A model generated the notes under the pieces. The model was not told where the DNA came from, searched no databases, and was given only the letters and a program-made list of their open reading frames with translations. A DNA stretch of 64,000 bases, taken from the NCBI RefSeq assembly GCF_002812805.1, contig NZ_NMUM01000044.1, positions 124,001 through 188,000 on the forward strand, written 5' to 3'. The DNA comes from Microbacterium lacus (GTDB taxonomy: Bacteria > Actinomycetota > Actinomycetes > Actinomycetales > Microbacteriaceae). The first letter of the stretch is position 1; every line of letters begins with the position of its first letter. Made by a program: the position numbers and the translations under genes. This document shows, one piece after another, positions 1 through 64,000 of the stretch.

Positions 1-2407
1 GCGCGGCGGCCTCCAGGCTCTCCAGCTCGCTCTTGTCGGCGATGAGGAAGACGAGGGTGTTGCGATGCACGCGCTGGCTGGCGCCCTTGGTCTCGATCGC
101 GTCGCGCACCCACTGGTGGGCGGACGAGTCGGCGCCGTCCGACTTCCGCCGTGAGTGGCGCGGGTGAACAATCACCAGTCGCGCATCCTCGAGGTCGGGG
201 ACGTCGGCGCTGGATGCTGGGGCGACGTGTACACGATCGAACACACCGCGCGCGCGTTCCTCGCCGCGGAGGCGATCGGTGATCTCGTTCCACACCGTCT
301 CGACGTCTTCACGGAGCCGCTCGGCATAGTCGTTAGCGGTCTTTGTCACCGATGGCTGGGTATCGAACCAGTAGTGGCCCTGCTCTTCGTAGAAGTACGT
401 CGAGCGCTGGGCAAGCAGCTCGATCGCACTGCCGAAGTTGCCAAGGGTGTCACCGGGTGCTGCGGTTCCGAGCCAGACGTACTGCTTGTCGAGACCCTTT
501 CGCGACGCCTTGATCCTGGGCGCGGCGCCCATGAAAATCGTTCGCGCGATCCGCTGCGTCACGAACCTCTGCCCCAGGTTGGGGCGGTCCAGGTCGATCT
601 GCTGCGCCATCGATCCTGGGCCGTCGATGTCGGAATCGATGATCGGCTTCCACTGATCCTCGAGGTACTGGGTGAGGTCGGTGTTGACTGTCGTCGCCTC
701 CAGCGGCACGTTGCCGGGGAGGATCAGCGGGGACGTGTCGTTGGACGCCCACAGCTCGTGCACGATCGACGACACGAGCTTGAGCACGCCGCGAGTGCGC
801 TGGAACCGCTCCAGCGTGGACCAGTCCTCGTACAGGCGGTCCAGCAGCTCAGGGTGCAGCGGATACGAAGCTCGGATGCGCTGTTCGTAGTCGTCGCTCG
901 GAGCCGCGGCATCCCGAGGGAACAGCGCCGTATTGCTCCGATACAAGGTGACGAAGCTTCGAGCTACCGCAGAGATCGTGGTGAGGCCCTCAGCGTTGGG
1001 CGCCTGGAAGAGTCGGCGCCGCACGATCTCGAAAGACTCGTCCTTGCTCGACGGCCGCCACTGGTCAGCGACCCGGCGGATCACGTTCTGCAGTCGTTCC
1101 AGGGCGAGCTGACCGTTGGCGCCACCGATCTCGATGTCGCTTCCGCTCCCCGCTTCGCCGGTGTCGGATGCCGGGATCGAGACGACGAGCATCGCGCCAG
1201 GCACCGATCGGACGACTTCCGTCAGCGACTGCGCGAACGTGAACTGCGTCTCGAACGAACCAGACGGAAGCTCCTTGTCCGTCACTAGCTGCCGCGCGTA
1301 CGCGACCCACTCATCGATCAGGATCAGTGCCGGCGAGTGCTTCGCGATCAGCGTGCGCAATGCTTCGCCCGGGTTCGTCCCGGCGCGGTCGTCCTCAGCA
1401 ATGAGGTCGTACGCTTCGCGGCCGCCGAGCTGCCAGGCGAGCTCGCCCCAGAGCGTGCGCACCTCGGTCCCGTCGTCCTTGATGAGCGGCGATCCCGCCT
1501 TCAAGTACGTGCCGACCAGTGCGACGCGCTTCACGCCCAGCGCCGCAAGATCCGGGCTCCCGGTCTCAGCAATGAGTTCCTGCAGCTCCTGCGGGAAGTC
1601 CTTCGCGGGCGTGCCGCTGAAGAGGTGGTAGAGAGCGAGCATCGAGTGCGTCTTGCCGCCACCGAAGTTGGTCTGCAGGTTGACGACCGGGCTCGCGTTG
1701 CCGTCCCCGCCGCCCACGCGTCGGAGCGCGCGCGACAGCAGGTCTCGCAGACCCTCCGTGAGGTACGTGCGGGTGAAGAACTCGACCGGATCGCCATACT
1801 CGGGGCTCGTCGCCTGACCGGTTCGCACCAGATGCAGGTCGGCTGCGAATTCGGATGCTGTGAACTCGCCTCGTGCCACATCATCGTGCGGGCGGATCAC
1901 CTCGCGCCAGGGACGCAGACCCGAACCCGGGTCGAGGGTCACCGTCGTCCGCTTGACCTGCTTGCGCGTCTGATCCTCGAAGACCGTGCGCTGCAGGTCG
2001 ACGCGGAGCTTGCGGACGTCCTCGGCGGAGTCGACCGCGCCGACGGCATGGAGCAGTCGCTCGATCGTGTCGAGCGCGCGCGCCGCGTCATCAGAGCTGA
2101 ACGGCTCGTTGTGCGCCCACAGGTTGCGTGTCTCGCGGAGCTCAGAGCCGAAGCCCTGCTGTGCCCGTGACAGCATGTCCTTGAATCGGTACCCCTGCTC
2201 TGTGATGGCGCGCAGCTGCACCTGGACATCGTGCTTTGTCAGCGTTCGTGCCGGTCCGCCACGGCGTTGAGCATCTTCTTGTGCCCACGCGGCCGGCCAG
2301 TCCGATGTGCTGTAGGCGGCGGTCATCACTTCATCGACGGAATCAAGCAGTCCCTCCGACAACAGGTCGAAGGCCTTGCCCACGCGGTCACGGTTGTTCA
2401 TCGCCAT
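1..2407 (-). CDS. Swt1-family HEPN domain + DUF499 AAA+ ATPase, C-terminus off the left edge
   Basis: Reading the minus strand from ATG at 2407 gives 802 codons with no stop up to the window edge, so the gene is truncated by the window. The N-terminus (residues 1-130) looks like a Swt1-type HEPN domain with an RNLWAH motif (R-x4-H) near residue 95, the usual HEPN RNase signature. A DUF499-type P-loop, GGGKTHSM, lies near residue 250, and a Walker B, LILIDEW, follows around residue 360. Start lies 5 nt past the methyltransferase stop, so the two are co-transcribed. A second in-frame ATG at 2401 is possible. DUF499 ATPases are known partners of DUF1156 methylases in defence loci; the RNase activity is inferred from the motif only. 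Confidence 0.85.
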   Translation of the reverse strand, partial: MAMNNRDRVGKAFDLLSEGLLDSVDEVMTAAYSTSDWPAAWAQEDAQRRGGPARTLTKHDVQVQLRAITEQGYRFKDMLSRAQQGFGSELRETRNLWAHNEPFSSDDAARALDTIERLLHAVGAVDSAEDVRKLRVDLQRTVFEDQTRKQVKRTTVTLDPGSGLRPWREVIRPHDDVARGEFTASEFAADLHLVRTGQATSPEYGDPVEFFTRTYLTEGLRDLLSRALRRVGGGDGNASPVVNLQTNFGGGKTHSMLALYHLFSGTPAKDFPQELQELIAETGSPDLAALGVKRVALVGTYLKAGSPLIKDDGTEVRTLWGELAWQLGGREAYDLIAEDDRAGTNPGEALRTLIAKHSPALILIDEWVAYARQLVTDKELPSGSFETQFTFAQSLTEVVRSVPGAMLVVSIPASDTGEAGSGSDIEIGGANGQLALERLQNVIRRVADQWRPSSKDESFEIVRRRLFQAPNAEGLTTISAVARSFVTLYRSNTALFPRDAAAPSDDYEQRIRASYPLHPELLDRLYEDWSTLERFQRTRGVLKLVSSIVHELWASNDTSPLILPGNVPLEATTVNTDLTQYLEDQWKPIIDSDIDGPGSMAQQIDLDRPNLGQRFVTQRIARTIFMGAAPRIKASRKGLDKQYVWLGTAAPGDTLGNFGSAIELLAQRSTYFYEEQGHYWFDTQPSVTKTANDYAERLREDVETVWNEITDRLRGEERARGVFDRVHVAPASSADVPDLEDARLVIVHPRHSRRKSDGADSSAHQWVRDAIETKGASQRVHRNTLVFLIADKSELESLEAAA

Positions 2408-2412
2408 CGAAC

Positions 2413-5208
2413 TCAGTCCCCGTCCTCATCGAAGTCGAACGCCTGCTGAACCGAGCGCGGCGAACCGGCGTGCTTCCGCGCCTGTTCATTCACGTCACCC
2501 CACGCACTCACCAACCCGTTGAAGAGGATCGCGTCCTTGGTGTCCCGCTTTTTCTCCGCCTCATGGAACAGAAGGAAGCCCAGTTCCTTCACCGCGTCGA
2601 GATTCACCCGTGTCTGCACCGACGGGAGCAGGGCGGCGACCTGGTCGGCGCCATGCTTCGCCATCACTGCGGCGAGTCGGACGGTAGCCTCCCACACACT
2701 TACTCGTTCATCCGCTGCAACGTCCCATGCGTTCTCGAGCTGAGTCGGAGACAGTAGCCGCGCTTTGCCACCTCTTGCTTCGAATATGCCCCCACGCTCA
2801 AGTGTGCCTAGGGAGGTGTCCGAAGATCGCGCGAGCTGGTCCGCAACGCCTGAGCTTTCTTCGGTCCAGCCGTACTGTCGGTACCACTTGACGGCGAATC
2901 GGGTATCAGGATCGAAGTCGGACTCCTGTTCACCGATTACCTCATCGAGCGTGGCGTTCACGAGTAGCAGCGCGTCCTTCACGCTCATGTCGGAACCATC
3001 GGCTTCGCGAACCCGCGAGTAGCGAGAGAAGACCTCAATGCCGGGCCCGATAGCAGCCTGCGCAAGATCGACCGGGGCAACATCGCCCTGAATCATCTTG
3101 CGGAGCGCATCCGGCAGCTCTGTCTTCAGAGCGGCGACGAATGCTCGTCTGGTGGTAGCGGGGGCGTCGACAGGTCTGGGCCTGCACGCCAGCACGATCG
3201 ACGAAGCAAGGGCATTCGTCCCGAAGCTCAGCATCCGGCCAGCGCGCTCGCTACGCAGGGGCCAGGTTGCGGTGATCGTCCACCCACCGTCGATCAGCCC
3301 GCCGAGCATCGTGTGCCATCCCGTAGATGTTGTGCCGGTATCCCGCACGTCCTGTTGCTTGTAGGCGTAGTAGACGGTGAGTGGGACAAGTCCGTTCGCG
3401 GACTCACGCATGCGCGCAAAGACGCTGTTGAAGCCGCTAACAAAGAACTCCGCAGCGCCCGCCTTTCCGCCGTGTCGTGCAGAGTTCGCCACCAACTCGT
3501 CCGCCTTCGGTGTCAAGACAGTCTCGAAGAGGGACGGGTGTATGTCGCGCAGCGAGCGTCGGAGCCATACGTAAAAGAAATCGGAGAGATCCGAGTATCC
3601 GATGTTGTCGTAGTAGGGAGGATCAGTCGAAACGACAGTCACTGCATAGTCACGCGCGGCTGCGTCGGCTTGGGTGGCTCGTCCAGGGTTACGGGGGTCA
3701 GCGGGCATGGCATCAACACCAGCAGCCACCCATTCGACGTGGGCACTGAAGTTGCCGACTGAGTTCGAGAACGGGTTGATTTCCACGTAGTCCCAAACCA
3801 TGGGCAAAGCTTGTCGCGAGAAGGTGTCCCGAACGCCCTCGATCTGCGTGATCCAGCTACACAAGGTGGACGACCAATCCGCGAGCTTGCTCACCGCGAA
3901 AGCGAGGTACGTCGCGACTGCGTCTGCGTACGCAATCGCCCCGTTCCCACCAAGAGCGATTCCCTCTCCGTCTTCCATCCCGGCGCTACGCGCATCGTCC
4001 ACCACGCGCCCGTGGACCTCACCGATGAGATCACTGAACGTCGACAACGCGGCCAACTGACGGGACGAGAAGAGGTCGGTGAAGTGCCTGAAACCATAAA
4101 GGGAAACGTTCCGTGATGCAGGTCCCCCCTCGGGGATCTCGCCAATCGGGAGATCCTGTGGTGGGGGAGTGACTGCGGCACGGATTTGCACGTCGTCTGC
4201 GGGAAGGTAGAGCCGCGACCGAGAGCCTTCGGCGACCGTCGCCATGAGCTGTGTGCCCATTCGTCCTGCCGTGGCTTCGGAGCGCAGATAGTCCCAGGAC
4301 ATAGGCGTTCCATCGACGATCGAGATAGCGCCGCCCTTGTCCCGACCGACGGATCCATCCTCGCCAACCGGGCCTGAGCGCCCGTGTTCGATCCTGAAGC
4401 TCACACCGCGCCCGCTCACCTCGGGGGTCAGATAGGTTTCCCGACCCTTCTTCTTGCTGAGCCACCACGTCCGCGCTAGCGGAACGCTTATCGGGTTGGC
4501 GGGGTTCGGGTTTGTGACAGTTCGAGCCCAGATCCAGCCGACGACCGTGTGCTCGGTGCCTTCCGCAGTCGTCGCTTTGGGATACAGGTGGCCAATACGA
4601 GCCCATGCCGCCTCCCGGAGCCACTCGCCGTAACGGCGCACATCCTCGGCGAGCCCGGCAGCTCGGCTCCATGGGACCGTGCGTGACTCTGCATCTGGGT
4701 TGACCGGCGCCCTATCCGCGAAGACTGGGGGGATTTCGATTAGACCCTTGTTCTTGAGGACAGCGACTGGGTTCAGATCGGACGCCGATGCTTGCAGGCC
4801 GAGCCTCTGCGCCTCGAGGGGAATCGCTCCGCCGCCGGCAAAGGGGTCTAGGAATGTCAGGGGCGTGTCGCCATTGCTGCGAACGATCTCCGCGCGCGCC
4901 TTCGCGAGCAGCTCCTCGTTGGAGGAGTTCTCCCACTTGCACAGCTCCTCAAGGAGTCCGTGGAGTCGACGTCGTTCCGCGTCCTGGGCATCCACTGAGG
5001 GGAACTCATCGGGCCGCGATGAGGGATCGTCGACCAGCTGAGCAAACAGCACCGCACGCGCTGCCGCGAGCGGGCGTGGGGCCCAGTACAGGTGCATTGT
5101 GGAAGGATGACCCTTCCTGGGGACTGACTTTTCATGTTCCGCCGCCGCGTTGATGGCTTCGAGCGGAAGAGAGGTTTCGATGAGCTTCTTCTTGGGCGTT
5201 GCGTTCAC
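2413..5208 (-). CDS. DUF1156-type DNA methyltransferase
   Basis: 931 residues. SAM-binding motif FAGGGAIPLEA lies near residue 120 and the catalytic DPPYYD motif near residue 527, which is the N6-adenine/N4-cytosine amino-methylase type. The N-terminal segment HPSTMHLYWAPRPL is typical of DUF1156 proteins. The open frame runs upstream to 5433, but that part overlaps the helicase gene and is not protein-like; the GTG at 5208 with GAGAGAC upstream is the best start (MNATPKKK...). It sits 43 nt after the helicase stop and 5 nt before the HEPN-DUF499 start, so the three genes form an operon. Expected role: protective modification of host DNA or target recognition in a DISARM-related system. Target base and sequence are unknown. 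Confidence 0.85.
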   Translation of the reverse strand: MNATPKKKLIETSLPLEAINAAAEHEKSVPRKGHPSTMHLYWAPRPLAAARAVLFAQLVDDPSSRPDEFPSVDAQDAERRRLHGLLEELCKWENSSNEELLAKARAEIVRSNGDTPLTFLDPFAGGGAIPLEAQRLGLQASASDLNPVAVLKNKGLIEIPPVFADRAPVNPDAESRTVPWSRAAGLAEDVRRYGEWLREAAWARIGHLYPKATTAEGTEHTVVGWIWARTVTNPNPANPISVPLARTWWLSKKKGRETYLTPEVSGRGVSFRIEHGRSGPVGEDGSVGRDKGGAISIVDGTPMSWDYLRSEATAGRMGTQLMATVAEGSRSRLYLPADDVQIRAAVTPPPQDLPIGEIPEGGPASRNVSLYGFRHFTDLFSSRQLAALSTFSDLIGEVHGRVVDDARSAGMEDGEGIALGGNGAIAYADAVATYLAFAVSKLADWSSTLCSWITQIEGVRDTFSRQALPMVWDYVEINPFSNSVGNFSAHVEWVAAGVDAMPADPRNPGRATQADAAARDYAVTVVSTDPPYYDNIGYSDLSDFFYVWLRRSLRDIHPSLFETVLTPKADELVANSARHGGKAGAAEFFVSGFNSVFARMRESANGLVPLTVYYAYKQQDVRDTGTTSTGWHTMLGGLIDGGWTITATWPLRSERAGRMLSFGTNALASSIVLACRPRPVDAPATTRRAFVAALKTELPDALRKMIQGDVAPVDLAQAAIGPGIEVFSRYSRVREADGSDMSVKDALLLVNATLDEVIGEQESDFDPDTRFAVKWYRQYGWTEESSGVADQLARSSDTSLGTLERGGIFEARGGKARLLSPTQLENAWDVAADERVSVWEATVRLAAVMAKHGADQVAALLPSVQTRVNLDAVKELGFLLFHEAEKKRDTKDAILFNGLVSAWGDVNEQARKHAGSPRSVQQAFDFDEDGD

Positions 5209-5251
5209 GGCTGCGTCTCTCGTAGGTCGATGGCTGTTTCGATCGGGCCCG

Positions 5252-8200
5252 TCATCGCGGTGGGCCTCCGCGATCCCAGTAGTCGCGCCATTCCTCGTTG
5301 TACGACCGAGTTGTTGCTGACGGCTCGATGTGCGTGAATGCGTCGAGGACATACCGAAGCCGGTCGTGCTCCTCGCCATCGGGCGACACGAGCACGAGCG
5401 CGAGTCGGTGACGATCGCCTTGAGTCTGGGCAAAGGTGACTTCGTTGGTCGTGATGGTGAAGGTGTCGGATCCTTCGACCCGCCCCTTCACTTCGATGTA
5501 GTGGATGCGTCCCTCGTTGTCGTACGACTGGATGTCGTAGCCGGGGTTGTTCCGGGGCATCTCGAGAGGGTTGCGGCCGAGTGCGAGCTCCGCGGCGAAA
5601 ACTGCCTCGACTGCACGTCGCTCGACTAACTCGGTCTCGCGCGCAAATGTCCGAGGGGCGGCATCCTCATCTCCCGGAGCGAGACGCTGACTCGGCACAA
5701 CGATCGCTGATCCACGGACGACCGCGGGCAACGCGACGAGCTGCGTGCTTTCGTCGAGCGCGCGGAGCCGCTTCTCGAGTCGTTCGTCGAGCTGTCGCGC
5801 TCGTTGGAGCGCGGCTTCTGCGCGGATGCGGCCAATGGTACCGGCGCGTTCGAGAGCTTCGAGGCGGTTGTGCTCGCGATCCCAGTGGTTGATCTCGGCG
5901 AGCAGTCGCTCTTTGACCTGCACGCGGGTGCGGTCGACGTCTACCGAGATCCGCGCGCTGAGCTCCTCCATGCGGGGGGCGAGTCCGTCGCGGTATGCCC
6001 ACGCGCGGATGGATCGTTCGTGATCGCTCTTCGACCACTCGGCGTCAAGGACCGTCGCGATTGCATCGGCCTCGTCGGGGTCTGGTGCGTCGTAGTCGAG
6101 GTACGGAGGCGCGGCTGCCAACGTTACGTCGCCTGCGGTGTCGAGGACAGGGTAGTCGAAGTGGTGCGAGACAGTGTCGGGGTCGGGGGTGGCGTTCTGG
6201 ATACGCTGCTCGACCGCGTAGAGCAGTGCGGTTCGGTCGCACTGCTGTTCACGACGGTCGACGAACACTGTGCCCTGCTTGAGGACCGGGCCGAGATCCT
6301 CAATGGTGAGCTCGATGACGGCCTGCAACAACGGGTGGCCGGGTGCGAGCAGCGCGGCCTGAGTCTGACCCTCGGGACGAACATGCACGGTCTCGAACGT
6401 GACCCGTTCATATCGCTCCGGCACGGGCGCCCACCTGTTGAGCCTGCGGGCGGTGTCGATGACACGCTGGGGCACGCGAGTGATCTCGTAGCGCCCCTTC
6501 TCGCGGCGCCGGATTCGGCCGCCCAGTCGTTCGAAGGCGGGAATGAAGAAGGCTGCGATGTAGCCGGGCTGCAGTCGCCGCTCGCGGGCTTTCTCCATGC
6601 GTCCACGGATCTCTTCGAGGTTGAGCGAGGAGTACATCTCGGGGTGCAACGCGCGCTCGGCCACCATCGTGTCGAGACCGTGAGCGACGCTCGCGTCGAT
6701 GACGCGGTCCAGCTCAGCCTTCCGCTCAGGCTGGTCACCGTAGCGGATCGCCTCGATCAGCAACTCGCGGAGAGACTTCTCCTGGAAGGCATCCGCGTCG
6801 CCAAGAACGTTGAAGAGGTTGCCGCTGTACGCGATCGACATCTGGTCGATCTTTGACAGCAACCGCGTGAAGACATCTCCTTCGCGAGTGTCCTTGGCGA
6901 CCATGTTCCACAGATGACAGACCTCGCGCTGTCCGATGCGGTGGATCCGCCCGAAGCGCTGCTCGATCCGGTTCGGGTTCCACGGCAGGTCGTAGTTGAC
7001 CATGAGATGCGCGCGTTGCAGGTTGAGGCCTTCACCCGCGGCATCCGTCGCCAACAGCACGACGGTATTGCGGTCGTAAGTGAACTGCTCGCGCGCCGCT
7101 TTGCGATCTTCACGGCGGGTGCCGCCGTGAATGGTGATGACTGACTCGGGGCGTCCCAGCTGCGTCGTGATCTTCTGCCGCAGGTAGTCCAGCGTGTCCT
7201 TGTGCTCGGTGAAGATGATGATCTTGCGCGGCTCGCCGGAGTCGTCGTGGACGAGGAGCTGGTCGTCGAGGATCGCTCGCAGCTGCACCCACTTCTTGTC
7301 GTCGTCGAGCAGCCGAACTCGACGTGCGACACGGATGAGGTCTTCGAGGATCGTGATCTCCGCGCGGAGCTCTCCGATCGACTCCGCGGCGGTGGCGAGG
7401 TCCACGACCTCGTCGACGCGCGCTTCGAACTGTGCGCGCTCTTCCTCGGCGACCTCCTCGTCGAGGTCGTCGAACGAGTCGGGGTCGAAGTTCGGGATCG
7501 AGTTGGACGCGTCCTCGAAGTCGAGAGTCGTGCGGCCCGTCGACCACTCGTCGATCGTCGCCGTCATCGAGGTGCTGTACCGTGCCTCGTCGGTCGCACG
7601 CTGCCATTCGCGCAGACGCGTCTCAAGTCTCACCTGGCGCCGCTCAAGCGATCGGAGGATCGCTTCAGGGCTCGAGGCGAGGCGTCGCTGCAGAACGGTG
7701 AGCGCGAACCCCACGTTGTTGCCGCGCTTCTTGTCGCCGGCCTGCGCGAGGCGTTCCGCGCGGCCCATCTCAGTGCGGACATAACCGGTGACGAGTTCGT
7801 ACAGTTCGCGTTCTGCGTCGCTGAGCTCGTACTCGACCGTGTAGGCGCGGCGTTCAGGGAACAGTGGTTTGCCCTCGAAGGTGAGGAGCTCTTCCTTCAC
7901 CATTCGGCGCATCAGTCCACGCGTGTCGGTCCGATGAACACCGGCGCGGAACTGTCCCTCGAACCGATCCCGATCCAGCAGCGACATGAACAGCTGAAAG
8001 TCCTCTTCCTTCCCCGCGTGCGGTGTCGCTGTCATCAGGAGGAAGTTGTGCGCGGTCTCGGCGAGCAGTCGGCCGAGCCGGAACCGCTTCGTCTCGTCGA
8101 CTTGACCCGCCCAGGAGGAGTAATGCGCAGACATCCGGTGCGCCTCGTCGACAACGACCGCGTCCCACGTCACGTCGGAGAGCTGCTCGATCAGGTCGTC

Positions 8201-8851
8201 GCTGCGGGAGAGCTGGTCCATCCGTGCGATCAGGAACGGGTGCTCGGCGAACACGTTGCGGCCTTGTGCATCGTCGATCATCTGGCGGTTGAAGATCTCG
8301 AACGAGAGGTCGAACTTCTGCGACAGCTCTTCACGCCACTGCTCTACGAGGCCGCCGGGGGCGACGATCAGCGCTCGTTCGCAGTCGGCGCGGAGGATGA
8401 GCTCCTTGAGGTAGAGGCCGGCCATGATCGTCTTGCCGGCGCCGGGGTCGTCGGCGAGCAGGAACCGCAGCGGGATCCGCGGGAGGAGCTCTTCGTACAC
8501 CGCGCGGATCTGATGCGGCAACGGGTCGACGTCCGAGCTGTTCACCGCCGCCATCGGGTCGTAGAGCGCGGCGTACTTGATGCGCAACGCTTCGGCCGCA
8601 AGCCGGAACTCGTCAGGGTCGCCGTCGAACGCGGGTGCGTTACCCAGCTCCGTGACTAGTTCGAGCTTGCCGGCATCGAGCTCGGTGATGGTGCGTTCGC
8701 CGGTCCGACCCGAGTCATCGCGGAAGAAGATCTCGACGAGCGCGTCGTCCAGCGGTGTCACGCCGACGAGTGTCACCGGCTGCCCGGGCAGGACACCGCG
8801 CAGGCGTTGCCCGGCGCGCAGCGATGCGAGCGTCACTGTGGGTGCGTGCAC
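5252..8851 (-). CDS. SNF2-type helicase with C-terminal DUF3883
   Basis: 1,199 residues, GTG start with a strong GGGGAGGAA site 5-6 nt upstream. Walker A DDPGAGKTIMAGL is near residue 137, the DEAH box VVVDEAHRM near 235, motif III MTATPHAG follows, and motif VI HRIGQRE is near 637. The C-terminus (about 1,090-1,160) contains a DUF3883/NOV-like segment NPGYDIQSYD followed by IEVKGR, which resembles a nuclease-like fold. Size and domain order match the DrmD-like helicases of DISARM-class systems, but drmA, drmB and drmC are not in the window. First long gene of the operon helicase-methylase-DUF499; it likely translocates on or remodels incoming DNA. Confidence 0.88.
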   Translation of the reverse strand: MHAPTVTLASLRAGQRLRGVLPGQPVTLVGVTPLDDALVEIFFRDDSGRTGERTITELDAGKLELVTELGNAPAFDGDPDEFRLAAEALRIKYAALYDPMAAVNSSDVDPLPHQIRAVYEELLPRIPLRFLLADDPGAGKTIMAGLYLKELILRADCERALIVAPGGLVEQWREELSQKFDLSFEIFNRQMIDDAQGRNVFAEHPFLIARMDQLSRSDDLIEQLSDVTWDAVVVDEAHRMSAHYSSWAGQVDETKRFRLGRLLAETAHNFLLMTATPHAGKEEDFQLFMSLLDRDRFEGQFRAGVHRTDTRGLMRRMVKEELLTFEGKPLFPERRAYTVEYELSDAERELYELVTGYVRTEMGRAERLAQAGDKKRGNNVGFALTVLQRRLASSPEAILRSLERRQVRLETRLREWQRATDEARYSTSMTATIDEWSTGRTTLDFEDASNSIPNFDPDSFDDLDEEVAEEERAQFEARVDEVVDLATAAESIGELRAEITILEDLIRVARRVRLLDDDKKWVQLRAILDDQLLVHDDSGEPRKIIIFTEHKDTLDYLRQKITTQLGRPESVITIHGGTRREDRKAAREQFTYDRNTVVLLATDAAGEGLNLQRAHLMVNYDLPWNPNRIEQRFGRIHRIGQREVCHLWNMVAKDTREGDVFTRLLSKIDQMSIAYSGNLFNVLGDADAFQEKSLRELLIEAIRYGDQPERKAELDRVIDASVAHGLDTMVAERALHPEMYSSLNLEEIRGRMEKARERRLQPGYIAAFFIPAFERLGGRIRRREKGRYEITRVPQRVIDTARRLNRWAPVPERYERVTFETVHVRPEGQTQAALLAPGHPLLQAVIELTIEDLGPVLKQGTVFVDRREQQCDRTALLYAVEQRIQNATPDPDTVSHHFDYPVLDTAGDVTLAAAPPYLDYDAPDPDEADAIATVLDAEWSKSDHERSIRAWAYRDGLAPRMEELSARISVDVDRTRVQVKERLLAEINHWDREHNRLEALERAGTIGRIRAEAALQRARQLDERLEKRLRALDESTQLVALPAVVRGSAIVVPSQRLAPGDEDAAPRTFARETELVERRAVEAVFAAELALGRNPLEMPRNNPGYDIQSYDNEGRIHYIEVKGRVEGSDTFTITTNEVTFAQTQGDRHRLALVLVSPDGEEHDRLRYVLDAFTHIEPSATTRSYNEEWRDYWDRGGPPR

Positions 8852-8921
8852 GTGGTTCCTCCCCTGGAAAATGGCAAGTCGATCAGGATACGTCGTGCCG
8901 CCGACATCGCGGCCGACTGGG

Positions 8922-9104
8922 TCAGTCCGGAGATCCTGCGTCCCCCCTGCGTACCCAGTCGTCGACCTCGCTCGCCTGGAACTTCCACAGACGCCCGACC
9001 TTGTGCGCCGGCATCCCCTTGTCGGAGATCCAGGCGTAGATCGTGTCTTTGGTCACGCCCAAGTGCTCAGCGATGTCGTCGGCAGAGAGCCACGGCTCTG
9101 ACAT
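8922..9104 (-). CDS. AlpA/excisionase-type helix-turn-helix protein
   Basis: 60 residues from ATG at 9104. The sequence WLSADDIAEHLGVTKDTIYAW followed by HKVGRLWKFQASEVDDW is a MerR/AlpA-like winged HTH of the excisionase (helix_turn_helix_17) type. It lies 70 nt upstream of the helicase gene on the same strand. Such proteins act either as excisionases for mobile elements or as local transcription factors; here the position at the head of the defence operon favours a regulator, while the nearby Tn7-like genes leave the excisionase option open. Confidence 0.8.
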   Translation of the reverse strand: MSEPWLSADDIAEHLGVTKDTIYAWISDKGMPAHKVGRLWKFQASEVDDWVRRGDAGSPD

Positions 9105-9127
9105 TCACGCCCCCATGCGGATCGAGC

Positions 9128-9155
9128 CGGATTTTTCCGGGTATGGCCGATCCTA
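9128..9155 (-). promoter_or_regulatory. hairpin and -10-like box upstream of the AlpA-type gene
   Basis: A short inverted repeat, CCGGATTTTTCCGG (9128-9141), lies between the phosphoesterase stop and the AlpA-type start. On the minus strand a TAGGAT hexamer (9150-9155), a common actinobacterial -10, overlaps the last codons of the phosphoesterase. The stretch GGTATGGCCGAT at 9140-9151 also resembles half of the GTATGGC repeat seen at three other promoters. Function is inferred from position. Confidence 0.35.
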
Positions 9156-9962
9156 TCGGGAACCCTCGCCCTCGTCGCCATTGAGGTGCCCGACTTCGTC
9201 AACGGCCGCCAGCAGCTCTTCGAGGTGCATGTGAAGTTCGTCGTACGCCTGCATAAAGAACATCAAGCCCATGTTGAGTGGGGGCGTGCCGTCCAGGTCG
9301 GCGAGGACCTCTCGAGCCTCGCGGACCGCTGTCTGCAGCCGCGTCTCGATTCCGGGCAGCCTCTGGATCCACGCGTCGATGACGCTGAACGGGACTGGTG
9401 AGAAGTCGTGGGCGTCGACGCCGACGTGGAACTGATGCCCATTCGGGCCATGGTCCCGCGCGTGCGTGTGCCCGTGGATGAGCGGGATGCCGTCGTCCCA
9501 CCGTGGGCGATGCGACGTGTGGCGGTCCTGTTCCTGGCTGTCGCCGGCGTAGGGGTAGTGCGAGGCGATGATCCGGTACCCGTGGCGGGTGCCCTCGATG
9601 ACCTCTGGGAGGATCTCCCAGCCCGCCGCTTCGTACATGGGCAGGAATCGCTCTATCGCCCGTTTCGACTGTGTCGCGGGTGAGACGCGATCGTGGTTCC
9701 CGGGTACGAGCAGCCTGCGCCCGTTGAGCCGCGCGGTGAGCGCGATCGATTCCTCGATCGAGCCGAGCGCCACGTCGCCAAGGTGAAGGACGACGGCGCC
9801 TGGCGACACCGTGTCGTTCCATCGGCAGACGAGATCCTCGTTCATCTCCTCGACGGTGGAATAGGGCCGACCGGCGAGTTCGCTGATGCGGGCGTGGCTG
9901 AAGTGCGTGTCGGAGGTGACGAAGTCGACCTGATCGAAGTCGAACGTCGGATAGTCAAGCAC
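9153..9962 (-). CDS. calcineurin-like metallophosphoesterase
   Basis: 269 residues, GTG start overlapping the preceding stop by 8 nt. All metal-binding motifs of the family are visible in order: SDTHFSH (residues 17-23), LGDVALG, PGNHDR, ASHYPY and HGHTH. This subgroup resembles stand-alone MPE-family phosphoesterases that hydrolyse phosphodiester or phosphomonoester substrates in the cytoplasm; the substrate is unknown. Its last third is not part of the catalytic core and ends with a helical segment. That tail has a diverged copy (roughly 80% identical by eye) at 35,612-35,748 in a hybrid pseudogene. Confidence 0.85.
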   Translation of the reverse strand: MLDYPTFDFDQVDFVTSDTHFSHARISELAGRPYSTVEEMNEDLVCRWNDTVSPGAVVLHLGDVALGSIEESIALTARLNGRRLLVPGNHDRVSPATQSKRAIERFLPMYEAAGWEILPEVIEGTRHGYRIIASHYPYAGDSQEQDRHTSHRPRWDDGIPLIHGHTHARDHGPNGHQFHVGVDAHDFSPVPFSVIDAWIQRLPGIETRLQTAVREAREVLADLDGTPPLNMGLMFFMQAYDELHMHLEELLAAVDEVGHLNGDEGEGSR

Positions 9963-10359
9963 CTCGAACCTCGTCGTTGGCGTTTATGTCGAAGGCGCGC
10001 AGGAGGAGCCGTTCCACGTCGCTCACCGGCTCAGGAGGAAGATCCTTCATCTCGTCGCGGAGCCGGTCCAGCGCCTGTTCGATCAGTGGGCGGTGTTGGT
10101 CACGCCAGGCGCGGATCCCAGGATCGCGCAGGAGGCCGGACTCTGCGCTCCCCTCGTAGCCGAGCAGCAGCTCGGTGTCGATAACCGACGCCATGACACG
10201 CGCATCGATGTTTGGCGACGAGCGCAGGCTCGACAGGTGGGTGACGGCATCCGAGCCAGACACATCGATGCGGTAGCGCTGGATGTCGCCATACTCCGTC
10301 GTCTCGGTCTTGACGTGGGAGACCGTGATGGAGCGCCCGCCGATGATGATTTCTCGCAC
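9955..10359 (-). CDS. uncharacterised protein, middle gene of phosphoesterase operon
   Basis: 134 residues from GTG at 10359 (GAGGGGC upstream); the open frame extends to 10422 but overlaps the upstream gene. No family recognised. The start MREIIIGGRSITVSHVKTET suggests a beta-rich N-terminus, followed by a mostly helical C-terminal half. It ends 8 nt inside the phosphoesterase gene, which implies translational coupling, and starts 28 nt after the upstream gene. A joint role with the phosphoesterase is inferred from this layout only. Confidence 0.6.
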   Translation of the reverse strand: MREIIIGGRSITVSHVKTETTEYGDIQRYRIDVSGSDAVTHLSSLRSSPNIDARVMASVIDTELLLGYEGSAESGLLRDPGIRAWRDQHRPLIEQALDRLRDEMKDLPPEPVSDVERLLLRAFDINANDEVRGA

Positions 10360-10387
10360 GCGTGCCCCTCGATCCGAACTGGCCAAT

Positions 10388-10783
10388 CTACTCGGACTCG
10401 GTTCGGTTCGCCTCGGCCACAACGTCGACGCGTCCTGGCCGGACGATGTCGTCGTATCCGGGGACGAACGCTATCGTTCCGAGCCGGGTCCAGTAGCTGA
10501 TGAGCCATCGCTGGAGCAGGTCGCGTTGTTCGTGGCGTTCGAAGAGTGTCCGTCCGGGATCCTCGATCGCGGCATCCCAATCGTCGATCTCGAAGACCGC
10601 CTCGATGAGTTCGGCGCACGTCGGTCCGTTGCCACGTTCGTCCCACCAGGCCACCGTGAGCATGCCGGCGCGATTGGCAGTCGAGGTTCCGCCGGGCTCA
10701 TCGATCGTCCCAAGGAGGGCGCCGAGGTACGGGTCCTCAGCCGCAGTCGCGAATGCCTCGTAGTGGTCCTCGGCAACGCTCAT
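10388..10783 (-). CDS. uncharacterised protein, first gene of phosphoesterase operon
   Basis: 131 residues, ATG at 10783. Acidic with several tryptophans (VAWWDERGNG, DDWDAAIEDP); no signal peptide, no membrane segment, no family recognised. It begins a three-gene minus-strand unit ending with the metallophosphoesterase. A GTATGGC-type repeat lies 12 nt upstream of its start and matches the site in front of the XRE gene, so the XRE protein may regulate this operon. Confidence 0.6.
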   Translation of the reverse strand: MSVAEDHYEAFATAAEDPYLGALLGTIDEPGGTSTANRAGMLTVAWWDERGNGPTCAELIEAVFEIDDWDAAIEDPGRTLFERHEQRDLLQRWLISYWTRLGTIAFVPGYDDIVRPGRVDVVAEANRTESE

Positions 10784-10794
10784 AGAGGAAGGAT

Positions 10795-10817
10795 GCCATA
10801 CCGATTAGGCATACGAC
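10795..10817. promoter_or_regulatory. GTATGGC-type repeat (putative XRE operator), site 1
   Basis: Read on the minus strand, GTATG and GTATGGC flank CCTAATCG just upstream of the 10,783 start. The core CCTAATCGGTATGGC is identical to that at 18,055-18,069 in front of the XRE gene and nearly identical to 35,831-35,845. Three copies in promoter positions argue for a shared operator. Confidence 0.5.
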
Positions 10818-10832
10818 CTTCGTGAGCGTCTA

Positions 10833-11297
10833 CTAGCGACGCGCCGTGGTTGCTTCCCACTGGATGGTGAAAGTTCCGGCTGCGCGTGCGTCTGCCTCTG
10901 CTTCAAGCCGTAGTGCGTAGTCCCATGTCGGGTGCACCGCGCGCTGGTAGATCCTGATCCGCTCGGCGGTGACCTCATCCGTTCGCCGGACAAGCCCCAA
11001 CTGCTTGAGGCGCTTCAGCAGGGCGTGGATCGTGCTGGTCGACAGCCCCGTGGCTGTTGCGACGGAGGGCGTGGAGAACTTTCCGTCAGGGGACCGTGCG
11101 ATCTCGGCCATGAGCGCGAGCATGTGGTTGCTTCCGAAGGCAAGCTTCGAAAGCTCCTCGCTCTGTTCGCTCGGCACGGTCTCCACCGCCTCATTTTCGC
11201 ATGAGGCGCTCAGCGCAGCAGGAGCATCGCGGGGCGTGGTCCGACGGCGTGGCGCGTGTTGTGTATCTGACCTCCCCAGCGTAAATGTCACATTCAC
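10833..11297 (-). CDS. winged-helix transcriptional regulator, divergent from tnsA
   Basis: Up to 154 residues. The part from about residue 40 onward carries a winged HTH: FSTPSVATATGLSTSTIHAL then LLKRLKQLGLVRRTDE, similar to IclR/MarR-like or replication-control wHTHs. The C-terminal tail IYQRAVHPTWDYALRLEAEA is short. Start choice is uncertain: GTG at 11297 gives the longest form but lacks a ribosome-binding site, and GTGs at 11186 and 11177 would drop a low-complexity arginine-rich head. It diverges from the transposition operon, so it may control tnsABC-tniQ. Confidence 0.6.
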   Translation of the reverse strand: MNVTFTLGRSDTQHAPRRRTTPRDAPAALSASCENEAVETVPSEQSEELSKLAFGSNHMLALMAEIARSPDGKFSTPSVATATGLSTSTIHALLKRLKQLGLVRRTDEVTAERIRIYQRAVHPTWDYALRLEAEADARAAGTFTIQWEATTARR

Positions 11298-11436
11298 TGC
11301 TCGCAGCCATCGGCATGCGAGAGAGCTCCAACGCGAAGAACTCGACCCGCGTGTCGAACCTCAAGAACAGAAGAGACCTCCGTACGTTAACGAATCAAGA
11401 GTTATGACTCATTGTTCGCGACTCGTAGGAGTTGAC

Positions 11437-12159
11437 GTGCCAACATCGCCACCGCAGTACACGCTGCGACTCGACGGGAATGACCTCGAGCGGGGCAAAC
11501 TCGCGGATCTCGAGGCTCGACACGTCTTCGAGGCCGAGCCTCGGCGGACGTTCCGCTGGCATCGGGGACAGCGGCATTACCCAGGGCGCTACTGGTGCGC
11601 CACCACGGAAGGCTTCGTCGGGTACGAGAGTCGCCTCGAGCTCGCGGCGCTTCTCCTCGAGGACTTCGACCATCGGGCGGTTCGGATCGCATCGCAGCCG
11701 TTCGAGTTGATCGCCGATCGAAACGGTGTTGAGCGAAGCTACGTGCCCGACTACATGATCGAGCACGATGACCATCGCTTCACGGTGATCGAGGTCAAGC
11801 CGAAGCGCCGGCTGGAAGACCCGGAGATCGCGGGTGCACTCCGGTGGGCGGGCGACATTATCCAATCCCGCGGATGGGGATATCGGATCGCCACCGAGCC
11901 CGACCCAGCGCTGCTCTCCAACGTCCGGTTCCTTGCGGGGTATCGACGCCTCTGGCAGTTTCCCCGGCGCGACGTCGAGGTGGTCGAGGCGGCGATAAGC
12001 GAGGCGCCCACATTTGGCGCGGCCATGCGGAGCGCCGGGGCCGCCTTGGATGACATCCCCTATGCGCGAGCGGTCGTGCTCCACCTGCTCTGGCGCCGCT
12101 CGATTCTCTGCGACCTCACATCCGCCCTTGCCAACCACACCGCATTGGAGACGCCATGA
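11437..12159 (+). CDS. tnsA: TnsA-like transposon endonuclease
   Basis: 240 residues. GTG at 11437 is preceded by TAGGAG at a 6-nt spacing; upstream in-frame starts lack such a site. The TnsA nuclease pattern is visible: E in GYESRLELA, D in SYVPDYMIE and E/K in FTVIEVKPKRR, the restriction-endonuclease-fold E-D-(E)xK set. In Tn7-like elements TnsA cuts the 5' ends and works with TnsB, which gives cut-and-paste transposition rather than cointegrates. It overlaps tnsB by 4 nt and heads a four-gene operon. Confidence 0.87.
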   Translation: MPTSPPQYTLRLDGNDLERGKLADLEARHVFEAEPRRTFRWHRGQRHYPGRYWCATTEGFVGYESRLELAALLLEDFDHRAVRIASQPFELIADRNGVERSYVPDYMIEHDDHRFTVIEVKPKRRLEDPEIAGALRWAGDIIQSRGWGYRIATEPDPALLSNVRFLAGYRRLWQFPRRDVEVVEAAISEAPTFGAAMRSAGAALDDIPYARAVVLHLLWRRSILCDLTSALANHTALETP

Positions 12160-14273
12160 GCCACACCTTCGACATCCGCATCGGAAGCACCGTCTCGTTC
12201 GACGGCAGTCTCTGCACTGTCATCGAGATCGCCGGCGACGCCCTTGTCCTCGTCGACGGCGCGAAGAAGACCCGACGCGTGCGACTCGTCGAACTTCTGC
12301 GCGGCGCCACGGATGCGTTCGGGATACCGTCCGAGGAGGTTGCACTCACACCGCTCGCCCTGATCTGGGCGGACGCGACGGAAGAGCAACGCGACGAGGC
12401 AAGGCGGAAGGCGGCGCACGTCCGAGAGATGCGCACCGGGTTCGCGTCGGGGATGCCGACTCTTGCTCAACCGCACGAGCCGCGACCGGAGTACAACCCG
12501 AAGCTCACGACCATCCACGAGCGGCGTCGCGCCAAGGCCGCAGAGCTTGGCGTCAGCCCGAAGACGCTGAAGCGCTGGGACGATCGGTTCGACGAGGGCG
12601 AAGATCTCGCGCTGCTCGACTTCCGGAAGACGTCCTGGACGCCGGCGCTCTCCGGGCTCGATCCGCGCTGGGTCGACATGTGCCGACGTGTCGTTGAGGA
12701 GAACGTTCGCGGCGCGAAGCGCAGTGTCACGACCACCCTCGCCATCGTGTTGGCGAGGGTCAAGCGCGAGTACCCGGATGTCGAGGTGCGGATACCTTCC
12801 GAATCCAGCGCTCGTGACGCGGTCGCCGAGCTCACCCGCGGGAAGGGCACGTTCGGCGCCAGCATGCGGGCCCAGCGATCCATCGAAACGCGGCCGCCCG
12901 TGCCGTACGGACGATTGGTCGCGACGAGACCCGGTGAGTACGTCGTTCTCGACACGACGCCCCTCAACGTCTTCGGCGTCGCACCCGTTACCGGCAAGTG
13001 GATGCGCGCCGAGCTGACCGTCGCCCTCGACCTCTATGACAGATCCATCCTCGGCCTCCGTCTTGCACCCATCTCCACCAAGGCGGTCGACGTGGCGGGC
13101 GTGCTGATGGAGGCTCTCTCACCCCGCGAGATGCCGGCCGAGTGGGGCGACCGAGCAACCTGGCCGTTCCATGGCGTGCCGGAGAACATCGTCATCGACG
13201 TCGAGAACCTCAAGGCGCTGCGGTTCCGCCGTCCCGGCATCCTTCCGGACACGATCATCATCGATCACGGCAAGCCGTTCATGTCGATCCATGTCGCGAG
13301 CGTGTGCCAGCGGCTCGGGATCTCCATCCAGCCCGCACATGTCTACACCGGCACCGACAAGGCGTGGGTCGAACGCTGGTTCCGCACGATTGACGAGATG
13401 CTGCAGGAGCTGCCCGGCTACAAGGGCAAGGACATCGCCTCCCGAGGGGAGGCGCCGGAGAGCGAGGCGGTCTACACGATCCCTCAGCTCGAGCAGATCA
13501 TCCGTGAATGGATCGCCACGGTCTACCACCTCCGCCCGCACGGCGGACTCGTCGACTCGCAGCTGCCCGCAGCCAAGATGAGCCCTGCGCAGAAGTTCGA
13601 GCAGGGGATCGCGGTGGCCGGCCGCATCCGTGTTCCGTCGAACCCCAACCTGCTGCTCGAGATGCTCCCTGTCGTCAAGCGCAAGTTCAACCACTACGGC
13701 GTCGAGGTCGGCACGCTCCGCTACAACGGCGACATCGTGGGGAAGTACTACGACCGGTCGCGGGCGATGGCGAAGAGCAAGCGGAAGTGGCAGTTCTCGG
13801 TGAACCCTGACGACTTCTCGCAGATCTACTTCAACGACCCCGACGACAACACGTGGCACGTCTTGCGCTGGGAGCACGCACCGAAGGTGCCGGTGCCATT
13901 CAGCCTCGACGCGCTCGAGTACGCCAAGGGCATCGCGCTCGACCGGCGCAACGGCGTGAATGTGTCCGAGGCGCTCGGCGAACTCCTGGAGCGGTGGGGT
14001 GCCGGCCGCGCGAGCACGCCCGCGGAGAAGCGCATCAGCGCGCGACTTGCCGCGCAACTGGCCGAGACCGCGGACGGCCCGGACAGCCCGTTCTTCCCGC
14101 ACATCGCTAGGCAGATCGCGCAGCAGATGGCCGGACCGGACCTGAGCGACGAGCTGGGCATGCTCCCGCTCGCGCCGGCACTGGCGAGCGAGAATGACGA
14201 TCCACTCGCGCTCACCGCCGAGGTGCTTATCGAAGAAGATCTCGACGACATTGACCTCCTGGAGGACCTGTGA
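12156..14273 (+). CDS. tnsB: TnsB/TniA-like DDE transposase
   Basis: 705 residues, ATGA overlap with tnsA. N-terminal HTH AAELGVSPKTLKRWDDRF is followed by an rve-type integrase core. The DDE residues are visible: D in VVLDTTPLN (about 265), D in IIIDHGKP (about 369) and E in KAWVERWFR (about 405). A Mu-transposase C-terminal beta-barrel region follows (around residues 500-590) and an acidic tail ends the protein, as expected for contacts with TnsC. TnsB binds the transposon ends and cuts and joins the 3' ends. Confidence 0.92.
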   Translation: MSHTFDIRIGSTVSFDGSLCTVIEIAGDALVLVDGAKKTRRVRLVELLRGATDAFGIPSEEVALTPLALIWADATEEQRDEARRKAAHVREMRTGFASGMPTLAQPHEPRPEYNPKLTTIHERRRAKAAELGVSPKTLKRWDDRFDEGEDLALLDFRKTSWTPALSGLDPRWVDMCRRVVEENVRGAKRSVTTTLAIVLARVKREYPDVEVRIPSESSARDAVAELTRGKGTFGASMRAQRSIETRPPVPYGRLVATRPGEYVVLDTTPLNVFGVAPVTGKWMRAELTVALDLYDRSILGLRLAPISTKAVDVAGVLMEALSPREMPAEWGDRATWPFHGVPENIVIDVENLKALRFRRPGILPDTIIIDHGKPFMSIHVASVCQRLGISIQPAHVYTGTDKAWVERWFRTIDEMLQELPGYKGKDIASRGEAPESEAVYTIPQLEQIIREWIATVYHLRPHGGLVDSQLPAAKMSPAQKFEQGIAVAGRIRVPSNPNLLLEMLPVVKRKFNHYGVEVGTLRYNGDIVGKYYDRSRAMAKSKRKWQFSVNPDDFSQIYFNDPDDNTWHVLRWEHAPKVPVPFSLDALEYAKGIALDRRNGVNVSEALGELLERWGAGRASTPAEKRISARLAAQLAETADGPDSPFFPHIARQIAQQMAGPDLSDELGMLPLAPALASENDDPLALTAEVLIEEDLDDIDLLEDL

Positions 14274-15391
14274 TCCTTCCGCTCGAGCGTGACGAACTCC
14301 TCTCCCGCTGGGAGGGGTGGCGACACTTCGCTGAGGGGCCGGCGCTCGAGAAGCCCGAGCATCTGTCTGCGAAGCAGATCAAGAGGCTCGGGGAGGATGA
14401 TCGGGTCGCCTATGACTACCAGCGCGAGCGGTATCACGCGAACTTCCTCGTCACGACTCCTCAGGTCAAGCGGCTCAACGTGCGTTTGTGGGACCTTCTC
14501 GACGCAAACCAGCAGGGGCCTTCACGAGTCAAGGGGGCGGCGGTCATCGACTCGCCCCCAGGCCTGGGCAAGACCACTGCCGTGGACGCGTTCGGGCGAG
14601 CCTTTCATCGACGGCAGATCTTGAGGCACGGGCGTGACTTCGACGACGGGCAGACGCTCCACATCCCGGTCTGCCACGTTGCATTCAAGGGCCACACGAC
14701 CACGCGTGCGCTCAACGAGGCAATCCTGAACTTCTACAACCACCCCTCCGCCGACGCGGCGGAGACTCGGCATCTGCGAAACCGCAACCTTGCTACTCTC
14801 GCGGCGGAATCGGTCCGCCGTCACGGCACGCGGTTGATCATCGTCGACGACGTGCACTTCCTGAAGATCCACACGGACGAGGGAGTGGCGCTGGCGAACG
14901 AGCTGAAGTGGCTCGCCAACGAGTACCCCGCGACCTTCCTGTTCACCGGCGTCAACATGACCGACACGGGACTGCTCAGCGAGAGCAAGACCACCAAGAA
15001 GCTGGCAATGTCACAGATCGCGCGACGCTGGACCAGGCTCGCCCTTCCCCCGTTCGCGCACCCCGTTGATGAGCATCGAAAAGCCTGGCTCTCGCTCCTC
15101 GGCACGATCGAGACTCACCTCGTGCTTGCCAACGCAAAGCCCCGGATGCTGCGCGAACAGGCGGACTATCTCTACGAGCGCTCGACCGGCATGATCGGCT
15201 CGCTCTTCAAGCTGATCACCCTCGGGGCTGTGCATGCGATGCGGGACGGCATCGAAGAGCTGACTCGAGAGGTGCTCGACGAGATCGACATCGATGTCGC
15301 AGCCGAAGACGCTCGGGAGGTTGTCGCGAAAGAGCTCGAGGAGATGAAGCGTGCGGCGGCCAAGCGGAGCACGTCGCGGGCCATCGCATGA
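14270..15391 (+). CDS. tnsC: TnsC/TniB-like AAA+ transposition regulator
   Basis: 373 residues, GTG start inside a GTGA overlap with tnsB. Walker A DSPPGLGKTT lies near residue 97 and Walker B LIIVDDVHF near 190; FLFTGVNMTDTG fits sensor 1. TnsC links the target-site protein TniQ to the transposase in an ATP-dependent way. The C-terminus is rich in Glu, Lys and Ala. It overlaps tniQ by 4 nt. Confidence 0.92.
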   Translation: MILPLERDELLSRWEGWRHFAEGPALEKPEHLSAKQIKRLGEDDRVAYDYQRERYHANFLVTTPQVKRLNVRLWDLLDANQQGPSRVKGAAVIDSPPGLGKTTAVDAFGRAFHRRQILRHGRDFDDGQTLHIPVCHVAFKGHTTTRALNEAILNFYNHPSADAAETRHLRNRNLATLAAESVRRHGTRLIIVDDVHFLKIHTDEGVALANELKWLANEYPATFLFTGVNMTDTGLLSESKTTKKLAMSQIARRWTRLALPPFAHPVDEHRKAWLSLLGTIETHLVLANAKPRMLREQADYLYERSTGMIGSLFKLITLGAVHAMRDGIEELTREVLDEIDIDVAAEDAREVVAKELEEMKRAAAKRSTSRAIA

Positions 15392-17781
15392 GCCTTCGTC
15401 GCCTGCCGCACGTCGCCATGCCACTTCCAGATGAACCTCTCGATTCGTGGGTCGAGTTCATGGCCCACAGCTACGGGGCCACTGTCGGCGAGATGGCGCG
15501 AGCACTAGGACTGGTCGGTGGGAAAGGGATCCCTGCCGCGGGAGCGCAATCCTCACGGGCGTGGTCCACCGCGCTCGAACCGCAGCAACTCCGCAACCTC
15601 GAACTCACGACCGGGCGGTCGGGCGATGAGTATCGGGCGATGACGCGCACCACGTTCGCGGCGAACGCCATCCGCCTCACACCTCAGGGGCGCATCAGCG
15701 CGTCGTGCCCGGCCACTGGAGTCGCTGCTCGGTACTGCCCGGAGTGCCTCGCCGACTCGGGAGGTCGATGGCGCCTGTCTTGGCAGTTCCCGTTCGGGTT
15801 CGCCTGCCTCCGCCACAAGCGTCTCCTCGTCGACGCGTGCCCGGGATGCGGCCAGCCTCCGCGGCTCATCGGACATCCCCTCACGCTTGTTCCGGAGCCG
15901 GGACGCTGCCACAACCGACCAGCAACCGAATCGACCGTGTTGCGGGCGCGTTGCGGTGCGGACCTGACCTCGAGCGAGGAGTTCGTGGCGGCGCACTCCG
16001 AGACGCGCGAAGCGCAACGACTGATCTTGAGGGTCGTAGCCACCGGCATCGGCGAGTTCGGCATCTACGCAGACGGTCGACCGAGCACGATCCAGGTCCT
16101 GTCCGACATGCTGTTGCTGTCTCGCGCGGGACGACAGGCGCTCGTCGACGGAGAGCGATTCGAGTGGATGCCGGAAGGCCAGGCCGACGCGAGCCCGATC
16201 ACGTCCCACCGACGTACCGGAAAGGTGGAGCTGCGGCCAAGCACCGCCCGAGAGGTCGCGCTCGGAAACACCATCGCCTTCGAGGCGCTGCAGGCAGGCG
16301 AACGAATCACCGACCTGCTGCGCGGACGCGTGAGCATCCATACGGCACTCGACCACTACTCCCCACCCCTGCGAGACCACGTGAGTCGTGCGCTCGGCCG
16401 AACGAGACGCCCCACAGCGACCCTTCAGGCCGTGAAGGTGTGGGTGACCAACCCGGAAGTTCGCGCTGCGAAGCTCCCAGCGGTTCTCTGGCCCGAATGG
16501 ACCGCTCGGCTCGCACCACGGCGGCTCGACGCGGAGATCGCCGGCGGCGCTTTGGCGGCGGCGGTGGTCTTCGTTGGGACGCGACTCACTCACGGTTCAG
16601 CGATCAAGCTCCTCGATCAGGAGGCCAAGGGACGTCAGGTCAGCCACGTCATGCGCTCCTTTGGCCGCAATGCGCCCGAGGCCGACACGATCCGCGCGAT
16701 CGCGCGGATCGCTGCGTTCCTCGACGAGACGCCGACGCCGATCGACTTTGCACGCCGCCGGGCGATCGACTACTCCGGCATCCTGCCTCGCGACGAGTGG
16801 CGCGAGATCTGCCGAAGCAGGAACGTGCTGCCGGGTGGGGTTCGCCGTTGGCAGGTCGCTCGAGCACACCTCTACGTGCTGCTCAGCGGGAACAGGCTGG
16901 CGCGGGCTCCGTTCGCCGACGAGCCCGGGTTCCCTCCTTTCGCGGCGGTACGGGACCTTCGAGCCGGCATGCCAGCTGCCGTCGCGGCGGCACTCGACGC
17001 GGTTGGCGCTGACTTCCTGAGGCTGCAAGGCGTCGACGAGCCCGTCTCGTGGGTGCCGGAGCTGGGGGTTGTCGGGGTCTCAGACGAGGTCGCCAGCCCG
17101 AACGAAGGACGATGGCCGCAAGCCCGCCCCGCCCGGGCTGCGGTGAACTCGGTGCGTGCGGTCGCTGCATACTCCGCCGGGCGCTCGGTCAGCGAGATCG
17201 CGTTCGACCACGGTGTCGCCCGTCAGACTGTCGGTCGCGTGCTCGCGGCCGAGGAAGTGGAGACGCGCCGCGGTCGCAGAAGCACCGTGATCGACCCGGA
17301 GTGGCTACGGGAGCGGTACATCGTCGAGCGCCACACGATCCCCGAGATCGCGGCCGAGGTGGGGGTGACGATGACCACGATCAATCGCCACCTCGAGGCC
17401 GCCGGTATCCCGCGTCGTGCCCGCGGGAGCGCGAGCCGAGCGACTGCGATCCGCGTCGACCCGCGCGCCGGAGACTCGCCGCTCTTGCGCACGATCCTCG
17501 TCGGTCAGGATGCCACGCAGCGAGCAGAGCGGTTCCTCATCGTTGCCCGGCACGACACCATGACGGCAGCCGCTCGCGAGATCGGCGTGACCCTCAGCAT
17601 CCTGGCGAATCAGATGAAGCGCATTGGGTCGGATGCGGGTGGTGCGCTGATCACGCGAGCCCAGCGGGGACAGCCGCTCACCCTGACGGAACTGGGGGTC
17701 GAGGTGCGGCGCGAGCTGGCCGAGGCGTTCGGCGTCAGCGGAGCCGAAGGTCGGGAGCTTCTGGCGGAAGGATGTCCGTGA
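15388..17781 (+). CDS. tniQ: TniQ/TnsD-like target selector with C-terminal HTH domains
   Basis: 797 residues. N-terminal TniQ domain begins with LPMP-like LPDEPLDSW and contains the zinc-binding set YCPECL (about 117), ACLRHK (about 142) and CPGCG (about 152). The C-terminal 220 residues hold at least two HTH units: SVSEIAFDHGVARQTVGRVL (about 590-615) and TIPEIAAEVGVTMTTINRHL (about 650-670), plus a third LysR-like stretch at the end. TniQ proteins of this size recognise DNA targets directly, so the HTH array probably reads an attachment site. The last 47 nt overlap the convergent XRE gene. Confidence 0.9.
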   Translation: MSLRRLPHVAMPLPDEPLDSWVEFMAHSYGATVGEMARALGLVGGKGIPAAGAQSSRAWSTALEPQQLRNLELTTGRSGDEYRAMTRTTFAANAIRLTPQGRISASCPATGVAARYCPECLADSGGRWRLSWQFPFGFACLRHKRLLVDACPGCGQPPRLIGHPLTLVPEPGRCHNRPATESTVLRARCGADLTSSEEFVAAHSETREAQRLILRVVATGIGEFGIYADGRPSTIQVLSDMLLLSRAGRQALVDGERFEWMPEGQADASPITSHRRTGKVELRPSTAREVALGNTIAFEALQAGERITDLLRGRVSIHTALDHYSPPLRDHVSRALGRTRRPTATLQAVKVWVTNPEVRAAKLPAVLWPEWTARLAPRRLDAEIAGGALAAAVVFVGTRLTHGSAIKLLDQEAKGRQVSHVMRSFGRNAPEADTIRAIARIAAFLDETPTPIDFARRRAIDYSGILPRDEWREICRSRNVLPGGVRRWQVARAHLYVLLSGNRLARAPFADEPGFPPFAAVRDLRAGMPAAVAAALDAVGADFLRLQGVDEPVSWVPELGVVGVSDEVASPNEGRWPQARPARAAVNSVRAVAAYSAGRSVSEIAFDHGVARQTVGRVLAAEEVETRRGRRSTVIDPEWLRERYIVERHTIPEIAAEVGVTMTTINRHLEAAGIPRRARGSASRATAIRVDPRAGDSPLLRTILVGQDATQRAERFLIVARHDTMTAAAREIGVTLSILANQMKRIGSDAGGALITRAQRGQPLTLTELGVEVRRELAEAFGVSGAEGRELLAEGCP

Positions 17782-18019
17782 GCGCGACGCCCAGGGTCTG
17801 CGACATCGCGAGAAGGGTGCGGATCGTCGGATTCGCCGGCGTCCCCGGCTTCGACTCGCCCTTCTCGTACTTCTGGTACGTGTAGCGCGTTAACCCCGAG
17901 CGGTACGCGACGTCCTCTTGACTGAGCCCGCGCTCGTGTCGAAGTCGCTGAAGGTTCGTGGCGAGCTGCCCGGCGTAGTCGCTCCAGGCCGCATCCTCGG
18001 GTCTGGTCCGCTTCGCCAC
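17735..18019 (-). CDS. XRE-family HTH regulator
   Basis: 94 residues, GTG start at 18019. HTH_3 domain: LQRLRHERGLSQEDVAYRSG and LTRYTYQKYEKGESKP, followed by TIRTLLAMSQTLGVALTDIL, typical of single-domain Xre/Cro regulators. Its 3' end overlaps tniQ convergently by 47 nt. A GTATGGC repeat lies about 30 nt upstream, with similar repeats before the phosphoesterase operon and in the pseudogene at 35.8 kb, suggesting autoregulation. Its first 15 codons are duplicated at 35,750-35,802. Confidence 0.85.
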   Translation of the reverse strand: MAKRTRPEDAAWSDYAGQLATNLQRLRHERGLSQEDVAYRSGLTRYTYQKYEKGESKPGTPANPTIRTLLAMSQTLGVALTDILPPEAPDLRLR

Positions 18020-18046
18020 CGATCCAGCGTTCCCGCGAACGGGCGT

Positions 18047-18069
18047 CGGTATGGCCTAATCGGTATGGC
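18047..18069. promoter_or_regulatory. GTATGGC direct repeat (putative XRE operator), site 2
   Basis: Two GTATGGC units separated by CTAATCG lie in the 71-nt gap between the RES-domain gene and the XRE start. The same arrangement at two other places makes an operator for the XRE protein likely; binding is inferred. Confidence 0.5.
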
Positions 18070-18090
18070 AGACTCTCGCTGAACTGGCGC

Positions 18091-19287
18091 TCAAAGCGGT
18101 GCCGCAATCACTCGGACTGTGGCTGGGTCAAGTTCGAGGAGGGAGTCGGCGTTGGCATGACCGGCGTCAGTCATCCGTTCGTTCGCCGCGAAAACCACGC
18201 AGTTTGTGACCGCCGGATCTTTAGATGAGCGCCACAGTATGCCGTCCACGGGACCTGCGGGACCGCGCAGCTCGTATCGCAGGTACTCCGCCACGATCTG
18301 TGTCGGGACGTAGTCCAGGTTCTGGCGATCACTCGGATCAGCGACGCGAGCGACATCCTCAACGAAGTCGCGCATGAAGGCAATCGGTGCCCGTTCATGT
18401 CGTCGATCGGGATCAAAGAGTGAGGGCACCTCGTCGACCATCGTCAGATCCACCACCGTGATGTCGCGCAGCAGCTTGAACGCCCCGATCGTCCCTTCGT
18501 CCTTCGGCCCCGCGTACCCAGCGACTTCCGCTTGGGCGCCGACGGCGGTGGTCGCACCGTAGAACGCTCCCATGCCCTTGGCTGTCATGCGGTTGTCCTT
18601 CGCCCATTGGTCAGGTGGCGATCCGAGCGCTGTCGCCGAACGATGGTGCTCCCCAGACGCGTGTACACGCACACGCCACCACTTCGTTCCCGCGTCGAGT
18701 GTCCGTATCTGGCCCGCGGTCTCCACTGCGTCGGCAAGTGCCGCTGGGATCGCATCCATCGTGATCTCGCCTGCGCCGTACATGGATGTGGTGTCGCGGA
18801 CAAGGAACGTGTATCGCCGTCGATGCTTCACATATTGGCGAAACGCCTCCCATCCCCACCGCAGGGCGTCTGTCGGTGAGGCCGCGTAGGGGTCTCGTTG
18901 GACCCATGCGTCTTGCTGGATCGCAGTGGCTAGGTCTTCAAACAGGCGCCCATCTTCCGTAACCTCGTGATTCCCCAGGAGGTCCCACGGATCCAGCAGG
19001 CCCATCTGGTATCCACCGTCTGCGGAGGAGTAGACCACCTGCTCTACCGGATCCTCGTACTCGTACCGGAAGCCGTCGACGATGAGGTCGAGCACGACGT
19101 TGACGGACGCGCTTGCCTCGGGGTGACTGGGTGAGTTGTGACAGTAGTCACAAGGCGCCCGTCCGCCGGATTCACGGACCGCCGCGCTGAGCGCGTAATC
19201 GGTCAAGCATGCCGAGCAGACTGTCTTCCCGACGTCTGACCATCCGCGCGATTCGATTTCGTCGAGGAGTCGTTGAACACCACCCAT
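18091..19287 (-). CDS. RES-domain protein with HEPN-associated N-terminal domain
   Basis: 398 residues, ATG at 19287. The N-terminus has a zinc-ribbon-like CSAC ... CDYC pair (residues 24-48) of the HEPN/RES N-terminal domain type. The C-terminal half is a RES domain: WWRVRVHASGEHH, then NRMTAKGMGAFYGATTAVGA followed by a conserved E, giving the R-Y-E set of this NAD-degrading or ADP-ribosylating fold. RES toxins (MbcT, ParT) deplete NAD+ or modify targets. The usual partner is an Xre-ParS antitoxin; here a plain XRE gene lies 71 nt downstream with its own operator, so pairing is possible but not standard. Confidence 0.8.
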   Translation of the reverse strand: MGGVQRLLDEIESRGWSDVGKTVCSACLTDYALSAAVRESGGRAPCDYCHNSPSHPEASASVNVVLDLIVDGFRYEYEDPVEQVVYSSADGGYQMGLLDPWDLLGNHEVTEDGRLFEDLATAIQQDAWVQRDPYAASPTDALRWGWEAFRQYVKHRRRYTFLVRDTTSMYGAGEITMDAIPAALADAVETAGQIRTLDAGTKWWRVRVHASGEHHRSATALGSPPDQWAKDNRMTAKGMGAFYGATTAVGAQAEVAGYAGPKDEGTIGAFKLLRDITVVDLTMVDEVPSLFDPDRRHERAPIAFMRDFVEDVARVADPSDRQNLDYVPTQIVAEYLRYELRGPAGPVDGILWRSSKDPAVTNCVVFAANERMTDAGHANADSLLELDPATVRVIAAPL

Positions 19288-19447
19288 GACGATCCACGCT
19301 ACTCAATGAAGTGACTGCGTCAGCAGGTTCGGGTGGCACGGAACGCCATGTCGAATGTTGTCGATAGTGTTGATCCACGTTGCCCGCTGCCCGAGGAGCG
19401 TCGATGCCCGGAACGCCTTGCCCGTCGTGGTTCCAACCGGGAACGCG

Positions 19448-22400
19448 ATGCCATACGTCTCGGGTGTCGACGAGTCGGATGCCGTGATGTTCGGCCGTTC
19501 CGCGGCACAAGACCCGCAGACTCGGCCGGCGCGGCTGGCAAGGCTCGCGCGAAGCGGGAACCCGGAGCTTCGCGCGCTCGTTGCGTGCAACGCCAGCACC
19601 CCCCCGAGTGCTCTGGCTGCTCTGGCGGGCGACAGCGTACTCGGCATTGTCGCCACGGTCGCTGGTAACCCCTCCACCCCTGAAGCCACGCTGGAGCGTC
19701 TCGCGAATAGCCGGGATGAGCACGTTCGAGCCGCCGCGCTTGGCAACCCGAGCACGCCTGCAGCTGCTCTCGGAAACATACTTAGCAGCCGGGGAGCCAC
19801 TCTCGCGGAGAAGGTTGCTGCGGCTGGTAATCCTTCGACACCGGCAGCGACTCTCTCCCGCCTCACCTGGCACGATGCGCCGCAAGAGATCAAGCTGGCG
19901 GTGGCGAGGAACGCGCGAGCCTCGGCGGAGACCTTGTCTGGCCTGTTCAGTTGGCACGACCGGGAGAAAGCGAAAATGCGGGCGATTGCCCGGGCCCTTG
20001 CAGAGAATCCCGCAACACCAACATCGACGCGAGCGTATCTCTACGAGCAGGAGGATCTGCGTGCGATCGTCGTGGCCACGACTCCTGTGGAACCGATCGC
20101 GAAGCGGATCTCCCAAGTGCGCAGCAGTGGGTACGTAAGCTCGGCGACCTTCGAGCTTCTCGCGAAGGACAAGGACCAAGCGGTTCGACGAGCCGTCGCG
20201 ATTGCACCCGGTACTAAGGAGGCCGTCCTCGAGCAGCTCGCGAACGATTCTGCGGAAGGGGTCGCGGGTGTGGCCCGAGCGCGACTGGCGAAGGACAGCG
20301 CCGAGATTCGGCGCCTCGCGCAAAAAGAAGACCCGGTGCTTCTAGAGGCCATCGCGCGCAACCCGCGAACACCACCCGAGCTGATGCCTGAGCTCGTTCT
20401 GGCCATACTCGATACGGCTGGAGAGGATCTCCTTCGTGACTACGCCAAGGAGGCGTCTACGCCGGCTGACGTGTTGCGGCGCCTTGCGGAGCACACAAGT
20501 GCAAGTGTCCGATTTGCGGTTGCGTCGAGATCGGCCGCACCTTCGGACGTGCTGAAGATACTCGCCCTCGATTCTGCACCAAACATTCGAGCGGCAGCGG
20601 CGAGTATTCAGGGGATGCCCGTCTCCAGTCTCGTCAACCTCGTCGCTGACCCAGACAACACCGTGCGAAAGGCCGTCGCAGGCAACGTGTCCATGCCGCC
20701 AGAGCTGTTGATGCGGCTCGCGGTGGATGATGTGGCTGACGTCGTCGCAGCTGTGGCGGCCAACGCATCAGCCACAGGACCAGTGCTCACGAAGATTGTG
20801 AACGACCAGCTCGCTCGTAGAGCTGGGCGACCTGCGAGACCCGCATACAGCACCGAGCGTGACACTTTTTCGCTCGAACCTCTCATATCGGCTGGGGCAA
20901 ACTCGAACACGCCCGATGAAGCTCTGACAGTGCTTGTCAACTCGGTCGCGGGGGTAGTTGCGCGGTCGTCCTCTCCCCGCGATGAGCGACGTCTCGCAGA
21001 GGAGGCTCGTGTGTGGGCCGCTGTCGCCAGGAACGACAAAGCATCTCCGGATGTGCTGGAGGCTGTGGCTCGCCGCGCCCATCGCGAGCTTTGGATGAAG
21101 GGTGACCCTGATCGGGTACCTCGCGATCTTGAGGGGTCGCGTGAACGCATTTTGAGCGACATCGTTGATAACAGTGGCTCCGGGGTCGGGACTCTCGAGT
21201 TTCTCAGCGACGGCGAATGGGTAGCCCGTCGGACTACGACGCGCAGCGAACGTGACGATGGTCACACCATCACATGGACAATCTGGGATGGCAGCGCAAC
21301 GGCCGCTGCGAAAGCCGACATGGCGCGCAAGGTTCGGCGCGAGATCTCGCGCCGGAGTTGGCTGCGGGAGGGTAGTCAAGCGGACCGGATCGGATTTGCT
21401 ACCAATCCAGACGCGTCGCCTGAGATCCTCGACGAGCTCGCCAACGATCCGGCGGATGCGGTCCGCCGGGCAGTCGCCGCGAATCGTTCGACGCCGGCTG
21501 CTGCATTCGCGCGCCTCGCGGCGGACACCGAACGTCTTGTTCGCATTGCCGCCGCAGGCTCCTCCCATCCAGACGCGGCGATTCGCGAGCACGAGCGTTC
21601 CGGATATACGCGAGAACCTCGTGAGGTCGCATATCGCGATGGGTTTGAGTCGCTCGCCCAAGATGTTGATCCGGAAGTGCGCACCGCGGTCGCTTCGAAC
21701 ACAGGCGCGTTCTGGGTCGCGCTGTCCGAGCCCGCTCGTAGCCGCATGGCATTCGATGAGCACCCGTCAGTCCGAGCGGCCGTGCTTACGTCGATCAGCG
21801 AACTAGATCACGTGTTCGGTGGCCTCGAAATCTCAACAGCCGCGCTCCAGCACATGATCAAGACGGGCGGTCCTGAGACTTGGCGGACCCTGGCCGCGCG
21901 CTACGGGGAACTCCCGATCGCCATCCTCGAACAGCTGGCAAGCAAGGGAGATGTCGCGACGACCCTGCTTGTCGCGAAGGACTACTACGCGAAGGGGGAC
22001 CTACTCGTCCGCCTTGCAGGATCGAACGATGCAGCTGTCGTGGATGCTGTTGCATCACGGCTCCGTTTCGGCGATGACCGCGGCGATGACGAAGCGGTCC
22101 GAAAGGCGCTGATCCGCAACCCGCATGCACCTGAACTCTTTCTTCGACAGGTCGCGTACGGCGGGACCAAGGATCAAGAGATGATCGACCTGGCGATCAA
22201 ACATCCAAACTTTCCGGAGTCGATGTTGATTGGGTTCGCGGAGGGGACGGATCAACAGCGGATCATGGCCGCGGCATCCAGCCGCAATCCGAAAGTGGTC
22301 GCCGCCGTTGCCGCAAACGAGCACGCGTCATTGGAGGCGCTGAGTTACGTCGCGGCGCACGGCGGAGCAGAGGCTCGAGAGGCGTTGCTAGTCAACAAGA

Positions 22401-22453
22401 GCACTCCTCCCGAGTTGCTCCTCCGGCTGATCGAGCAGAATCCCGGGGGCTAG
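19448..22453 (+). CDS. large leucine-rich-repeat-variant (LRV/HEAT-like) repeat protein
   Basis: About 1,001 residues from ATG at 19448 (other candidates: 19355, 19487). The protein is built of roughly 25-residue repeats around the theme GNPSTPAATLxRLA ... VRxAVA, for example NPSTPEATLERLANSRDEHV and NPSTPAAALGNIL. This is the variant leucine-rich repeat solenoid (LRV), an alpha-helical superhelix used for protein binding. No catalytic domain, signal peptide or membrane segment is evident. It diverges from the RES gene and converges on the GTPase operon; it is a likely scaffold or sensor in a conflict system, function unproven. Confidence 0.75.
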   Translation: MPYVSGVDESDAVMFGRSAAQDPQTRPARLARLARSGNPELRALVACNASTPPSALAALAGDSVLGIVATVAGNPSTPEATLERLANSRDEHVRAAALGNPSTPAAALGNILSSRGATLAEKVAAAGNPSTPAATLSRLTWHDAPQEIKLAVARNARASAETLSGLFSWHDREKAKMRAIARALAENPATPTSTRAYLYEQEDLRAIVVATTPVEPIAKRISQVRSSGYVSSATFELLAKDKDQAVRRAVAIAPGTKEAVLEQLANDSAEGVAGVARARLAKDSAEIRRLAQKEDPVLLEAIARNPRTPPELMPELVLAILDTAGEDLLRDYAKEASTPADVLRRLAEHTSASVRFAVASRSAAPSDVLKILALDSAPNIRAAAASIQGMPVSSLVNLVADPDNTVRKAVAGNVSMPPELLMRLAVDDVADVVAAVAANASATGPVLTKIVNDQLARRAGRPARPAYSTERDTFSLEPLISAGANSNTPDEALTVLVNSVAGVVARSSSPRDERRLAEEARVWAAVARNDKASPDVLEAVARRAHRELWMKGDPDRVPRDLEGSRERILSDIVDNSGSGVGTLEFLSDGEWVARRTTTRSERDDGHTITWTIWDGSATAAAKADMARKVRREISRRSWLREGSQADRIGFATNPDASPEILDELANDPADAVRRAVAANRSTPAAAFARLAADTERLVRIAAAGSSHPDAAIREHERSGYTREPREVAYRDGFESLAQDVDPEVRTAVASNTGAFWVALSEPARSRMAFDEHPSVRAAVLTSISELDHVFGGLEISTAALQHMIKTGGPETWRTLAARYGELPIAILEQLASKGDVATTLLVAKDYYAKGDLLVRLAGSNDAAVVDAVASRLRFGDDRGDDEAVRKALIRNPHAPELFLRQVAYGGTKDQEMIDLAIKHPNFPESMLIGFAEGTDQQRIMAAASSRNPKVVAAVAANEHASLEALSYVAAHGGAEAREALLVNKSTPPELLLRLIEQNPGG

Positions 22454-22521
22454 GTATGCGGACACTGGCGGTTCATGGTCGAGCTGTCCAGTCGAAGATG
22501 AATCCCCGGACGGCCACGTCG

Positions 22522-22863
22522 TCAGATGGTTCTAGAGGGGTCCGGCCCGTCCCAGATGTGGCTGAAGGTCTTCTCCACTTCAGGCCAGAGCTCTCGCACC
22601 GCGTCTTCTACCGATGAGATCGCGTCGGAGGTTGGTGAGAACACGATGAACTCGTGAGGGATGATGCGTCCGGCGGAGTCGCGCCTACCCAGAGGATCGG
22701 GGAAGCGGGCGACGACGACGTCGCCGTCCCTTCCATACGCGGTCATTGCATTCTCGACACCGGCGAAACGGCGGAGGTACTCTGTCCGCGGATCCTCGAG
22801 GCCGGCGTCGAGCAGGAACCGAAATCCCCAGGTCCTGCCGCGCGTCGCCCAGATGAACGTCAC
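22522..22863 (-). CDS. small uncharacterised protein coupled to a GTPase
   Basis: 113 residues, ATG at 22863 overlapping the GTPase stop by 4 nt. Begins MTFIWATRGRTWGFRFLLDA and contains RRDSAGRIIPHEFIVFSPT; no known family recognised. Tight coupling implies it works with the GTPase, perhaps as the small partner seen in GTPase-centred (GAP1-type) conflict systems. The stretch 22,454-22,521 between it and the convergent repeat protein shows no clear structure. Confidence 0.65.
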   Translation of the reverse strand: MTFIWATRGRTWGFRFLLDAGLEDPRTEYLRRFAGVENAMTAYGRDGDVVVARFPDPLGRRDSAGRIIPHEFIVFSPTSDAISSVEDAVRELWPEVEKTFSHIWDGPDPSRTI

Positions 22864-24035
22864 CTACTGCTCCGGAGAAAGACCTCGTCGGCTTCGGCTT
22901 CATCGAGTTTCAGTTGGAAACCAGTGAGGGTGCTCCGCAGGTTCTCGTGCTTGGAAACCGCATCTCGGTTGGCCGCTGTGAGCTTGTCGCCGCCCATCTT
23001 TGCCAGATCCTCAATCGCGGAGCCGAAGTGAGTCAGGATGAGGCCCAGGGAGGTCAGAAGCTTGTTGTCCTTACCCGCAAGCTTCGTTGCCAGAGCGCCC
23101 AGTCCTCCGAGCGCGGCTGCCATCGAAACCCCTCCCGCCACAAGATGCTCGTAGACCTTGCCCCGATCCGTCATCCCCTTCGCCCACTTGACGTGACGCT
23201 CAAACGGCAGCATGGCCGCGAGCGGAAGGATCAGGTCGAGCCCCACACGCTCCGTGACTTCGATCTTGCCGGGCTCGAACTTTGCGGACGAGAGCAAGAT
23301 GAAGTCCTCGCCCACTGACAGTGCTTCGGGTGCCTCGATCAAGCTCGCAAGCGTGCTCTCGAGCTCGTTGAGTTCATGGGTGGCCTTGCCGATAACGAGG
23401 TCGCGAAAATCGATCACGCCCATGTCCGGGAGCAGGTCGCACTTCGAGAGGGCGAGCACCCAGATTCTGGGGAACTCGACGAACTTCTTGCCTCCCTCGA
23501 GCAGATCGTCTCGCATCAGGCGGAGACCGTTGCTCACGTTGGCGAGGAGCGATTTCAGGTATCGCTCCTCCTCACCAGCGTTGTCGAGGAGCCGTTGTCC
23601 ATCCACGAGGAGCAGCGCGACATCCGAACGAAGGAGCCGCCGAAATGTGGCTACACGCGCATCCGCTTCGGGTCCCTCGAGATCCTGGGCGAACCATTCG
23701 CCGGGGTAGTCATGCCAGGCGATCTGCACTGCATCGAAGGGGCGCCGCTTCTCGTCGTCTCCCTGCGGAGAGTCCTTTGCCCTAATCGTGAAGGCATAGG
23801 TTTCCGAGTCGAAGCGCGTGGTGAGTGGAACCGTCGCAGATCCGCGCATGCCGAGGTACGCCTGGTACAACGAGCGACCCTGGGACTGCTTGTCCGCGAC
23901 CACTTCGTACGGGTGCTCGGCCTTATACGCCTGTTGCTGTGTCGCCCCATAGAACGATGAGACCAGGACGGTCTTGCCGCTGCCGCTCTCTCCAAAGACA
24001 GCGATCTGCTGCTCGATCTTCCGGTTCTTCGCCAT
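22860..24035 (-). CDS. TRAFAC-type GTPase of a predicted conflict system
   Basis: 391 residues, ATG at 24035. P-loop FGESGSGKTVL is at residues 14-24; a switch-II-like WHDYPGEWF lies near residue 107 and the guanine-specificity motif appears as ALSKCDLLPD near 197. A weakly hydrophobic GGVSMAAALGGLGALATKLA stretch (about 305-325) could be membrane-associating or just helical. Resembles the DO-GTPase/TRAFAC GTPases described in GTPase-associated conflict systems. It is followed by a coupled 113-residue gene; upstream is a dense GGACAT-repeat promoter region. Confidence 0.7.
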   Translation of the reverse strand: MAKNRKIEQQIAVFGESGSGKTVLVSSFYGATQQQAYKAEHPYEVVADKQSQGRSLYQAYLGMRGSATVPLTTRFDSETYAFTIRAKDSPQGDDEKRRPFDAVQIAWHDYPGEWFAQDLEGPEADARVATFRRLLRSDVALLLVDGQRLLDNAGEEERYLKSLLANVSNGLRLMRDDLLEGGKKFVEFPRIWVLALSKCDLLPDMGVIDFRDLVIGKATHELNELESTLASLIEAPEALSVGEDFILLSSAKFEPGKIEVTERVGLDLILPLAAMLPFERHVKWAKGMTDRGKVYEHLVAGGVSMAAALGGLGALATKLAGKDNKLLTSLGLILTHFGSAIEDLAKMGGDKLTAANRDAVSKHENLRSTLTGFQLKLDEAEADEVFLRSSR

Positions 24036-24080
24036 ATGTGAAACCTACCGAGCCCGGTACGGCCTCCGAGCGAACCTCGA

Positions 24081-24186
24081 GATGGACAAGTCGCGTGCCA
24101 CTGGCTGTCGCCGAACGTGGACATTTCGTCTCGTCCTGCCTTGGACCCGTCGCACACGGGCGGACATCTCTGAGCGTTTCCTACAG
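24081..24186 (+). repeat. insertion-sequence-end-like repeat, copy 1
   Basis: Three GGACA-type boxes (24,084; 24,119; 24,162) end in GACATCTCTGAGCG and a TTCCTACA terminus. The same arrangement occurs at 45,424-45,529: the first box is 38 nt from the second and 82 nt from the third in both copies, in the same orientation. Repeated inner boxes plus a TG...CA-type end are typical of IS21-like or related element ends. No transposase gene is nearby, so it is a solo end or remnant. Confidence 0.5.
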
Positions 24187-24199
24187 TAGGGATTTTTTT

Positions 24200-24253
24200 G
24201 AAATGTCCATTTCGCAGATGAAATGTCCACGCGATGTCCATATGGACATTTCG
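24200..24253. promoter_or_regulatory. GGACAT box array with a perfect palindrome upstream of the GTPase operon
   Basis: GAAATGTCC occurs at 24,200 and 24,220, and a perfect 16-bp palindrome, ATGTCCATATGGACAT, at 24,234-24,249. Together with copy 1 of the IS-end-like repeat, seven GGACA/TGTCC boxes fall within 170 nt. The region separates the divergently oriented GTPase promoter from the end of the nuclease-like gene. Either an operator array or remains of nested element ends. Confidence 0.45.
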
Positions 24254-24318
24254 ACGCGTCGACGACTCCCTGTGGGATGTCGGTCGACTGAAGACTTGTG
24301 CGAGGGTTTGACTCGGGG

Positions 24319-25899
24319 CTACTCAGGGTCCATGCCAAGCCGCTCGGCGGCCCGATTGATGCGTGTGAACAGACCGATTGACTCCCATGTACTCACGAGC
24401 AACGCGTTCTCCCGCCCGTGCGTTTCGTCTAGTGCGGGGTTGAGTAGCATTACGTTGTCTTCAGCGGCACCTGCGCACGTGAGCAAAGCCTGACCGAGCT
24501 CGTTCGCGCTTAGGAGGACGAGCGTCTCGAGCTCGCCGATCGAAAGCACGCCGAGGGGGAACTCGGCCTGATCTAGCCGCTCACGAATCAGCCAGTTCTG
24601 ATTGAGATAGAACGGCTCCAGAGTGACCACGATGCCCACTCGCGGTTTGGTGGTGTCGATCTCCGTTCGCACCGAGCTGATCGCCTTGATGTGCGTGTGC
24701 GAGCGGTTGAGTTGACGGATGCCTTTGCCGATGCTGTCCTCGATCGACCGGAGCCAGTCAGCCCCGCCAACACGGAGTGACTCGATTGGCTGCCGGGCCT
24801 TGCACTCAATGAGCACGAGCACATCAGGGAGGTCCAGGAACCAGTCGCACGAGTCGATCTCCTGCTTTCCCAGCTTGTAGCGCTCTTCCGGAAGGACCTG
24901 CTTCGCCCCGTCGATGAGTTCGAGCTGCCGACCGGTGTAGTGCTGGAAGACGGGGCCGAGGTCGTCGGCAAAGGATTTGCGAAGATCGGTTGGGGGCAGA
25001 AAGTAGATCGACGGAGGAAGCGCTTTGGTGATGATTGCCTGCACCCAGGGCGCGACAGCCCCAGACGCGATGCCCTCTACGATCGGTCGGTTCGTGAGCG
25101 GATTGAAAGCGAACTTCTTCTCCGCGGAAGGTAGTGGATCCTGCCAAACGCGGTTCGTTGCCTTGAACTCGGCAACTCTCGTCACAAGATGATCGGCAAA
25201 AACTCGTCGCGCGGCGTCTAGCGAAAACACGTCCGCGAGCTCCAGAAGCGCAGGGGAGTCCAAGTCATCGAGCGAGACGCGGCCACTTTGCTGTTGCGCG
25301 ATGACCGAGAACAGGAAGACCGACTCGACGTAGTCATCGAGCGTGAGGCCCCCCGTTAGCCGCTCGAACCAGCCCGGGGTCATCAGCTTCGGGGCATACC
25401 CGCTAGGGATCTCAGACGCGGAGCCGAAAAGCAAGATCGACCGGGCGACCTCGGCGAGGATGGATCTTTGACCGGGGAATTGCTCGAAATAGATCCGAGC
25501 AAGAATGCGGCCGAGCCGCTCGCGAGATGCCTCGATCTCCTCGGGGGACTCGTCAGGGATCACTCCGTTAGCTTCGTTGTCCGAACGGACCGAAGAGCCG
25601 CTCTCCTCATCGATCAACAGAGCATTCATGTTGCACAACCGGAAGAGCGTCTGCCGCTCTGCCCGTGTCCGCCCGGGCCCTCCCCATGCGAGCGAGGTGC
25701 GAGCTACGTCAGCGACGGTCCACGGGGTCACGCCCAATCGTTTCCATTCGGTGGGATCCTCGCCATTGGCGAAAATGGCAGTCACCGCTGCTGCCTCCAT
25801 AAGCAGGCTGTCGCGGTCCGCGCGACGGACAGCCGACTTGAACCCGTCCCATGTGTATGCTCCGCCGGTGTAGCGGCTGGGATGCACCAACTTAGTCAT
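24319..25899 (-). CDS. ECK-motif nuclease-like protein, last gene of the type I RM operon
   Basis: 526 residues from ATG at 25899 (AGAAGAGAAG upstream); the longer frame overlaps hsdR. Near residues 350-370 there is DSCDWFLDLPDVLVLIECKA, a D ... (D/E)xK arrangement typical of PD-(D/E)XK nucleases. The N-terminal 300 residues are helical and of unknown family. Starts 16 nt after hsdR, so it is part of the same operon. Possible roles: extra restriction nuclease or accessory effector of the RM complex. Nuclease activity is inferred only from the motif. Confidence 0.7.
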   Translation of the reverse strand: MTKLVHPSRYTGGAYTWDGFKSAVRRADRDSLLMEAAAVTAIFANGEDPTEWKRLGVTPWTVADVARTSLAWGGPGRTRAERQTLFRLCNMNALLIDEESGSSVRSDNEANGVIPDESPEEIEASRERLGRILARIYFEQFPGQRSILAEVARSILLFGSASEIPSGYAPKLMTPGWFERLTGGLTLDDYVESVFLFSVIAQQQSGRVSLDDLDSPALLELADVFSLDAARRVFADHLVTRVAEFKATNRVWQDPLPSAEKKFAFNPLTNRPIVEGIASGAVAPWVQAIITKALPPSIYFLPPTDLRKSFADDLGPVFQHYTGRQLELIDGAKQVLPEERYKLGKQEIDSCDWFLDLPDVLVLIECKARQPIESLRVGGADWLRSIEDSIGKGIRQLNRSHTHIKAISSVRTEIDTTKPRVGIVVTLEPFYLNQNWLIRERLDQAEFPLGVLSIGELETLVLLSANELGQALLTCAGAAEDNVMLLNPALDETHGRENALLVSTWESIGLFTRINRAAERLGMDPE

Positions 25900-25915
25900 T
25901 GGCTTCTCTTCTTGC

Positions 25916-28852
25916 TCAGTAGTACTCCTGGACATACCCCAGGGCCTTCTCAAAGACATCGTTCTCACGGATCTTGAACTGGACGTACAGCGTCTGTCGC
26001 AAGGCCTTTCGCACCTCGCGGTCGCCTTCGAGGGTCGACTGCCACCCGTCGAACCGCACCGCTCGAACAACCTCGTCGATGCGGTCGACGACGTTCGACA
26101 CGATGATCGGTGTCTCGTCGCCCTTTAGCGCTTCGAACAACTCAGTGAGCGCCGCCTTGCCCTTCTCTTCGCGCGGGATCTCGTTCTCCGCCTTCTCCGC
26201 AGCGACCGTGTCCTTCGCGAGCTCGAGCAAGTCGCGCAGGAAGTCGAGGCTCGACTGCTGGATGTCGGCGTACTTCTCGCGCAGCGCGTTAAGGCGCTGA
26301 CCGAGTTCGATGAAGACGGGGTTGTTGAGGTGACGGGCGATACGCGCTGTAATCTGCTTCTCAATCTCGTCGGTCGGCACGTCCTTGCGCTTGCCGTTCA
26401 TCAGGTCTTCGATCGTCTGCGCGTCGAGAACGATCGTCTCGTCGCCCTGCGGGATTTCGACGTGGATGCTCTCGTTGATCAGCTCGATGGTCTTCGCGCC
26501 CAACGCATGCCACACCAGCCGCCCGGTGATGTCCGCCGGCCGAACTGACTCGTAAACGTCGGTGAGCCACTTGTAGTCGTCGCGGAAGTCTCTCAGCATC
26601 GGGTCAGGACTGAGCGCCTCCCACAATTGCGACACGACACTGTAGGCGAGCCCGAACGCGTCCTTCACCGTGTCGACGGCGATTGCGGCCTGCGCCTGTA
26701 TCAGCCCTTCGTAGCCGCCGATCGAGCGGTCGACTCCGGGGAAGAAGACGAGCGCGGCAGCCATGGCCGGCGCGAGCTGATCCTTGAGCTCTTCGATGTT
26801 CGAGATGACCTGTTGCACGGCGGCATCGTCGAAGGCGAGCGACTTGGCGACGTCATCAAAAATGCCAAGGTAGTCGACGATAAGGCCGTGCGTCTTGCTC
26901 GGCGGGTAGACACGGTTCGTTCGGGTTATTGCTTGGAGCAGCGTGTGCTCCTTGAGAGGCTTATCGAGATACTGGGTCTGCAGGATCGGTGCATCGAACC
27001 CTGTGAGTAGCTTGGCGGTGACGATGATGATCTTCAGCGGATCGGACGGGTCGTTGAACCGCGCGACAATCTGCTCCAGCTCATCGGCATCGGGCGTCCA
27101 TTGTGCCCAGGACGCGGGATCAGTGCGCGCCTTCGACATCACGATGGTCGATGCCTCCGGCCGCAGCATCGTGTCGAGCGCTTCCTTGTATGCGACGCAG
27201 GATGCCTTGTCGTACGCCACCAGCTGAGCCTTGAAGCCTTCGGGCTCGACCTTCGCAGTGAAGTGCGTGACGATGTCGTCGGCGATCTGTCGGATGCGGT
27301 CGGGCGCCTTGATCAGCACCTCGATGGATGCCGCCTTTTTCGACAGCGTGATCTTCTCACCTTCACTGAGGTTGCGCTCCGCGGCGAGCTCTTCGAAGGC
27401 GGTGTCGATCTTCTCCTGATCAAGGTGTATCTCGCTCAGCCGGGGCTCGAAGTGTAACGGGAGAGTCGCCCCGTCGCGGATCGAGTCCTGGAACGAGTAT
27501 CGCGACAGGTAACCGCCCTCGTCTTCGGCCGATCTGAACCACATGAACGTGTTGTGGTCCCGCTTGTTGATCGGTGTGCCGGTGAGGCCGAACAGGAAGG
27601 CGTTCGGCAAAGCCTCGCGCATCCGTTGTCCGTAATCACCCTCCTGCGAGCGGTGGGCTTCGTCGACCATCGCGATGATGTTCTGCCGGTCGTCGAGCAC
27701 ACCATCGACCTCGCCGAACTTGTGGATCGTCGTGATGATGATCTTGCGCGCGCCCTGGCTGAGCAGCGTTTGCAGTTCCTTGCGTGAATCGGTTGACACC
27801 AGGCCGGGCACGTCCGAGGCGTTGAAGGTGCCGGTGATCTGCGTGTCCAGGTCGATGCGGTCAACGACGATCAGAATTGTTGGGTTGGTCAGCTCGGCCG
27901 TGGCACGTAGCTTGAGCGCGGAGAACAGCATCAGCAGCGATTTGCCGGAGCCTTGGAAGTGCCAGATGAGCCCCTGCTTGATGCGCCCGTGCAGTACCCG
28001 CTCCACGATCAGGTTCGTAGCCTGGAACTGCTGGAATCGAGCGATGACCTTGATCTTGCGGTGCTTCGCATCGGTCGCGAACACTGTGAAGAACCGCAGG
28101 AAGTCGAGAACGGATGCTGGCGACAGGACTCCGTCGACCGCATCCTTCACGATCTCGAGGCCGACCTTCGCCGGCACGCTTGGATCGGTCTGTTCGTCGC
28201 GCCATGGGCCCCAAAGCTCTACCGGCATCCCGACGGAGCCGTATCGGAAGTCCTTGCCCTCGGTCCCGAACACCAGCACGTTCGGCACGAAGAACTGCGG
28301 CACGCTCGCTTCGTAGTCGTCGTGAATTTGCGCAGCAGCGTCGATCCATGAGTAGGCGGCGCGTATAGGAGTCTTCGCTTCGCCGACGACCAGCGGAAAT
28401 CCGTTGCACCACAGCACTAGATCGAATCGCTTGCCCAGCCGCCCCAACTGGAACGTCACCTCGGTCGACACGATCCATTGGTTCGATGAATCTTCGTTCG
28501 GGTGATCGAAGTCGATGAGGCGCACTGTTGTGTGCTCGCCGTTCGGCCCGAACGGCATGGACTTCTGCCCTGTCAGCCACGCCATGAACTCTTCGTTTGC
28601 GACGACTGGATGCGGGTTGTTGCGTGCCGTGATCAGGATGGCGCGCAACACGTGAATGACCTCGTCGGCCTTCCGCGGATCGGCCGCGATCTCAGGGTTC
28701 AGGCGGGTCAGCGCGTCGATGACGAGTCCTTCGAGCAGTACCTCGCTGGGGAGCCGCGGTAACTGACTGCCCGGCAAGAACTGCACGTCCGGGGACGTGA
28801 TCAGATCGCGAACGAAGTCGCGCACGGAGTTTGCCTCATTGAACTGCGCCAT
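25916..28852 (-). CDS. hsdR: type I restriction enzyme R subunit (translocase-nuclease)
   Basis: 978 residues, ATG in a TGATG overlap with hsdS. N-terminal nuclease: RFDLVLWCNGFPLVVGEAKT gives the D ... ExK site near residue 160. SF2 motor: Walker A FQGSGKSLL (about 300), DEAH box MVDEAHRSQ (about 395), motif III LTGTPI, and motifs V/VI around YLDKPLKEHTLLQAITRTNR. The C-terminal helical domain binds the M2S complex. It cuts unmethylated DNA after ATP-driven translocation. Confidence 0.95.
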   Translation of the reverse strand: MAQFNEANSVRDFVRDLITSPDVQFLPGSQLPRLPSEVLLEGLVIDALTRLNPEIAADPRKADEVIHVLRAILITARNNPHPVVANEEFMAWLTGQKSMPFGPNGEHTTVRLIDFDHPNEDSSNQWIVSTEVTFQLGRLGKRFDLVLWCNGFPLVVGEAKTPIRAAYSWIDAAAQIHDDYEASVPQFFVPNVLVFGTEGKDFRYGSVGMPVELWGPWRDEQTDPSVPAKVGLEIVKDAVDGVLSPASVLDFLRFFTVFATDAKHRKIKVIARFQQFQATNLIVERVLHGRIKQGLIWHFQGSGKSLLMLFSALKLRATAELTNPTILIVVDRIDLDTQITGTFNASDVPGLVSTDSRKELQTLLSQGARKIIITTIHKFGEVDGVLDDRQNIIAMVDEAHRSQEGDYGQRMREALPNAFLFGLTGTPINKRDHNTFMWFRSAEDEGGYLSRYSFQDSIRDGATLPLHFEPRLSEIHLDQEKIDTAFEELAAERNLSEGEKITLSKKAASIEVLIKAPDRIRQIADDIVTHFTAKVEPEGFKAQLVAYDKASCVAYKEALDTMLRPEASTIVMSKARTDPASWAQWTPDADELEQIVARFNDPSDPLKIIIVTAKLLTGFDAPILQTQYLDKPLKEHTLLQAITRTNRVYPPSKTHGLIVDYLGIFDDVAKSLAFDDAAVQQVISNIEELKDQLAPAMAAALVFFPGVDRSIGGYEGLIQAQAAIAVDTVKDAFGLAYSVVSQLWEALSPDPMLRDFRDDYKWLTDVYESVRPADITGRLVWHALGAKTIELINESIHVEIPQGDETIVLDAQTIEDLMNGKRKDVPTDEIEKQITARIARHLNNPVFIELGQRLNALREKYADIQQSSLDFLRDLLELAKDTVAAEKAENEIPREEKGKAALTELFEALKGDETPIIVSNVVDRIDEVVRAVRFDGWQSTLEGDREVRKALRQTLYVQFKIRENDVFEKALGYVQEYY

Positions 28853-29997
28853 CAGTTGCCTCCGAAGATCTCCGCGATGAGAGCACTGCGTACTCGCGAA
28901 AGCTCGGTGGCTTCGCTAATGGCCTGGTCTCGTGCCGTGTTCAGCGCTAGGACTTTCTGCGCCGCCGCCTTCTGGCTCTCGCGCGACAGATTTGGGAACG
29001 GCTCAGTGACAACAAGAGCCTTCGAGAGATTCTTTTGGGCAGCGCCCGCACCTTTGCTACGAAGCTCAGCCTGCCTCGACCGCAACCAGTAGTAGAGGAA
29101 GTCCGGATCCGCCATCGACTCGTCAGGCACAAGTGCCAAGACAGCCTGGTTCGTACACATGGGCGTCCCCAAGCGGCCTACTTGCCCGCGAGTCTTGCCG
29201 TCCCCATACATCGCGACCACAATCGAACCGGATGGCGCTAGCCAGGTTGCGGAACGCGCAAGGCCAGCGTCGCTGATGGACTCTTCCGTCGCAGTGATGT
29301 CGTCACCAATGACCTCCCCGGATTTCAACCACGGAATTCCGCCGCCGTAAAAGCTCTTGTTGGCCCGCAACGGGGTCGCACCACTTCGCGCAATAGTCAC
29401 CACATCGTCCACCGTGACGAATGATTCGGCATCCACGGCCATGAGCGGGGCTTGCGACTCGGTCAAAGCAACGTCTACTGCCCCGAGTGCATTCTTGTGA
29501 CGCTCGATCGCCCAGATAACGTCAGCGATCGGCTTCTGCTCGGGGAATGGTGGAAGGACGAACTCCTGGGTCTTGAGCTGCCCCCAATTGACTGTAGGCG
29601 AAAGAGATCCCACGGAGATCTCGATAGCTCGGTCTAGGAAGTAGTCGCTGGCCACGAAGACAGGGAGGAACGAGGGATCGATGAGACCAGGGCGCGCGCG
29701 CAAGACAAGTGCGTGTGCCGAGCAGATGCCTTCGAAATCCGCACGAGCGACCTTCTTCTGATAGGCCCGCCGCCGGCCGAAGATGACGTCCTCGGGTTTG
29801 AACCGCAGCTTCTGTGCTTCAACCTTGTCCGGCCTGTCCCAACGCTGAACTGTCAGGACGCCGGGGTCGAGGTGCTCGAGACCGACGTAGCGGTCGACGC
29901 CAGCCATGGATGGGTCATCGACGCGATCGGTGATGCTGTCGATAACGTCGCCGAAGGCGACGCGCTTCCAGGTGGACTTGTCGAGGTTCAGTCTCAT
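28852..29997 (-). CDS. hsdS: type I restriction-modification specificity subunit S
   Basis: 381 residues, ATGA overlap with the upstream hsdM. Two target-recognition domains: the first from residue 1 to about 150, ending in the conserved VLPPFPEQKPIADVI region, and the second from about 205 (SGATPLRANKSFYGGGIPWL) to the end, with YYWLRSRQAEL and a central/terminal helical linker. The first TRD begins VAFGDVIDSITDRV. It defines the bipartite DNA target of the RM complex. Confidence 0.92.
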   Translation of the reverse strand: MRLNLDKSTWKRVAFGDVIDSITDRVDDPSMAGVDRYVGLEHLDPGVLTVQRWDRPDKVEAQKLRFKPEDVIFGRRRAYQKKVARADFEGICSAHALVLRARPGLIDPSFLPVFVASDYFLDRAIEISVGSLSPTVNWGQLKTQEFVLPPFPEQKPIADVIWAIERHKNALGAVDVALTESQAPLMAVDAESFVTVDDVVTIARSGATPLRANKSFYGGGIPWLKSGEVIGDDITATEESISDAGLARSATWLAPSGSIVVAMYGDGKTRGQVGRLGTPMCTNQAVLALVPDESMADPDFLYYWLRSRQAELRSKGAGAAQKNLSKALVVTEPFPNLSRESQKAAAQKVLALNTARDQAISEATELSRVRSALIAEIFGGN

Positions 29998-31487
29998 TCG
30001 GTCGCCTCCGAGCGAAGAAGGGCGATCGCGGCCACGATCGCGTCCTCCGAGGCATCCGCTATCTGACGCCAGCCAGCGAGTGCATCGACGCTGCCGATCT
30101 GCTCGCTCGCGTCAACCGCCTTCGCGCTGGCGACGTACAGCGGGATCGCGAGGCTGTATCCCTTGTCGGAGATCTGGCCGAGGGTCGCGACGGCGGCGAA
30201 CCGAGGCGCGTCGGAAAAGTCGTGATATGCGTCGAGGATCTTCGTCTGGTGCGAGTCGCGCAAGAACGACTGCGCCTGTTCGCGCGCGACCTCGTTGATG
30301 GCGTTGATGAACAGCACCTTGCCGCGGTGCTCGGCGGGTTTGGTGGCGCGGAGTGTGATGACGACAGCCTCCATCGGCGAGTTATAGAAGAGCCCCGCAC
30401 CCAGTCCGAGCACGCACTCGATAAGATCGGACTTCACCAGCGCTTCGCGCAGCGCGGCCTCTTCTCGACGGAATAGAACGCCATGCGGAAAAAGGATGGC
30501 CGCGCGTCCAGTCCTAGGATCGAGACTCTTGGCAATGTGCTGGAAGAAGGCGTAGTCGGCGCGTCCTTGTGGTGGCACGCCCCACATGTTGCGACCGTAT
30601 GGGTCCTTTGCGAAGGCATCCTTGTTCCAGGCTTTGATCGAGTACGGCGGGTTGGCGAGCACCACGTCGAAGGTCTGCAGCCCACCCTTGTTGTCCAGGA
30701 ACGAGGGCCGAGCGAGGGTGTCGCCATGTGCGATGTGTCCGTCGGCGATGCCGTGCAGGAAGAGGTTCATTCGGGCGATGGCCGAGGTTCCGTGGTTGAG
30801 CTCCTGGCCGTAAAGCCGAAGGTTGCGCCACTCCTTGCCCTGCCGCTTCACTTCGGCGGCGGTGGAGATGAGCATGCCGCCAGTGCCGCAGGTCGGGTCG
30901 TACACTGATTCGCCCGGCTGTGGTTCGAGCATGAGGGTCATCAGGCGTACGAGAGTGCGGTTCGTGTAGAACTCCTGAGCGGTGTGACCGGAGTCGTCCG
31001 CGAACTTCTTGATGAGGTACTCGTAGCCATTGCCGAGTTCATCTTCGGGCAGGTTCGCGATCGACAGTGTTTGCGTCGACAAGTGCTCAATGAGGTCGGC
31101 CAGCGTGGAGTCTGGCAGCAGGTTCTTGTTGCCCCAGTCGCCGTCCCCGAACACGCCCGGCAGGGTGTCGGGGTTGGCGGACTCAATGGCGCGCATCGCC
31201 CGCAGAACAGTCGCGCCGATGTTCTCGGTCACTGTACGTACGTCAGTCCAGCGGCATCCATTCGGAATCGCGAAGCGGTGATTCTCAGGAAGGTCGGCGA
31301 GCTCTTCGTCGCTGTACGTATGGACTGCGGCTGCGTGTTCCTCGTCGTAGACGTCCGAAATGCGTTTGAGAAAGACGAGCGGAAAGATGTACTGCTTGTA
31401 GTCTCCGGCATCGATAAGTCCGCGCAGGATGACCGCAGCGCCCCAGAGATAATTCTCCAGCTCGCGTTGGCTGATCTGGCCGGTCAC
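29994..31487 (-). CDS. hsdM: type I RM methyltransferase subunit M (copy A)
   Basis: 497 residues from GTG at 31487, a GTGA overlap with the upstream hsdM copy; a GTG at 31502 would add 5 residues. HsdM N-terminal helical domain, SAM motif YDPTCGTGGML near residue 197 and catalytic NPPYSIKAW near 277. N6-adenine methylase. The intact NPPY shows it should be active. The locus has a second full-length hsdM directly upstream, which is unusual. Confidence 0.93.
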   Translation of the reverse strand: MTGQISQRELENYLWGAAVILRGLIDAGDYKQYIFPLVFLKRISDVYDEEHAAAVHTYSDEELADLPENHRFAIPNGCRWTDVRTVTENIGATVLRAMRAIESANPDTLPGVFGDGDWGNKNLLPDSTLADLIEHLSTQTLSIANLPEDELGNGYEYLIKKFADDSGHTAQEFYTNRTLVRLMTLMLEPQPGESVYDPTCGTGGMLISTAAEVKRQGKEWRNLRLYGQELNHGTSAIARMNLFLHGIADGHIAHGDTLARPSFLDNKGGLQTFDVVLANPPYSIKAWNKDAFAKDPYGRNMWGVPPQGRADYAFFQHIAKSLDPRTGRAAILFPHGVLFRREEAALREALVKSDLIECVLGLGAGLFYNSPMEAVVITLRATKPAEHRGKVLFINAINEVAREQAQSFLRDSHQTKILDAYHDFSDAPRFAAVATLGQISDKGYSLAIPLYVASAKAVDASEQIGSVDALAGWRQIADASEDAIVAAIALLRSEATE

Positions 31488-32983
31488 GCGCTCAACCCCC
31501 ACTTTGCAAGCTCTGCTTCCAACGCTGCCCGAGTTTCCTTCGCACGCTCATGCGCGGCTTCGAGGTTCGACAGCGCGTCGGCAAGTGTGGCCTGCTCTCC
31601 CGTGTCGGTGGGAGCGACGTACAGCGGAATGTTGAGATTGAATGCGTTTCTCTCGATGTCGGCGAGATCGGCGACGTGCGCGCGGCCCTTGAGGTCGGCG
31701 AACCCGCGGTAGGCGTCAAACAGCTTGGTCGCGTGTTCGGTTTCGAGGGTGTTCTGGTTGCGACCCTTCTTCATCAGGTCCTCGCCGTTGATGAACAGCA
31801 CCTTGTCTTGTTGATCGGCCGGCCGCTGATGGCGCAGGATCAGGACGCAGGCCGCGAGACCGGTGCCGTAGAACAGGTTGGGCGCCAGGCCGATCACGGC
31901 TTCCACCTTCTTGGCCTTCAGGATGTGTGTGCGGATGCGTGCTTCCGCGCCTTGCCGGAACAGGGCACCCTGCGGGAGCACAACCGCGACGCGGCCGGTC
32001 TTTGGGTCGGCCGAAGTGAGCATGTGCTGCACCCACGCCCAGTCCGCGTAGCCCTTCGGCGGCACTCCGCCGAGCTGGTTGCGACCCCACCGATCGGAGG
32101 CCCACTCGACATCGCCCCAGGCCTTGAGTGAGAACGGTGGGTTCGCGAGAACGTTGTCGAATCGCGCGAGATGGTTGCCCGTGTAGAACGCGGGGTTGCG
32201 AAGCGTATCCTCACGGACGACCTTGAAATCCTCGATGCCGTGCAGCAGCAGATTCATGCGTGCGATCGCCGACGTCGCGAGCACCTTCTCCTGGCCGTAA
32301 AGCTTCCCCCAGAGAGTCTTTGGTCTGCCGCCGGTAGCCTTCACGTGCTCGATGACCTCGATGAGCATGCCGCCCGTCCCGCACGCTGGGTCGTAAACGC
32401 TCTCGCCCTCTTGCGGGTTGAGGATGTTCACGAGCAGGCTGACCACCGAGCGTGGGGTGTAGTATTCGCCGGCTTTCTTGTTCGATTGGTCGGCGAACCG
32501 CTTGATGAGGTATTCGTACGCGTTGCCGAACACATCGGGGGCAACGTTCGCGTTGCCCAACGTCTTCGTCGCGAAGAGCTCGATGAGGTCGGCGAGCTTA
32601 CGGTCAGGCAGCTTGTCTTTATTCGTCCAGTTGGCGTTGCCGAAGATGCCATAGAGCGTCTCGGGGTTCGCCTTCTCTATTTCGCGGAACGCAGTCTGCA
32701 AAGCGGTGCCAATGTTCTCGGTCTTCTTGCGGACGTCGGACCACAGATTGCCATCAGGGATCGCGAAGCGGTGATTCTCTGTGAACGCGGCGAACTCATG
32801 ATCGCCACCCGATTCATCGAGCGCCTGCTCGAACTCCTCGAGGTAGACGTCACTGATTCGCTTGAAGAACATCAGCGGGAAAATGTAGGCCTTGAAATCA
32901 GCCTGGTCGATGCTGCCGCGGAGAAGGTCAGCGGCCTTCGCAAGATACTGCTCCAGCTCGGGAAGCGTGAGCTGTGCAGTCAT
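31484..32983 (-). CDS. hsdM: type I RM methyltransferase subunit M (copy B)
   Basis: 499 residues, ATGA overlap with the upstream fusion gene. SAM motif DPACGTGGMLIEVI near residue 194 and catalytic NPPFSLKAWG near 281. Full HsdM length with the C-terminal helical tail (NLEAAHERAKETRAALEAEL). Similar architecture to copy A but clearly diverged, so not a recent duplication. It could pair with copy A in one heteromeric complex or serve the single TRD of the fusion protein. Confidence 0.93.
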   Translation of the reverse strand: MTAQLTLPELEQYLAKAADLLRGSIDQADFKAYIFPLMFFKRISDVYLEEFEQALDESGGDHEFAAFTENHRFAIPDGNLWSDVRKKTENIGTALQTAFREIEKANPETLYGIFGNANWTNKDKLPDRKLADLIELFATKTLGNANVAPDVFGNAYEYLIKRFADQSNKKAGEYYTPRSVVSLLVNILNPQEGESVYDPACGTGGMLIEVIEHVKATGGRPKTLWGKLYGQEKVLATSAIARMNLLLHGIEDFKVVREDTLRNPAFYTGNHLARFDNVLANPPFSLKAWGDVEWASDRWGRNQLGGVPPKGYADWAWVQHMLTSADPKTGRVAVVLPQGALFRQGAEARIRTHILKAKKVEAVIGLAPNLFYGTGLAACVLILRHQRPADQQDKVLFINGEDLMKKGRNQNTLETEHATKLFDAYRGFADLKGRAHVADLADIERNAFNLNIPLYVAPTDTGEQATLADALSNLEAAHERAKETRAALEAELAKWGLSA

Positions 32984-34941
32984 CTAGGAAGTCCATCGGT
33001 CGGGGTCGTGGTCAAGCTGATTCCGTGCCGCACAGCCGTGAGCATGGTCCCCGCCAGGCTATCGGCGGCCTTCGCCGCTTCCATTGCCAGATCTCTGCCG
33101 CGTCGTGCCTCGCTCACTGCGACGTGAATCGCGCGCTGCTCTTGAAGCGACGGAACCGGCACCTCGATCTCGCGCACCGGGATCCGGGGGATGCTGGCGC
33201 CGGAAGCGAGGCGCAGGTTCCACTCGCCAGTAAGTGCGTCAGCCAGATAGTGCGGATCGAGCTTCGTGGGGTCGGCGACACGGATGCGATAGACGCTTCC
33301 CACCGGGAGGTGCCCGCCCTCTTCATCGACCATTGCCTGGATGTCGTGCATGGCCGTGAGCAGTACATCGCCAGGGGCAGTGAGCTCGCGCGCTTGGACG
33401 CGGTTGAGGTGGCTGACGGAGGGCAGCTCGCGCCTTCGAACTGCGGCCGCGTCGACATGACGGCCGTCGAGTTCGGCTGCATCCGCTTCTCTCAGCGGCC
33501 GTGCGGACGCCGTTTCGATCGCGCCGGCTTCAACAAGTTCGGCCACCGTGAGGACCGGCGGCGTACCAGACAGCGCGGGAGCCGCCACAGCCCGCGAGAT
33601 TTCGCTGAGCGCTGCGGACGCGCGGCGCATGTCCTGACGGGTGTGTTCGAACTCTCGCTCGACTTCGACTTCGTCGACTTCTTCGGACAGCATCCATCGG
33701 CCAGGGCTGAGGTCTGCGTCGCCAGCAGTGAGCTCTTCGACCGAAACTCGCATGTGGGGGACCTTCGCGAGGGCTTCGTCGCCACTCAACCAGTCCGCCA
33801 CCTCGTTCTCCGGCGCATCGACGGACGACGCATCGATCAGCAACACCTCGGTTCTCGTCACCGCACGTGTCTTGCCAAGCACCCAAAGCGCCAGAGGGAT
33901 CGAAGTGTGGGGCAGCATCTTTCCAGGTAGGCCGACGACCGCATGGACCCACCCGCCGAGAAGGAGATTGCGCCTGATTTCAGCTTCGGCGCCGCGGCGG
34001 AAGAGCATGCCGGGGGAGGTCAGCACGTAGCCGACGCCGTCGTCGGCGAGATGCGCCACGACGTGCTGAAGCCAGAAGGCGTCACCGCTTGAGCGTGGAG
34101 GAATCCCGAATCGCAGCCGTGGGTCGATCATCGTCGTCGTTGGATCGATGCGCAGGCCGAAGGGAGGTTCGGCAATCACGACGTCGGCTCGAAGCTCCGG
34201 GTCCGGGTCGTGGTGGAGAACGTCAGCGATCCGGAGATCAAAGTTGACACCACGCAGAATCGCTCGGCCTCGCGCGATCTCAGCTGCCGCAGTATTGATT
34301 TCGTCGCCCACGATGCGGTTTGGGCGGGCGCCCATCTCGACGGCCTCCAACAAAGCGACGCCAATGCCGCATGCGGGGTCGTAGAGCGTGCCACCGCGAA
34401 GGCCTGACGCAAGCGAGGCCAGAAGAGAACTGGTGCGCGAGCCGACGAACCCGGTTTCGCCTGCGGACCTTCCCAAAGATCGGGACGTCCGCTCGAGGAC
34501 GCGATCGATCACGTCTGCGAGCTCAGCGCGCGGGATGTCGGCGAGCACTTCTCGCAGCTGGTCGACTGATGCTTGCTGGATGCCGCTCCCCACATAGGAG
34601 GGCCGCTCCTTCACGAGGTCGACCGCCGTCTGGACAAAGATCTCGCCCATGGCGTGAACTGATGTGTGCCCGCGGAAAAGGTTAGCGACGCCCCACAGTT
34701 GCGCTTCCCATTGCTTCGCGGCTGAATTCACGATCGACTCGACCCGCCTCTTGTCCGGATGAGCCGCGAGCCAGCTCTCAACCTCGGATGCGCTGAAGAG
34801 TGGCTTGTTCGCTGTGCCACCTGCAGGCTGGGGAAAGTCAGTCATGCGCTTGCGCCAGTTGCTCACTGCTGCGCGGGAGACACCAGCGAGGTCTGCAATG
34901 TCGCTCGGCGCGAGGAGACCCCCGACGGGTTGCGGGGTCAT
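32980..34941 (-). CDS. HTH - N6-methylase-like - specificity-domain fusion with altered catalytic motif
   Basis: 653 residues. Residues 10-55 form a HTH (APSDIADLAGVSRAAVSNWR). An HsdM-like domain follows with SAM motif YDPACGIGVAL near 182, but the catalytic tetrapeptide reads EPPF (residues about 259-262) instead of NPPF/NPPY. Residues about 450-640 form one HsdS-type TRD with the conserved VPSLQEQRAIHVAV end. ATGA overlaps on both sides. The Asn-to-Glu change suggests impaired methyl transfer or a regulatory/DNA-binding role. M-S fusions exist in type I/IIG systems; this combination with HTH and two HsdM is unusual. Confidence 0.85.
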   Translation of the reverse strand: MTPQPVGGLLAPSDIADLAGVSRAAVSNWRKRMTDFPQPAGGTANKPLFSASEVESWLAAHPDKRRVESIVNSAAKQWEAQLWGVANLFRGHTSVHAMGEIFVQTAVDLVKERPSYVGSGIQQASVDQLREVLADIPRAELADVIDRVLERTSRSLGRSAGETGFVGSRTSSLLASLASGLRGGTLYDPACGIGVALLEAVEMGARPNRIVGDEINTAAAEIARGRAILRGVNFDLRIADVLHHDPDPELRADVVIAEPPFGLRIDPTTTMIDPRLRFGIPPRSSGDAFWLQHVVAHLADDGVGYVLTSPGMLFRRGAEAEIRRNLLLGGWVHAVVGLPGKMLPHTSIPLALWVLGKTRAVTRTEVLLIDASSVDAPENEVADWLSGDEALAKVPHMRVSVEELTAGDADLSPGRWMLSEEVDEVEVEREFEHTRQDMRRASAALSEISRAVAAPALSGTPPVLTVAELVEAGAIETASARPLREADAAELDGRHVDAAAVRRRELPSVSHLNRVQARELTAPGDVLLTAMHDIQAMVDEEGGHLPVGSVYRIRVADPTKLDPHYLADALTGEWNLRLASGASIPRIPVREIEVPVPSLQEQRAIHVAVSEARRGRDLAMEAAKAADSLAGTMLTAVRHGISLTTTPTDGLPR

Positions 34942-35411
34942 GCTGCCTCCATGATTGCGTTCGGGTCGTAGTCGATGTCGAGCACGCGCTTCGCGGCCAT
35001 GCGAAGTCTCCGAGAGCAGGATTCAGTGCGCGATGCGACCGAGACGTCGGCGTGAAGCCCCAAGCGCGAGACGACCTCCGCAAAGATGCCATCGCCCGAG
35101 ACGAGCACGATCTCAGCGAACCGGTCTCCGACCCTTTCGGTCTCCAGAATGTCGAGGAGCTCGAGGTCTGCGCCGTTCATGCCAGCACGAAACACGAGGC
35201 GGCGGGGTCCCCGCCACTCAAAGCCGACGACGTCAATACTGAACCGGCCGCATGCAATCACCACTTGGTCGTCGTTGCGCGGGACGACCGCCGCCGCGAT
35301 TGCCGCCTGTGCTGCCTGAACCTGTTCGGGCATTAATACTCCACCTCCCACGATGTTCTCGATGTCGATAAGGACAATGCGACGACCGAACGCCGGCTTT
35401 CGTGTGTACAT
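34938..35411 (-). CDS. NYN-domain (PIN-like) ribonuclease, first gene of the RM operon
   Basis: 157 residues from ATG at 35411. NYN acidic residues are visible: D in VLIDIENI (residues 13-20), D in GADLELLDIL (about 85) and D in LVSGDGIFAEVV (about 107). NYN proteins are metal-dependent RNases of the PIN superfamily. It overlaps the fusion gene by 4 nt and so is coupled to the RM operon. A TATAAT hexamer on the minus strand (35,410-35,415) overlaps the start codon; if it is a real -10, translation must begin further in, but no standard start codon follows before the first motif. Confidence 0.78.
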   Translation of the reverse strand: MYTRKPAFGRRIVLIDIENIVGGGVLMPEQVQAAQAAIAAAVVPRNDDQVVIACGRFSIDVVGFEWRGPRRLVFRAGMNGADLELLDILETERVGDRFAEIVLVSGDGIFAEVVSRLGLHADVSVASRTESCSRRLRMAAKRVLDIDYDPNAIMEAA

Positions 35412-35430
35412 TATAGCTGCCAATCTGTTT

Positions 35431-35532
35431 GTGAATCCGATTCCCACCTCCGGGTTGATTCACTGTAACGCAGATCTGATCGCCACGCAAGTGAACCCAA
35501 TTCACAGCCTTTGTGAATCACGGGTGGTTCAC
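35431..35532. promoter_or_regulatory. array of GTGAA/TTCAC half-sites upstream of the RM operon
   Basis: Six GTGAAYC-type half-sites lie in about 100 nt: 35,431, 35,457 (inverted), 35,491, 35,499 (inverted), 35,513 and 35,526 (inverted). The third and fourth form the palindrome GTGAACCCAATTCAC. They precede the NYN start, so the seven-gene operon may be controlled through them. The binding protein is unknown; the HTH of the fusion methylase is a candidate. Confidence 0.5.
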
Positions 35533-35611
35533 ATCCTCGCGGGGCTGACCACTACGGCTAGAGCGCTACTTCAGAAAATCAGGAGACCGATTGTCGATCC
35601 GTTCGGGCAAC

Positions 35612-35846
35612 GCCGCGAGCAGCTCTTCGAGATGCAGATGGAGCACGTCGTACGCCTGCATGTAGAACATCAAGTCCATGTTGGATGGAGGTGTGTCGTC
35701 CAGGTCGGCGAGGACCCCTCGAGCTTCGCGTATCGCTGTCTGGAGCCGACATAGTCGCTCCAGGCCGCATCCTCGGGTCTGGTCCGCTTCGCCACTGATC
35801 CAGCGTTCCCGCGAACGACCGTCGGTATGGCCTATTCGGTATGGCA
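35612..35846 (-). pseudogene. hybrid remnant: XRE gene head joined to phosphoesterase tail
   Basis: Read on the minus strand, 35,846-35,750 repeats the promoter and first codons of the XRE gene (17,975-18,070; about 95% identical by eye), including the GTATGGC pair at 35,823-35,845. At about 35,749 it switches to a diverged copy (about 80%) of the phosphoesterase C-terminus (9,195-9,332). Everything that lies between these in the full copy, including all tns genes, is missing. The hybrid frame reads through a 95-residue mixture but is not a plausible gene. Confidence 0.7.
35823..35845. promoter_or_regulatory. GTATGGC direct repeat, site 3 (in the hybrid remnant)
   Basis: Two GTATGGC units separated by CTATTCG, one base different from the XRE-promoter copy. 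It lies upstream of the remnant XRE start, so the XRE protein may still bind here. Confidence 0.4.
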
Positions 35847-35885
35847 TGGACAATCATCGTCGTCACCATGTCCGTCCTGGTGCAG

Positions 35886-36968
35886 CTAGTTCCAAGCTCG
35901 CAGTGCATCCGTGACGGTCGGGGCCCCTCGAACCAGCGACGTTCGCCAATTCAGCAATCCCTTGTGCTGAAGGTGGCCGATGACCATCAATGGGTGAACG
36001 TCAAGGCTGTCCGCGACAGAGTCAACCCAGGCTTCACCAATCCGCGCTGGCGCAGCGGGAAGACCGTCTCCAAATGACCAGCGGGCAGCAAGGGAGTTGG
36101 CGGCGTCCTCGACGTTGGTCTCAGGCCCGTTATCGGCGTCCGTCTCATCAACGATCGGCGCCGATCCCACGTGCCCGAGTAGGACGTGCGCCGCCTCATG
36201 CAGAAGCGTAAAGAAGACCTTGTCTAGCCGTTTGCCGCGCCCGGTGAGTCCGATGACAGGGGCCCCATCAACAACGAACGCGCATCCGTCCAACTTGCTC
36301 GTCGGGAACGTGTCGATATGAACGAGCTTCACTCCCGCGCCGGCGAACTGGATGGGCAGACTTTCAAAGTCTCGGGGGGACTTGATTCGCTGCGGCAAGT
36401 TAGATGCCAGTTCGCGAAACGAGGTCTCGCTGTAGACCCCAGCGGATTGCCTCTCTGCCTTATCGCGAACACTGACAAACCAAGCCTCCTGCAACTGAGT
36501 CATGGGCTCAGTCGCGTTTGACCGCCGAGCGGCAAGCGCGAACTCCGGGCGCTCGTCGAGGGATGAGATCTTGTACAACCGCAGGATGTCTTGTTCCTGG
36601 CGCTGGGGGTCGGTCGGGTGGACCAGCCCGCGCTGCGCGAGGAGCGAGATCGGGAAGTTTGCGCGAAGGCTGGCCCTCCTGCGCACGGACTCGAGACGCG
36701 CAGCCGACTCAGAGTCCGAGCGTTGCTGTGCAAGGTAATAGCCGTCCTGCAACTGCAACCAGTATTCGGGCGACGTTCCAAACGCGGCACCGATCTGCGC
36801 TGCTGATTCCCTCGTGATCTCCTTCTTGCCGTTGATGATCTCGGACACGAACTGGACGGGGCGCCCAAGTATCCCTGCGAACTCCGCCTGGCTCCAACCG
36901 CGACTGTTCAGCTCGCCGAGAAGGTGCTCGCCAGCGTGAGCAATGTCCTCAACGCGAAACTCATGCAT
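35886..36968 (-). CDS. higA: HigA-like antitoxin fused to an ImmA/IrrE metallopeptidase
   Basis: 360 residues. N-terminal HigA-type HTH: ELNSRGWSQAEFAGILGR and SEIINGKKEITRESAAQIG, then SPEYWLQLQ. The C-terminal half contains HEAAHVLLGH (about 253-262), the zinc HExxH site of ImmA/IrrE (COG2856) peptidases, with further acidic residues downstream. Such fusions are stand-alone or HigB-partnered antitoxins and regulators that cleave repressors on stress. Overlaps the upstream small gene by 8 nt. Confidence 0.88.
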   Translation of the reverse strand: MHEFRVEDIAHAGEHLLGELNSRGWSQAEFAGILGRPVQFVSEIINGKKEITRESAAQIGAAFGTSPEYWLQLQDGYYLAQQRSDSESAARLESVRRRASLRANFPISLLAQRGLVHPTDPQRQEQDILRLYKISSLDERPEFALAARRSNATEPMTQLQEAWFVSVRDKAERQSAGVYSETSFRELASNLPQRIKSPRDFESLPIQFAGAGVKLVHIDTFPTSKLDGCAFVVDGAPVIGLTGRGKRLDKVFFTLLHEAAHVLLGHVGSAPIVDETDADNGPETNVEDAANSLAARWSFGDGLPAAPARIGEAWVDSVADSLDVHPLMVIGHLQHKGLLNWRTSLVRGAPTVTDALRAWN

Positions 36969-37269
36969 TCCGATCTCCTATCGGCGTCGCGGGTGCTATC
37001 CCTCGGATGAACACTGTCGGCGGGGCATCATGTGAGAACTCGATCTGAAGCCGGTATCCGCCGGTCACCCGCACGGTGCCTCCATCCTCACTGGCCGGCA
37101 CGAAGTTCATCGACGCTAGAGCCAGGATGTCATCAGCCGTCACTGCGGCTGCTAGGCCCTGAAGGCGCATCATCAGCGTGCGGTGCAAGCCAACGTCCCA
37201 TGGGTACGCGTGATCTGTGCGCCGCTCGCAGAACGCGCGCACCAGATCGTCAGTGAACTCGATGCGCAA
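36961..37269 (-). CDS. higB: HigB/RelE-like toxin candidate
   Basis: 102 residues, ATG at 37269, placed directly before the HigA-like gene with an 8-nt overlap, the usual HigB-HigA order. RelE/HigB-like pattern: RAFCERRTDHAYPWDV near the N-terminus, LRLQGLAAAV-type helix and YRLQIEF ... PPTVFIRGIA at the C-terminus. HigB cuts mRNA in the ribosome. Family assignment rests on order, size and the RLQIEF core; the catalytic residues are not clear. Confidence 0.68.
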   Translation of the reverse strand: MRIEFTDDLVRAFCERRTDHAYPWDVGLHRTLMMRLQGLAAAVTADDILALASMNFVPASEDGGTVRVTGGYRLQIEFSHDAPPTVFIRGIAPATPIGDRNA

Positions 37270-37328
37270 CTCGTTCCCGGCCCGTTGTGTATCTTCATCG
37301 TAGCCACATCCTCAGTTGCAATCATACA

Positions 37329-37345
37329 TTCACCCTTGGGGTGAA
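37329..37345. promoter_or_regulatory. perfect palindrome between higB and the Pycsar cyclase
   Basis: TTCACCCTTGGGGTGAA has 7-bp arms around a 3-nt centre and sits in the 138-nt gap between divergent higBA and the cyclase. TATACT at 37,355-37,360 is a likely -10 for the cyclase, so a protein bound at the palindrome would block it; TATGAT on the other strand may serve higBA. HigA is the likely binder. Confidence 0.55.
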
Positions 37346-37407
37346 GTCTGCATGTATACTGATGAGACCGGCGTGACCGACACGCGGGTGAGAGCGCTGA
37401 GGTTCAC

Positions 37408-38208
37408 ATGCAGTACACGGCACGGTCCTTCGGAGACACGGTCCTGGAGCACTTCGGGGAGCGGCGGCGCCTTTCGAAGGGGCAGGTCTTCGCCCACGAA
37501 GCGATGGAGACGCGAAGCGGCACCGCACTGGGGCACCCCGACTTCGAAGATCTGGCGATTGGCCAGAAGCGTACGACCTCCATGACTGCGATGTTCATCG
37601 ACCTCCGCGACTTCACGGGACGCACGTTCTGGGACCCGCAGGACGAAGTGGCCGATCTCGCAGACGCAGTGCTTGCCGGCTTCGTCGAGACCGTTCTTCG
37701 TCATGGTGGATATCCGCTCGGCCTGCGCGGCGACGGACTCTTCGCGGGCTTCGGACCGGGTGATCCGCGGGTCGGCGCGTCGTGCGCGCTGGCTGCCAGC
37801 GCCTTCGCGCTCAACGCGGTGAAGGAGAACGTGAACCCGCGCCTCGAGCAGATGGGTGTGGCGCGCGTTCAGGCGCGCGCCGGCTTGGACTTCGGGCAGA
37901 TCACCTTCGTGCGCACCGGCTCGGTCGGACATAGCGAGATCAACCCGGTTGGGTTCGCGGCAAACTTCGCTTCGAAATGCGAGAAGAAGGCGCTGTCGTG
38001 GGAAATCGTAACCGGGGAGAACCTGGCGGGTTTGTTTCCCGACGCTACCCAGTTCACGAAGCTCGACCCGCCGAAGACGTACACACGAGATCACGTCACG
38101 AAGAGCTATCACTTCTACGACTACCGGTGGACGGGAACCCTGGCGCACTCGGAGTCGCTAGTCCACGAGCTCGCCGGCAACTCGGTGTCGTCCGTGACCG
38201 TCGGCTAA
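37408..38208 (+). CDS. pycC: Pycsar nucleotidyl cyclase (cCMP/cUMP synthase)
   Basis: 266 residues, ATG with GAGG 5 nt upstream. Class III cyclase core with metal-binding D in MFIDLRDFTGRTFWD (about 54), second metal D in RGDGLFAGFG (about 111) and the Pycsar-type GSVGHSEINPVGFAANFASK. Pycsar cyclases respond to phage by making cCMP or cUMP, which activates a membrane or TIR effector. Here the effector PycTM lies two genes downstream with an E2-like protein between. Base specificity cannot be told from the sequence. Confidence 0.88.
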   Translation: MQYTARSFGDTVLEHFGERRRLSKGQVFAHEAMETRSGTALGHPDFEDLAIGQKRTTSMTAMFIDLRDFTGRTFWDPQDEVADLADAVLAGFVETVLRHGGYPLGLRGDGLFAGFGPGDPRVGASCALAASAFALNAVKENVNPRLEQMGVARVQARAGLDFGQITFVRTGSVGHSEINPVGFAANFASKCEKKALSWEIVTGENLAGLFPDATQFTKLDPPKTYTRDHVTKSYHFYDYRWTGTLAHSESLVHELAGNSVSSVTVG

Positions 38209-38218
38209 GGAGGCCAAC

Positions 38219-38830
38219 ATGTCAATCGCATCCCTTCTCAGCCACCACGGAGTTGAAGTCCCGCGATACGTCACCGTCGACGGGCGGATCGTCTTCGATG
38301 GCGTTCACGTCTCAGATGCTGGCGTCGCCGTGCATGACCGTCTCGGCCCCGTCACCCCGGTACAGAAGCACACCTTTCACGGCGGTGCAGATGCTGGCCA
38401 GATCAATACGCCGAACGCCTGGTGGGACGACAGTGCGCAGGTCAGGCTTCATCGCGACGCGATGGATCGCTCGTTTCCCGGGTTCGAGTACAACGAGGGG
38501 AACGCGAGTCACGGACCACGCTGGACCGGCCAGATCGACACCGGCCGCGGACGATTCACGCTCCAGGTTGAGTTGCGTGCGGATCAGGGACTCCCAGCGC
38601 TTCGGGTAATCGGCCCGAAGCTCGGCGCGTTCTCGTCGGGACGATGGGTGCCATCCCCGCACCTCTACCTCAGCGGCAACCTCTGCGTGGCGGATCGCAG
38701 CGAGTGGAACCCGGTGGTGCATGACGCCGCGACCGCCGTCGCATGGGGTGCCCATTGGCTGGCCGCATACACCGAGTGGCGCATGAGTCGTCGCTGGCCG
38801 ATCGATGGAGTTCAGGTAGATGCGGCGTAA
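38219..38830 (+). CDS. E2-like (ubiquitin-conjugating fold) protein in a Pycsar operon
   Basis: 203 residues, AAGGAGG site 6 nt upstream. C-terminal half has the prokaryotic E2 signature: SPHLYLSGNLCVADRSEW with candidate catalytic Cys156, followed by a helix and WLAAYTEW. This pattern is familiar from the E2 proteins of short type II CBASS operons, where the E2 acts on the cyclase. An N-terminal beta-rich region precedes it. No E1 or JAB gene is nearby. Placement between cyclase and effector implies control of the cyclase; the activity is inferred. Confidence 0.72.
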   Translation: MSIASLLSHHGVEVPRYVTVDGRIVFDGVHVSDAGVAVHDRLGPVTPVQKHTFHGGADAGQINTPNAWWDDSAQVRLHRDAMDRSFPGFEYNEGNASHGPRWTGQIDTGRGRFTLQVELRADQGLPALRVIGPKLGAFSSGRWVPSPHLYLSGNLCVADRSEWNPVVHDAATAVAWGAHWLAAYTEWRMSRRWPIDGVQVDAA

Positions 38831-39362
38831 GGGCCGTCAGGTGTCTGCATCACCGCCTGACTGGGAGCAGAGCAAGCTCGCGATCCAGGAGACGGGAGGT
38901 TGGATCAAGAACGCGGACGCGAAGGCGACGATCCTTGCAGGATCCTTTGGCCTCAGCCTGACCTTCGCAGTCCCTCGACTGCTGGAGTCGGTGCCGGATG
39001 TGATGGCCGTTCCGTTCGCGTTCGGGATCTGGACGGTGTTCGCCATCGCCTTTCTGCTCTCCGCGTCAATCACAGGGTTTAGCCTCGTCCGAGCGCTCAT
39101 TCCACGGATGTCCTCGGATCCGAACTCGCCCAACAGGTTCGCTTGGCCGAGCCTGGCGCAGGCATCCGTCGGCGGACTCGCGCCCGTGGTAGCGACAGAC
39201 GACCAAGTTCGACAAGAAGCCTGGGCGCAGGCAGCATCGCTTGCGCGAGTCGCAGTGACAAAGTTCCGCTACTTCAAGATCGCGCTCATCAGCTTCTGCA
39301 TCTGCCTCGGGTCGCTGGTCGCGCTTCTCATGACCCAATCGGCTGCCACGGTTCTCGGCTGA
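38820..39362 (+). CDS. pycTM: Pycsar effector PycTM (membrane protein)
   Basis: 180 residues, ATG overlapping the E2 stop by 11 nt (a GTG at 38841 is also possible). Typical PycTM N-terminus: ETGGWIKNADAKATILAGSF. Three hydrophobic segments are visible, at about residues 38-60, 67-92 and 148-172. In Pycsar, cyclic pyrimidine binding leads this protein to damage the inner membrane and stop growth. It closes the three-gene operon. Confidence 0.85.
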   Translation: MRRKGRQVSASPPDWEQSKLAIQETGGWIKNADAKATILAGSFGLSLTFAVPRLLESVPDVMAVPFAFGIWTVFAIAFLLSASITGFSLVRALIPRMSSDPNSPNRFAWPSLAQASVGGLAPVVATDDQVRQEAWAQAASLARVAVTKFRYFKIALISFCICLGSLVALLMTQSAATVLG

Positions 39363-39412
39363 CGGGGGCCATTCGCCGCCCTAGGATCGTGTCATCGGGG
39401 AGGGTGTGCAAG

Positions 39413-40000
39413 GTGAACGAGAAGGAACCCAAAGTTCGGCAGTTCATCGTGGACGCCGATGCGCTGGATGGAGACGGCGAGGATATCGCTGACGATCAGT
39501 TCGGATCCGGAGGGGCCCGTCGCGCAGACGGCACGCTCATCAATCAGTACAAGAACCCGCGCCCGTACAACGCTGCCACTGCCGATGAAGATCGCGAGTT
39601 CGATGCTTGGCTCGATCGCGAGAGCAAGGCTCGGACTCAGCGCGAGGAGGCGGAGTCTCAGGCGGCATACGATCGCCGCGTACAGCAAACCGCGGATGGC
39701 ATCCTGTGGGTCCTACGCGAAGTAGTCGCGCCCATCGCTCAGGCGTACTGGGATGCGCGTGGCAAGAAGGACGTGCAGCGCTTCGGCCGATGGGTGGCCA
39801 GCCGGGTTGGGCGAGGTTCGCGCAAGACGGCCGCCGAATCGAGCACGAACGAGGAAGTTGCCTTCCCGGTTGGCGCCGCCGATGCGTCCACGACCACCAT
39901 CGACACGCCTGTGGGCATCATCAATCTTGACGATTATCGCGGCCGCCGCGCTGTTGCGGCGGACAACGTGAGCGACGGTGAGGACGCCACGACCGCATAG
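39413..40000 (+). CDS. uncharacterised acidic protein after the Pycsar operon
   Basis: 195 residues from GTG at 39413 with GGGGAGGG 8 nt upstream. Asp/Glu-rich N-terminus (VDADALDGDGEDIADDQFGS), a helical middle (REEAESQAAYDRRVQQTADG) and a stretch ILWVLREVVAPIAQAYW that is weakly hydrophobic. No family recognised. Located 50 nt after pycTM on the same strand, so it may be read with it; a link to Pycsar is not established. Confidence 0.6.
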   Translation: MNEKEPKVRQFIVDADALDGDGEDIADDQFGSGGARRADGTLINQYKNPRPYNAATADEDREFDAWLDRESKARTQREEAESQAAYDRRVQQTADGILWVLREVVAPIAQAYWDARGKKDVQRFGRWVASRVGRGSRKTAAESSTNEEVAFPVGAADASTTTIDTPVGIINLDDYRGRRAVAADNVSDGEDATTA

Positions 40001-40212
40001 CCGATTCGGGCCCCAACTCGTTGGCCGTTCTCGGCGCCTTCCGCTGCTCGAAGCACGGCACGACTGTGCTCGCGGTTGAGCCTCGGATTACCTACGCATA
40101 GTGCGGGGTGAGCTACTGCGCCGTCGACCGTTCTCGTAGCGCCGATGTTAGCGTCCGGGACCGCCGCTACAGTAAAGCTTCATGGGGTCTGCCCGACAGG
40201 TTGGGGTGGGAA

Positions 40213-40737
40213 ATGGGCAAGGGAAGTTCGGCGCGCTGGTCGCGTCCGGCCACGGGCCGACAGATCGCGGCGCTGAGGGCGCACGGCAACTATGACGGCA
40301 AGTACTACTCAATGGGGAGGGCGAGCCAAGCTATAAGTCGCTCTTCGTCGAGCGGATCATTGAGCCAGGGTGGTTCCGGAAGCTCGTCCTACCCGACCAG
40401 GTTCTCGGCTTCGTACTCGCCGGCGTCGTTCCTGTCCCAGCTCTTGGGAGTCCCTGACGATCTCCAGTCGATTCTCCAAACTGCTATGGAGCAGAGTTCC
40501 GCTCCGGTGGGCACGGACGGCAACGACGCGGTCCGGGCCGTAACGTTCGACGTTGCGCCGGATGAGTCTGACCAGAACACCCCACGGATCGTGTTCGAAG
40601 CCGAAGTGATCCGTAGCCGCACCTACACGGGAGACCCGGAGCTGAGGGTTCGTTTCCTCAGCAACGTCACCTTTGGGGGCGAGGCGCCCGTTGCCGTGCG
40701 GCCTTCCTTCCAGAGCGGTGTTCAGTTCAATGAGTAG
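40213..40737 (+). CDS. uncharacterised serine-rich protein coupled to the PIN-kinase gene
   Basis: 174 residues from ATG at 40213 (GGTGGGAA upstream). Starts MGKGSSARWSRPATGRQIAA, followed by a Ser/Gly-rich linker (about 45-65) and an acidic-to-basic C-terminal half. No family recognised. It overlaps the kinase start by 8 nt, so it belongs to the kinase-vWA-phosphatase operon. The 212 nt before it (40,001-40,212) hold a possible promoter (TACAGT near 40,170) and nothing else clear. Confidence 0.6.
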   Translation: MGKGSSARWSRPATGRQIAALRAHGNYDGKYYSMGRASQAISRSSSSGSLSQGGSGSSSYPTRFSASYSPASFLSQLLGVPDDLQSILQTAMEQSSAPVGTDGNDAVRAVTFDVAPDESDQNTPRIVFEAEVIRSRTYTGDPELRVRFLSNVTFGGEAPVAVRPSFQSGVQFNE

Positions 40738-43465
40738 CACTACCGAAGAACTGCTCACGTTCGATCCAGCAGACTTGGTGGGCCCAGATTCCAGGCTGTT
40801 CATTGACACGAATGTCTTTATGGACACCGACCGCACGCGAAAAGGTGGACTCCAGCAGCTTTTCCTGCGCATCGACGAAAAGGTTCGATCTGGAGGAAGC
40901 CCGATCGTCGTGCCTACCAAAGTGATGGCGGAGCTAACCAAGCAGAGTAAGGCGGATCCGTCGGGTGAAGACGAAGGGCGGATCGAGGCGATCAAGAAGG
41001 CCGCGAACGCACTGAACTTTCTCGAAGCCGCGACTCAACGAGGTCTCGTTCGGACGAACCTCGGCGACGGTTCGAATCCCTACGCGGACGACCTGTTCGT
41101 TGATCTGTTTGAGGCATACGCAGGCAAGTACGCGATGGCGCTGCTCACGAACGACATCACCCTTTCATTGAGGGTCAACGCGCTGGGCGTCCGGCTTGAC
41201 GAGTGGATCGTTGCGGGGCGGCTGACAGCTGAAGGCATGATCGAGTGCTCACCGCCCCAGCAGCTCTACGAGCGAGGACTCGCGAAGTTTCGCCGGATTC
41301 AGAAGCGCATCGCGGACGGTCGGGAGAACGCGAAGGATCACCTCGAAGTCGCCAGCCTCGAGCTAGCGCTCGGCGAGTTCGCGGAGTTCTTCGGGGTCAG
41401 CGACTTGGCGAGTGCGCCGCAAGCGACTGGAGCGGATCGCCCGCGCGCAATAGGCGCACCGAGCCTGGCCCCATTCTCCTCGACCGCGACCTTCGTAGGC
41501 CCGGACGAGGTGCTCGCCGTGAAGGACGTCCCCGGCGAAGGTGATGAGGTCGTCCTCACGGCACCCGGGGAGAGTACGGTCTTTCGCCTTGGTGAGAAGC
41601 TTGGAGAGGGCGGTGAAGGCAGCGTCTACGCGGTAACAGATACCGCCGTCGTGAAGGTCTTCGACGCGGGAAACATCACCACACATCGTCGAGCGAAGAT
41701 CGAACTCATGGTCTCCCGGGGCCTAACCGCAGACGGTATCTGCTTCCCACACGCAGTCGTCAACAACACACATGGGGAGTTCGTCGGTTACGCGATGCCA
41801 CGAGCCTCCGGTCGGGAGTTCTCCAAGGCCCTCTTCAACCCCCGACGATTCAGGGCAGATTTTCCAACGTGGACCAAGGCGGATCTCGTGGACGTGGCGA
41901 TCGAATTTCTCGAGAAGGTCGCCTACCTCCATTCGATGAACATCGTTCTTGGTGACATCAACCCGAAGAACCTACAGGTCGACGCCAACAAGAAGATCTG
42001 GATCATCGACGCTGACTCGTGGCAGATCGAGGGCTTTCCCTGCCCCGTCGGAACCGACATGTTCAGCGCTCCAGAAGTGATTGGGCAGCGCTACCCCGAC
42101 TTCCTACGAACGCTTGAGCACGAGAATTTCGCCATTGCGACCATGGCCTTCATGATCCTGATCACTGGGCAGTTCCCATATGCCCGCTCCGGATCAGACG
42201 GCGACATCATCAGACTGATCAAGGAAGGCAACTTCGCTTTCCAGTACAAGGAATACTCCAACCAGGATCAGCCCGCTGGCAACTGGAAGTACATGTGGAG
42301 CCATATCGAGCCGACGGTGAAGGGACTGTTCTGGAACACCTTCCACCGCGAAGGCAGCCGGTATGGCACCCGACCTACCGCCGCCGAGTGGCTTGAGGCT
42401 TTCCGCAACTACCAGCGTTGGCTTCGAAGTCCGGAGAACTTCGACCCGATGTCGAGTGACGTCTATCCGAGTCGCTTCAAAGCGATGGCGCGAACGACCC
42501 CCATCTACGACTGCGCCGAATGTGGCAAATCAATGGCCGGTATTTACAGCGCAGAGACGGGCACGTACGCGACTCCAAAGCTCTGCAACGAATGCCGCGC
42601 GAGACTTCCCAGGTGCATCGACTGCGGCAAGCCGAAGTCCTCCCTCAGAGACGGAGTGTGCTGGGGCTGCAATCGAAAGCGCAACTTCGCTCACTGCTCG
42701 CAGTGCGGCCAGGAGAAGCCGAAGTCGTCCCTGATCGATGGTCGGTGCTACGACTGCAATCAGGGTGAGTGCGGTGACTGTGGACGACCCATGCCGAAGC
42801 GGTACCTCACAGATGGGCTGTGCGAGCGATGCGCGCCGGTCGCCTGCAAGGATTGCGGCCGGCGCTTCAAGAAGTCCTCTCTGACGTATGGCCGATGCGC
42901 GGATTGCCACCGGATGGATGTGGAGCGAGCTGCACGTGCGAAAGAAGCGGCGGCGGCGAAGGCGAAGCATGACGCCGAACTGGATCCCGAACGACTTTGT
43001 ACGAGGTGCGGCAAACCCTTCATTAGCCGTGGGAATGTCGCGTGGCACCAGCGCCTCGGGAAGTCGGTCCCGACAACCCACAAGCAGGGTTACGGATACA
43101 CGTATCCTCCCGAATGCGTCGCGTTGCCCGCGTCGACCACGAAGGGAACGATCGCGACCTCGGGCTCCACTTCCACAGAGCCGCTCGATGAGAAGAAGTC
43201 GGGAGGGTGCTACGTTGCGACCGCCGTCTACGGCTCATACGACTGCGGACCCGTCTGGGTCCTCCGACGGTGGCGGGACTCGGCACTCGCTTCGTCCGCT
43301 TCGGGGCGCGCGGTCATTCGCACCTATTACCTTCTGAGTCCGAGGCTCGTCGCGGCGTTGGGAACACGGCGCGCGTTTACGGTCCCGGCGAAAGCAGTCT
43401 TGGACAGACTCGTGGGTCGTCTGCAGCGGAGTGGGTACTCCGACGCTCCGTACACGGACAACTGA
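40730..43465 (+). CDS. PIN nuclease - protein kinase - zinc-ribbon - CFI-box fusion
   Basis: 911 residues, ATG at 40730. Residues 20-175 form a PIN domain with its acidic set: FIDTNVFMD, VMAELTKQ, ADDLFVDL and LLTNDITL. A kinase follows (about 280-580): glycine loop LGEKLGEGGEGSVYAV, catalytic GDINPKNL in place of HRD, and IDADSWQ in place of DFG. About 594-730 hold five or more CxxC zinc ribbons (CAECGKS, CIDCGKP, CSQCGQE, CGDCGRP, CKDCGRR). The tail has CYVATAVYGSYDC, the CFI-box. TerY-P kinases usually carry kinase plus zinc ribbons; the PIN head is an addition that suggests phosphorylation-controlled RNA cleavage. Confidence 0.85.
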   Translation: MSSTTEELLTFDPADLVGPDSRLFIDTNVFMDTDRTRKGGLQQLFLRIDEKVRSGGSPIVVPTKVMAELTKQSKADPSGEDEGRIEAIKKAANALNFLEAATQRGLVRTNLGDGSNPYADDLFVDLFEAYAGKYAMALLTNDITLSLRVNALGVRLDEWIVAGRLTAEGMIECSPPQQLYERGLAKFRRIQKRIADGRENAKDHLEVASLELALGEFAEFFGVSDLASAPQATGADRPRAIGAPSLAPFSSTATFVGPDEVLAVKDVPGEGDEVVLTAPGESTVFRLGEKLGEGGEGSVYAVTDTAVVKVFDAGNITTHRRAKIELMVSRGLTADGICFPHAVVNNTHGEFVGYAMPRASGREFSKALFNPRRFRADFPTWTKADLVDVAIEFLEKVAYLHSMNIVLGDINPKNLQVDANKKIWIIDADSWQIEGFPCPVGTDMFSAPEVIGQRYPDFLRTLEHENFAIATMAFMILITGQFPYARSGSDGDIIRLIKEGNFAFQYKEYSNQDQPAGNWKYMWSHIEPTVKGLFWNTFHREGSRYGTRPTAAEWLEAFRNYQRWLRSPENFDPMSSDVYPSRFKAMARTTPIYDCAECGKSMAGIYSAETGTYATPKLCNECRARLPRCIDCGKPKSSLRDGVCWGCNRKRNFAHCSQCGQEKPKSSLIDGRCYDCNQGECGDCGRPMPKRYLTDGLCERCAPVACKDCGRRFKKSSLTYGRCADCHRMDVERAARAKEAAAAKAKHDAELDPERLCTRCGKPFISRGNVAWHQRLGKSVPTTHKQGYGYTYPPECVALPASTTKGTIATSGSTSTEPLDEKKSGGCYVATAVYGSYDCGPVWVLRRWRDSALASSASGRAVIRTYYLLSPRLVAALGTRRAFTVPAKAVLDRLVGRLQRSGYSDAPYTDN

Positions 43466-43499
43466 ATCCCTACCGGCCGACAACCAGAATGGAGCATCC

Positions 43500-44186
43500 A
43501 TGGCGAAGCTTGAGATCGAGACAGATGATCTGATTGAGAACCCGACCCCGAGAGTGCCCGTTGTCCTTTGCATCGACACGAGTGGTTCAATGGCAGGCGC
43601 TCCCATTCTCGAACTCGTCGACGGGGTGAACCAGTTCTACGACGCCATCAACGATGATGACGATGCGCATGACGCTGCGGAAGTTGCGATCGTCGAGTTC
43701 AATTCGGGCTCGAAGTTGATCCAGGAGTTCGCCAGTGTGGACCGAGTCCAGCGGATCAGTTCCATTCAGGCGACCGGCGGCACGTCGATGGGTGAAGGGG
43801 TGAACCTCGCGCTCGATACCCTCGATGCGCGCAAGAGGGTCTACTCAGACAACGGTGTTCTCTATTACCAGCCTTGGCTTGTCCTCATGACAGACGGCGC
43901 GCCGAATGGCAGCGCGGCAGAGCTCGAGCGGGCAGTGCAGCGTGTGACAGAGCTGATCGGAAACAAGAAGCTCACGATATTTCCAATCGGGATCGGATCG
44001 AACGCCGACATGAACGTTCTGGCTCGCTTCAGCCCGACCAAGCCTCCCCTGCGTCTCCAGGGGCTGAGCTTCAAAGAGTTCTTCGAGTGGCTATCGAAAT
44101 CGGTGTCCCGAGTGTCGCAGTCGAGTCCCGGAGCAGCGGCGCCGAAGCTCGACCTTGAGGGCCTCGCTGGGTGGGCGGAACTCTAG
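43500..44186 (+). CDS. TerY-like vWA domain protein
   Basis: 228 residues from ATG at 43500 with GGAG 6 nt upstream. MIDAS metal site DTSGSM at about residues 24-29, then T in GGTSMGEGV and D in LMTDGAPNG, so a metal-binding vWA fold is complete. It follows the kinase and precedes a PP2C gene: the kinase-vWA-phosphatase triad (TerY-P) known from tellurite-resistance and conflict clusters. Probably an adaptor or substrate in the phospho-signal. Confidence 0.88.
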   Translation: MAKLEIETDDLIENPTPRVPVVLCIDTSGSMAGAPILELVDGVNQFYDAINDDDDAHDAAEVAIVEFNSGSKLIQEFASVDRVQRISSIQATGGTSMGEGVNLALDTLDARKRVYSDNGVLYYQPWLVLMTDGAPNGSAAELERAVQRVTELIGNKKLTIFPIGIGSNADMNVLARFSPTKPPLRLQGLSFKEFFEWLSKSVSRVSQSSPGAAAPKLDLEGLAGWAEL

Positions 44187-44187
44187 A

Positions 44188-44940
44188 TTGTTCCGTGAGT
44201 TCCATCATCAGGTTCGCGGGCGCGGCCATGCCGCTGAAGGCACGCCGTGCCAAGACCGGACGGCGTACCTCACACGCGCCGGCGTCCAGGTAGCGTGCCT
44301 TGCGGATGGGGCTGGATCGGCCGCTCGGTCTGAGCATGGAGCGCACGCGGTTGTGCGCGAAGGCTGCAGGTTGCTCGCGGAACGCTTCCACGAGTTCGAC
44401 TCCCGAGACGATGGCGCACAGATCAAACGCGAGATCATCGACGAACTACGCCAACAACTCCACAAGACCGCAAGGCGGCAGAGATGCGAGGTTCGGGATC
44501 TCGCCTCAACCTTCCTCGCGGTAGCAGTGAGCGGCGATCGGTTCATCGCTGTGCACGTGGGTGATGGCGTCATTGGGTACTTGAAGGCCGGAGCACTGAA
44601 GGTCGTCTCCGCACCCGACAACGTGGGGATAGCAAACCAGACCACCTTCGTGACCTCCGAGGCCGCAGTCGCGTCGATGAGGCTGCTCCGAGGATCGGCG
44701 ACCGACGTATCGGGCTTCATATTAATGAGCGACGGAGCTGAGACCAGCCTCTACAACCAGAAGACACAGCAGCTCGCGACCGCGTGTCGGAAGATCATCA
44801 ACTTGCTCGGCGCAGGCGGCGCGCTTTCCGTTCCGGTATCGAGACTCCAGATTCGGCGCTTGCTGGGTGGGGTTCTCAGGAACGGGACAAAGGATGACTG
44901 CGGCCTTGCCGTGCTGGCTCGTGAGTTGCGCGCGGCCTGA
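44188..44940 (+). CDS. PP2C-type serine/threonine phosphatase of the triad
   Basis: 250 residues; TTG at 44188 lies 1 nt after the vWA stop (a TTG at 44155 would overlap it). PP2C motifs: CQDRTAYL, LADGAGSAARSEHGA, STFLAVAVSGDRFIAVHVGDG, ILMSDGAE and KDDCGLAVL. The start RGHAAEGTPCQD is the shape seen in TerY-P phosphatases. It would reverse the kinase activity and keep the PIN domain in check. Confidence 0.85.
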   Translation: MFREFHHQVRGRGHAAEGTPCQDRTAYLTRAGVQVACLADGAGSAARSEHGAHAVVREGCRLLAERFHEFDSRDDGAQIKREIIDELRQQLHKTARRQRCEVRDLASTFLAVAVSGDRFIAVHVGDGVIGYLKAGALKVVSAPDNVGIANQTTFVTSEAAVASMRLLRGSATDVSGFILMSDGAETSLYNQKTQQLATACRKIINLLGAGGALSVPVSRLQIRRLLGGVLRNGTKDDCGLAVLARELRAA

Positions 44941-44943
44941 AGG

Positions 44944-45159
44944 GTGCACTTCTCGGAACAGGTGGACGTCCTCGCGCGATGGCGCCCGCGAGCACTGGCA
45001 ATGCGTGAGATTGGGGTATTTGTGACTGATTCGACCGAGTGGTGCAACGCACTGTACTTTCCACACGGACGACGCAAGTTCGGCGGAGTGTTCTGTCGTC
45101 TTCCAGACGGGCACGACGGTGATCACTGGTGCGAGCATGAGGATGAGATTGATGAGTAG
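44944..45159 (+). CDS. small Cys/His-rich protein, island end
   Basis: Up to 71 residues from GTG at 44944, or 52 from ATG at 45001. The C-terminus, TEWCNALYFPHGRRKFGGVF, continues with C, H and HWCEHED and could bind zinc. Starts 3 nt after the phosphatase. No family recognised; start uncertain. Confidence 0.45.
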   Translation: MHFSEQVDVLARWRPRALAMREIGVFVTDSTEWCNALYFPHGRRKFGGVFCRLPDGHDGDHWCEHEDEIDE

Positions 45160-45242
45160 ACCTACGGCAGTCGGGGAGGCAGTTCTCTGCCCGGTCGCCC
45201 TCGCATCAGGTCCATCATCGAACGATTAATGAGGAGTGAGTG

Positions 45243-45365
45243 ATGGACCGAGCAGAGCTAAAGGCCCAGATCGACGAGCTGATGCGCCAGTACGGCGACG
45301 GTGAGATCGACGGCGATACCTATGCCCAGCGGATGATGGAGCTGACGACGTCCACGCAGGAGTGA
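45243..45365 (+). CDS. short SHOCT-like protein
   Basis: 40 residues, ATG at 45243 with GAGGAG 6 nt upstream, a good start for such a small gene. Sequence MDRAELKAQIDELMRQYGDG continuing GEIDGDTYAQRMMEL resembles a SHOCT domain (short C-terminal helical oligomerisation unit). It is the last gene of the island before the repeat at 45,424. Confidence 0.6.
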   Translation: MDRAELKAQIDELMRQYGDGEIDGDTYAQRMMELTTSTQE

Positions 45366-45423
45366 CGGCTCCAACTCCGCGCACGGGCAGTGCCGGAGGT
45401 ACTGGGAACGCGGGCTGGCGAGA

Positions 45424-45529
45424 GATGGACATTTGCGTCGGTACGACCTGCTCGTGTCTGCGGACATTTCGCGACCGGGCACCGCCTACTGCCGCGGGCG
45501 CCACCGACATCTCTGAGCGGTTCCTGCAT
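45424..45529 (+). repeat. insertion-sequence-end-like repeat, copy 2, at the island edge
   Basis: GATGGACA at 45,424, GGACATTTCG at 45,462 and GACATCTCTGAGCG at 45,506, ending TTCCTGCA at about 45,529. Box spacing and orientation equal those of copy 1 at 24,081. To the left is the defence island, to the right conserved chromosomal genes, so this probably marks the island boundary. Confidence 0.5.
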
Positions 45530-45580
45530 CGGACGCCAGATCGGGAACCTATCCGATTCCGCTGCGATCGAAGCCCTCAC

Positions 45581-46804
45581 TCAGCCCGGTCGTTGGCGCA
45601 GAAGGTACGCGCGGACGACAGGATCCGAGGTGAGCCCGATCGCGTTGTCCAGCGCCGTACGCTCGCCCGAGCTGTCGCCGACGGCACGCGCGAGCCGGGC
45701 GCGGCACACCCAATACGGCTGATGGTCGCGGACGAACTCCTGGGGTAGCGCGCTCAGAAGTTCGGATGCCTCTCGCGTCTGGCCGATCTCGATGAGCGCA
45801 CTCGCCGCACCGACGGTCGCTCCCACCGTCGGCGCGATGCGCAACAGCCCGCGATAGAGGAGCGCGATGCTCTCCCAGTCGGTTGATGAGTTCCGGGCGC
45901 GCGACGAATGAATCGCGCTGATCGCGGCCTCGAGCTGGAAACGTCCGCTCCTGCCCAGCGCCGACGCGTGCCGCAGGCTGTCGTCGGCTCGGTCCCGGAT
46001 TGCTGGCGTCCACAGGGTCGTGTCCTGGTCCATGAGGGGAATGAATCGTCCGTTCACCACGCGCGCCGGCCGGCGACTCTCGGTGTGCAGCAGGAGTGCG
46101 TTCAGGCCCCAGGTCTCGGGTTCCGTCGGGAGCAGCTCGGTCAAGAGGCGCGCTAGTCGAAGCGATTCCTCTCGCAGAGCCGCATTGCGGTCATCGGCGA
46201 GGTCGGCGATCGGATCTGCGAGGCCGTAGGCCGCATATACCGCCTGGAGCACGGAGTTCAGGCGAGAGGCGGACTCGTCGGTCTCGGGACGCCGGAACCT
46301 TGTTCCGGCGTGACGAATCTTCGTCTTGGCGCGGCTCAGCCGCTGGCCCATGGTCGCGGCCGGCACCAGGAACACCGTCGCGATGCGGGCGGCATCCACT
46401 CCGAGGACAGCCTGCAGCATGAGCGGTGCGTGCATTCGTCGGTCGATCGCGGGGTGGGCGCAGACGAACATCAGCGCCAGCCGGTCGTCGATGTGCCCGT
46501 CGACGCCTCCGGTGGCAGTCGGTTGTGCGAGCTCTGCGAAGTCCTCGGGAGGCACGGCGATCATGCGGTTGTCGCGCTTCAACACGCTCCGCGCATGGTT
46601 CCGTGCCACCACGCGCAGCCACGCCTCCGGTGAATCGGGTACCCCGGACGTCCTCCAGGTAGACAGGGCCGTTGCGAAGGCCGTGGCGACGGAGTCCTCT
46701 GCCAGCTGCAGGTCTCCGGTCACGCGGAAGAGCCAGCCGACGAGACGCCCGAACGAGACCCGGTGGGCCCGCTCAAGCGCCTCGTCGGCGGCGTGCTGGA
46801 TCAT
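45581..46804 (-). CDS. ECF42-type RNA polymerase sigma factor
   Basis: 407 residues, ATG at 46804 inside the YCII stop (4-nt overlap). Sigma region 2 (VGWLFRVTGDLQLAEDSVAT; SPEAWLRVVARNHA) and region 4 (ARIATVFLVPAATMGQRLSR) are followed by a long C-terminal extension with TPR-like helices (LYRGLLRIAPT, AASALIEIGQTREASELL). This layout beside a DGPF/YCII gene defines the ECF42 group. It drives stress- or metabolite-related promoters, often its own operon. Confidence 0.88.
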   Translation of the reverse strand: MIQHAADEALERAHRVSFGRLVGWLFRVTGDLQLAEDSVATAFATALSTWRTSGVPDSPEAWLRVVARNHARSVLKRDNRMIAVPPEDFAELAQPTATGGVDGHIDDRLALMFVCAHPAIDRRMHAPLMLQAVLGVDAARIATVFLVPAATMGQRLSRAKTKIRHAGTRFRRPETDESASRLNSVLQAVYAAYGLADPIADLADDRNAALREESLRLARLLTELLPTEPETWGLNALLLHTESRRPARVVNGRFIPLMDQDTTLWTPAIRDRADDSLRHASALGRSGRFQLEAAISAIHSSRARNSSTDWESIALLYRGLLRIAPTVGATVGAASALIEIGQTREASELLSALPQEFVRDHQPYWVCRARLARAVGDSSGERTALDNAIGLTSDPVVRAYLLRQRPG

Positions 46805-47157
46805 CCCATCGGCGGGATCACGGGCCGGACTTCGACGCTCCCGAGAGCGGCGGCGGGGCATCGAGCGGCCCATTCCAGGGCCGTGTCCAGGTCGGGGGCG
46901 TCGATGAGAAAGACCCCTCCCAAGTGTTCTTTGACGTCGGCGAAGGGGCCATCTTGCACGTCGATGGACCCGCCGCGCAGCCGGATCGTCGTCGATGTCT
47001 CGGGTGGTTGGAGGCCCGCTGCCGCGCTCATGATGCCGCTTTCTCGAAGCGCGGCGACATACCCGGCCCAGGATGCCCAGTAGTCGGCTGCGAGGGCGGG
47101 GTCGGTGCGTGCGGCGAAATCAGCGGGCGATTCTTGCGCGAGGATGGCGTACTGCAT
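46801..47157 (-). CDS. YCII-related DGPF-domain protein
   Basis: 118 residues. Contains VQDGPFADVKEHLGG, the DGPF motif that gives the family its name, plus GVFLIDAPDLDTALEWAARC. Such proteins are the standard partner of ECF42 sigma factors and their biochemical role is unclear. Overlaps the sigma gene by 4 nt. Confidence 0.88.
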   Translation of the reverse strand: MQYAILAQESPADFAARTDPALAADYWASWAGYVAALRESGIMSAAAGLQPPETSTTIRLRGGSIDVQDGPFADVKEHLGGVFLIDAPDLDTALEWAARCPAAALGSVEVRPVIPPMG

Positions 47158-47167
47158 GCGTCTTCCT

Positions 47168-47623
47168 TCACTTTCCGTCGGGAGCGGCGGGGACGAGCGG
47201 TGAACCGGTCTCGAGAAGGGTCTTGAGGCCCGAGAGGATGAGGACCCAGCCCATCTCGATGTTGTGCGCGGATTCTGTTTCGGGGAGCCCGCCGTGAGTC
47301 AGTGTGAGGGCCGTGATGCCGGGGACACCCATGGCGGTCTCGCCGAGCTCATAGGTGACGAAGCTCTCGGGCAGCTCGGCGACATCCGGCGCCCACGTGC
47401 CCGCGAAGGTCATGCTCAGCTTCTCTCGCTCGACGACGTCCGTCACCCGTCCGGTGATGACTCGCTCTCCCGCACTGACGTAAGAGTAGGGCGCTCCGGG
47501 GCTGAGGTCGTAGTGTGCTTCGAACCCGTAATAGTAGGCGGGCGTGATGGATGGGTCGGTGAGCGCCGTCCACACCTGCTCCGGTGTCGCCTTGATGACG
47601 ATCTGGATCCGTCGAGTTGTCAT
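47168..47623 (-). CDS. SRPBCC (START-like) domain protein
   Basis: 151 residues, ATG at 47623 with AAAGGAA upstream. AHSA1/START-like: IQIVIKATPEQVWTALTDPS, GYEF-like FEAHYDLSPGAPYSY and MGWVLILSGLKTLLE. First gene of an operon with the YCII and sigma genes (10 nt gap). Binds an unknown hydrophobic ligand. Confidence 0.85.
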   Translation of the reverse strand: MTTRRIQIVIKATPEQVWTALTDPSITPAYYYGFEAHYDLSPGAPYSYVSAGERVITGRVTDVVEREKLSMTFAGTWAPDVAELPESFVTYELGETAMGVPGITALTLTHGGLPETESAHNIEMGWVLILSGLKTLLETGSPLVPAAPDGK

Positions 47624-47715
47624 GGTCGTTCCTTTCGTTCGCCGGGTGGCGTCACGTGGTAGACCATCGGGACGGCTTGATTTCGACAAGCGCGCGCAAA
47701 ACCGCCCCTCGTCGT

Positions 47716-48660
47716 TTACGTCGGAACCGCATCCGCCCGCCGCATGTTGACGTCCGGCCGCGCAGCGAGGGCCGTCGCTGTCTGAGCCAGGGTGCGTTGC
47801 ATCGCTTCGGCTGCAGCGCTCGGGGCAATTCCCGCAACCTGCGCGATGCTGATCGTGCGGGTGAGGGTGGGATTGACGAGACGCGTCGCTCGCAGGAGCG
47901 GACGATCGAGAAGGACTGTCGCGGGGACGATCGCGACGCCGATTCCTCGCTCGACGAACCGCAACACCGCATCCATCTCGACGCCTTCGATGATCACTTT
48001 TGGCGCGATACCCGCCGCCTGGAATGCGGCATCCGTCGTCGCCCGAAGGTCGTACGTCGAGCTGAACACGATCTGCGGTAGCCGGGCCAGCTGTTCGAGA
48101 CGGATGCTGTCGCCGACGACGATCGGCGGACGGTCGGTGGAGGCGATCACGACCAATTCCTCCATGAGGAGGGGAACGACCGTGAACCCGTCGCCGGTCG
48201 CGGTATCCGATGCGGTGATGAGGGCGAAGTCCAACTCACCAGCCGCGAGCTCTTCGAGGAGCCGGCGGGAACCCTGCTCGCTGACGTGGATGTCTATGTC
48301 GGGGTGCGCGCCGCGGAAGGCATTCACCCCCTCGGCGACGAGGCTGATGCACAGGCTCGGAGTCGCTCCGAGGCGGACGCGCCCCCGGCGGAGTCCCGCG
48401 AGTTCGTCCAGCTCGCGGCGAACGGAGTCCGCATCGGCGAGCATCCGTCGCGCGCGGGGCAGCAGCGACTCGCCCGCGGCGGTCAACGAGGCGCCGGTAC
48501 GCGATCGATGGAAGAGCTCAGCACCGAGGCTGTGCTCGAGCGCCGCGATCTGTCGACTGAGGGATGGTTGCGCGAGGTGCAACTGATCGGCGGCACGCGT
48601 GAAGTTGCCGACCTGAGCGATGGCGACGAAGCCCTTCAGTTGATCGAGGTTCATAACCAT
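47716..48660 (-). CDS. LysR-family transcriptional regulator
   Basis: 314 residues, ATG at 48660 (alternative 48654). N-terminal LysR HTH: FTRAADQLHLAQPSLSRQIA, followed by the substrate-binding domain. Divergent from a FAD enzyme with a palindrome between the starts, so it is likely the regulator of that gene. The effector is unknown. Confidence 0.9.
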   Translation of the reverse strand: MVMNLDQLKGFVAIAQVGNFTRAADQLHLAQPSLSRQIAALEHSLGAELFHRSRTGASLTAAGESLLPRARRMLADADSVRRELDELAGLRRGRVRLGATPSLCISLVAEGVNAFRGAHPDIDIHVSEQGSRRLLEELAAGELDFALITASDTATGDGFTVVPLLMEELVVIASTDRPPIVVGDSIRLEQLARLPQIVFSSTYDLRATTDAAFQAAGIAPKVIIEGVEMDAVLRFVERGIGVAIVPATVLLDRPLLRATRLVNPTLTRTISIAQVAGIAPSAAAEAMQRTLAQTATALAARPDVNMRRADAVPT

Positions 48661-48676
48661 ACGATATTGCTATCGT
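48661..48676. promoter_or_regulatory. LysR-type operator
   Basis: ACGATATTGCTATCGT, with 6-bp arms ACGATA/TATCGT around TTGC, lies directly upstream of the LysR start and 55 nt before the divergent FAD gene. It fits the T-N11-A layout of LysR sites. Confidence 0.6.
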
Positions 48677-48730
48677 TGGAGTGAAATAGATGCATTGGAG
48701 GAATCGCTCGATTCTCTTTAGTTTCGATCT

Positions 48731-50464
48731 ATGAGCAATTCAGAGCGCCGCCTGTCCACGTCCGTCCTCGTTATCGGCACGGGGGGTTCAGGTCTTCGCG
48801 CCGCCATCGAGCTCGCCGAAGCGGGCGTGGACGTTCTCGCGCTCGGCAAACGTCCGAAGTCTGACGCACACACTTCTCTCGCCGCAGGAGGAATCAATGC
48901 GGCACTCTCGACGATGGATCCCGACGACAGCTGGCAGCAGCACGCCGCAGACACGCTCACCGAGAGCTACCTGCTCGCCAATCCCGAGACGGTTCGCATC
49001 GTCACCTCCGGCGCCGCCCGCGGCATCGCAGACCTCGAGCGGTACGGCATGCCGTTCGCCCGCGAAGAGGACGGCCGCATCTCGCAGCGGTTTTTCGGCG
49101 CGCACTCGTATCGCCGCACGGCGTTCGCGGGCGACTACACGGGACTCGAAATTCAGCGCACGCTCATCAACCGCGCAACCCAACTTCGGATCCCCATCAT
49201 GGACACGGTCTACGTCACGCGCATCCTCGTTGACGAGGACGGTGCGGTGTTCGGTGCGTACGGCTTCGATCTCGAGGACGGCACGCGCTACCTGATCCAC
49301 GCGGACGCGGTGATCCTCGCCGCCGGCGGACACAACCGCATCTGGCGGCGCACCTCGTCGCGTCGCGACGAGAACACGGGCGACTCGTTCCGGCTCGCGG
49401 TCGAGGCGGGCGGACGCCTGCGCGATCCCGAACTCGTGCAGTTTCATCCCAGTGGCATCATCGAACCCGAGAATGCGGCGGGGACGCTCATCTCGGAGGC
49501 AGCGCGAGGCGAGGGCGGCATCTTGCGCAACGGGCTCGGCGAGCGATTCATGCAGAACTACGACCCGGAACGCCTCGAACTCTCGACCCGCGACCGCGTG
49601 GCGCTGGCCTGCTACACCGAGATCAAAGAGGGTCGCGGCACGCCCAACGGCGGAGTCTGGCTCGACGTGTCGCACCTCCCCCGCGAAACGATCATGACGC
49701 GGCTTCCCCGCGTGTACCAGACGATGCTCGAGCTGCAGATGCTCGACATCACGCGGGATCCCATCGAGATCGCCCCCACCGCCCACTACTCCATGGGGGG
49801 TGTGTGGGTGCGCTCGTCGGACCACGGCACCGATGTTCCGGGACTCTACGCGATCGGCGAGGCGTCTTCGGGGTTGCATGGCGCGAACCGACTGGGCGGG
49901 AATTCGCTGATCGAGTTGCTGGTGTTCGGACGTATCGTCGGGCAAGCCGCGGCGGCGTACTCCGCGGCTCTGCCCGCGCAGAAGAGATCCGCCGAAGCCA
50001 TCGCCGTTGCCCGAGATGAGATCACGGCGCTGCTGGCGGCATCCGGTCCCGAGAACGTGCGGGCGCTCCAGCGCGCGATCCGCAACACGATGACCGAGCA
50101 CGCCGGCGTCGTTCGTGACGAGGCGGGCCTGCTCGCCGGGCTCGCAGAGCTTGATGCGATCGAGGCGCGCATGGGCGACATCGGGGTTCATCCCGATATC
50201 GCCGGCTACCACGACCTCGCGCACGCGTTCGATCTGAAGTCGGCAGCGCTCGCCGCCCGCGCGACCCTCGAAGCGGCTCTCGAGCGTCGCGAGACACGCG
50301 GATGCCACAACCGCAGCGACTTCCCCGAGAGTGACCCCGAGCTTCGCGTCAACCTCGTGTGGTCGCCCCGCACGGGGGTCACTCGAGAGGCGATCCCGCC
50401 GATCCCCGCCGACATCGCCGAGCTGATGCGCGAGGTGTCGGTGGCGGGCAAGCTGCTCGAGTAG
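48731..50464 (+). CDS. FAD-dependent fumarate reductase/aspartate oxidase-like enzyme
   Basis: 577 residues. FAD site VLVIGTGGSGLRAAIELAEA at the N-terminus, the family's HTSLAAGGINAAL segment, active-site region TRDRVALACY, and GLYAIGEASSGLHGANRLGG near the C-terminus, plus a helical C-terminal domain. Closest to succinate dehydrogenase/fumarate reductase flavoproteins and NadB; substrate uncertain. No iron-sulfur or membrane subunit follows, so it acts as a soluble enzyme. Likely under the divergent LysR regulator. Confidence 0.85.
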   Translation: MSNSERRLSTSVLVIGTGGSGLRAAIELAEAGVDVLALGKRPKSDAHTSLAAGGINAALSTMDPDDSWQQHAADTLTESYLLANPETVRIVTSGAARGIADLERYGMPFAREEDGRISQRFFGAHSYRRTAFAGDYTGLEIQRTLINRATQLRIPIMDTVYVTRILVDEDGAVFGAYGFDLEDGTRYLIHADAVILAAGGHNRIWRRTSSRRDENTGDSFRLAVEAGGRLRDPELVQFHPSGIIEPENAAGTLISEAARGEGGILRNGLGERFMQNYDPERLELSTRDRVALACYTEIKEGRGTPNGGVWLDVSHLPRETIMTRLPRVYQTMLELQMLDITRDPIEIAPTAHYSMGGVWVRSSDHGTDVPGLYAIGEASSGLHGANRLGGNSLIELLVFGRIVGQAAAAYSAALPAQKRSAEAIAVARDEITALLAASGPENVRALQRAIRNTMTEHAGVVRDEAGLLAGLAELDAIEARMGDIGVHPDIAGYHDLAHAFDLKSAALAARATLEAALERRETRGCHNRSDFPESDPELRVNLVWSPRTGVTREAIPPIPADIAELMREVSVAGKLLE

Positions 50465-50515
50465 CGCAGAGGCAACGGTAGGGCTGCGCCGCCGAGACCT
50501 CGGTCAGTGGTCCGA

Positions 50516-50911
50516 CTAGGAGCCGATGAGCGCGCGCTCGAATCGGTCGACCGAACCAGCGAGATCCGCCAGCTCGGCCGCGGTGAGGGCCACGTCGATC
50601 GACCCGTCCGTTCGATGCGCGAAGACCACGGGTAAATCGACCCCACTCGCCGCGGCGCGGAGTTGCTCGTCGAGCTCGTTGCGGTGCAGAACCACGATGG
50701 GCACCCCGAGTCGTGTCACCATGCGATTCCACTCGGGTTTCCGACGCACCGGCGAGTGCGTGATGTCGCAGAGTGCGCACTCGGCGGTGCCGAAGAGATG
50801 ACCGATCACGTACCGTGCCTCGCCGACGAGACCGCCGTCGGCGTTGTAGACGCCGGTGTACTTCGTCACGGCCGCGCCCGGCACGAAGCCGTCGGGATGG
50901 GTCTCGGGCAT
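50516..50911 (-). CDS. conserved hypothetical protein
   Basis: 131 residues from ATG at 50911. Motifs YVIGHLFGTAECALCDITHS and VPIVVLHRNELDEQL; no family recognised. Possible single-domain thioredoxin-like or metal-binding fold (AECALCDITH). Lies 66 nt after the desaturase gene on the same strand. Confidence 0.65.
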   Translation of the reverse strand: MPETHPDGFVPGAAVTKYTGVYNADGGLVGEARYVIGHLFGTAECALCDITHSPVRRKPEWNRMVTRLGVPIVVLHRNELDEQLRAAASGVDLPVVFAHRTDGSIDVALTAAELADLAGSVDRFERALIGS

Positions 50912-50977
50912 ACGCGCAACCCTATGACGCGCAGGAGCCCGGTGGCCGGGTCCGCCGCACTCCGACACGCGCCCGAG

Positions 50978-52387
50978 TCAGGCCGGATGCTTCGCGAGCA
51001 GCTTTGAGACGGCGATCATCGCCCCTCCGAGCACCGCCGGTATCCCCCCGCCCGGATGAACGGATGCCCCCACCCGCCAGAGCCACGGCGCCCGCAGGTC
51101 GTGGTGAGCCGGCCGATGGAGCGGCCCGCTCATCCACAGCGGTCGCGCAGCACCGTAGAGAGCGCCGTGCGGTTCACCGAAGGAGCCGTAGTACTGCGGG
51201 TCGAGCACGGTGGTCCCGACCATGCCGTCGGTCAGCGGCGCATCGAGGCCCATGGCGGTCGAGATGCGTTCGATCTCGCGACGTACGAACGGGTGATCGA
51301 GTGAGTATTCTGCACCGTCCGCGGGACTGGTCAACAGGATGCCGAGGGTGCTCCGCTCGTTCGGATAGACCTCCCCGGCGCGGTAGTGATTGACGAATGC
51401 CATCGTGTCGGCAGGCTCGTCCCCCGCGGCGAGGCTGCGATGGAGCGCCGCCGGTTTGCTCGGGAGGATGACGCTGTGCGCGGCGACGTCCTCAAGGAGG
51501 GCTTCTTGCAGTACGCCGTAGATCGCGATGGCAGAGCACGAGAGCGTGCGGGCGCTTCGGGAGACGGGCCGACCCAGCAGCTCGTTGAGGCGGTCGGCGT
51601 CGAGCGCGCTGACGACGAGCTCGGCCGGATACTCGGCGACGGTGGTCGTGACCCGTCCGCGCTCCAGGCTCGTCACCGCTTCACCGGTGCGCACCTCGAC
51701 GCCCGCGGCATCCGCGAGCCGCTTCAAGGCAAGTACGATCTCGTAGATTCCCCCGCGGGGCACCCAGGCGCCGGCCTCGGCCATGATCGCCGGCATGCTC
51801 GCGTAGAGCGCGGGGGTGCGCGCCGGTGAGACGCCGGCGTTGAGCGTGTGGATGGCGATGATCTCGCGCAGGCCGTCCGGCAACCACCTGAGGCTCTCGA
51901 GGTAGGCGCGAGTGTTCAGCCGCGTGCCGTAGACGGCGAGCAACCGACGCAGAGCGGGCAGAGAGGCCCGGTCGAGGGGATCCGCGAGCAGCAGCGCGGT
52001 GACATCGTCGGCGAGAGGGGCGTGCAGATCACTGAACCTCTGCCACGCCGGGTACCACGGGTGCGTGGGCGGCACAGGCAGCGGCACGATCTCGCCGTTG
52101 TAGTAGTACCGGCCGATCTCGGGCAGTCGTACGAGATCGAGCGCGCCGAGGTGCGCGATCGGAGGACGCCCCGCATCCAGCCGGCGCAGCAACTCGTCCC
52201 AGACGCCCGGGAAGGTGAACAGAGACGGACCGGTGTCGACTCGTTCGCCGTCGAGCTCAACACGCCGACTTTTGCCGCCCACGGTCGGAGCGGATTCCAG
52301 CAGGGTGACCTTGTGTCCCGCTTGCGCGAGCAACGCGGATGCGGCGAGCCCGCCGAGCCCGCCGCCGATGACCACGATCCGCATCAT
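50978..52387 (-). CDS. CrtI-like phytoene desaturase / FAD oxidoreductase
   Basis: 469 residues from ATG at 52387. FAD motif IVVIGGGLGGLAASALLAQA, and the C-terminal CrtI signature VHPGGGIPAVLGGAM. Adjacent to a UbiA prenyltransferase, as in actinobacterial C50 carotenoid clusters where CrtI supplies lycopene and CrtEb elongates it; however crtE, crtB and crtYe/f are not here, so the exact step is open. Confidence 0.85.
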   Translation of the reverse strand: MMRIVVIGGGLGGLAASALLAQAGHKVTLLESAPTVGGKSRRVELDGERVDTGPSLFTFPGVWDELLRRLDAGRPPIAHLGALDLVRLPEIGRYYYNGEIVPLPVPPTHPWYPAWQRFSDLHAPLADDVTALLLADPLDRASLPALRRLLAVYGTRLNTRAYLESLRWLPDGLREIIAIHTLNAGVSPARTPALYASMPAIMAEAGAWVPRGGIYEIVLALKRLADAAGVEVRTGEAVTSLERGRVTTTVAEYPAELVVSALDADRLNELLGRPVSRSARTLSCSAIAIYGVLQEALLEDVAAHSVILPSKPAALHRSLAAGDEPADTMAFVNHYRAGEVYPNERSTLGILLTSPADGAEYSLDHPFVRREIERISTAMGLDAPLTDGMVGTTVLDPQYYGSFGEPHGALYGAARPLWMSGPLHRPAHHDLRAPWLWRVGASVHPGGGIPAVLGGAMIAVSKLLAKHPA

Positions 52388-52418
52388 GACGGCACCCCGC
52401 CTTCCCCGCACGCCCGCG

Positions 52419-53396
52419 TCACGGGTAGACCCCGAAGAAGATGCCAGCAAGGATGAGCCCGCTCGCCACCGAGCCGGCGATGTACGGAAATGCAACCGAC
52501 AGCGGATAGAGCAGCCGTCCGGTCGCGGGGGACGGTCGACGCAACAGCCAGACGATCAGGATGCCCGCGATCACGAGGTTGACGGCGGCCACGGGCAGAC
52601 TGACCGCGGCGAAAAACGCGGTGGACACGAGCCACCATGCACCGCTCCACACGGCGGTCCCGCGCGGTCCGAGCCGGATCGCCGTTGTCATGATGCCCGA
52701 CTGGCGGTCCTCCTCGATGTCCTGAACCGCGTCGAAGGCGTGCTTGGCCACGCTCCAGGCGAGCAGCCCGAGCACTGCGGGCCATACCGGCGGTACGCCG
52801 AGCGCGACCGGAACGATCAAGAGAGGCAGTGCGTATGCAGCGTTGCTCAGGGAGTCCAGGAACGGGCGTGTCTTGAATCGAAGCGGGGGCGCGGAGTAGA
52901 AGACGAAAACGCCCGCGTAGAGCAAGATCAGGGCGACCGCGAGAGGGGGAAGGGCGACGACGAAGTAGACGAAGAACGGCAGGTTCGACGCCGCGACCGC
53001 CCACGCGATCAGCCGGACCTCTCGCGGCTCGATGCGAGCGCCCTCGATGGACCCCTTGCGAGGGTTCAGCGCATCGGTTTCCTGGTCGTAGATGTCGTTG
53101 ACGCCGTAGATCAGCAGATTGAACGGCAGAGTCAGCCAGATGAGGATCGGAAGCGCCTGCGGGTCGAGCAATTGGCCGGTCAGCCACATGCCGACGACAC
53201 CGGTGCCGATGGTGTTGATCCACAGCACGGGCCTCGAGATATGGATCAGCCGCGCGGCATTCGACAATGCCCTGGGCTTTCGCGTCCGGGGTTGGTCGAT
53301 GGCAGTGCCCCTTGAGCTTTCCGTTGGCGCGTCAGTTGATGCGTACGCATCGATTTTACCGTTGCTCGTGCCCCTCGGGTCCGACCTGCCCTTCAT
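52419..53396 (-). CDS. UbiA-family prenyltransferase (lycopene-elongase-like)
   Basis: About 325 residues from ATG at 53396, which overlaps the EamA gene by 41 nt; a later start is possible because the first 45 residues are not membrane-like. Motif 1 NDIYDQETDALNPRKG and motif 2 DAVQDIEEDRQSG are intact, with about eight membrane segments. Placed 31 nt before the CrtI-like gene; a role in carotenoid or quinone modification is inferred. Confidence 0.85.
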   Translation of the reverse strand: MKGRSDPRGTSNGKIDAYASTDAPTESSRGTAIDQPRTRKPRALSNAARLIHISRPVLWINTIGTGVVGMWLTGQLLDPQALPILIWLTLPFNLLIYGVNDIYDQETDALNPRKGSIEGARIEPREVRLIAWAVAASNLPFFVYFVVALPPLAVALILLYAGVFVFYSAPPLRFKTRPFLDSLSNAAYALPLLIVPVALGVPPVWPAVLGLLAWSVAKHAFDAVQDIEEDRQSGIMTTAIRLGPRGTAVWSGAWWLVSTAFFAAVSLPVAAVNLVIAGILIVWLLRRPSPATGRLLYPLSVAFPYIAGSVASGLILAGIFFGVYP

Positions 53397-54288
53397 TCCG
53401 CTCGGCTTCGGCCTCTTTGCGGGGATTGAGTTCGCTGACCACGGCGCCCGCGACGATGAACGCAGCACCGAGGATCGCAATCGCCGGCAGGCGGTCGCCG
53501 GCGATACGGCCGACGATTCCGGCCCACACGGGCTCGCCCGCGTAGATGATCGTTGCCCGGGTCGGTGAGACGGACCGCTGAGCCCAGTTCATCGTCAGCT
53601 GAATGATGCAGCTCGCCGCCCCCAGGGCGAGTGCGGATACGACCCACACCCAGGAGAACGCGGGCAGCTGTTCGCCGACGACCGGCATGGTCAGCATCGC
53701 CAACACCCCAGCGACGAGGAGCTGCACGACCGTCACGCGCCCGACGTTGACCTTGCGAGCAAAAACGCTGATCAGGATGATCTCGGCTGCAATGGGGAGG
53801 GTGCTGATGAGCGTCATGATCTCGCCCTCGCCGAACGTGAAGCCGACGCTCGTCGGGTCGGCGATCAGCATCAGCCCGGTGAACGCGAGGGCGACGCCGA
53901 TCCAGGTCAGCAGCCGCGGGGGTTTGCGGAAGACGATCCACTGCAGAACCGGAACCAGCGGGACGTACAGGGCCGTGATGAAGGCGGACGTGCTGCTGTT
54001 GATGGTCTGCAGGCCCACGGTCTGCAGTCCGTAGCCGAGGAATATCATCACGCCGATCGCCGAACCGGCGCCGATTTCTCTCCAGCGCATGCCCGGGAGG
54101 ACGCGCGCGAAGATGACCGCACTGATGACGCCGGCCGCAAGGAACCGCATGCCGACGAAAAACCACGGGCCGCTGTATTGCACGGCGATGTGGACGATGA
54201 GGAACGTCGAGCCCCACACCGCGGTAACCAGGACGAGGGCAAGCTCTTGCTTGGACAGCAGTCGCTTGCGCGTCCCGATTTTTGGCAC
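53356..54288 (-). CDS. EamA/DMT-superfamily transporter
   Basis: 310 residues. Ten hydrophobic segments in two EamA repeats; starts LALVLVTAVWGSTFLIVHIA and has the second repeat around LPIAAEIILISVFARKV. A likely metabolite or amino-acid exporter of the inner membrane. Substrate unknown. Confidence 0.9.
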   Translation of the reverse strand: MPKIGTRKRLLSKQELALVLVTAVWGSTFLIVHIAVQYSGPWFFVGMRFLAAGVISAVIFARVLPGMRWREIGAGSAIGVMIFLGYGLQTVGLQTINSSTSAFITALYVPLVPVLQWIVFRKPPRLLTWIGVALAFTGLMLIADPTSVGFTFGEGEIMTLISTLPIAAEIILISVFARKVNVGRVTVVQLLVAGVLAMLTMPVVGEQLPAFSWVWVVSALALGAASCIIQLTMNWAQRSVSPTRATIIYAGEPVWAGIVGRIAGDRLPAIAILGAAFIVAGAVVSELNPRKEAEAERNEGQVGPEGHEQR

Positions 54289-54327
54289 GCTTCACACCCT
54301 ATGGCTCGTGGGCCGGGCGGTCGGTGA

Positions 54328-54699
54328 CTAAGCGGCCACGCCGGGGACCTCGGTCAGTGCCGTATAAACGGGCAGGCCGCGCTCGCGGGCGATCGCGACA
54401 TCCTGATCGGCACCGCGGGACTCCCCTGGCAGCCGTAGCACCGCGTCGCAGTGCTGCAGGAGCCGGTGCGCGACGGGATACATCACGTCCGCGGCTAGCG
54501 GGTCGCTGGGGCCGCTCGCCCCGGCGCTGGTCAATACCGGCAGGGCTACCCACTCCCCGATCATGGGAATGTGGCCCGCCTGGAACAGCGGCCACGCCGC
54601 CTCCTCCAGCCGGTCGAGGTTGCGGCGCATGAGTGCGGGGTCGCCATCGGTTCCGGTTGCGTAGGGTCCGGCGATCAGAATCATCAAAGGCTTCGTCAT
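54328..54699 (-). CDS. DUF4406/nucleoside-deoxyribosyltransferase-like protein
   Basis: 123 residues from ATG at 54699. ILIAGPYATGTDGDPALMRR and HCDAVLRLPGESRGADQDVA match the nucleotide-binding core of small deoxyribosyltransferase-like (DUF4406) proteins. Divergent from the DeoR gene with two CAACAACGT repeats between, so DeoR probably controls it. Confidence 0.7.
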   Translation of the reverse strand: MTKPLMILIAGPYATGTDGDPALMRRNLDRLEEAAWPLFQAGHIPMIGEWVALPVLTSAGASGPSDPLAADVMYPVAHRLLQHCDAVLRLPGESRGADQDVAIARERGLPVYTALTEVPGVAA

Positions 54700-54713
54700 A
54701 GTGGCAAGATAGT

Positions 54714-54734
54714 ACAACAACGTGCAACAACGTT
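54714..54734. promoter_or_regulatory. direct repeat between divergent DeoR and DUF4406 genes
   Basis: CAACAACGT occurs at 54,715 and again at 54,725, ten nt apart (one helical turn), in the 46-nt gap between the two start codons. Likely DeoR operator; inference from position and periodicity. Confidence 0.5.
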
Positions 54735-54745
54735 AAGGAGTGTGC

Positions 54746-55507
54746 ATGCTCGCCGCATCCAGGAAAGACCTCTTGCTCGCACGATTGCGGTCGGACGGAC
54801 GGATCGTCGCAAAAGAGCTGGCGTCCGAACTCGGCGTCTCGGAAGACAGCATCCGGCGCGATCTGCGCGAGCTCGACGCCGCGGGCCTCGCAACGCGCGT
54901 CTACGGCGGAGCGCTCCCGGCGTCGCCCGCCGTCGCCGACTACGCGGCCCGGCAGAGTGTTGCCACAGAAAGCAAGCAGCGGGTCGCCCGTTTCGCCGCA
55001 AGCCTGATCGAGCCCGGCAGCACCGTCATCGTCGACGGAGGAACGACGGCACTCGCCACGGTCCGTGCGTTGAGTCGGACCCTCGAGTGCACCATCATCA
55101 CGCACAGCCCCACGATCGCCGCCGCGCTGCTCGATCACGCCGCCGACGTCATCATCCTGGGCGGGCGCTTGTTCAAGCACTCCGCGGTCGCGAGTGGCGC
55201 GGCAGCGGTGGAGGCGGCGCAGGCGATCAGTGCTGATCGATTCCTGCTCGGGGTGACGGGCGTCCACGAAACGGCCGAGCTGACGACGGGCGACGCGGAC
55301 GAGGCCGCGATGAAGCGCGCGCTCGCCGCACGAGCGAGCGAGACATATGTGTTGGGCAGCGCGGAGAAGATCGGCGCGGTGTCGCGGTACCGCGTTCTCC
55401 CGCTCGACGAGGTCGCGGGGATCATCGTCGACGGTGCGGACGAGGCATCCGCTCCGACCCTGGTTGCCCTCGCGGATCACGGCGTGCGCCTGCTGCGGGC
55501 CGGGTAG
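54746..55507 (+). CDS. DeoR-family transcriptional regulator
   Basis: 253 residues from ATG at 54746 (AAGGAG 5 nt upstream). N-terminal HTH: GRIVAKELASELGVSEDSIR followed by RDLRELDAAG. C-terminal sugar-phosphate isomerase-like sensor with IVDGGTTALATVRAL, GGRLFKHSAVASG and ADRFLLGVTGVH. Regulates a sugar or nucleoside gene, probably the divergent one. Confidence 0.88.
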   Translation: MLAASRKDLLLARLRSDGRIVAKELASELGVSEDSIRRDLRELDAAGLATRVYGGALPASPAVADYAARQSVATESKQRVARFAASLIEPGSTVIVDGGTTALATVRALSRTLECTIITHSPTIAAALLDHAADVIILGGRLFKHSAVASGAAAVEAAQAISADRFLLGVTGVHETAELTTGDADEAAMKRALAARASETYVLGSAEKIGAVSRYRVLPLDEVAGIIVDGADEASAPTLVALADHGVRLLRAG

Positions 55508-55516
55508 ATTTCCGGG

Positions 55517-56023
55517 ATGGGCGATGTCGTGAGCATCGAGCTTCTGCTCGACGACGAGACGCAAGGCTCCGTCCGCGCCGACTGGGAGCACCTGGCGCGA
55601 GCCGGGCATTCCAGCCTCGCCGCGCATACTGCGCCCAGCAACCGCCCCCACATCACCGTGCTGGTGCGCCAGTCGTTGCCGCTCGTCGACTTCGCCTCAG
55701 CCTCGGCGCTGTTGCCCGTGAGAGTGATGCTCGGGACGCCCATCGTGTTCGAACACGGCGATCGCGGCGTTCTGGCCCGAACGGTCGTGCTCGATGAAGC
55801 GCTCCTCGCCGTCTACAACGCGGTCCGCGCCGCAGTGCCGCCGGGAGAGGATGCGCCGCACACAGATCCGGACTCGTGGACCCCGCATGTGACGCTGGCC
55901 CGGCGCCTCCGGCTCGCGTCGCTCGATGACGCCCGCGCGCTGCTCGGACCGGAGCGGGAGGGATGGGCCGTCGGGCTCCGGCGATGGGATTCACGGACGC
56001 GGACGGTAACAACGCCCAGGTAG
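55517..56023 (+). CDS. 2'-5' RNA ligase / phosphodiesterase family protein
   Basis: 168 residues. Both HxT motifs are present: RPHITVLV (about 43) and TPHVTLAR (about 117), which define the 2H phosphoesterase fold. Starts 9 nt after DeoR, probably cotranscribed. Substrate RNA or cyclic phosphate unknown. Confidence 0.85.
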   Translation: MGDVVSIELLLDDETQGSVRADWEHLARAGHSSLAAHTAPSNRPHITVLVRQSLPLVDFASASALLPVRVMLGTPIVFEHGDRGVLARTVVLDEALLAVYNAVRAAVPPGEDAPHTDPDSWTPHVTLARRLRLASLDDARALLGPEREGWAVGLRRWDSRTRTVTTPR

Positions 56024-56026
56024 CGT

Positions 56027-56111
56027 GTGCCGTCCGCACGACCGAGCGCCCGACACGCCGGACGCTCGAGGCCGGGTCGGCGTGTTGATATTCGCGCCGT
56101 GCGGACGGCAC
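56027..56111. terminator. long inverted repeat between convergent genes
   Basis: GTGCCGTCCGCACG (56,027-56,040) pairs perfectly with CGTGCGGACGGCAC (56,098-56,111), with a further partial inverted repeat inside. It lies between the ends of the RNA-ligase and esterase genes, so a bidirectional terminator is likely; there is no U-run. Confidence 0.5.
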
Positions 56112-56146
56112 CGCCGCTCCGTCGACACGCTCACAGAGCAGGCGGG

Positions 56147-57499
56147 TTAGCGAATGCGGCGGACGTCGAGAGCACGGGGCACCGTCACGCGGTCGCCGAG
56201 GTCCTCGCCCCGCGCGAAGCGCCCCCACACGGCACGGACCTGACGGCCGGATGCATCGATTTCCGCCCACGGCGTGCCCGTCACGAGCGCCGCAGCGCGC
56301 CAGGCATCCGCGTCCCCGAACAGCAGAGGCAGATCGACGGTGTGCGCAGACCCCCAGCCGCTCTTCGGCGCCGACCAACTGATGACGTAGTGATGCGCGC
56401 GGCCGCCTGCCCGGGCGTGACGGCGAGCGAACTTCCGGCTGTCCCGCGAATACACCAGGCGCGTGACGAGCGACACCACGGTGCGTCCGACGAGTTTGCC
56501 GAGCACGGGAACTCGCAGAACACCCTGCAGACTCTGCAGACGGGGCAGAAACAGCGCCGCCTCTTCGGCCGTGTGTCCGATCAGGATGTCGATGCTCGGC
56601 GCCGCGGCATCCCATGCTTCGTCCAGCTCGGACTCGGCGGGCAACGGCTCCTGCCCGTACTGCGTGCCGAAAGCCATGCCGCTCTTCAGGCCGAAGCGCG
56701 AGGCGGCCGTGTCGACCGCGGGTTGCATCGCCAGGATGTCCGCGGCCGGTGCATCCGGAGCGACACCCGTAAGAGCCTCACCGAAAACGTCGTTCATCGC
56801 GGCCGACATCTCGGACCGGCCCCGCGCCAATCCGAGGGGCGCACTCTGAATGATCGCGCGCGTGAAGAGCCCGGCCGCTCCGGGCGTCGCCATGAGGTGG
56901 GCGACCGCATCGCCTCCGGCGGATTGCCCGAACGCCGTGACCCGGCGGGGGTCGCCACCGAAGGCCGAGATGTTGCGCTGCACCCACGCGAACGCGGCGA
57001 GCTGATCCAGCAGACCGAGGTTGGCGGGACGCCCCGGTACTCCCCCGAGAAAACCGAAAAGACCGAGGCGATAGGTGACGGTGACGACGATCACGTTCTG
57101 TTCCGCGACGAGCGCGGCCGGATCCATGATCGGCAGGTCACCCGCGCCCGAGACGTATGAGCCGCCATGAATCCAGAGCATGACCGGCAGGTCGTCGCCC
57201 GGTTCAGTGCCCGCGGGCATCGTGACCGACAGGTGCTGGCAGTCCTCGTCGAGGCGCCGCTGGTCGAGGGTGCTGCCGAGCACCCTGTCCAGAAACGGCA
57301 TCGCGCGCTGCGGGCACGCGGGCGACCAGTCCGTCGCGTCGAACGGCTCGCTCCAATCAGGGACGACGGATGGCTCGGCGAACCGCTCTGCGGATGCATA
57401 CGGAATGCCGGTGGCCCGCGTCACGGGACCGTCCAGCCAGCCGCGAACCGGCCCGCAAGGCGGTGCGAACAGCGGGCCGCTCGTCGGGTCTGCCGTCAC
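56147..57499 (-). CDS. type B carboxylesterase
   Basis: 450 residues from GTG at 57499, a 4-nt GTGA overlap with corA. Catalytic serine in AFGQSAGGDAV, oxyanion hole LWIHGGSYVSG, and the later catalytic His in GWGSAHTVDLPLLFG. Alpha/beta hydrolase of the esterase/para-nitrobenzyl esterase group; cleaves carboxyl esters, substrate unknown. No signal peptide, so cytoplasmic. Confidence 0.88.
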   Translation of the reverse strand: MTADPTSGPLFAPPCGPVRGWLDGPVTRATGIPYASAERFAEPSVVPDWSEPFDATDWSPACPQRAMPFLDRVLGSTLDQRRLDEDCQHLSVTMPAGTEPGDDLPVMLWIHGGSYVSGAGDLPIMDPAALVAEQNVIVVTVTYRLGLFGFLGGVPGRPANLGLLDQLAAFAWVQRNISAFGGDPRRVTAFGQSAGGDAVAHLMATPGAAGLFTRAIIQSAPLGLARGRSEMSAAMNDVFGEALTGVAPDAPAADILAMQPAVDTAASRFGLKSGMAFGTQYGQEPLPAESELDEAWDAAAPSIDILIGHTAEEAALFLPRLQSLQGVLRVPVLGKLVGRTVVSLVTRLVYSRDSRKFARRHARAGGRAHHYVISWSAPKSGWGSAHTVDLPLLFGDADAWRAAALVTGTPWAEIDASGRQVRAVWGRFARGEDLGDRVTVPRALDVRRIR

Positions 57500-58494
57500 A
57501 GCCAGCGCTTCTTCCGGAACACGACGTAGAGGGTGATGCTCGTCGCCGCCATGAGACCGAGGGCCATCGGATAGCCGTAGGTCCAGTGCAGCTCGGGCAT
57601 GTCGTCGAAGTTCATGCCGTAGATCGTGCCCACGAGGGTCGGACCGAACAGGATCGCCGCCCATCCGGAGATCTTCTTGACCTGCTCGTTCTGCACGAGC
57701 GCGGTCTCGGTGTGGCGCTCGCTCACCAGGGTCGAGTTGACGGTCAGCGCGTTGTCGAGCAGGGAGCGGAAGGTGGCCAGGCGATCAGTCGTCGACAGTG
57801 TGTGGTCGTGCACGTCCCGAAGCGACCGCTGCAGTTCGATGTTGACGTTGTACTTGTCGGCGCCCTTGAGCAGCGCGTCGAGCATCTCGGTCAGGGGCTG
57901 CGTGGCGCGCTGGAAGCTGATGACCTCGCGCGAGAGCTCGTAGATGCGCTGTGACAGCGACGCGCTTCCGCCGCCGAAAAGAGTGTCTTCGATCTCGTCG
58001 ATGTCGTTCTCGACACCGAGCACCACGGGCTTGTACTCATCGACGACCTCGTCGAGGATCGCGTACAGCACCGCCTCGGGTCCAAGCGCGAGCAGATCCG
58101 GCTGCGATTCAAGCCGGTGCCGTACCCGGGCGAGGTCCGGGGCTTCGGCGTGCCGGATCGTCACGACGAAGTCGGGTCCGACGAAGATATGCAGCTCGCC
58201 GAATTCGACCGTTTCGGTCGCGTCCAGGTAGCGCGCGGGTCGTAGTACCGCGAACAAGATGTCGCCGTAGCGCTCCAACTTCGCGCGCTGATGCCCGGTC
58301 AACGCATCTTCGACGGCCAGGGGGTGGAGCGAGAATTCCTCCGCCACCTGACGGATCTCATCCTGAGTCGGTCGGAAGAGCCCGATCCACGCCATCCCCC
58401 CGCAGGCGCGCATGTACTCGAAGGTCTCGTTGAGGCTGGCGGGATTGTCCATCCGGCGACCGGCCACATACACGGCGTTGTCCACGATGGGCAT
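57496..58494 (-). CDS. corA: CorA-family magnesium/divalent cation transporter
   Basis: 332 residues from ATG at 58494; the longer frame upstream covers another gene. Two C-terminal membrane segments flank YGMNFDDMPEL, the GMN selectivity filter. The long N-terminal cytoplasmic domain contains FVVTIRHAEAPDLARVRHRL and a coiled helix. Mg2+ or Co2+ uptake across the inner membrane. Confidence 0.92.
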   Translation of the reverse strand: MPIVDNAVYVAGRRMDNPASLNETFEYMRACGGMAWIGLFRPTQDEIRQVAEEFSLHPLAVEDALTGHQRAKLERYGDILFAVLRPARYLDATETVEFGELHIFVGPDFVVTIRHAEAPDLARVRHRLESQPDLLALGPEAVLYAILDEVVDEYKPVVLGVENDIDEIEDTLFGGGSASLSQRIYELSREVISFQRATQPLTEMLDALLKGADKYNVNIELQRSLRDVHDHTLSTTDRLATFRSLLDNALTVNSTLVSERHTETALVQNEQVKKISGWAAILFGPTLVGTIYGMNFDDMPELHWTYGYPMALGLMAATSITLYVVFRKKRWL

Positions 58495-58496
58495 GG

Positions 58497-59036
58497 TCAG
58501 AGCCCCGGCAGTCCGTCGATGCTGACGGCGTTCTTCTCGGCGCGGTACGCGGCCATCCCGTCCGGACCCTTCTTCTCGGCGTGGAGTCGGATCAGGTCGC
58601 GTTCGTCGCGCACCTCCATCACGGGCACTCCCCAGCCGCACGAGTCGCTGATGCGCGTGACATCGACCGCGATGACGGCTCGAGTGCTCGGATTCTCGGC
58701 ATGACGGGAGGCGACCTCGTCGAAGCCCGCGTCGCCGGGCAGCAGCACGGTGCCGGTCCCGTGCAGTCGGACGATCCTGGGCCGGCCGTCGAACGACGTG
58801 AACATCACGCAGATGCGGCCGTTCTCGCGCAGGTGCGCGATGGTTTCGACTCCGCTGCCCGTGTAGTCGACCCAACCGATACGGTTCGGTCCGAGCACCG
58901 AGAAGGTGTCGTGTCCGCGGGGCGAGACGTTGACGTGTCCGTCCTCGGCCAGGGGTGCCGTCGACACGAACCAGAGGGGCTGCGCCTCCATCCACTCCGC
59001 GAGTTTCGGATCGATCGCGTCGAAGACTTTGCCCAT
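58497..59036 (-). CDS. pyridoxamine 5'-phosphate oxidase-related flavin-binding protein
   Basis: 179 residues from ATG at 59036. LWFVSTAPLAEDGHVNVSPR and ICVMFTSFDGRPRIVRLHG are typical of the split-barrel FMN-binding PNPOx-like family. Stops 2 nt before corA, so in one operon with corA and the esterase. Substrate unknown. Confidence 0.87.
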   Translation of the reverse strand: MGKVFDAIDPKLAEWMEAQPLWFVSTAPLAEDGHVNVSPRGHDTFSVLGPNRIGWVDYTGSGVETIAHLRENGRICVMFTSFDGRPRIVRLHGTGTVLLPGDAGFDEVASRHAENPSTRAVIAVDVTRISDSCGWGVPVMEVRDERDLIRLHAEKKGPDGMAAYRAEKNAVSIDGLPGL

Positions 59037-59116
59037 GGACCTCACGATATAGCCGCCCGGTGAACACTTCGGCCGCCGCTCTGGCCGATCGTCGGCGGGG
59101 GTTCTAGGCTCACACG

Positions 59117-59512
59117 ATGACCGGATTGGTGCCGTACCTGAAGTTCGATGGGCGCGCGCGTGAGGCGCTCACGTTCTACCGCGACGTTTTCGGCGGCGAA
59201 CTCGAGATCCACACGTATGCCGACCTCGGCAATGAGCAGGGACTCCCGGATGCTGTGGCCCACGGTATCTTGAGCGGCCCCGTCGCTGTGTTCGCCTCGG
59301 ACGTGGCGGGTGACGAGGCATCCTTCGACACCGCCGGGTTGATGTTCGCGCTGCTCGGCACGGCCGATTCGGCAACGCTCGAGGCGTGGTTCGCCGCGCT
59401 CGCCGAGGGGGGTGCGGTGAGCGATCCGCTGCAGGAGCGACCCTGGGGTGCGCACGACGGGCAGGTAACCGATCAGTTCGGGGTTCCCTGGCTGATCGGC
59501 TACGAGGACTGA
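59117..59512 (+). CDS. VOC-family (PhnB/glyoxalase-like) protein
   Basis: 131 residues. VPYLKFDGRAREALTFYRDV opens the VOC fold; C-terminus WGAHDGQVTDQFGVPWLIGY is typical of PhnB-like 3-demethylubiquinone-type members. Function unknown. TGATG overlap with the next gene. Confidence 0.88.
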   Translation: MTGLVPYLKFDGRAREALTFYRDVFGGELEIHTYADLGNEQGLPDAVAHGILSGPVAVFASDVAGDEASFDTAGLMFALLGTADSATLEAWFAALAEGGAVSDPLQERPWGAHDGQVTDQFGVPWLIGYED

Positions 59513-60339
59513 TGCCTTCCGCGAAGCACAGTCCCGTGCAGCTGTCCGGCGCGCACATGCTGATCACCGGCGGCGGCAACGGGATCGGGCGGCTGATGGC
59601 GCTCGGTGCCGCCGAGCGCGGTGCGCGCGTCACGATCTGGGACGTCTCGGAGGAGCGGGGACGCCAGGTCCGTGACGAGATCCGTGCGCGGGGCGGCAGC
59701 GCCGAAGCGACGACGATCGACATCACCGATCGGGAAGAAGTCGACCGGGCGGCGGCAGAGACCGGAGCCGTCGACATCCTGATCAACAACGCCGGCGTCG
59801 TGACGGGCAAGCGTCTGCTCGACGCGGACCCCGACGCGATCCGGCGGACCTTCGAGGTCAACACCCTCAGCCTCTACTGGATGACGCGTGCCTTTCTCGG
59901 CGGGATGGTCGCCCGCGACCGGGGCACGGTCGTCACGATAGCGAGCGCTGCGGGCCTCGTCGGTGTCGCGCGGCAGACGGACTACTCGGCCAGCAAGTTC
60001 GCCGCGTTCGGGTTCACCGAGTCGCTGCGCGCCGAGCTCGCTGCCGACCGCAGCCGCGTCGGAACGCTCGTCGTCTGCCCGTATTACATCAACACCGGCA
60101 TGTTCGCGGGCGTCACAACGAGGTTCCCGTGGCTGTTGCCGATCCTCGACGAGCAAGACGTGGCGACCCGCATCCTGAACGCGATCGAGCGCGGAAAGCG
60201 CCAGCTCGTCCTGCCGCGGCTCGTCCGGTTGATTCCGGGAGTACGGATGCTTCCGGTCCCGGCCTTCGACGCCGTGCTGAACACTCTCGGCATCAACAAG
60301 ACCATGGATCACTTCCGCGGCCGTGCTGGCCCACGCTAA
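59512..60339 (+). CDS. short-chain dehydrogenase/reductase
   Basis: 275 residues from ATG at 59512. NAD(P) motif TGGGNGIG (about 20-27), NNAG at about 91, and the catalytic YSASK (about 160) of classical SDRs. A hydrophobic C-terminal stretch VRLIPGVRMLPVPAFDAVLN resembles membrane-anchored SDRs. Substrate unknown. Coupled to the VOC gene. Confidence 0.9.
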   Translation: MPSAKHSPVQLSGAHMLITGGGNGIGRLMALGAAERGARVTIWDVSEERGRQVRDEIRARGGSAEATTIDITDREEVDRAAAETGAVDILINNAGVVTGKRLLDADPDAIRRTFEVNTLSLYWMTRAFLGGMVARDRGTVVTIASAAGLVGVARQTDYSASKFAAFGFTESLRAELAADRSRVGTLVVCPYYINTGMFAGVTTRFPWLLPILDEQDVATRILNAIERGKRQLVLPRLVRLIPGVRMLPVPAFDAVLNTLGINKTMDHFRGRAGPR

Positions 60340-60355
60340 GCGGATCGGCGTTCGT

Positions 60356-60424
60356 GGGTCGGAGATCCGGGCGGCGTCGGAGGATCCGTGCTCAACACTC
60401 CGACCCTGAGCGGATCTCCGACCC
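60356..60424. terminator. long inverted repeat between convergent SDR and HD genes
   Basis: GGGTCGGAGATCCG (60,356-60,369) is a perfect inverted match to CGGATCTCCGACCC (60,411-60,424); an imperfect third copy GTCGGAGGATCCG lies between. It fills the gap of two convergent genes, so a bidirectional terminator or REP-like element is likely. Confidence 0.5.
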
Positions 60425-61048
60425 TCACGAGCTCGACGAGCGCTCAGCGGCCCACGCAGCATGACCGCGAGCGATCCGCCCCGAGGCGCTCAGCCGTGCC
60501 GCCGTGGATGAGGGCTTGCGAGAGGCCTGAGCCTCGATTGCCGCCGCAAACTCCGGGCCGAAGTCGAGGCGAGGCAGGGCCGCTGCCACCTCTCGACGAA
60601 GCACCACATCCCACTTCTCCGGGTCGGCATGCGCGACGTCGAGGCTCGTGGCCGCCTCGAGCAGGAAGCCCTCGGGGTCTTCGTCGACGTCGACACTCAC
60701 CCACATGTGCCGTTCGATCACCTGCATGACGCGTTCCCGCCGCGAGGCCGGCCAACCAGCACCCGCCGCGAACGTCCACGCGGCAGCACCGCCGGATGAT
60801 TCGAACGGCATGAGGTGCGCATCGAACGGTTCGGTCACGCCCAGGTCGTGCAGCATCGCCGCGACGAACAGCAGTTCATCGTCCACGGACAGTCCGAGCG
60901 ACTCCCCCAGCGCCTTTGCCCACACCCACGACCGCAGGCAGTGATTGACGAGCGCTGGGCTGCACCACTCGCGTGCGACCTCGAGCGCGTGACCCGCGGT
61001 TGCGGTGGGTGGCTCGACCAGCCGCCCCACATCGAACGTCGATGGCAT
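60425..61048 (-). CDS. HD-domain hydrolase
   Basis: 207 residues, ATG at 61048. HD metal-dependent phosphohydrolase motif: H in ALVNHCLRSWVWAKAL and HD in LLFVAAMLHDLGVTEPF, later ERHMW. Related to cyanamide hydratase-like HD proteins by its size and layout. The 126 nt before it (61,049-61,174) hold repeated GCGGGATCAG and no gene. Confidence 0.85.
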   Translation of the reverse strand: MPSTFDVGRLVEPPTATAGHALEVAREWCSPALVNHCLRSWVWAKALGESLGLSVDDELLFVAAMLHDLGVTEPFDAHLMPFESSGGAAAWTFAAGAGWPASRRERVMQVIERHMWVSVDVDEDPEGFLLEAATSLDVAHADPEKWDVVLRREVAAALPRLDFGPEFAAAIEAQASRKPSSTAARLSASGRIARGHAAWAAERSSSS

Positions 61049-61174
61049 CGCCGACTCCTTCTGTTGAAGGCGACGGTAATGCCACGGAGTCGTCCCCGCG
61101 CTTCAGAGCAGCGGACGCGTCCGGATCAGCGGGAAACGTGGCAGTACTGAAGCGGGATCAGGTCTGAAACGGGA

Positions 61175-62209
61175 TCAGCGCGCCTGAGCCGCGAGCGCGT
61201 CGGCGAGCAGATCCGGGTGGTGGATCTCGGCGACATCCGGGTGGGCGCGCAAGCGGGACTTCAGCTGGTTCTCGCCGTACGACCCGTGGATGACGTTCGA
61301 GGGGTCCTGCTCGATCCCGCGCGCGGCGGCGCTGTATTCGGGCGCCATGTTCAACCGGGGTACGACAGCGTCGAGTCGCGGGTTGAAGAAGAACGGAACC
61401 GAGATGCGCTCGGAGCCCTCCGCGGGAGCGATGACGCGGTGCACGGTCGCGCGCAGGTAGCCGTCCGTCGCCCATTCGAGCAGCTCACCGATGTTGACGA
61501 TCAGTGCGCCGTCCTGCGGCGGCACGTCGTGCCACTCGCCCTGGTATTCGACCTGCAGCCCGCCCGCGTCCGGTTCGATCCACAACAACGTGAGCACTCC
61601 CGCGTCCTTATGCCGACCGACTCCCTGGCGCGAGCTGGCGTCCGCGGGAACCCCGGGGTATCGGGCGATCTTGATGTGGATCGATGGCTCGTCCGCGAAG
61701 ATGTCGAGGAGCTGTGCAGGATCGGAGCCGAGCGCTTCGGCCCACGCGGCGAGCAACCGCAGTCCGATGACTTCGAGGCGCTCACGCCACTCCTCGATGA
61801 CGGGGCGGAGTTCCGGGAGTGCACTCGGCCACTGGTTGGGGCCGTCGAGCCGCAGGTACGCCGGGTCGTCGGGTCCGAGTTCGCGCGCCTCGCGGCCGGG
61901 GCCGATGTCGATCTGCTCGCGCCAGTCGACCTTGCCCTGGGTAAGCTCGCCGCCGACCCGCGCGTAGCCCCGGAAGTACGGGGACTTCAGGTTCTCGATC
62001 TCGAGCTTCTGCTCGTCGGGCAGAGCGAAGAACGCGCGGGATGTCGACAGCAGGCGCGCCTGCAGGTCGTCGGGGATGCCGTGACCCACGAGGGTGAAAA
62101 AGCCCACCTCGTGCGTCGCGCGGCGCAGCTCGTCACGGAATTGCTCGGCCGCCGCCGGACCCTGGTCGAGCAGCGAGAGGTCGAGAACGGGAATGGGCGT
62201 GGCACTCAT
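61175..62209 (-). CDS. 2-oxoglutarate/Fe(II)-dependent oxygenase (isopenicillin N synthase family)
   Basis: 344 residues from ATG at 62209. N-terminal DIOX_N: VGFFTLVGHGIPDDLQARLL. Iron ligands: H and D in VGRHKDAGVLTLL and H in ATVHRVIAPAEG, with R in ERISVPFFFNP. The plant-like IPNS/DIOX group in actinobacteria hydroxylates small molecules. Confidence 0.88.
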   Translation of the reverse strand: MSATPIPVLDLSLLDQGPAAAEQFRDELRRATHEVGFFTLVGHGIPDDLQARLLSTSRAFFALPDEQKLEIENLKSPYFRGYARVGGELTQGKVDWREQIDIGPGREARELGPDDPAYLRLDGPNQWPSALPELRPVIEEWRERLEVIGLRLLAAWAEALGSDPAQLLDIFADEPSIHIKIARYPGVPADASSRQGVGRHKDAGVLTLLWIEPDAGGLQVEYQGEWHDVPPQDGALIVNIGELLEWATDGYLRATVHRVIAPAEGSERISVPFFFNPRLDAVVPRLNMAPEYSAAARGIEQDPSNVIHGSYGENQLKSRLRAHPDVAEIHHPDLLADALAAQAR

Positions 62210-62339
62210 GCATACGACGCTAATTCGCTGCGGGCGGGATACGGCGAATTGTTTCAGAGAGTGACGCTCGCGCGGCACGTGCAGGCGTCATCCGCAAACG
62301 GCCCACCGTCCACGTGAGCGGTAGCTGTAGCGTCGAGGG

Positions 62340-63110
62340 ATGGCCCTCGCATCCCGCACGTCCAGCCGTTCACCGCGACCCGCTATCGACCTCACTGTCG
62401 TGGCGAGCACGTGGCTCACTCCGCAGCTGGTGCGCGTGACGCTCGGGGGAACAGGATTCACGCAGTTCGAGGATCGGCCCGAGACCGACAAGTACGTCAA
62501 GCTCATGTTCACGGATGCTGACTCGCTCATCGTCACGCGGACCTACACGGTGCGTCGGGTGGACCACGAGGCACAGACGCTCGACATCGACTTCGTCGTG
62601 CACGGGGACGACGGCCTGGCGGGGCCGTGGGCGGCTGCTGCGGAGCCGGGTGCGACGCTTCGGCTAATGGGCCCGGGCGGCGGTTACGCGCCCAACCCCG
62701 AGGCATCCTGGTACCTGTACTTGGGTGATCTCTCGGCCGTGCCGGCCATCGCCGCCGCGCTCGAGGCGCTGCCCACCGATGCCGTCGGGGTCGCCTATAT
62801 CGAGGTCGATTCGGACGATACCGCCCTCGCCCTCGAAGCGCCCGCGGGTGTGGAAGTGCACTGGGTCGTCAACACCGACCACGCCCCGGAAGCACTCGCC
62901 GACCGCGTTCGTGGCATGCCGTGGCGCGAGGGTTCGGTCGACGTCTTCGCCCACGGAGAGCGCGAATCGATGAAGGCCCTTCGCCGCGCGTTGTTCGAAG
63001 ACCGTGGGCTCGACCGTGGCCAGGTCTCGCTCTCGGGTTACTGGGCGCGCGGGCGGACGGAAGACCGCTTCCAGGCCGAGAAGCGTGAGCCGATCGGCCA
63101 GATCCTGTAA
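62340..63110 (+). CDS. siderophore-interacting protein (FAD ferric reductase)
   Basis: 256 residues. FAD-binding TRTYTVRRVDHEAQTLDIDF and NAD-binding-type LYLGDLSAVPAIAAALEAL, with GYWARGRTEDRFQAEK at the C-terminus, the signature of ViuB/SIP reductases. Releases iron from ferric siderophores. Confidence 0.92.
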   Translation: MALASRTSSRSPRPAIDLTVVASTWLTPQLVRVTLGGTGFTQFEDRPETDKYVKLMFTDADSLIVTRTYTVRRVDHEAQTLDIDFVVHGDDGLAGPWAAAAEPGATLRLMGPGGGYAPNPEASWYLYLGDLSAVPAIAAALEALPTDAVGVAYIEVDSDDTALALEAPAGVEVHWVVNTDHAPEALADRVRGMPWREGSVDVFAHGERESMKALRRALFEDRGLDRGQVSLSGYWARGRTEDRFQAEKREPIGQIL

Positions 63111-63129
63111 CTGCGCGCCTGCCGTGCGT

Positions 63130-63603
63130 TCAGACGCCGACGCGGGCGAAAGCGTCCTGACTGATGCCCTGATCGAGCACGACCTTCGCCCACTCGCGGG
63201 CGCTGTGCAGCGAGTGGTCGCGGAAGTTGCCGCACTCGATCGCCGAGACACCGGGGATGTCGGCCTCGACGGCTTCGTCGGCGATGAAGCGCAAGCTGCC
63301 GGTCAGAGCGGCCACGACATCCGGAATCTCGGGTTCGCCCCACATCAGCAGGTGGAAACCGGTGCGGCACCCGAACGGCGAGATGTCGATCACGCCGTCG
63401 ATGCGGTCGCGCAAGAGTCCCGCGAGCATGTGCTCGAGCGTGTGCAGACCCGCGGTGGGGATCTCGCCCGCATTGGGCTGCACGAGACGCACGTCGAAGT
63501 TCGTGATCGTGCCCCCGCCCGGTCCGTGCTCAACACCGATGCGGCGCACGTACGGGGCGAGCACGGCGGTGTGGTCCAGCGTGAAGCTCTCGATCTCGGC
63601 CAT
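63130..63603 (-). CDS. luxS: S-ribosylhomocysteine lyase LuxS
   Basis: 157 residues, start in TAATG overlap with the upstream aminotransferase. Metal and catalytic residues: [21 protein letters not shown] and ECGNFRDHS. Makes homocysteine and the autoinducer-2 precursor in methyl recycling. Confidence 0.95.
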
Positions 63604-64000
63604 TAGTTCCTCCTTGCGAACGCGGCGAGGCGCTCGATCAATTCTCGCAGCGTGTTCTCATCGTGCACGAGTCCGAGGCGGATGTGCCCGCGTCCCCGGG
63701 TGCCGAAGCCATCCCCGGGCGCGACGGCGACTCGCGCCTCGTCCCGAAGCCGCCGGGCGAAGTCGACGGCGTCCTGATCTCCGGGCAGGCGAACCCAGAC
63801 GAAGAATGTGCCCTCGGGCGCCGCGACATCCCATCCGATTGCGCGCAGACCATCGACCACGACGTCGCGTCGGCGCTGATACAGCGCGACGAGGTCTGCG
63901 GCGGCGGATTGATCACCCTCGAGCGCGACGGCGGCGGCCTCTTGCGTGGCCCCGAACATGGTGCTGAACGCATGGGACTGGTACCGCTTCATAGCGGCGA
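63603..64000 (-). CDS. class I/II aminotransferase, C-terminal part only
   Basis: The minus-strand frame stays open past the right edge, so only the last 130 or so residues are seen. [37 protein letters not shown] and [20 protein letters not shown] are typical of the C-terminal half of PLP fold-I aminotransferases. Coupled to luxS by a 1-nt overlap, so probably a Met/Cys-metabolism transaminase or C-S lyase. Confidence 0.8.

Follow-up and report, generated by a model that had tools for sequence, protein, structure and literature searches.

The TerY-P triad consists of a TerY-like vWA protein, a PP2C phosphatase and a Ser/Thr kinase with a C-terminal zinc ribbon, as set out in the accessible part of PMC11090510. 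According to the same text, the type II and III-A CoCoNuT systems couple this triad to predicted RNA-targeting nucleases, which belong to a separate McrBC-related apparatus with coiled-coil and HEPN elements. In MerR-PIN toxin–antitoxin units, an HTH protein is encoded beside a PIN gene, and these units are reported to be enriched on plasmids (accessible part of PMC2701414). The effector domains that vWA-component proteins carry in vWA-MoxR ternary systems also include PIN, and actinobacterial GAP1-N2 GTPase neighbourhoods include a kinase-zinc ribbon protein together with PP2C and vWA genes; in neither account does the accessible text of PMC7159879 attach PIN to the kinase in a triad of kinase, vWA and PP2C.

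Here, we analysed a four-gene operon of Microbacterium lacus in which PIN and kinase share one chain. It lies in a 64-kb window, meaning the whole stretch of DNA under analysis, and positions are given within that window. Such a PIN-kinase fusion is not described in the accessible parts of PMC7159879, PMC11090510, PMC13232886, PMC10889362, PMC2701414 and PMC7824862, and we found no account of it as a defence system in the literature searched, the coverage of which was partial.

Organization of the operon

The genes are arranged in the order partner, PIN-kinase fusion, vWA and PP2C, with the following features:

40213..40737, + strand: partner gene, 174 aa, with a conserved N-terminus, a Ser-rich middle and two C-terminal tails
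40654..40728, + strand: double tail of the partner, FLSNVTF ... FQSGVQF, common to HTH partners of other loci
40730..43465, + strand: PIN-kinase-zinc-ribbon-CFI-box fusion, 911 aa, from the ORF and domain matches
40772..41254, + strand: predicted PIN domain, residues 15-175, with D26, E68, D120 and D142 (AlphaFold2 model, SMG6-like fold, conservation)
41585..42349, + strand: Ser/Thr kinase domain, residues 286-540, with K309, D409, N414 and D427 (PF00069, 2.7e-11 in a Pfam search; YegI homology)
42512..43009, + strand: zinc-ribbon stretch, residues 595-760, 11 CxxC (motif count; zf_Tbcl passes in relative L045)
43208..43414, + strand: CFI-box C-terminal domain (CFI_box_CTERM, NF041770, 7e-17)
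43500..44186, + strand: vWA protein, 228 aa, DxSxS motif (VWA, PF00092, 2e-11; YegL homologue)
44188..44940, + strand: PP2C phosphatase, likely TTG start at 44188 (PP2C_2, PF13672, 1.5e-44; PphC homologue)

The sequence-only reading had reported a 911-residue fusion, preceded by a 174-residue gene and followed by vWA and PP2C genes, and these reading frames, lengths and neighbours were confirmed. The ATG of the fusion lies inside the 3' end of the partner gene (ATGAGTAG), giving an overlap of 8 bases, and the likely start of the PP2C gene is two bases past the vWA stop. The same reading had claimed many zinc ribbons; the 11 CxxC motifs bear this out, but no curated zinc-ribbon model exceeded its cut-off on the window's fusion, and zf_Tbcl was also below cut-off in L046. 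The fusion and the partner gene are each present in one copy in their own genome. A scan of the operon for promoters and terminators gave nothing exceeding shuffles. An unremarkable 9-base inverted repeat is located 5' of the partner gene (40136-40170) and is absent at two of the three other loci tested.

Comparison with described triads

The operon resembles the TerY-P triad, as presented in the accessible part of PMC11090510, in all three proteins, in their adjacency and in the CxxC stretches C-terminal to the kinase: TerY-like vWA and PP2C genes are adjacent, and the kinase is followed by the 11 CxxC motifs. It differs from that triad in the PIN domain, which is fused to the kinase or lies beside it in split relatives, and in the tail-bearing partner. 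The window proteins are homologous to YegL (39% over 226 aa, 9e-39), PphC (25% over 224 aa, 9e-15) and YegI (29% over 311 aa, 4e-29) of Escherichia coli, whereas neither a PIN gene nor an HTH partner is among the 13 features listed for the E. coli locus. The gene order is also different, being kinase-vWA-PP2C in the window and vWA-PP2C-kinase in E. coli, Rhizobium, Sphingomonas and Cupriavidus. PADLOC 2.0.0, the model set of which may not include TerY-P, returned only weak matches to other models (mad6, PD-T4-6, MkoA and typeIV_Cas8 for the fusion, PDC-M21C for the PP2C protein and none for the vWA protein). Compared with the CoCoNuT systems in the accessible part of PMC11090510, the triad is likewise coupled to a predicted RNA-targeting nuclease, but this nuclease is a PIN domain in the kinase chain; no McrB- or McrC-like core gene was detected in the operon, the four genes of which match PIN, kinase, CFI box, vWA, PP2C or nothing.

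The PIN domain

The whole fusion protein matched PIN_12 (9e-4) and PIN_4 (0.0016) below the Pfam cut-offs. The isolated 198-residue head passed PIN_4 with 23.8 bits against a cut-off of 21.9, and PIN_4 was detected at E<=0.01 in 14 of 16 aligned members, including that of the window. The AlphaFold2 model of the head had a pLDDT of 88.5 and a pTM of 0.84, and its six best Foldseek matches were all SMG6/EST1A PIN domains (E 3e-5 to 2e-4). Structural alignment with this PIN endoribonuclease, a human protein and the closest solved fold, gave a Z of 10.8 and 3.2-3.3 A over 130-132 residues, with 23-24% identity over the aligned part. A model of the full-length fusion (pLDDT 62, pTM 0.33, poor kinase C-lobe) was set aside. 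D26, E68, D120 and D142 were kept in all 16 aligned fused PINs, from three phyla, and the catalytic residues of both PIN and kinase were conserved in all 16 fusions checked; the only PIN-like copy missing an acid is a separate upstream protein of L046. The proposal of an N-terminal PIN with all its acidic residues was thus upheld by profile, model and conservation. Based on this fold and these catalytic residues, the head is predicted to be a metal-dependent endoribonuclease.

The fusion PIN matches PIN_4, while the two plasmid stand-alone PINs scanned match PIN_3. An hhalign alignment of fusion PINs against stand-alone PINs fell short of significance (probability 4%, E 0.01), so the two groups are not demonstrably the same toxin family.

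Distribution and genomic context

We identified 20 fused loci in Actinomycetota, Bacillota and Fusobacteriota, and three further split loci in which PIN is encoded by its own gene immediately before that of the kinase. In all 22 loci where the following genes are visible, the kinase is followed by vWA and PP2C. The 22 usable PIN-associated kinases were placed together on one side of a branch with support of 100/99, opposite E. coli YegI and three plasmid triads with no listed PIN gene. PIN accompanied the kinase in every one of nine strong genome matches besides the window's own, of which six are fused and three are split, and also in the three best matches of the plasmid collection. The link between PIN and kinase is genuine and widespread. 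One relative is annotated in RefSeq as a 'PIN domain-containing protein', and a second as a 'CFI-box-CTERM' protein. Some relatives carry an extra domain before PIN, namely, IF2_N in L036 (1.5e-17) or S1 in L041 (4.3e-9) and L068 (1e-6).

Besides its own genome, the fusion was found in 1/394 genomes of the class sample, 2/299 of the family sample and 4/396 of the order sample (one split), and was absent from the 17 other same-genus genomes listed. No relative was confirmed in viral contigs, and phage records contained three weak partial matches and no fusion itself.

The window operon adjoins a type I RM system and a Pycsar-like pair. Defence genes were found at five of seven other loci scanned, counting one with just a generic helicase, among proteins picked by eye and without a random control; three of ten context proteins scanned matched nothing. 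An abortive-infection system had been proposed from the letters alone. The operon does stand among defence genes, but abortive infection is not implied, because protection by TerY-P in Pseudomonas aeruginosa is reported with most cells surviving (accessible part of PMC10889362).

The partner gene

The N-terminus of the partner is conserved (WSRPATxRQIAALxAHxxYDxKYYSMGRASQ), and its middle is rich in Ser (16 among the 34 residues 42-75). Directly 5' of their fusion genes, L031 and L064 each encode an orthologue with 49% identity. The window partner matched no Pfam family at E<=0.1, including any detectable HTH, and blastp did not connect it with the HTH partners from other loci; the gene had no plasmid match, and none was confirmed in viral contigs.

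An upstream partner bearing a [SNQ]N[VI]xF tail was found at 16 of the 20 fused loci. Thirteen of these are HTH proteins with a small N-terminal part, a class also found beside stand-alone PIN genes; HTH_17 was detected in all three scanned, and of 10 plasmid regions examined, 8 encode similar proteins next to a PIN gene. The tail was present in 16/16 upstream partners versus 0/9 HTH proteins from fusion-free plasmid regions, and is doubled in all three partners of the window's type. It occurred in 0.8% of shuffles of the window partner's C-terminus, and the double tail in 0/20000, but the pattern was composed after both sets had been seen, with Q added for L035 and the leading F dropped for L044 and L065, so these figures are not a blind test. 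We rejected a chance match because the position is conserved in both partner types and the tail is doubled in the window's three. In L032, a decayed remnant is all that is left of the partner beside an intact PIN-kinase; no partner could be recognised in L040 and L045, and the tail was found in none of the three split loci within 1.5 kb upstream.

The coupled, Ser-rich 174-residue gene is part of the operon, as had been suspected. Since its tail is common to HTH proteins of the kind found beside stand-alone PIN genes, the unit looks like a toxin–antitoxin pair joined to the triad. Like the MerR-PIN units in the accessible part of PMC2701414, the 13 loci have an HTH protein 5' of PIN. They differ in that the toxin candidate is a large PIN-kinase, and by Pfam and blastp no truncated MerR-like HTH was detected in the window partner, though it may have a cryptic one.

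Discussion

We consider the operon to be a TerY-P-type triad that has a PIN RNase effector built in, together with a tail-bearing partner as its probable guard, with a probability of roughly one half. The recurrence of PIN, triad and partner in several bacterial groups suggests a switchable RNA-destroying defence. In resting cells, PIN, acting as a metal-dependent endoribonuclease, would be held off by the C-terminal tail of the partner and also restrained by the kinase-PP2C balance. An infection or stress signal, sensed through the zinc ribbons and the vWA protein, would shift the phosphorylation state of PIN, the partner or both, and PIN would be freed to cut RNA; we infer that phosphorylation gates the RNase. 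The target in the window's system is probably mRNA or rRNA in translation, because some relatives carry S1 or IF2_N before PIN. Either growth would be arrested or phage RNA would be destroyed, and PP2C may then reset the switch.

Alternatively, the locus might be a selfish addiction module, an ordinary PIN-partner toxin–antitoxin pair that stabilises mobile elements, with release tuned by kinase, vWA and phosphatase and with defence incidental. This would agree with the plasmid enrichment reported for MerR-PIN units, with the plasmids of L044 (typed conjugative) and L045 (adjacent transfer genes, yet typed non-mobilizable) and with the large flanking proteins common to L035 and L036 despite their different families. 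However, other copies lie on long contigs among defence genes, the triad is kept in 22/22 loci, and PIN is intact in L032, L040 and L045, where the partner has decayed or is missing; we regard this explanation as unlikely.

We also find it rather improbable that the operon is a housekeeping or stress regulator of RNA processing, in which a kinase-controlled PIN trims particular transcripts as an elaborated YegI-PphC-YegL pathway free of toxicity and defence. The homology to a chromosomal E. coli triad, the translation-linked S1 and IF2_N domains and the persistence of PIN without an intact partner in L032 would suit such a role, but the sparse distribution and the defence-gene surroundings argue against it. 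A reading in which the kinase is the effector and PIN serves as an RNA sensor or an inactive docking domain is very unlikely, for although PIN lies N-terminally in a signalling protein and might bind nucleic acid, as might the zinc ribbons, its four acids are invariant in the fused PINs and missing in part only from the separate protein of L046.

Returning to the triad with a built-in RNase, we tentatively propose, as a possible extension, a distinct class of bacterial immunity. In it, a kinase-vWA-phosphatase switch would be coupled, within a single operon, to an RNase effector and an antitoxin-like tail protein. Phosphorylation would decide the release of a ribosome-directed PIN nuclease, and the tail F-x-S-N-V-T-F would be kept while the antitoxin front end is exchanged. 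If this reading is true, a single compact operon combines toxin–antitoxin logic, in the form of a neutralising tail, with phospho-signalling of a eukaryotic-like kind. The kinase and its likely output are linked covalently, which bears on what triads of the TerY-P/YegI type control and makes that question directly testable.

PIN domain and catalytic residues of the fusion

The operon (40213-44940, +) had been described in the sequence-only reading as a 174-residue Ser-rich partner gene, a 911-residue fusion (40730-43465) of PIN, Ser/Thr kinase, zinc ribbons and CFI box, and vWA and PP2C genes. These genes and domains were borne out on re-examination. The PIN head was the doubtful point at the outset, as whole-protein Pfam matches fell under the cut-offs; the isolated head, however, passed PIN_4 and gave a confident model, with the PIN domain of SMG6/EST1A as best solved match. 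Among 16 aligned fusions, 14 matched PIN_4 at E≤0.01, and the PIN acids (D26, E68, D120 and D142) and kinase residues (K309, D409, N414 and D427) were identical in all 16. Outside this alignment, the PINs of loci L064, L065 and L068 agreed on the acidic residues when read by eye. Of 17 fusion C-termini listed, 13 (L032-L042, L044 and L065) have a W-rich peptide (like SLWERLAEWWKS) at their end instead of a CFI box.

Two IF2_N domains precede the PIN of one relative (L036, 1.5e-17), and S1 domains were detected in two others (L041, 4.3e-9; L068, 1e-6). The same scan gave no match for L034, L039 and L045, and the window protein carries no S1 or IF2_N extension. Since S1 and IF2_N are domains of translation proteins, their presence in relatives suggests that the PIN acts on translated or ribosomal RNA.

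Fused and split relatives

A pattern scan of genome contigs confirmed 13 of 53 candidate stretches as relatives, with a bias towards PIN-bearing loci because one of the two patterns was derived from PIN. Whole-protein searches were less biased, and their samples overlap. Besides the own genome, strong matches were found in 2/299 genomes of the family and 4/396 of the order (both E≤1e-60), in 1/394 of the class (next best E 6e-23) and in 2/396 of the phylum (E≤1e-40). All nine strong-match genomes contained PIN, six in fused form and three as a separate gene immediately 5' of the kinase (split loci L069, L076 and L077); the neighbourhood check covered the strong matches and, among weaker kinase matches (class, plasmid), three plasmid triads. 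The three best matches of the plasmid collection, from Paenarthrobacter, Lysinibacillus and Fusobacterium (a 2.1-Mb record labelled plasmid), were all fused. In total, 20 different fused loci, one of which (L043) is cut off by a contig end, and three split loci were obtained. RefSeq names one relative 'PIN domain-containing protein', and the fusion is thus not unseen by annotators.

In a tree of 35 kinase domains (midpoint root; very long branches in some outside rows), a branch supported at 100/99 separated all 22 PIN-associated kinases from the remaining 13, among them YegI and the kinases of the Rhizobium, Sphingomonas and Cupriavidus triads; six of 15 weaker actinobacterial kinases are absent because blastp missed their domain. 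The window kinase clusters with L064 and L031 (95/89), the two loci with its partner type. L041, from a record titled Stenotrophomonas maltophilia, clusters with Arthrobacter, and its label or contig may be wrong.

The vWA and PP2C genes lie 3' of the kinase in all 22 loci with sequence past the kinase. The window kinase, vWA protein and phosphatase are homologous to E. coli YegI (29%, 4e-29), YegL (39%, 9e-39) and PphC (25%, 9e-15), respectively. The gene order in E. coli and the three plasmid triads is vWA-PP2C-kinase, whereas the kinase comes first in PIN-kinase loci, and no PIN gene was among the features listed near these four triads. On the Lysinibacillus plasmid (L045), a fourth gene follows PP2C (12084-12740, +), with a weak DnaJ match under the cut-off.

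Upstream partner gene and its C-terminal tail

Of the 20 fused loci, 13 have a gene 5' of the fusion for an HTH protein that bears a [SNQ]N[VI]xF tail at its C-terminus; the three such proteins scanned matched Pfam HTH_17 (2.9e-12, 1.8e-11 and 4.1e-11). By ORF coordinates, the partner gene overlaps the first start codon of the fusion in nine of the 13 loci and ends ≤2 bases before it in three. In L034 the two are 254 bases apart, and a frameshift seems to affect the front part of the fusion. An S1-like stretch recognized by eye in L034 (7477-7986, +; no Pfam match) differs in frame from the fusion behind, as if frameshifted.

In the partner type of the window, L031 and L064, the N-terminal block is strongly conserved, the middle is Ser-rich (in the window, 16 of 34 residues are Ser) and the tail occurs twice; no HTH was found in this type. 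The tail was present in 16/16 upstream partners compared, in contrast to 0/9 HTH proteins of plasmid regions; among shuffles of the window partner C-terminus, 0.8% contained one tail and 0/20000 contained two, a comparison that was not blind because the pattern was written once both sets had been seen.

Proteins resembling the HTH partners occurred in 239 plasmid records. In eight of ten regions picked, not randomly, from this list, a PIN gene adjoins the HTH gene, lying downstream of it in six, upstream in one and divergently in one, matching the MerR-PIN arrangement in the section of PMC2701414 consulted; of the other two, one carries a Doc-type toxin and one neither PIN nor Doc-type toxin.

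No recognizable partner was present in L040 and L045, and the 1.5 kb upstream of each of the three split loci showed no tail. In L076 (6883-7536, -) and L077 (3767-4543, +), the separate PIN gene is itself preceded by another gene, of 217-258 aa. In L046 (Fusobacterium), an Xre-HTH joined to a PIN-like domain minus one acid (4328-5236, +) lies 5' of the intact PIN-kinase; this protein may be an antitoxin that arose from an inactivated toxin.

Genomic surroundings

The window belongs to an actinobacterial genome (3.49 Mb), and the nearest named relatives in the kinase tree are Actinomycetota. G+C is lower around the operon, at 60-64% in the twelve 2-kb steps from 22 to 46 kb; outside this stretch, 16 of 20 steps showed 64-70%. 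The operon has defence genes as neighbours, namely the type I restriction-modification cluster, the HTH-ImmA-type protein and the Pycsar-like cyclase and effector listed below.

Features surrounding the operon in the window
19355-22453 (+), 1032-aa product containing LRV and HEAT repeats
24319-26070 (-), 583-aa ORF after HsdR; unmatched in Pfam at 0.1 and in PADLOC at 0.001
25916-34941 (-), type I restriction-modification cluster: HsdR (1.4e-121), HsdS (6.2e-97), two HsdM-like genes; a third MTase-like gene also matched specificity-subunit models
34938-35447 (-), 169-aa ORF resembling NYN/PIN-like nucleases by eye (IDIEN, VSGDG motifs)
35886-37269 (-), HTH-ImmA-type protein (PD-Lambda-2_B, 9.3e-25) and a small gene, RelE/HigB-like by eye, without Pfam match; possibly a three-component toxin-antitoxin unit
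37408-39362 (+), Pycsar-like set 5' of the operon: cyclase PycC (2.7e-25), membrane effector PycTM (3.3e-14; PF18967 above its cut-off), 203-aa gene without Pfam match

Ten flanking proteins from seven other loci, picked by eye without random control, were compared with PADLOC families. Seven, in five loci, gave matches: type I RM (beside L043), TmtA (adjoining the operon in L034), Lamassu LmuA and LmuB (near L065), a DUF262/Orf5-like protein (near L035) and a generic UvrD-type helicase (near L037). The other three (L033, L037 and L069) had no PADLOC match.

Possible mechanism and role

In the sections consulted, PMC11090510 describes TerY-P and links it to RNA-targeting CoCoNuTs, PMC7159879 names PIN among the effectors of vWA-MoxR systems and, in a separate context, places kinase-zinc ribbon, PP2C and vWA genes next to GAP1-N2 systems, and PMC13232886 summarizes YegI and PphC; these sections contain no description of a PIN-kinase fusion.

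The architecture, the fold, the conservation of catalytic residues and operon, and the partner tail are established. The PIN would be an RNase, neutralized by the partner tail and gated by phosphorylation. In L032, all that is left of the HTH gene is its final 28 codons, with an altered tail and no start; the fusion operon beside this remnant shares 96.5% DNA identity with that of L033. Persistence of the fusion next to a decayed partner suggests either that the state of kinase and phosphatase is enough by itself to hold the PIN silent or that the partner is not essential. Abortive infection, which the sequence-only reading took to be implied, is possible but not implied: according to the part of PMC10889362 consulted, TerY-P of P. 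aeruginosa protects cultures whether the phage dose is low or high, and most cells survive. For the operon itself, we infer a role in defence.
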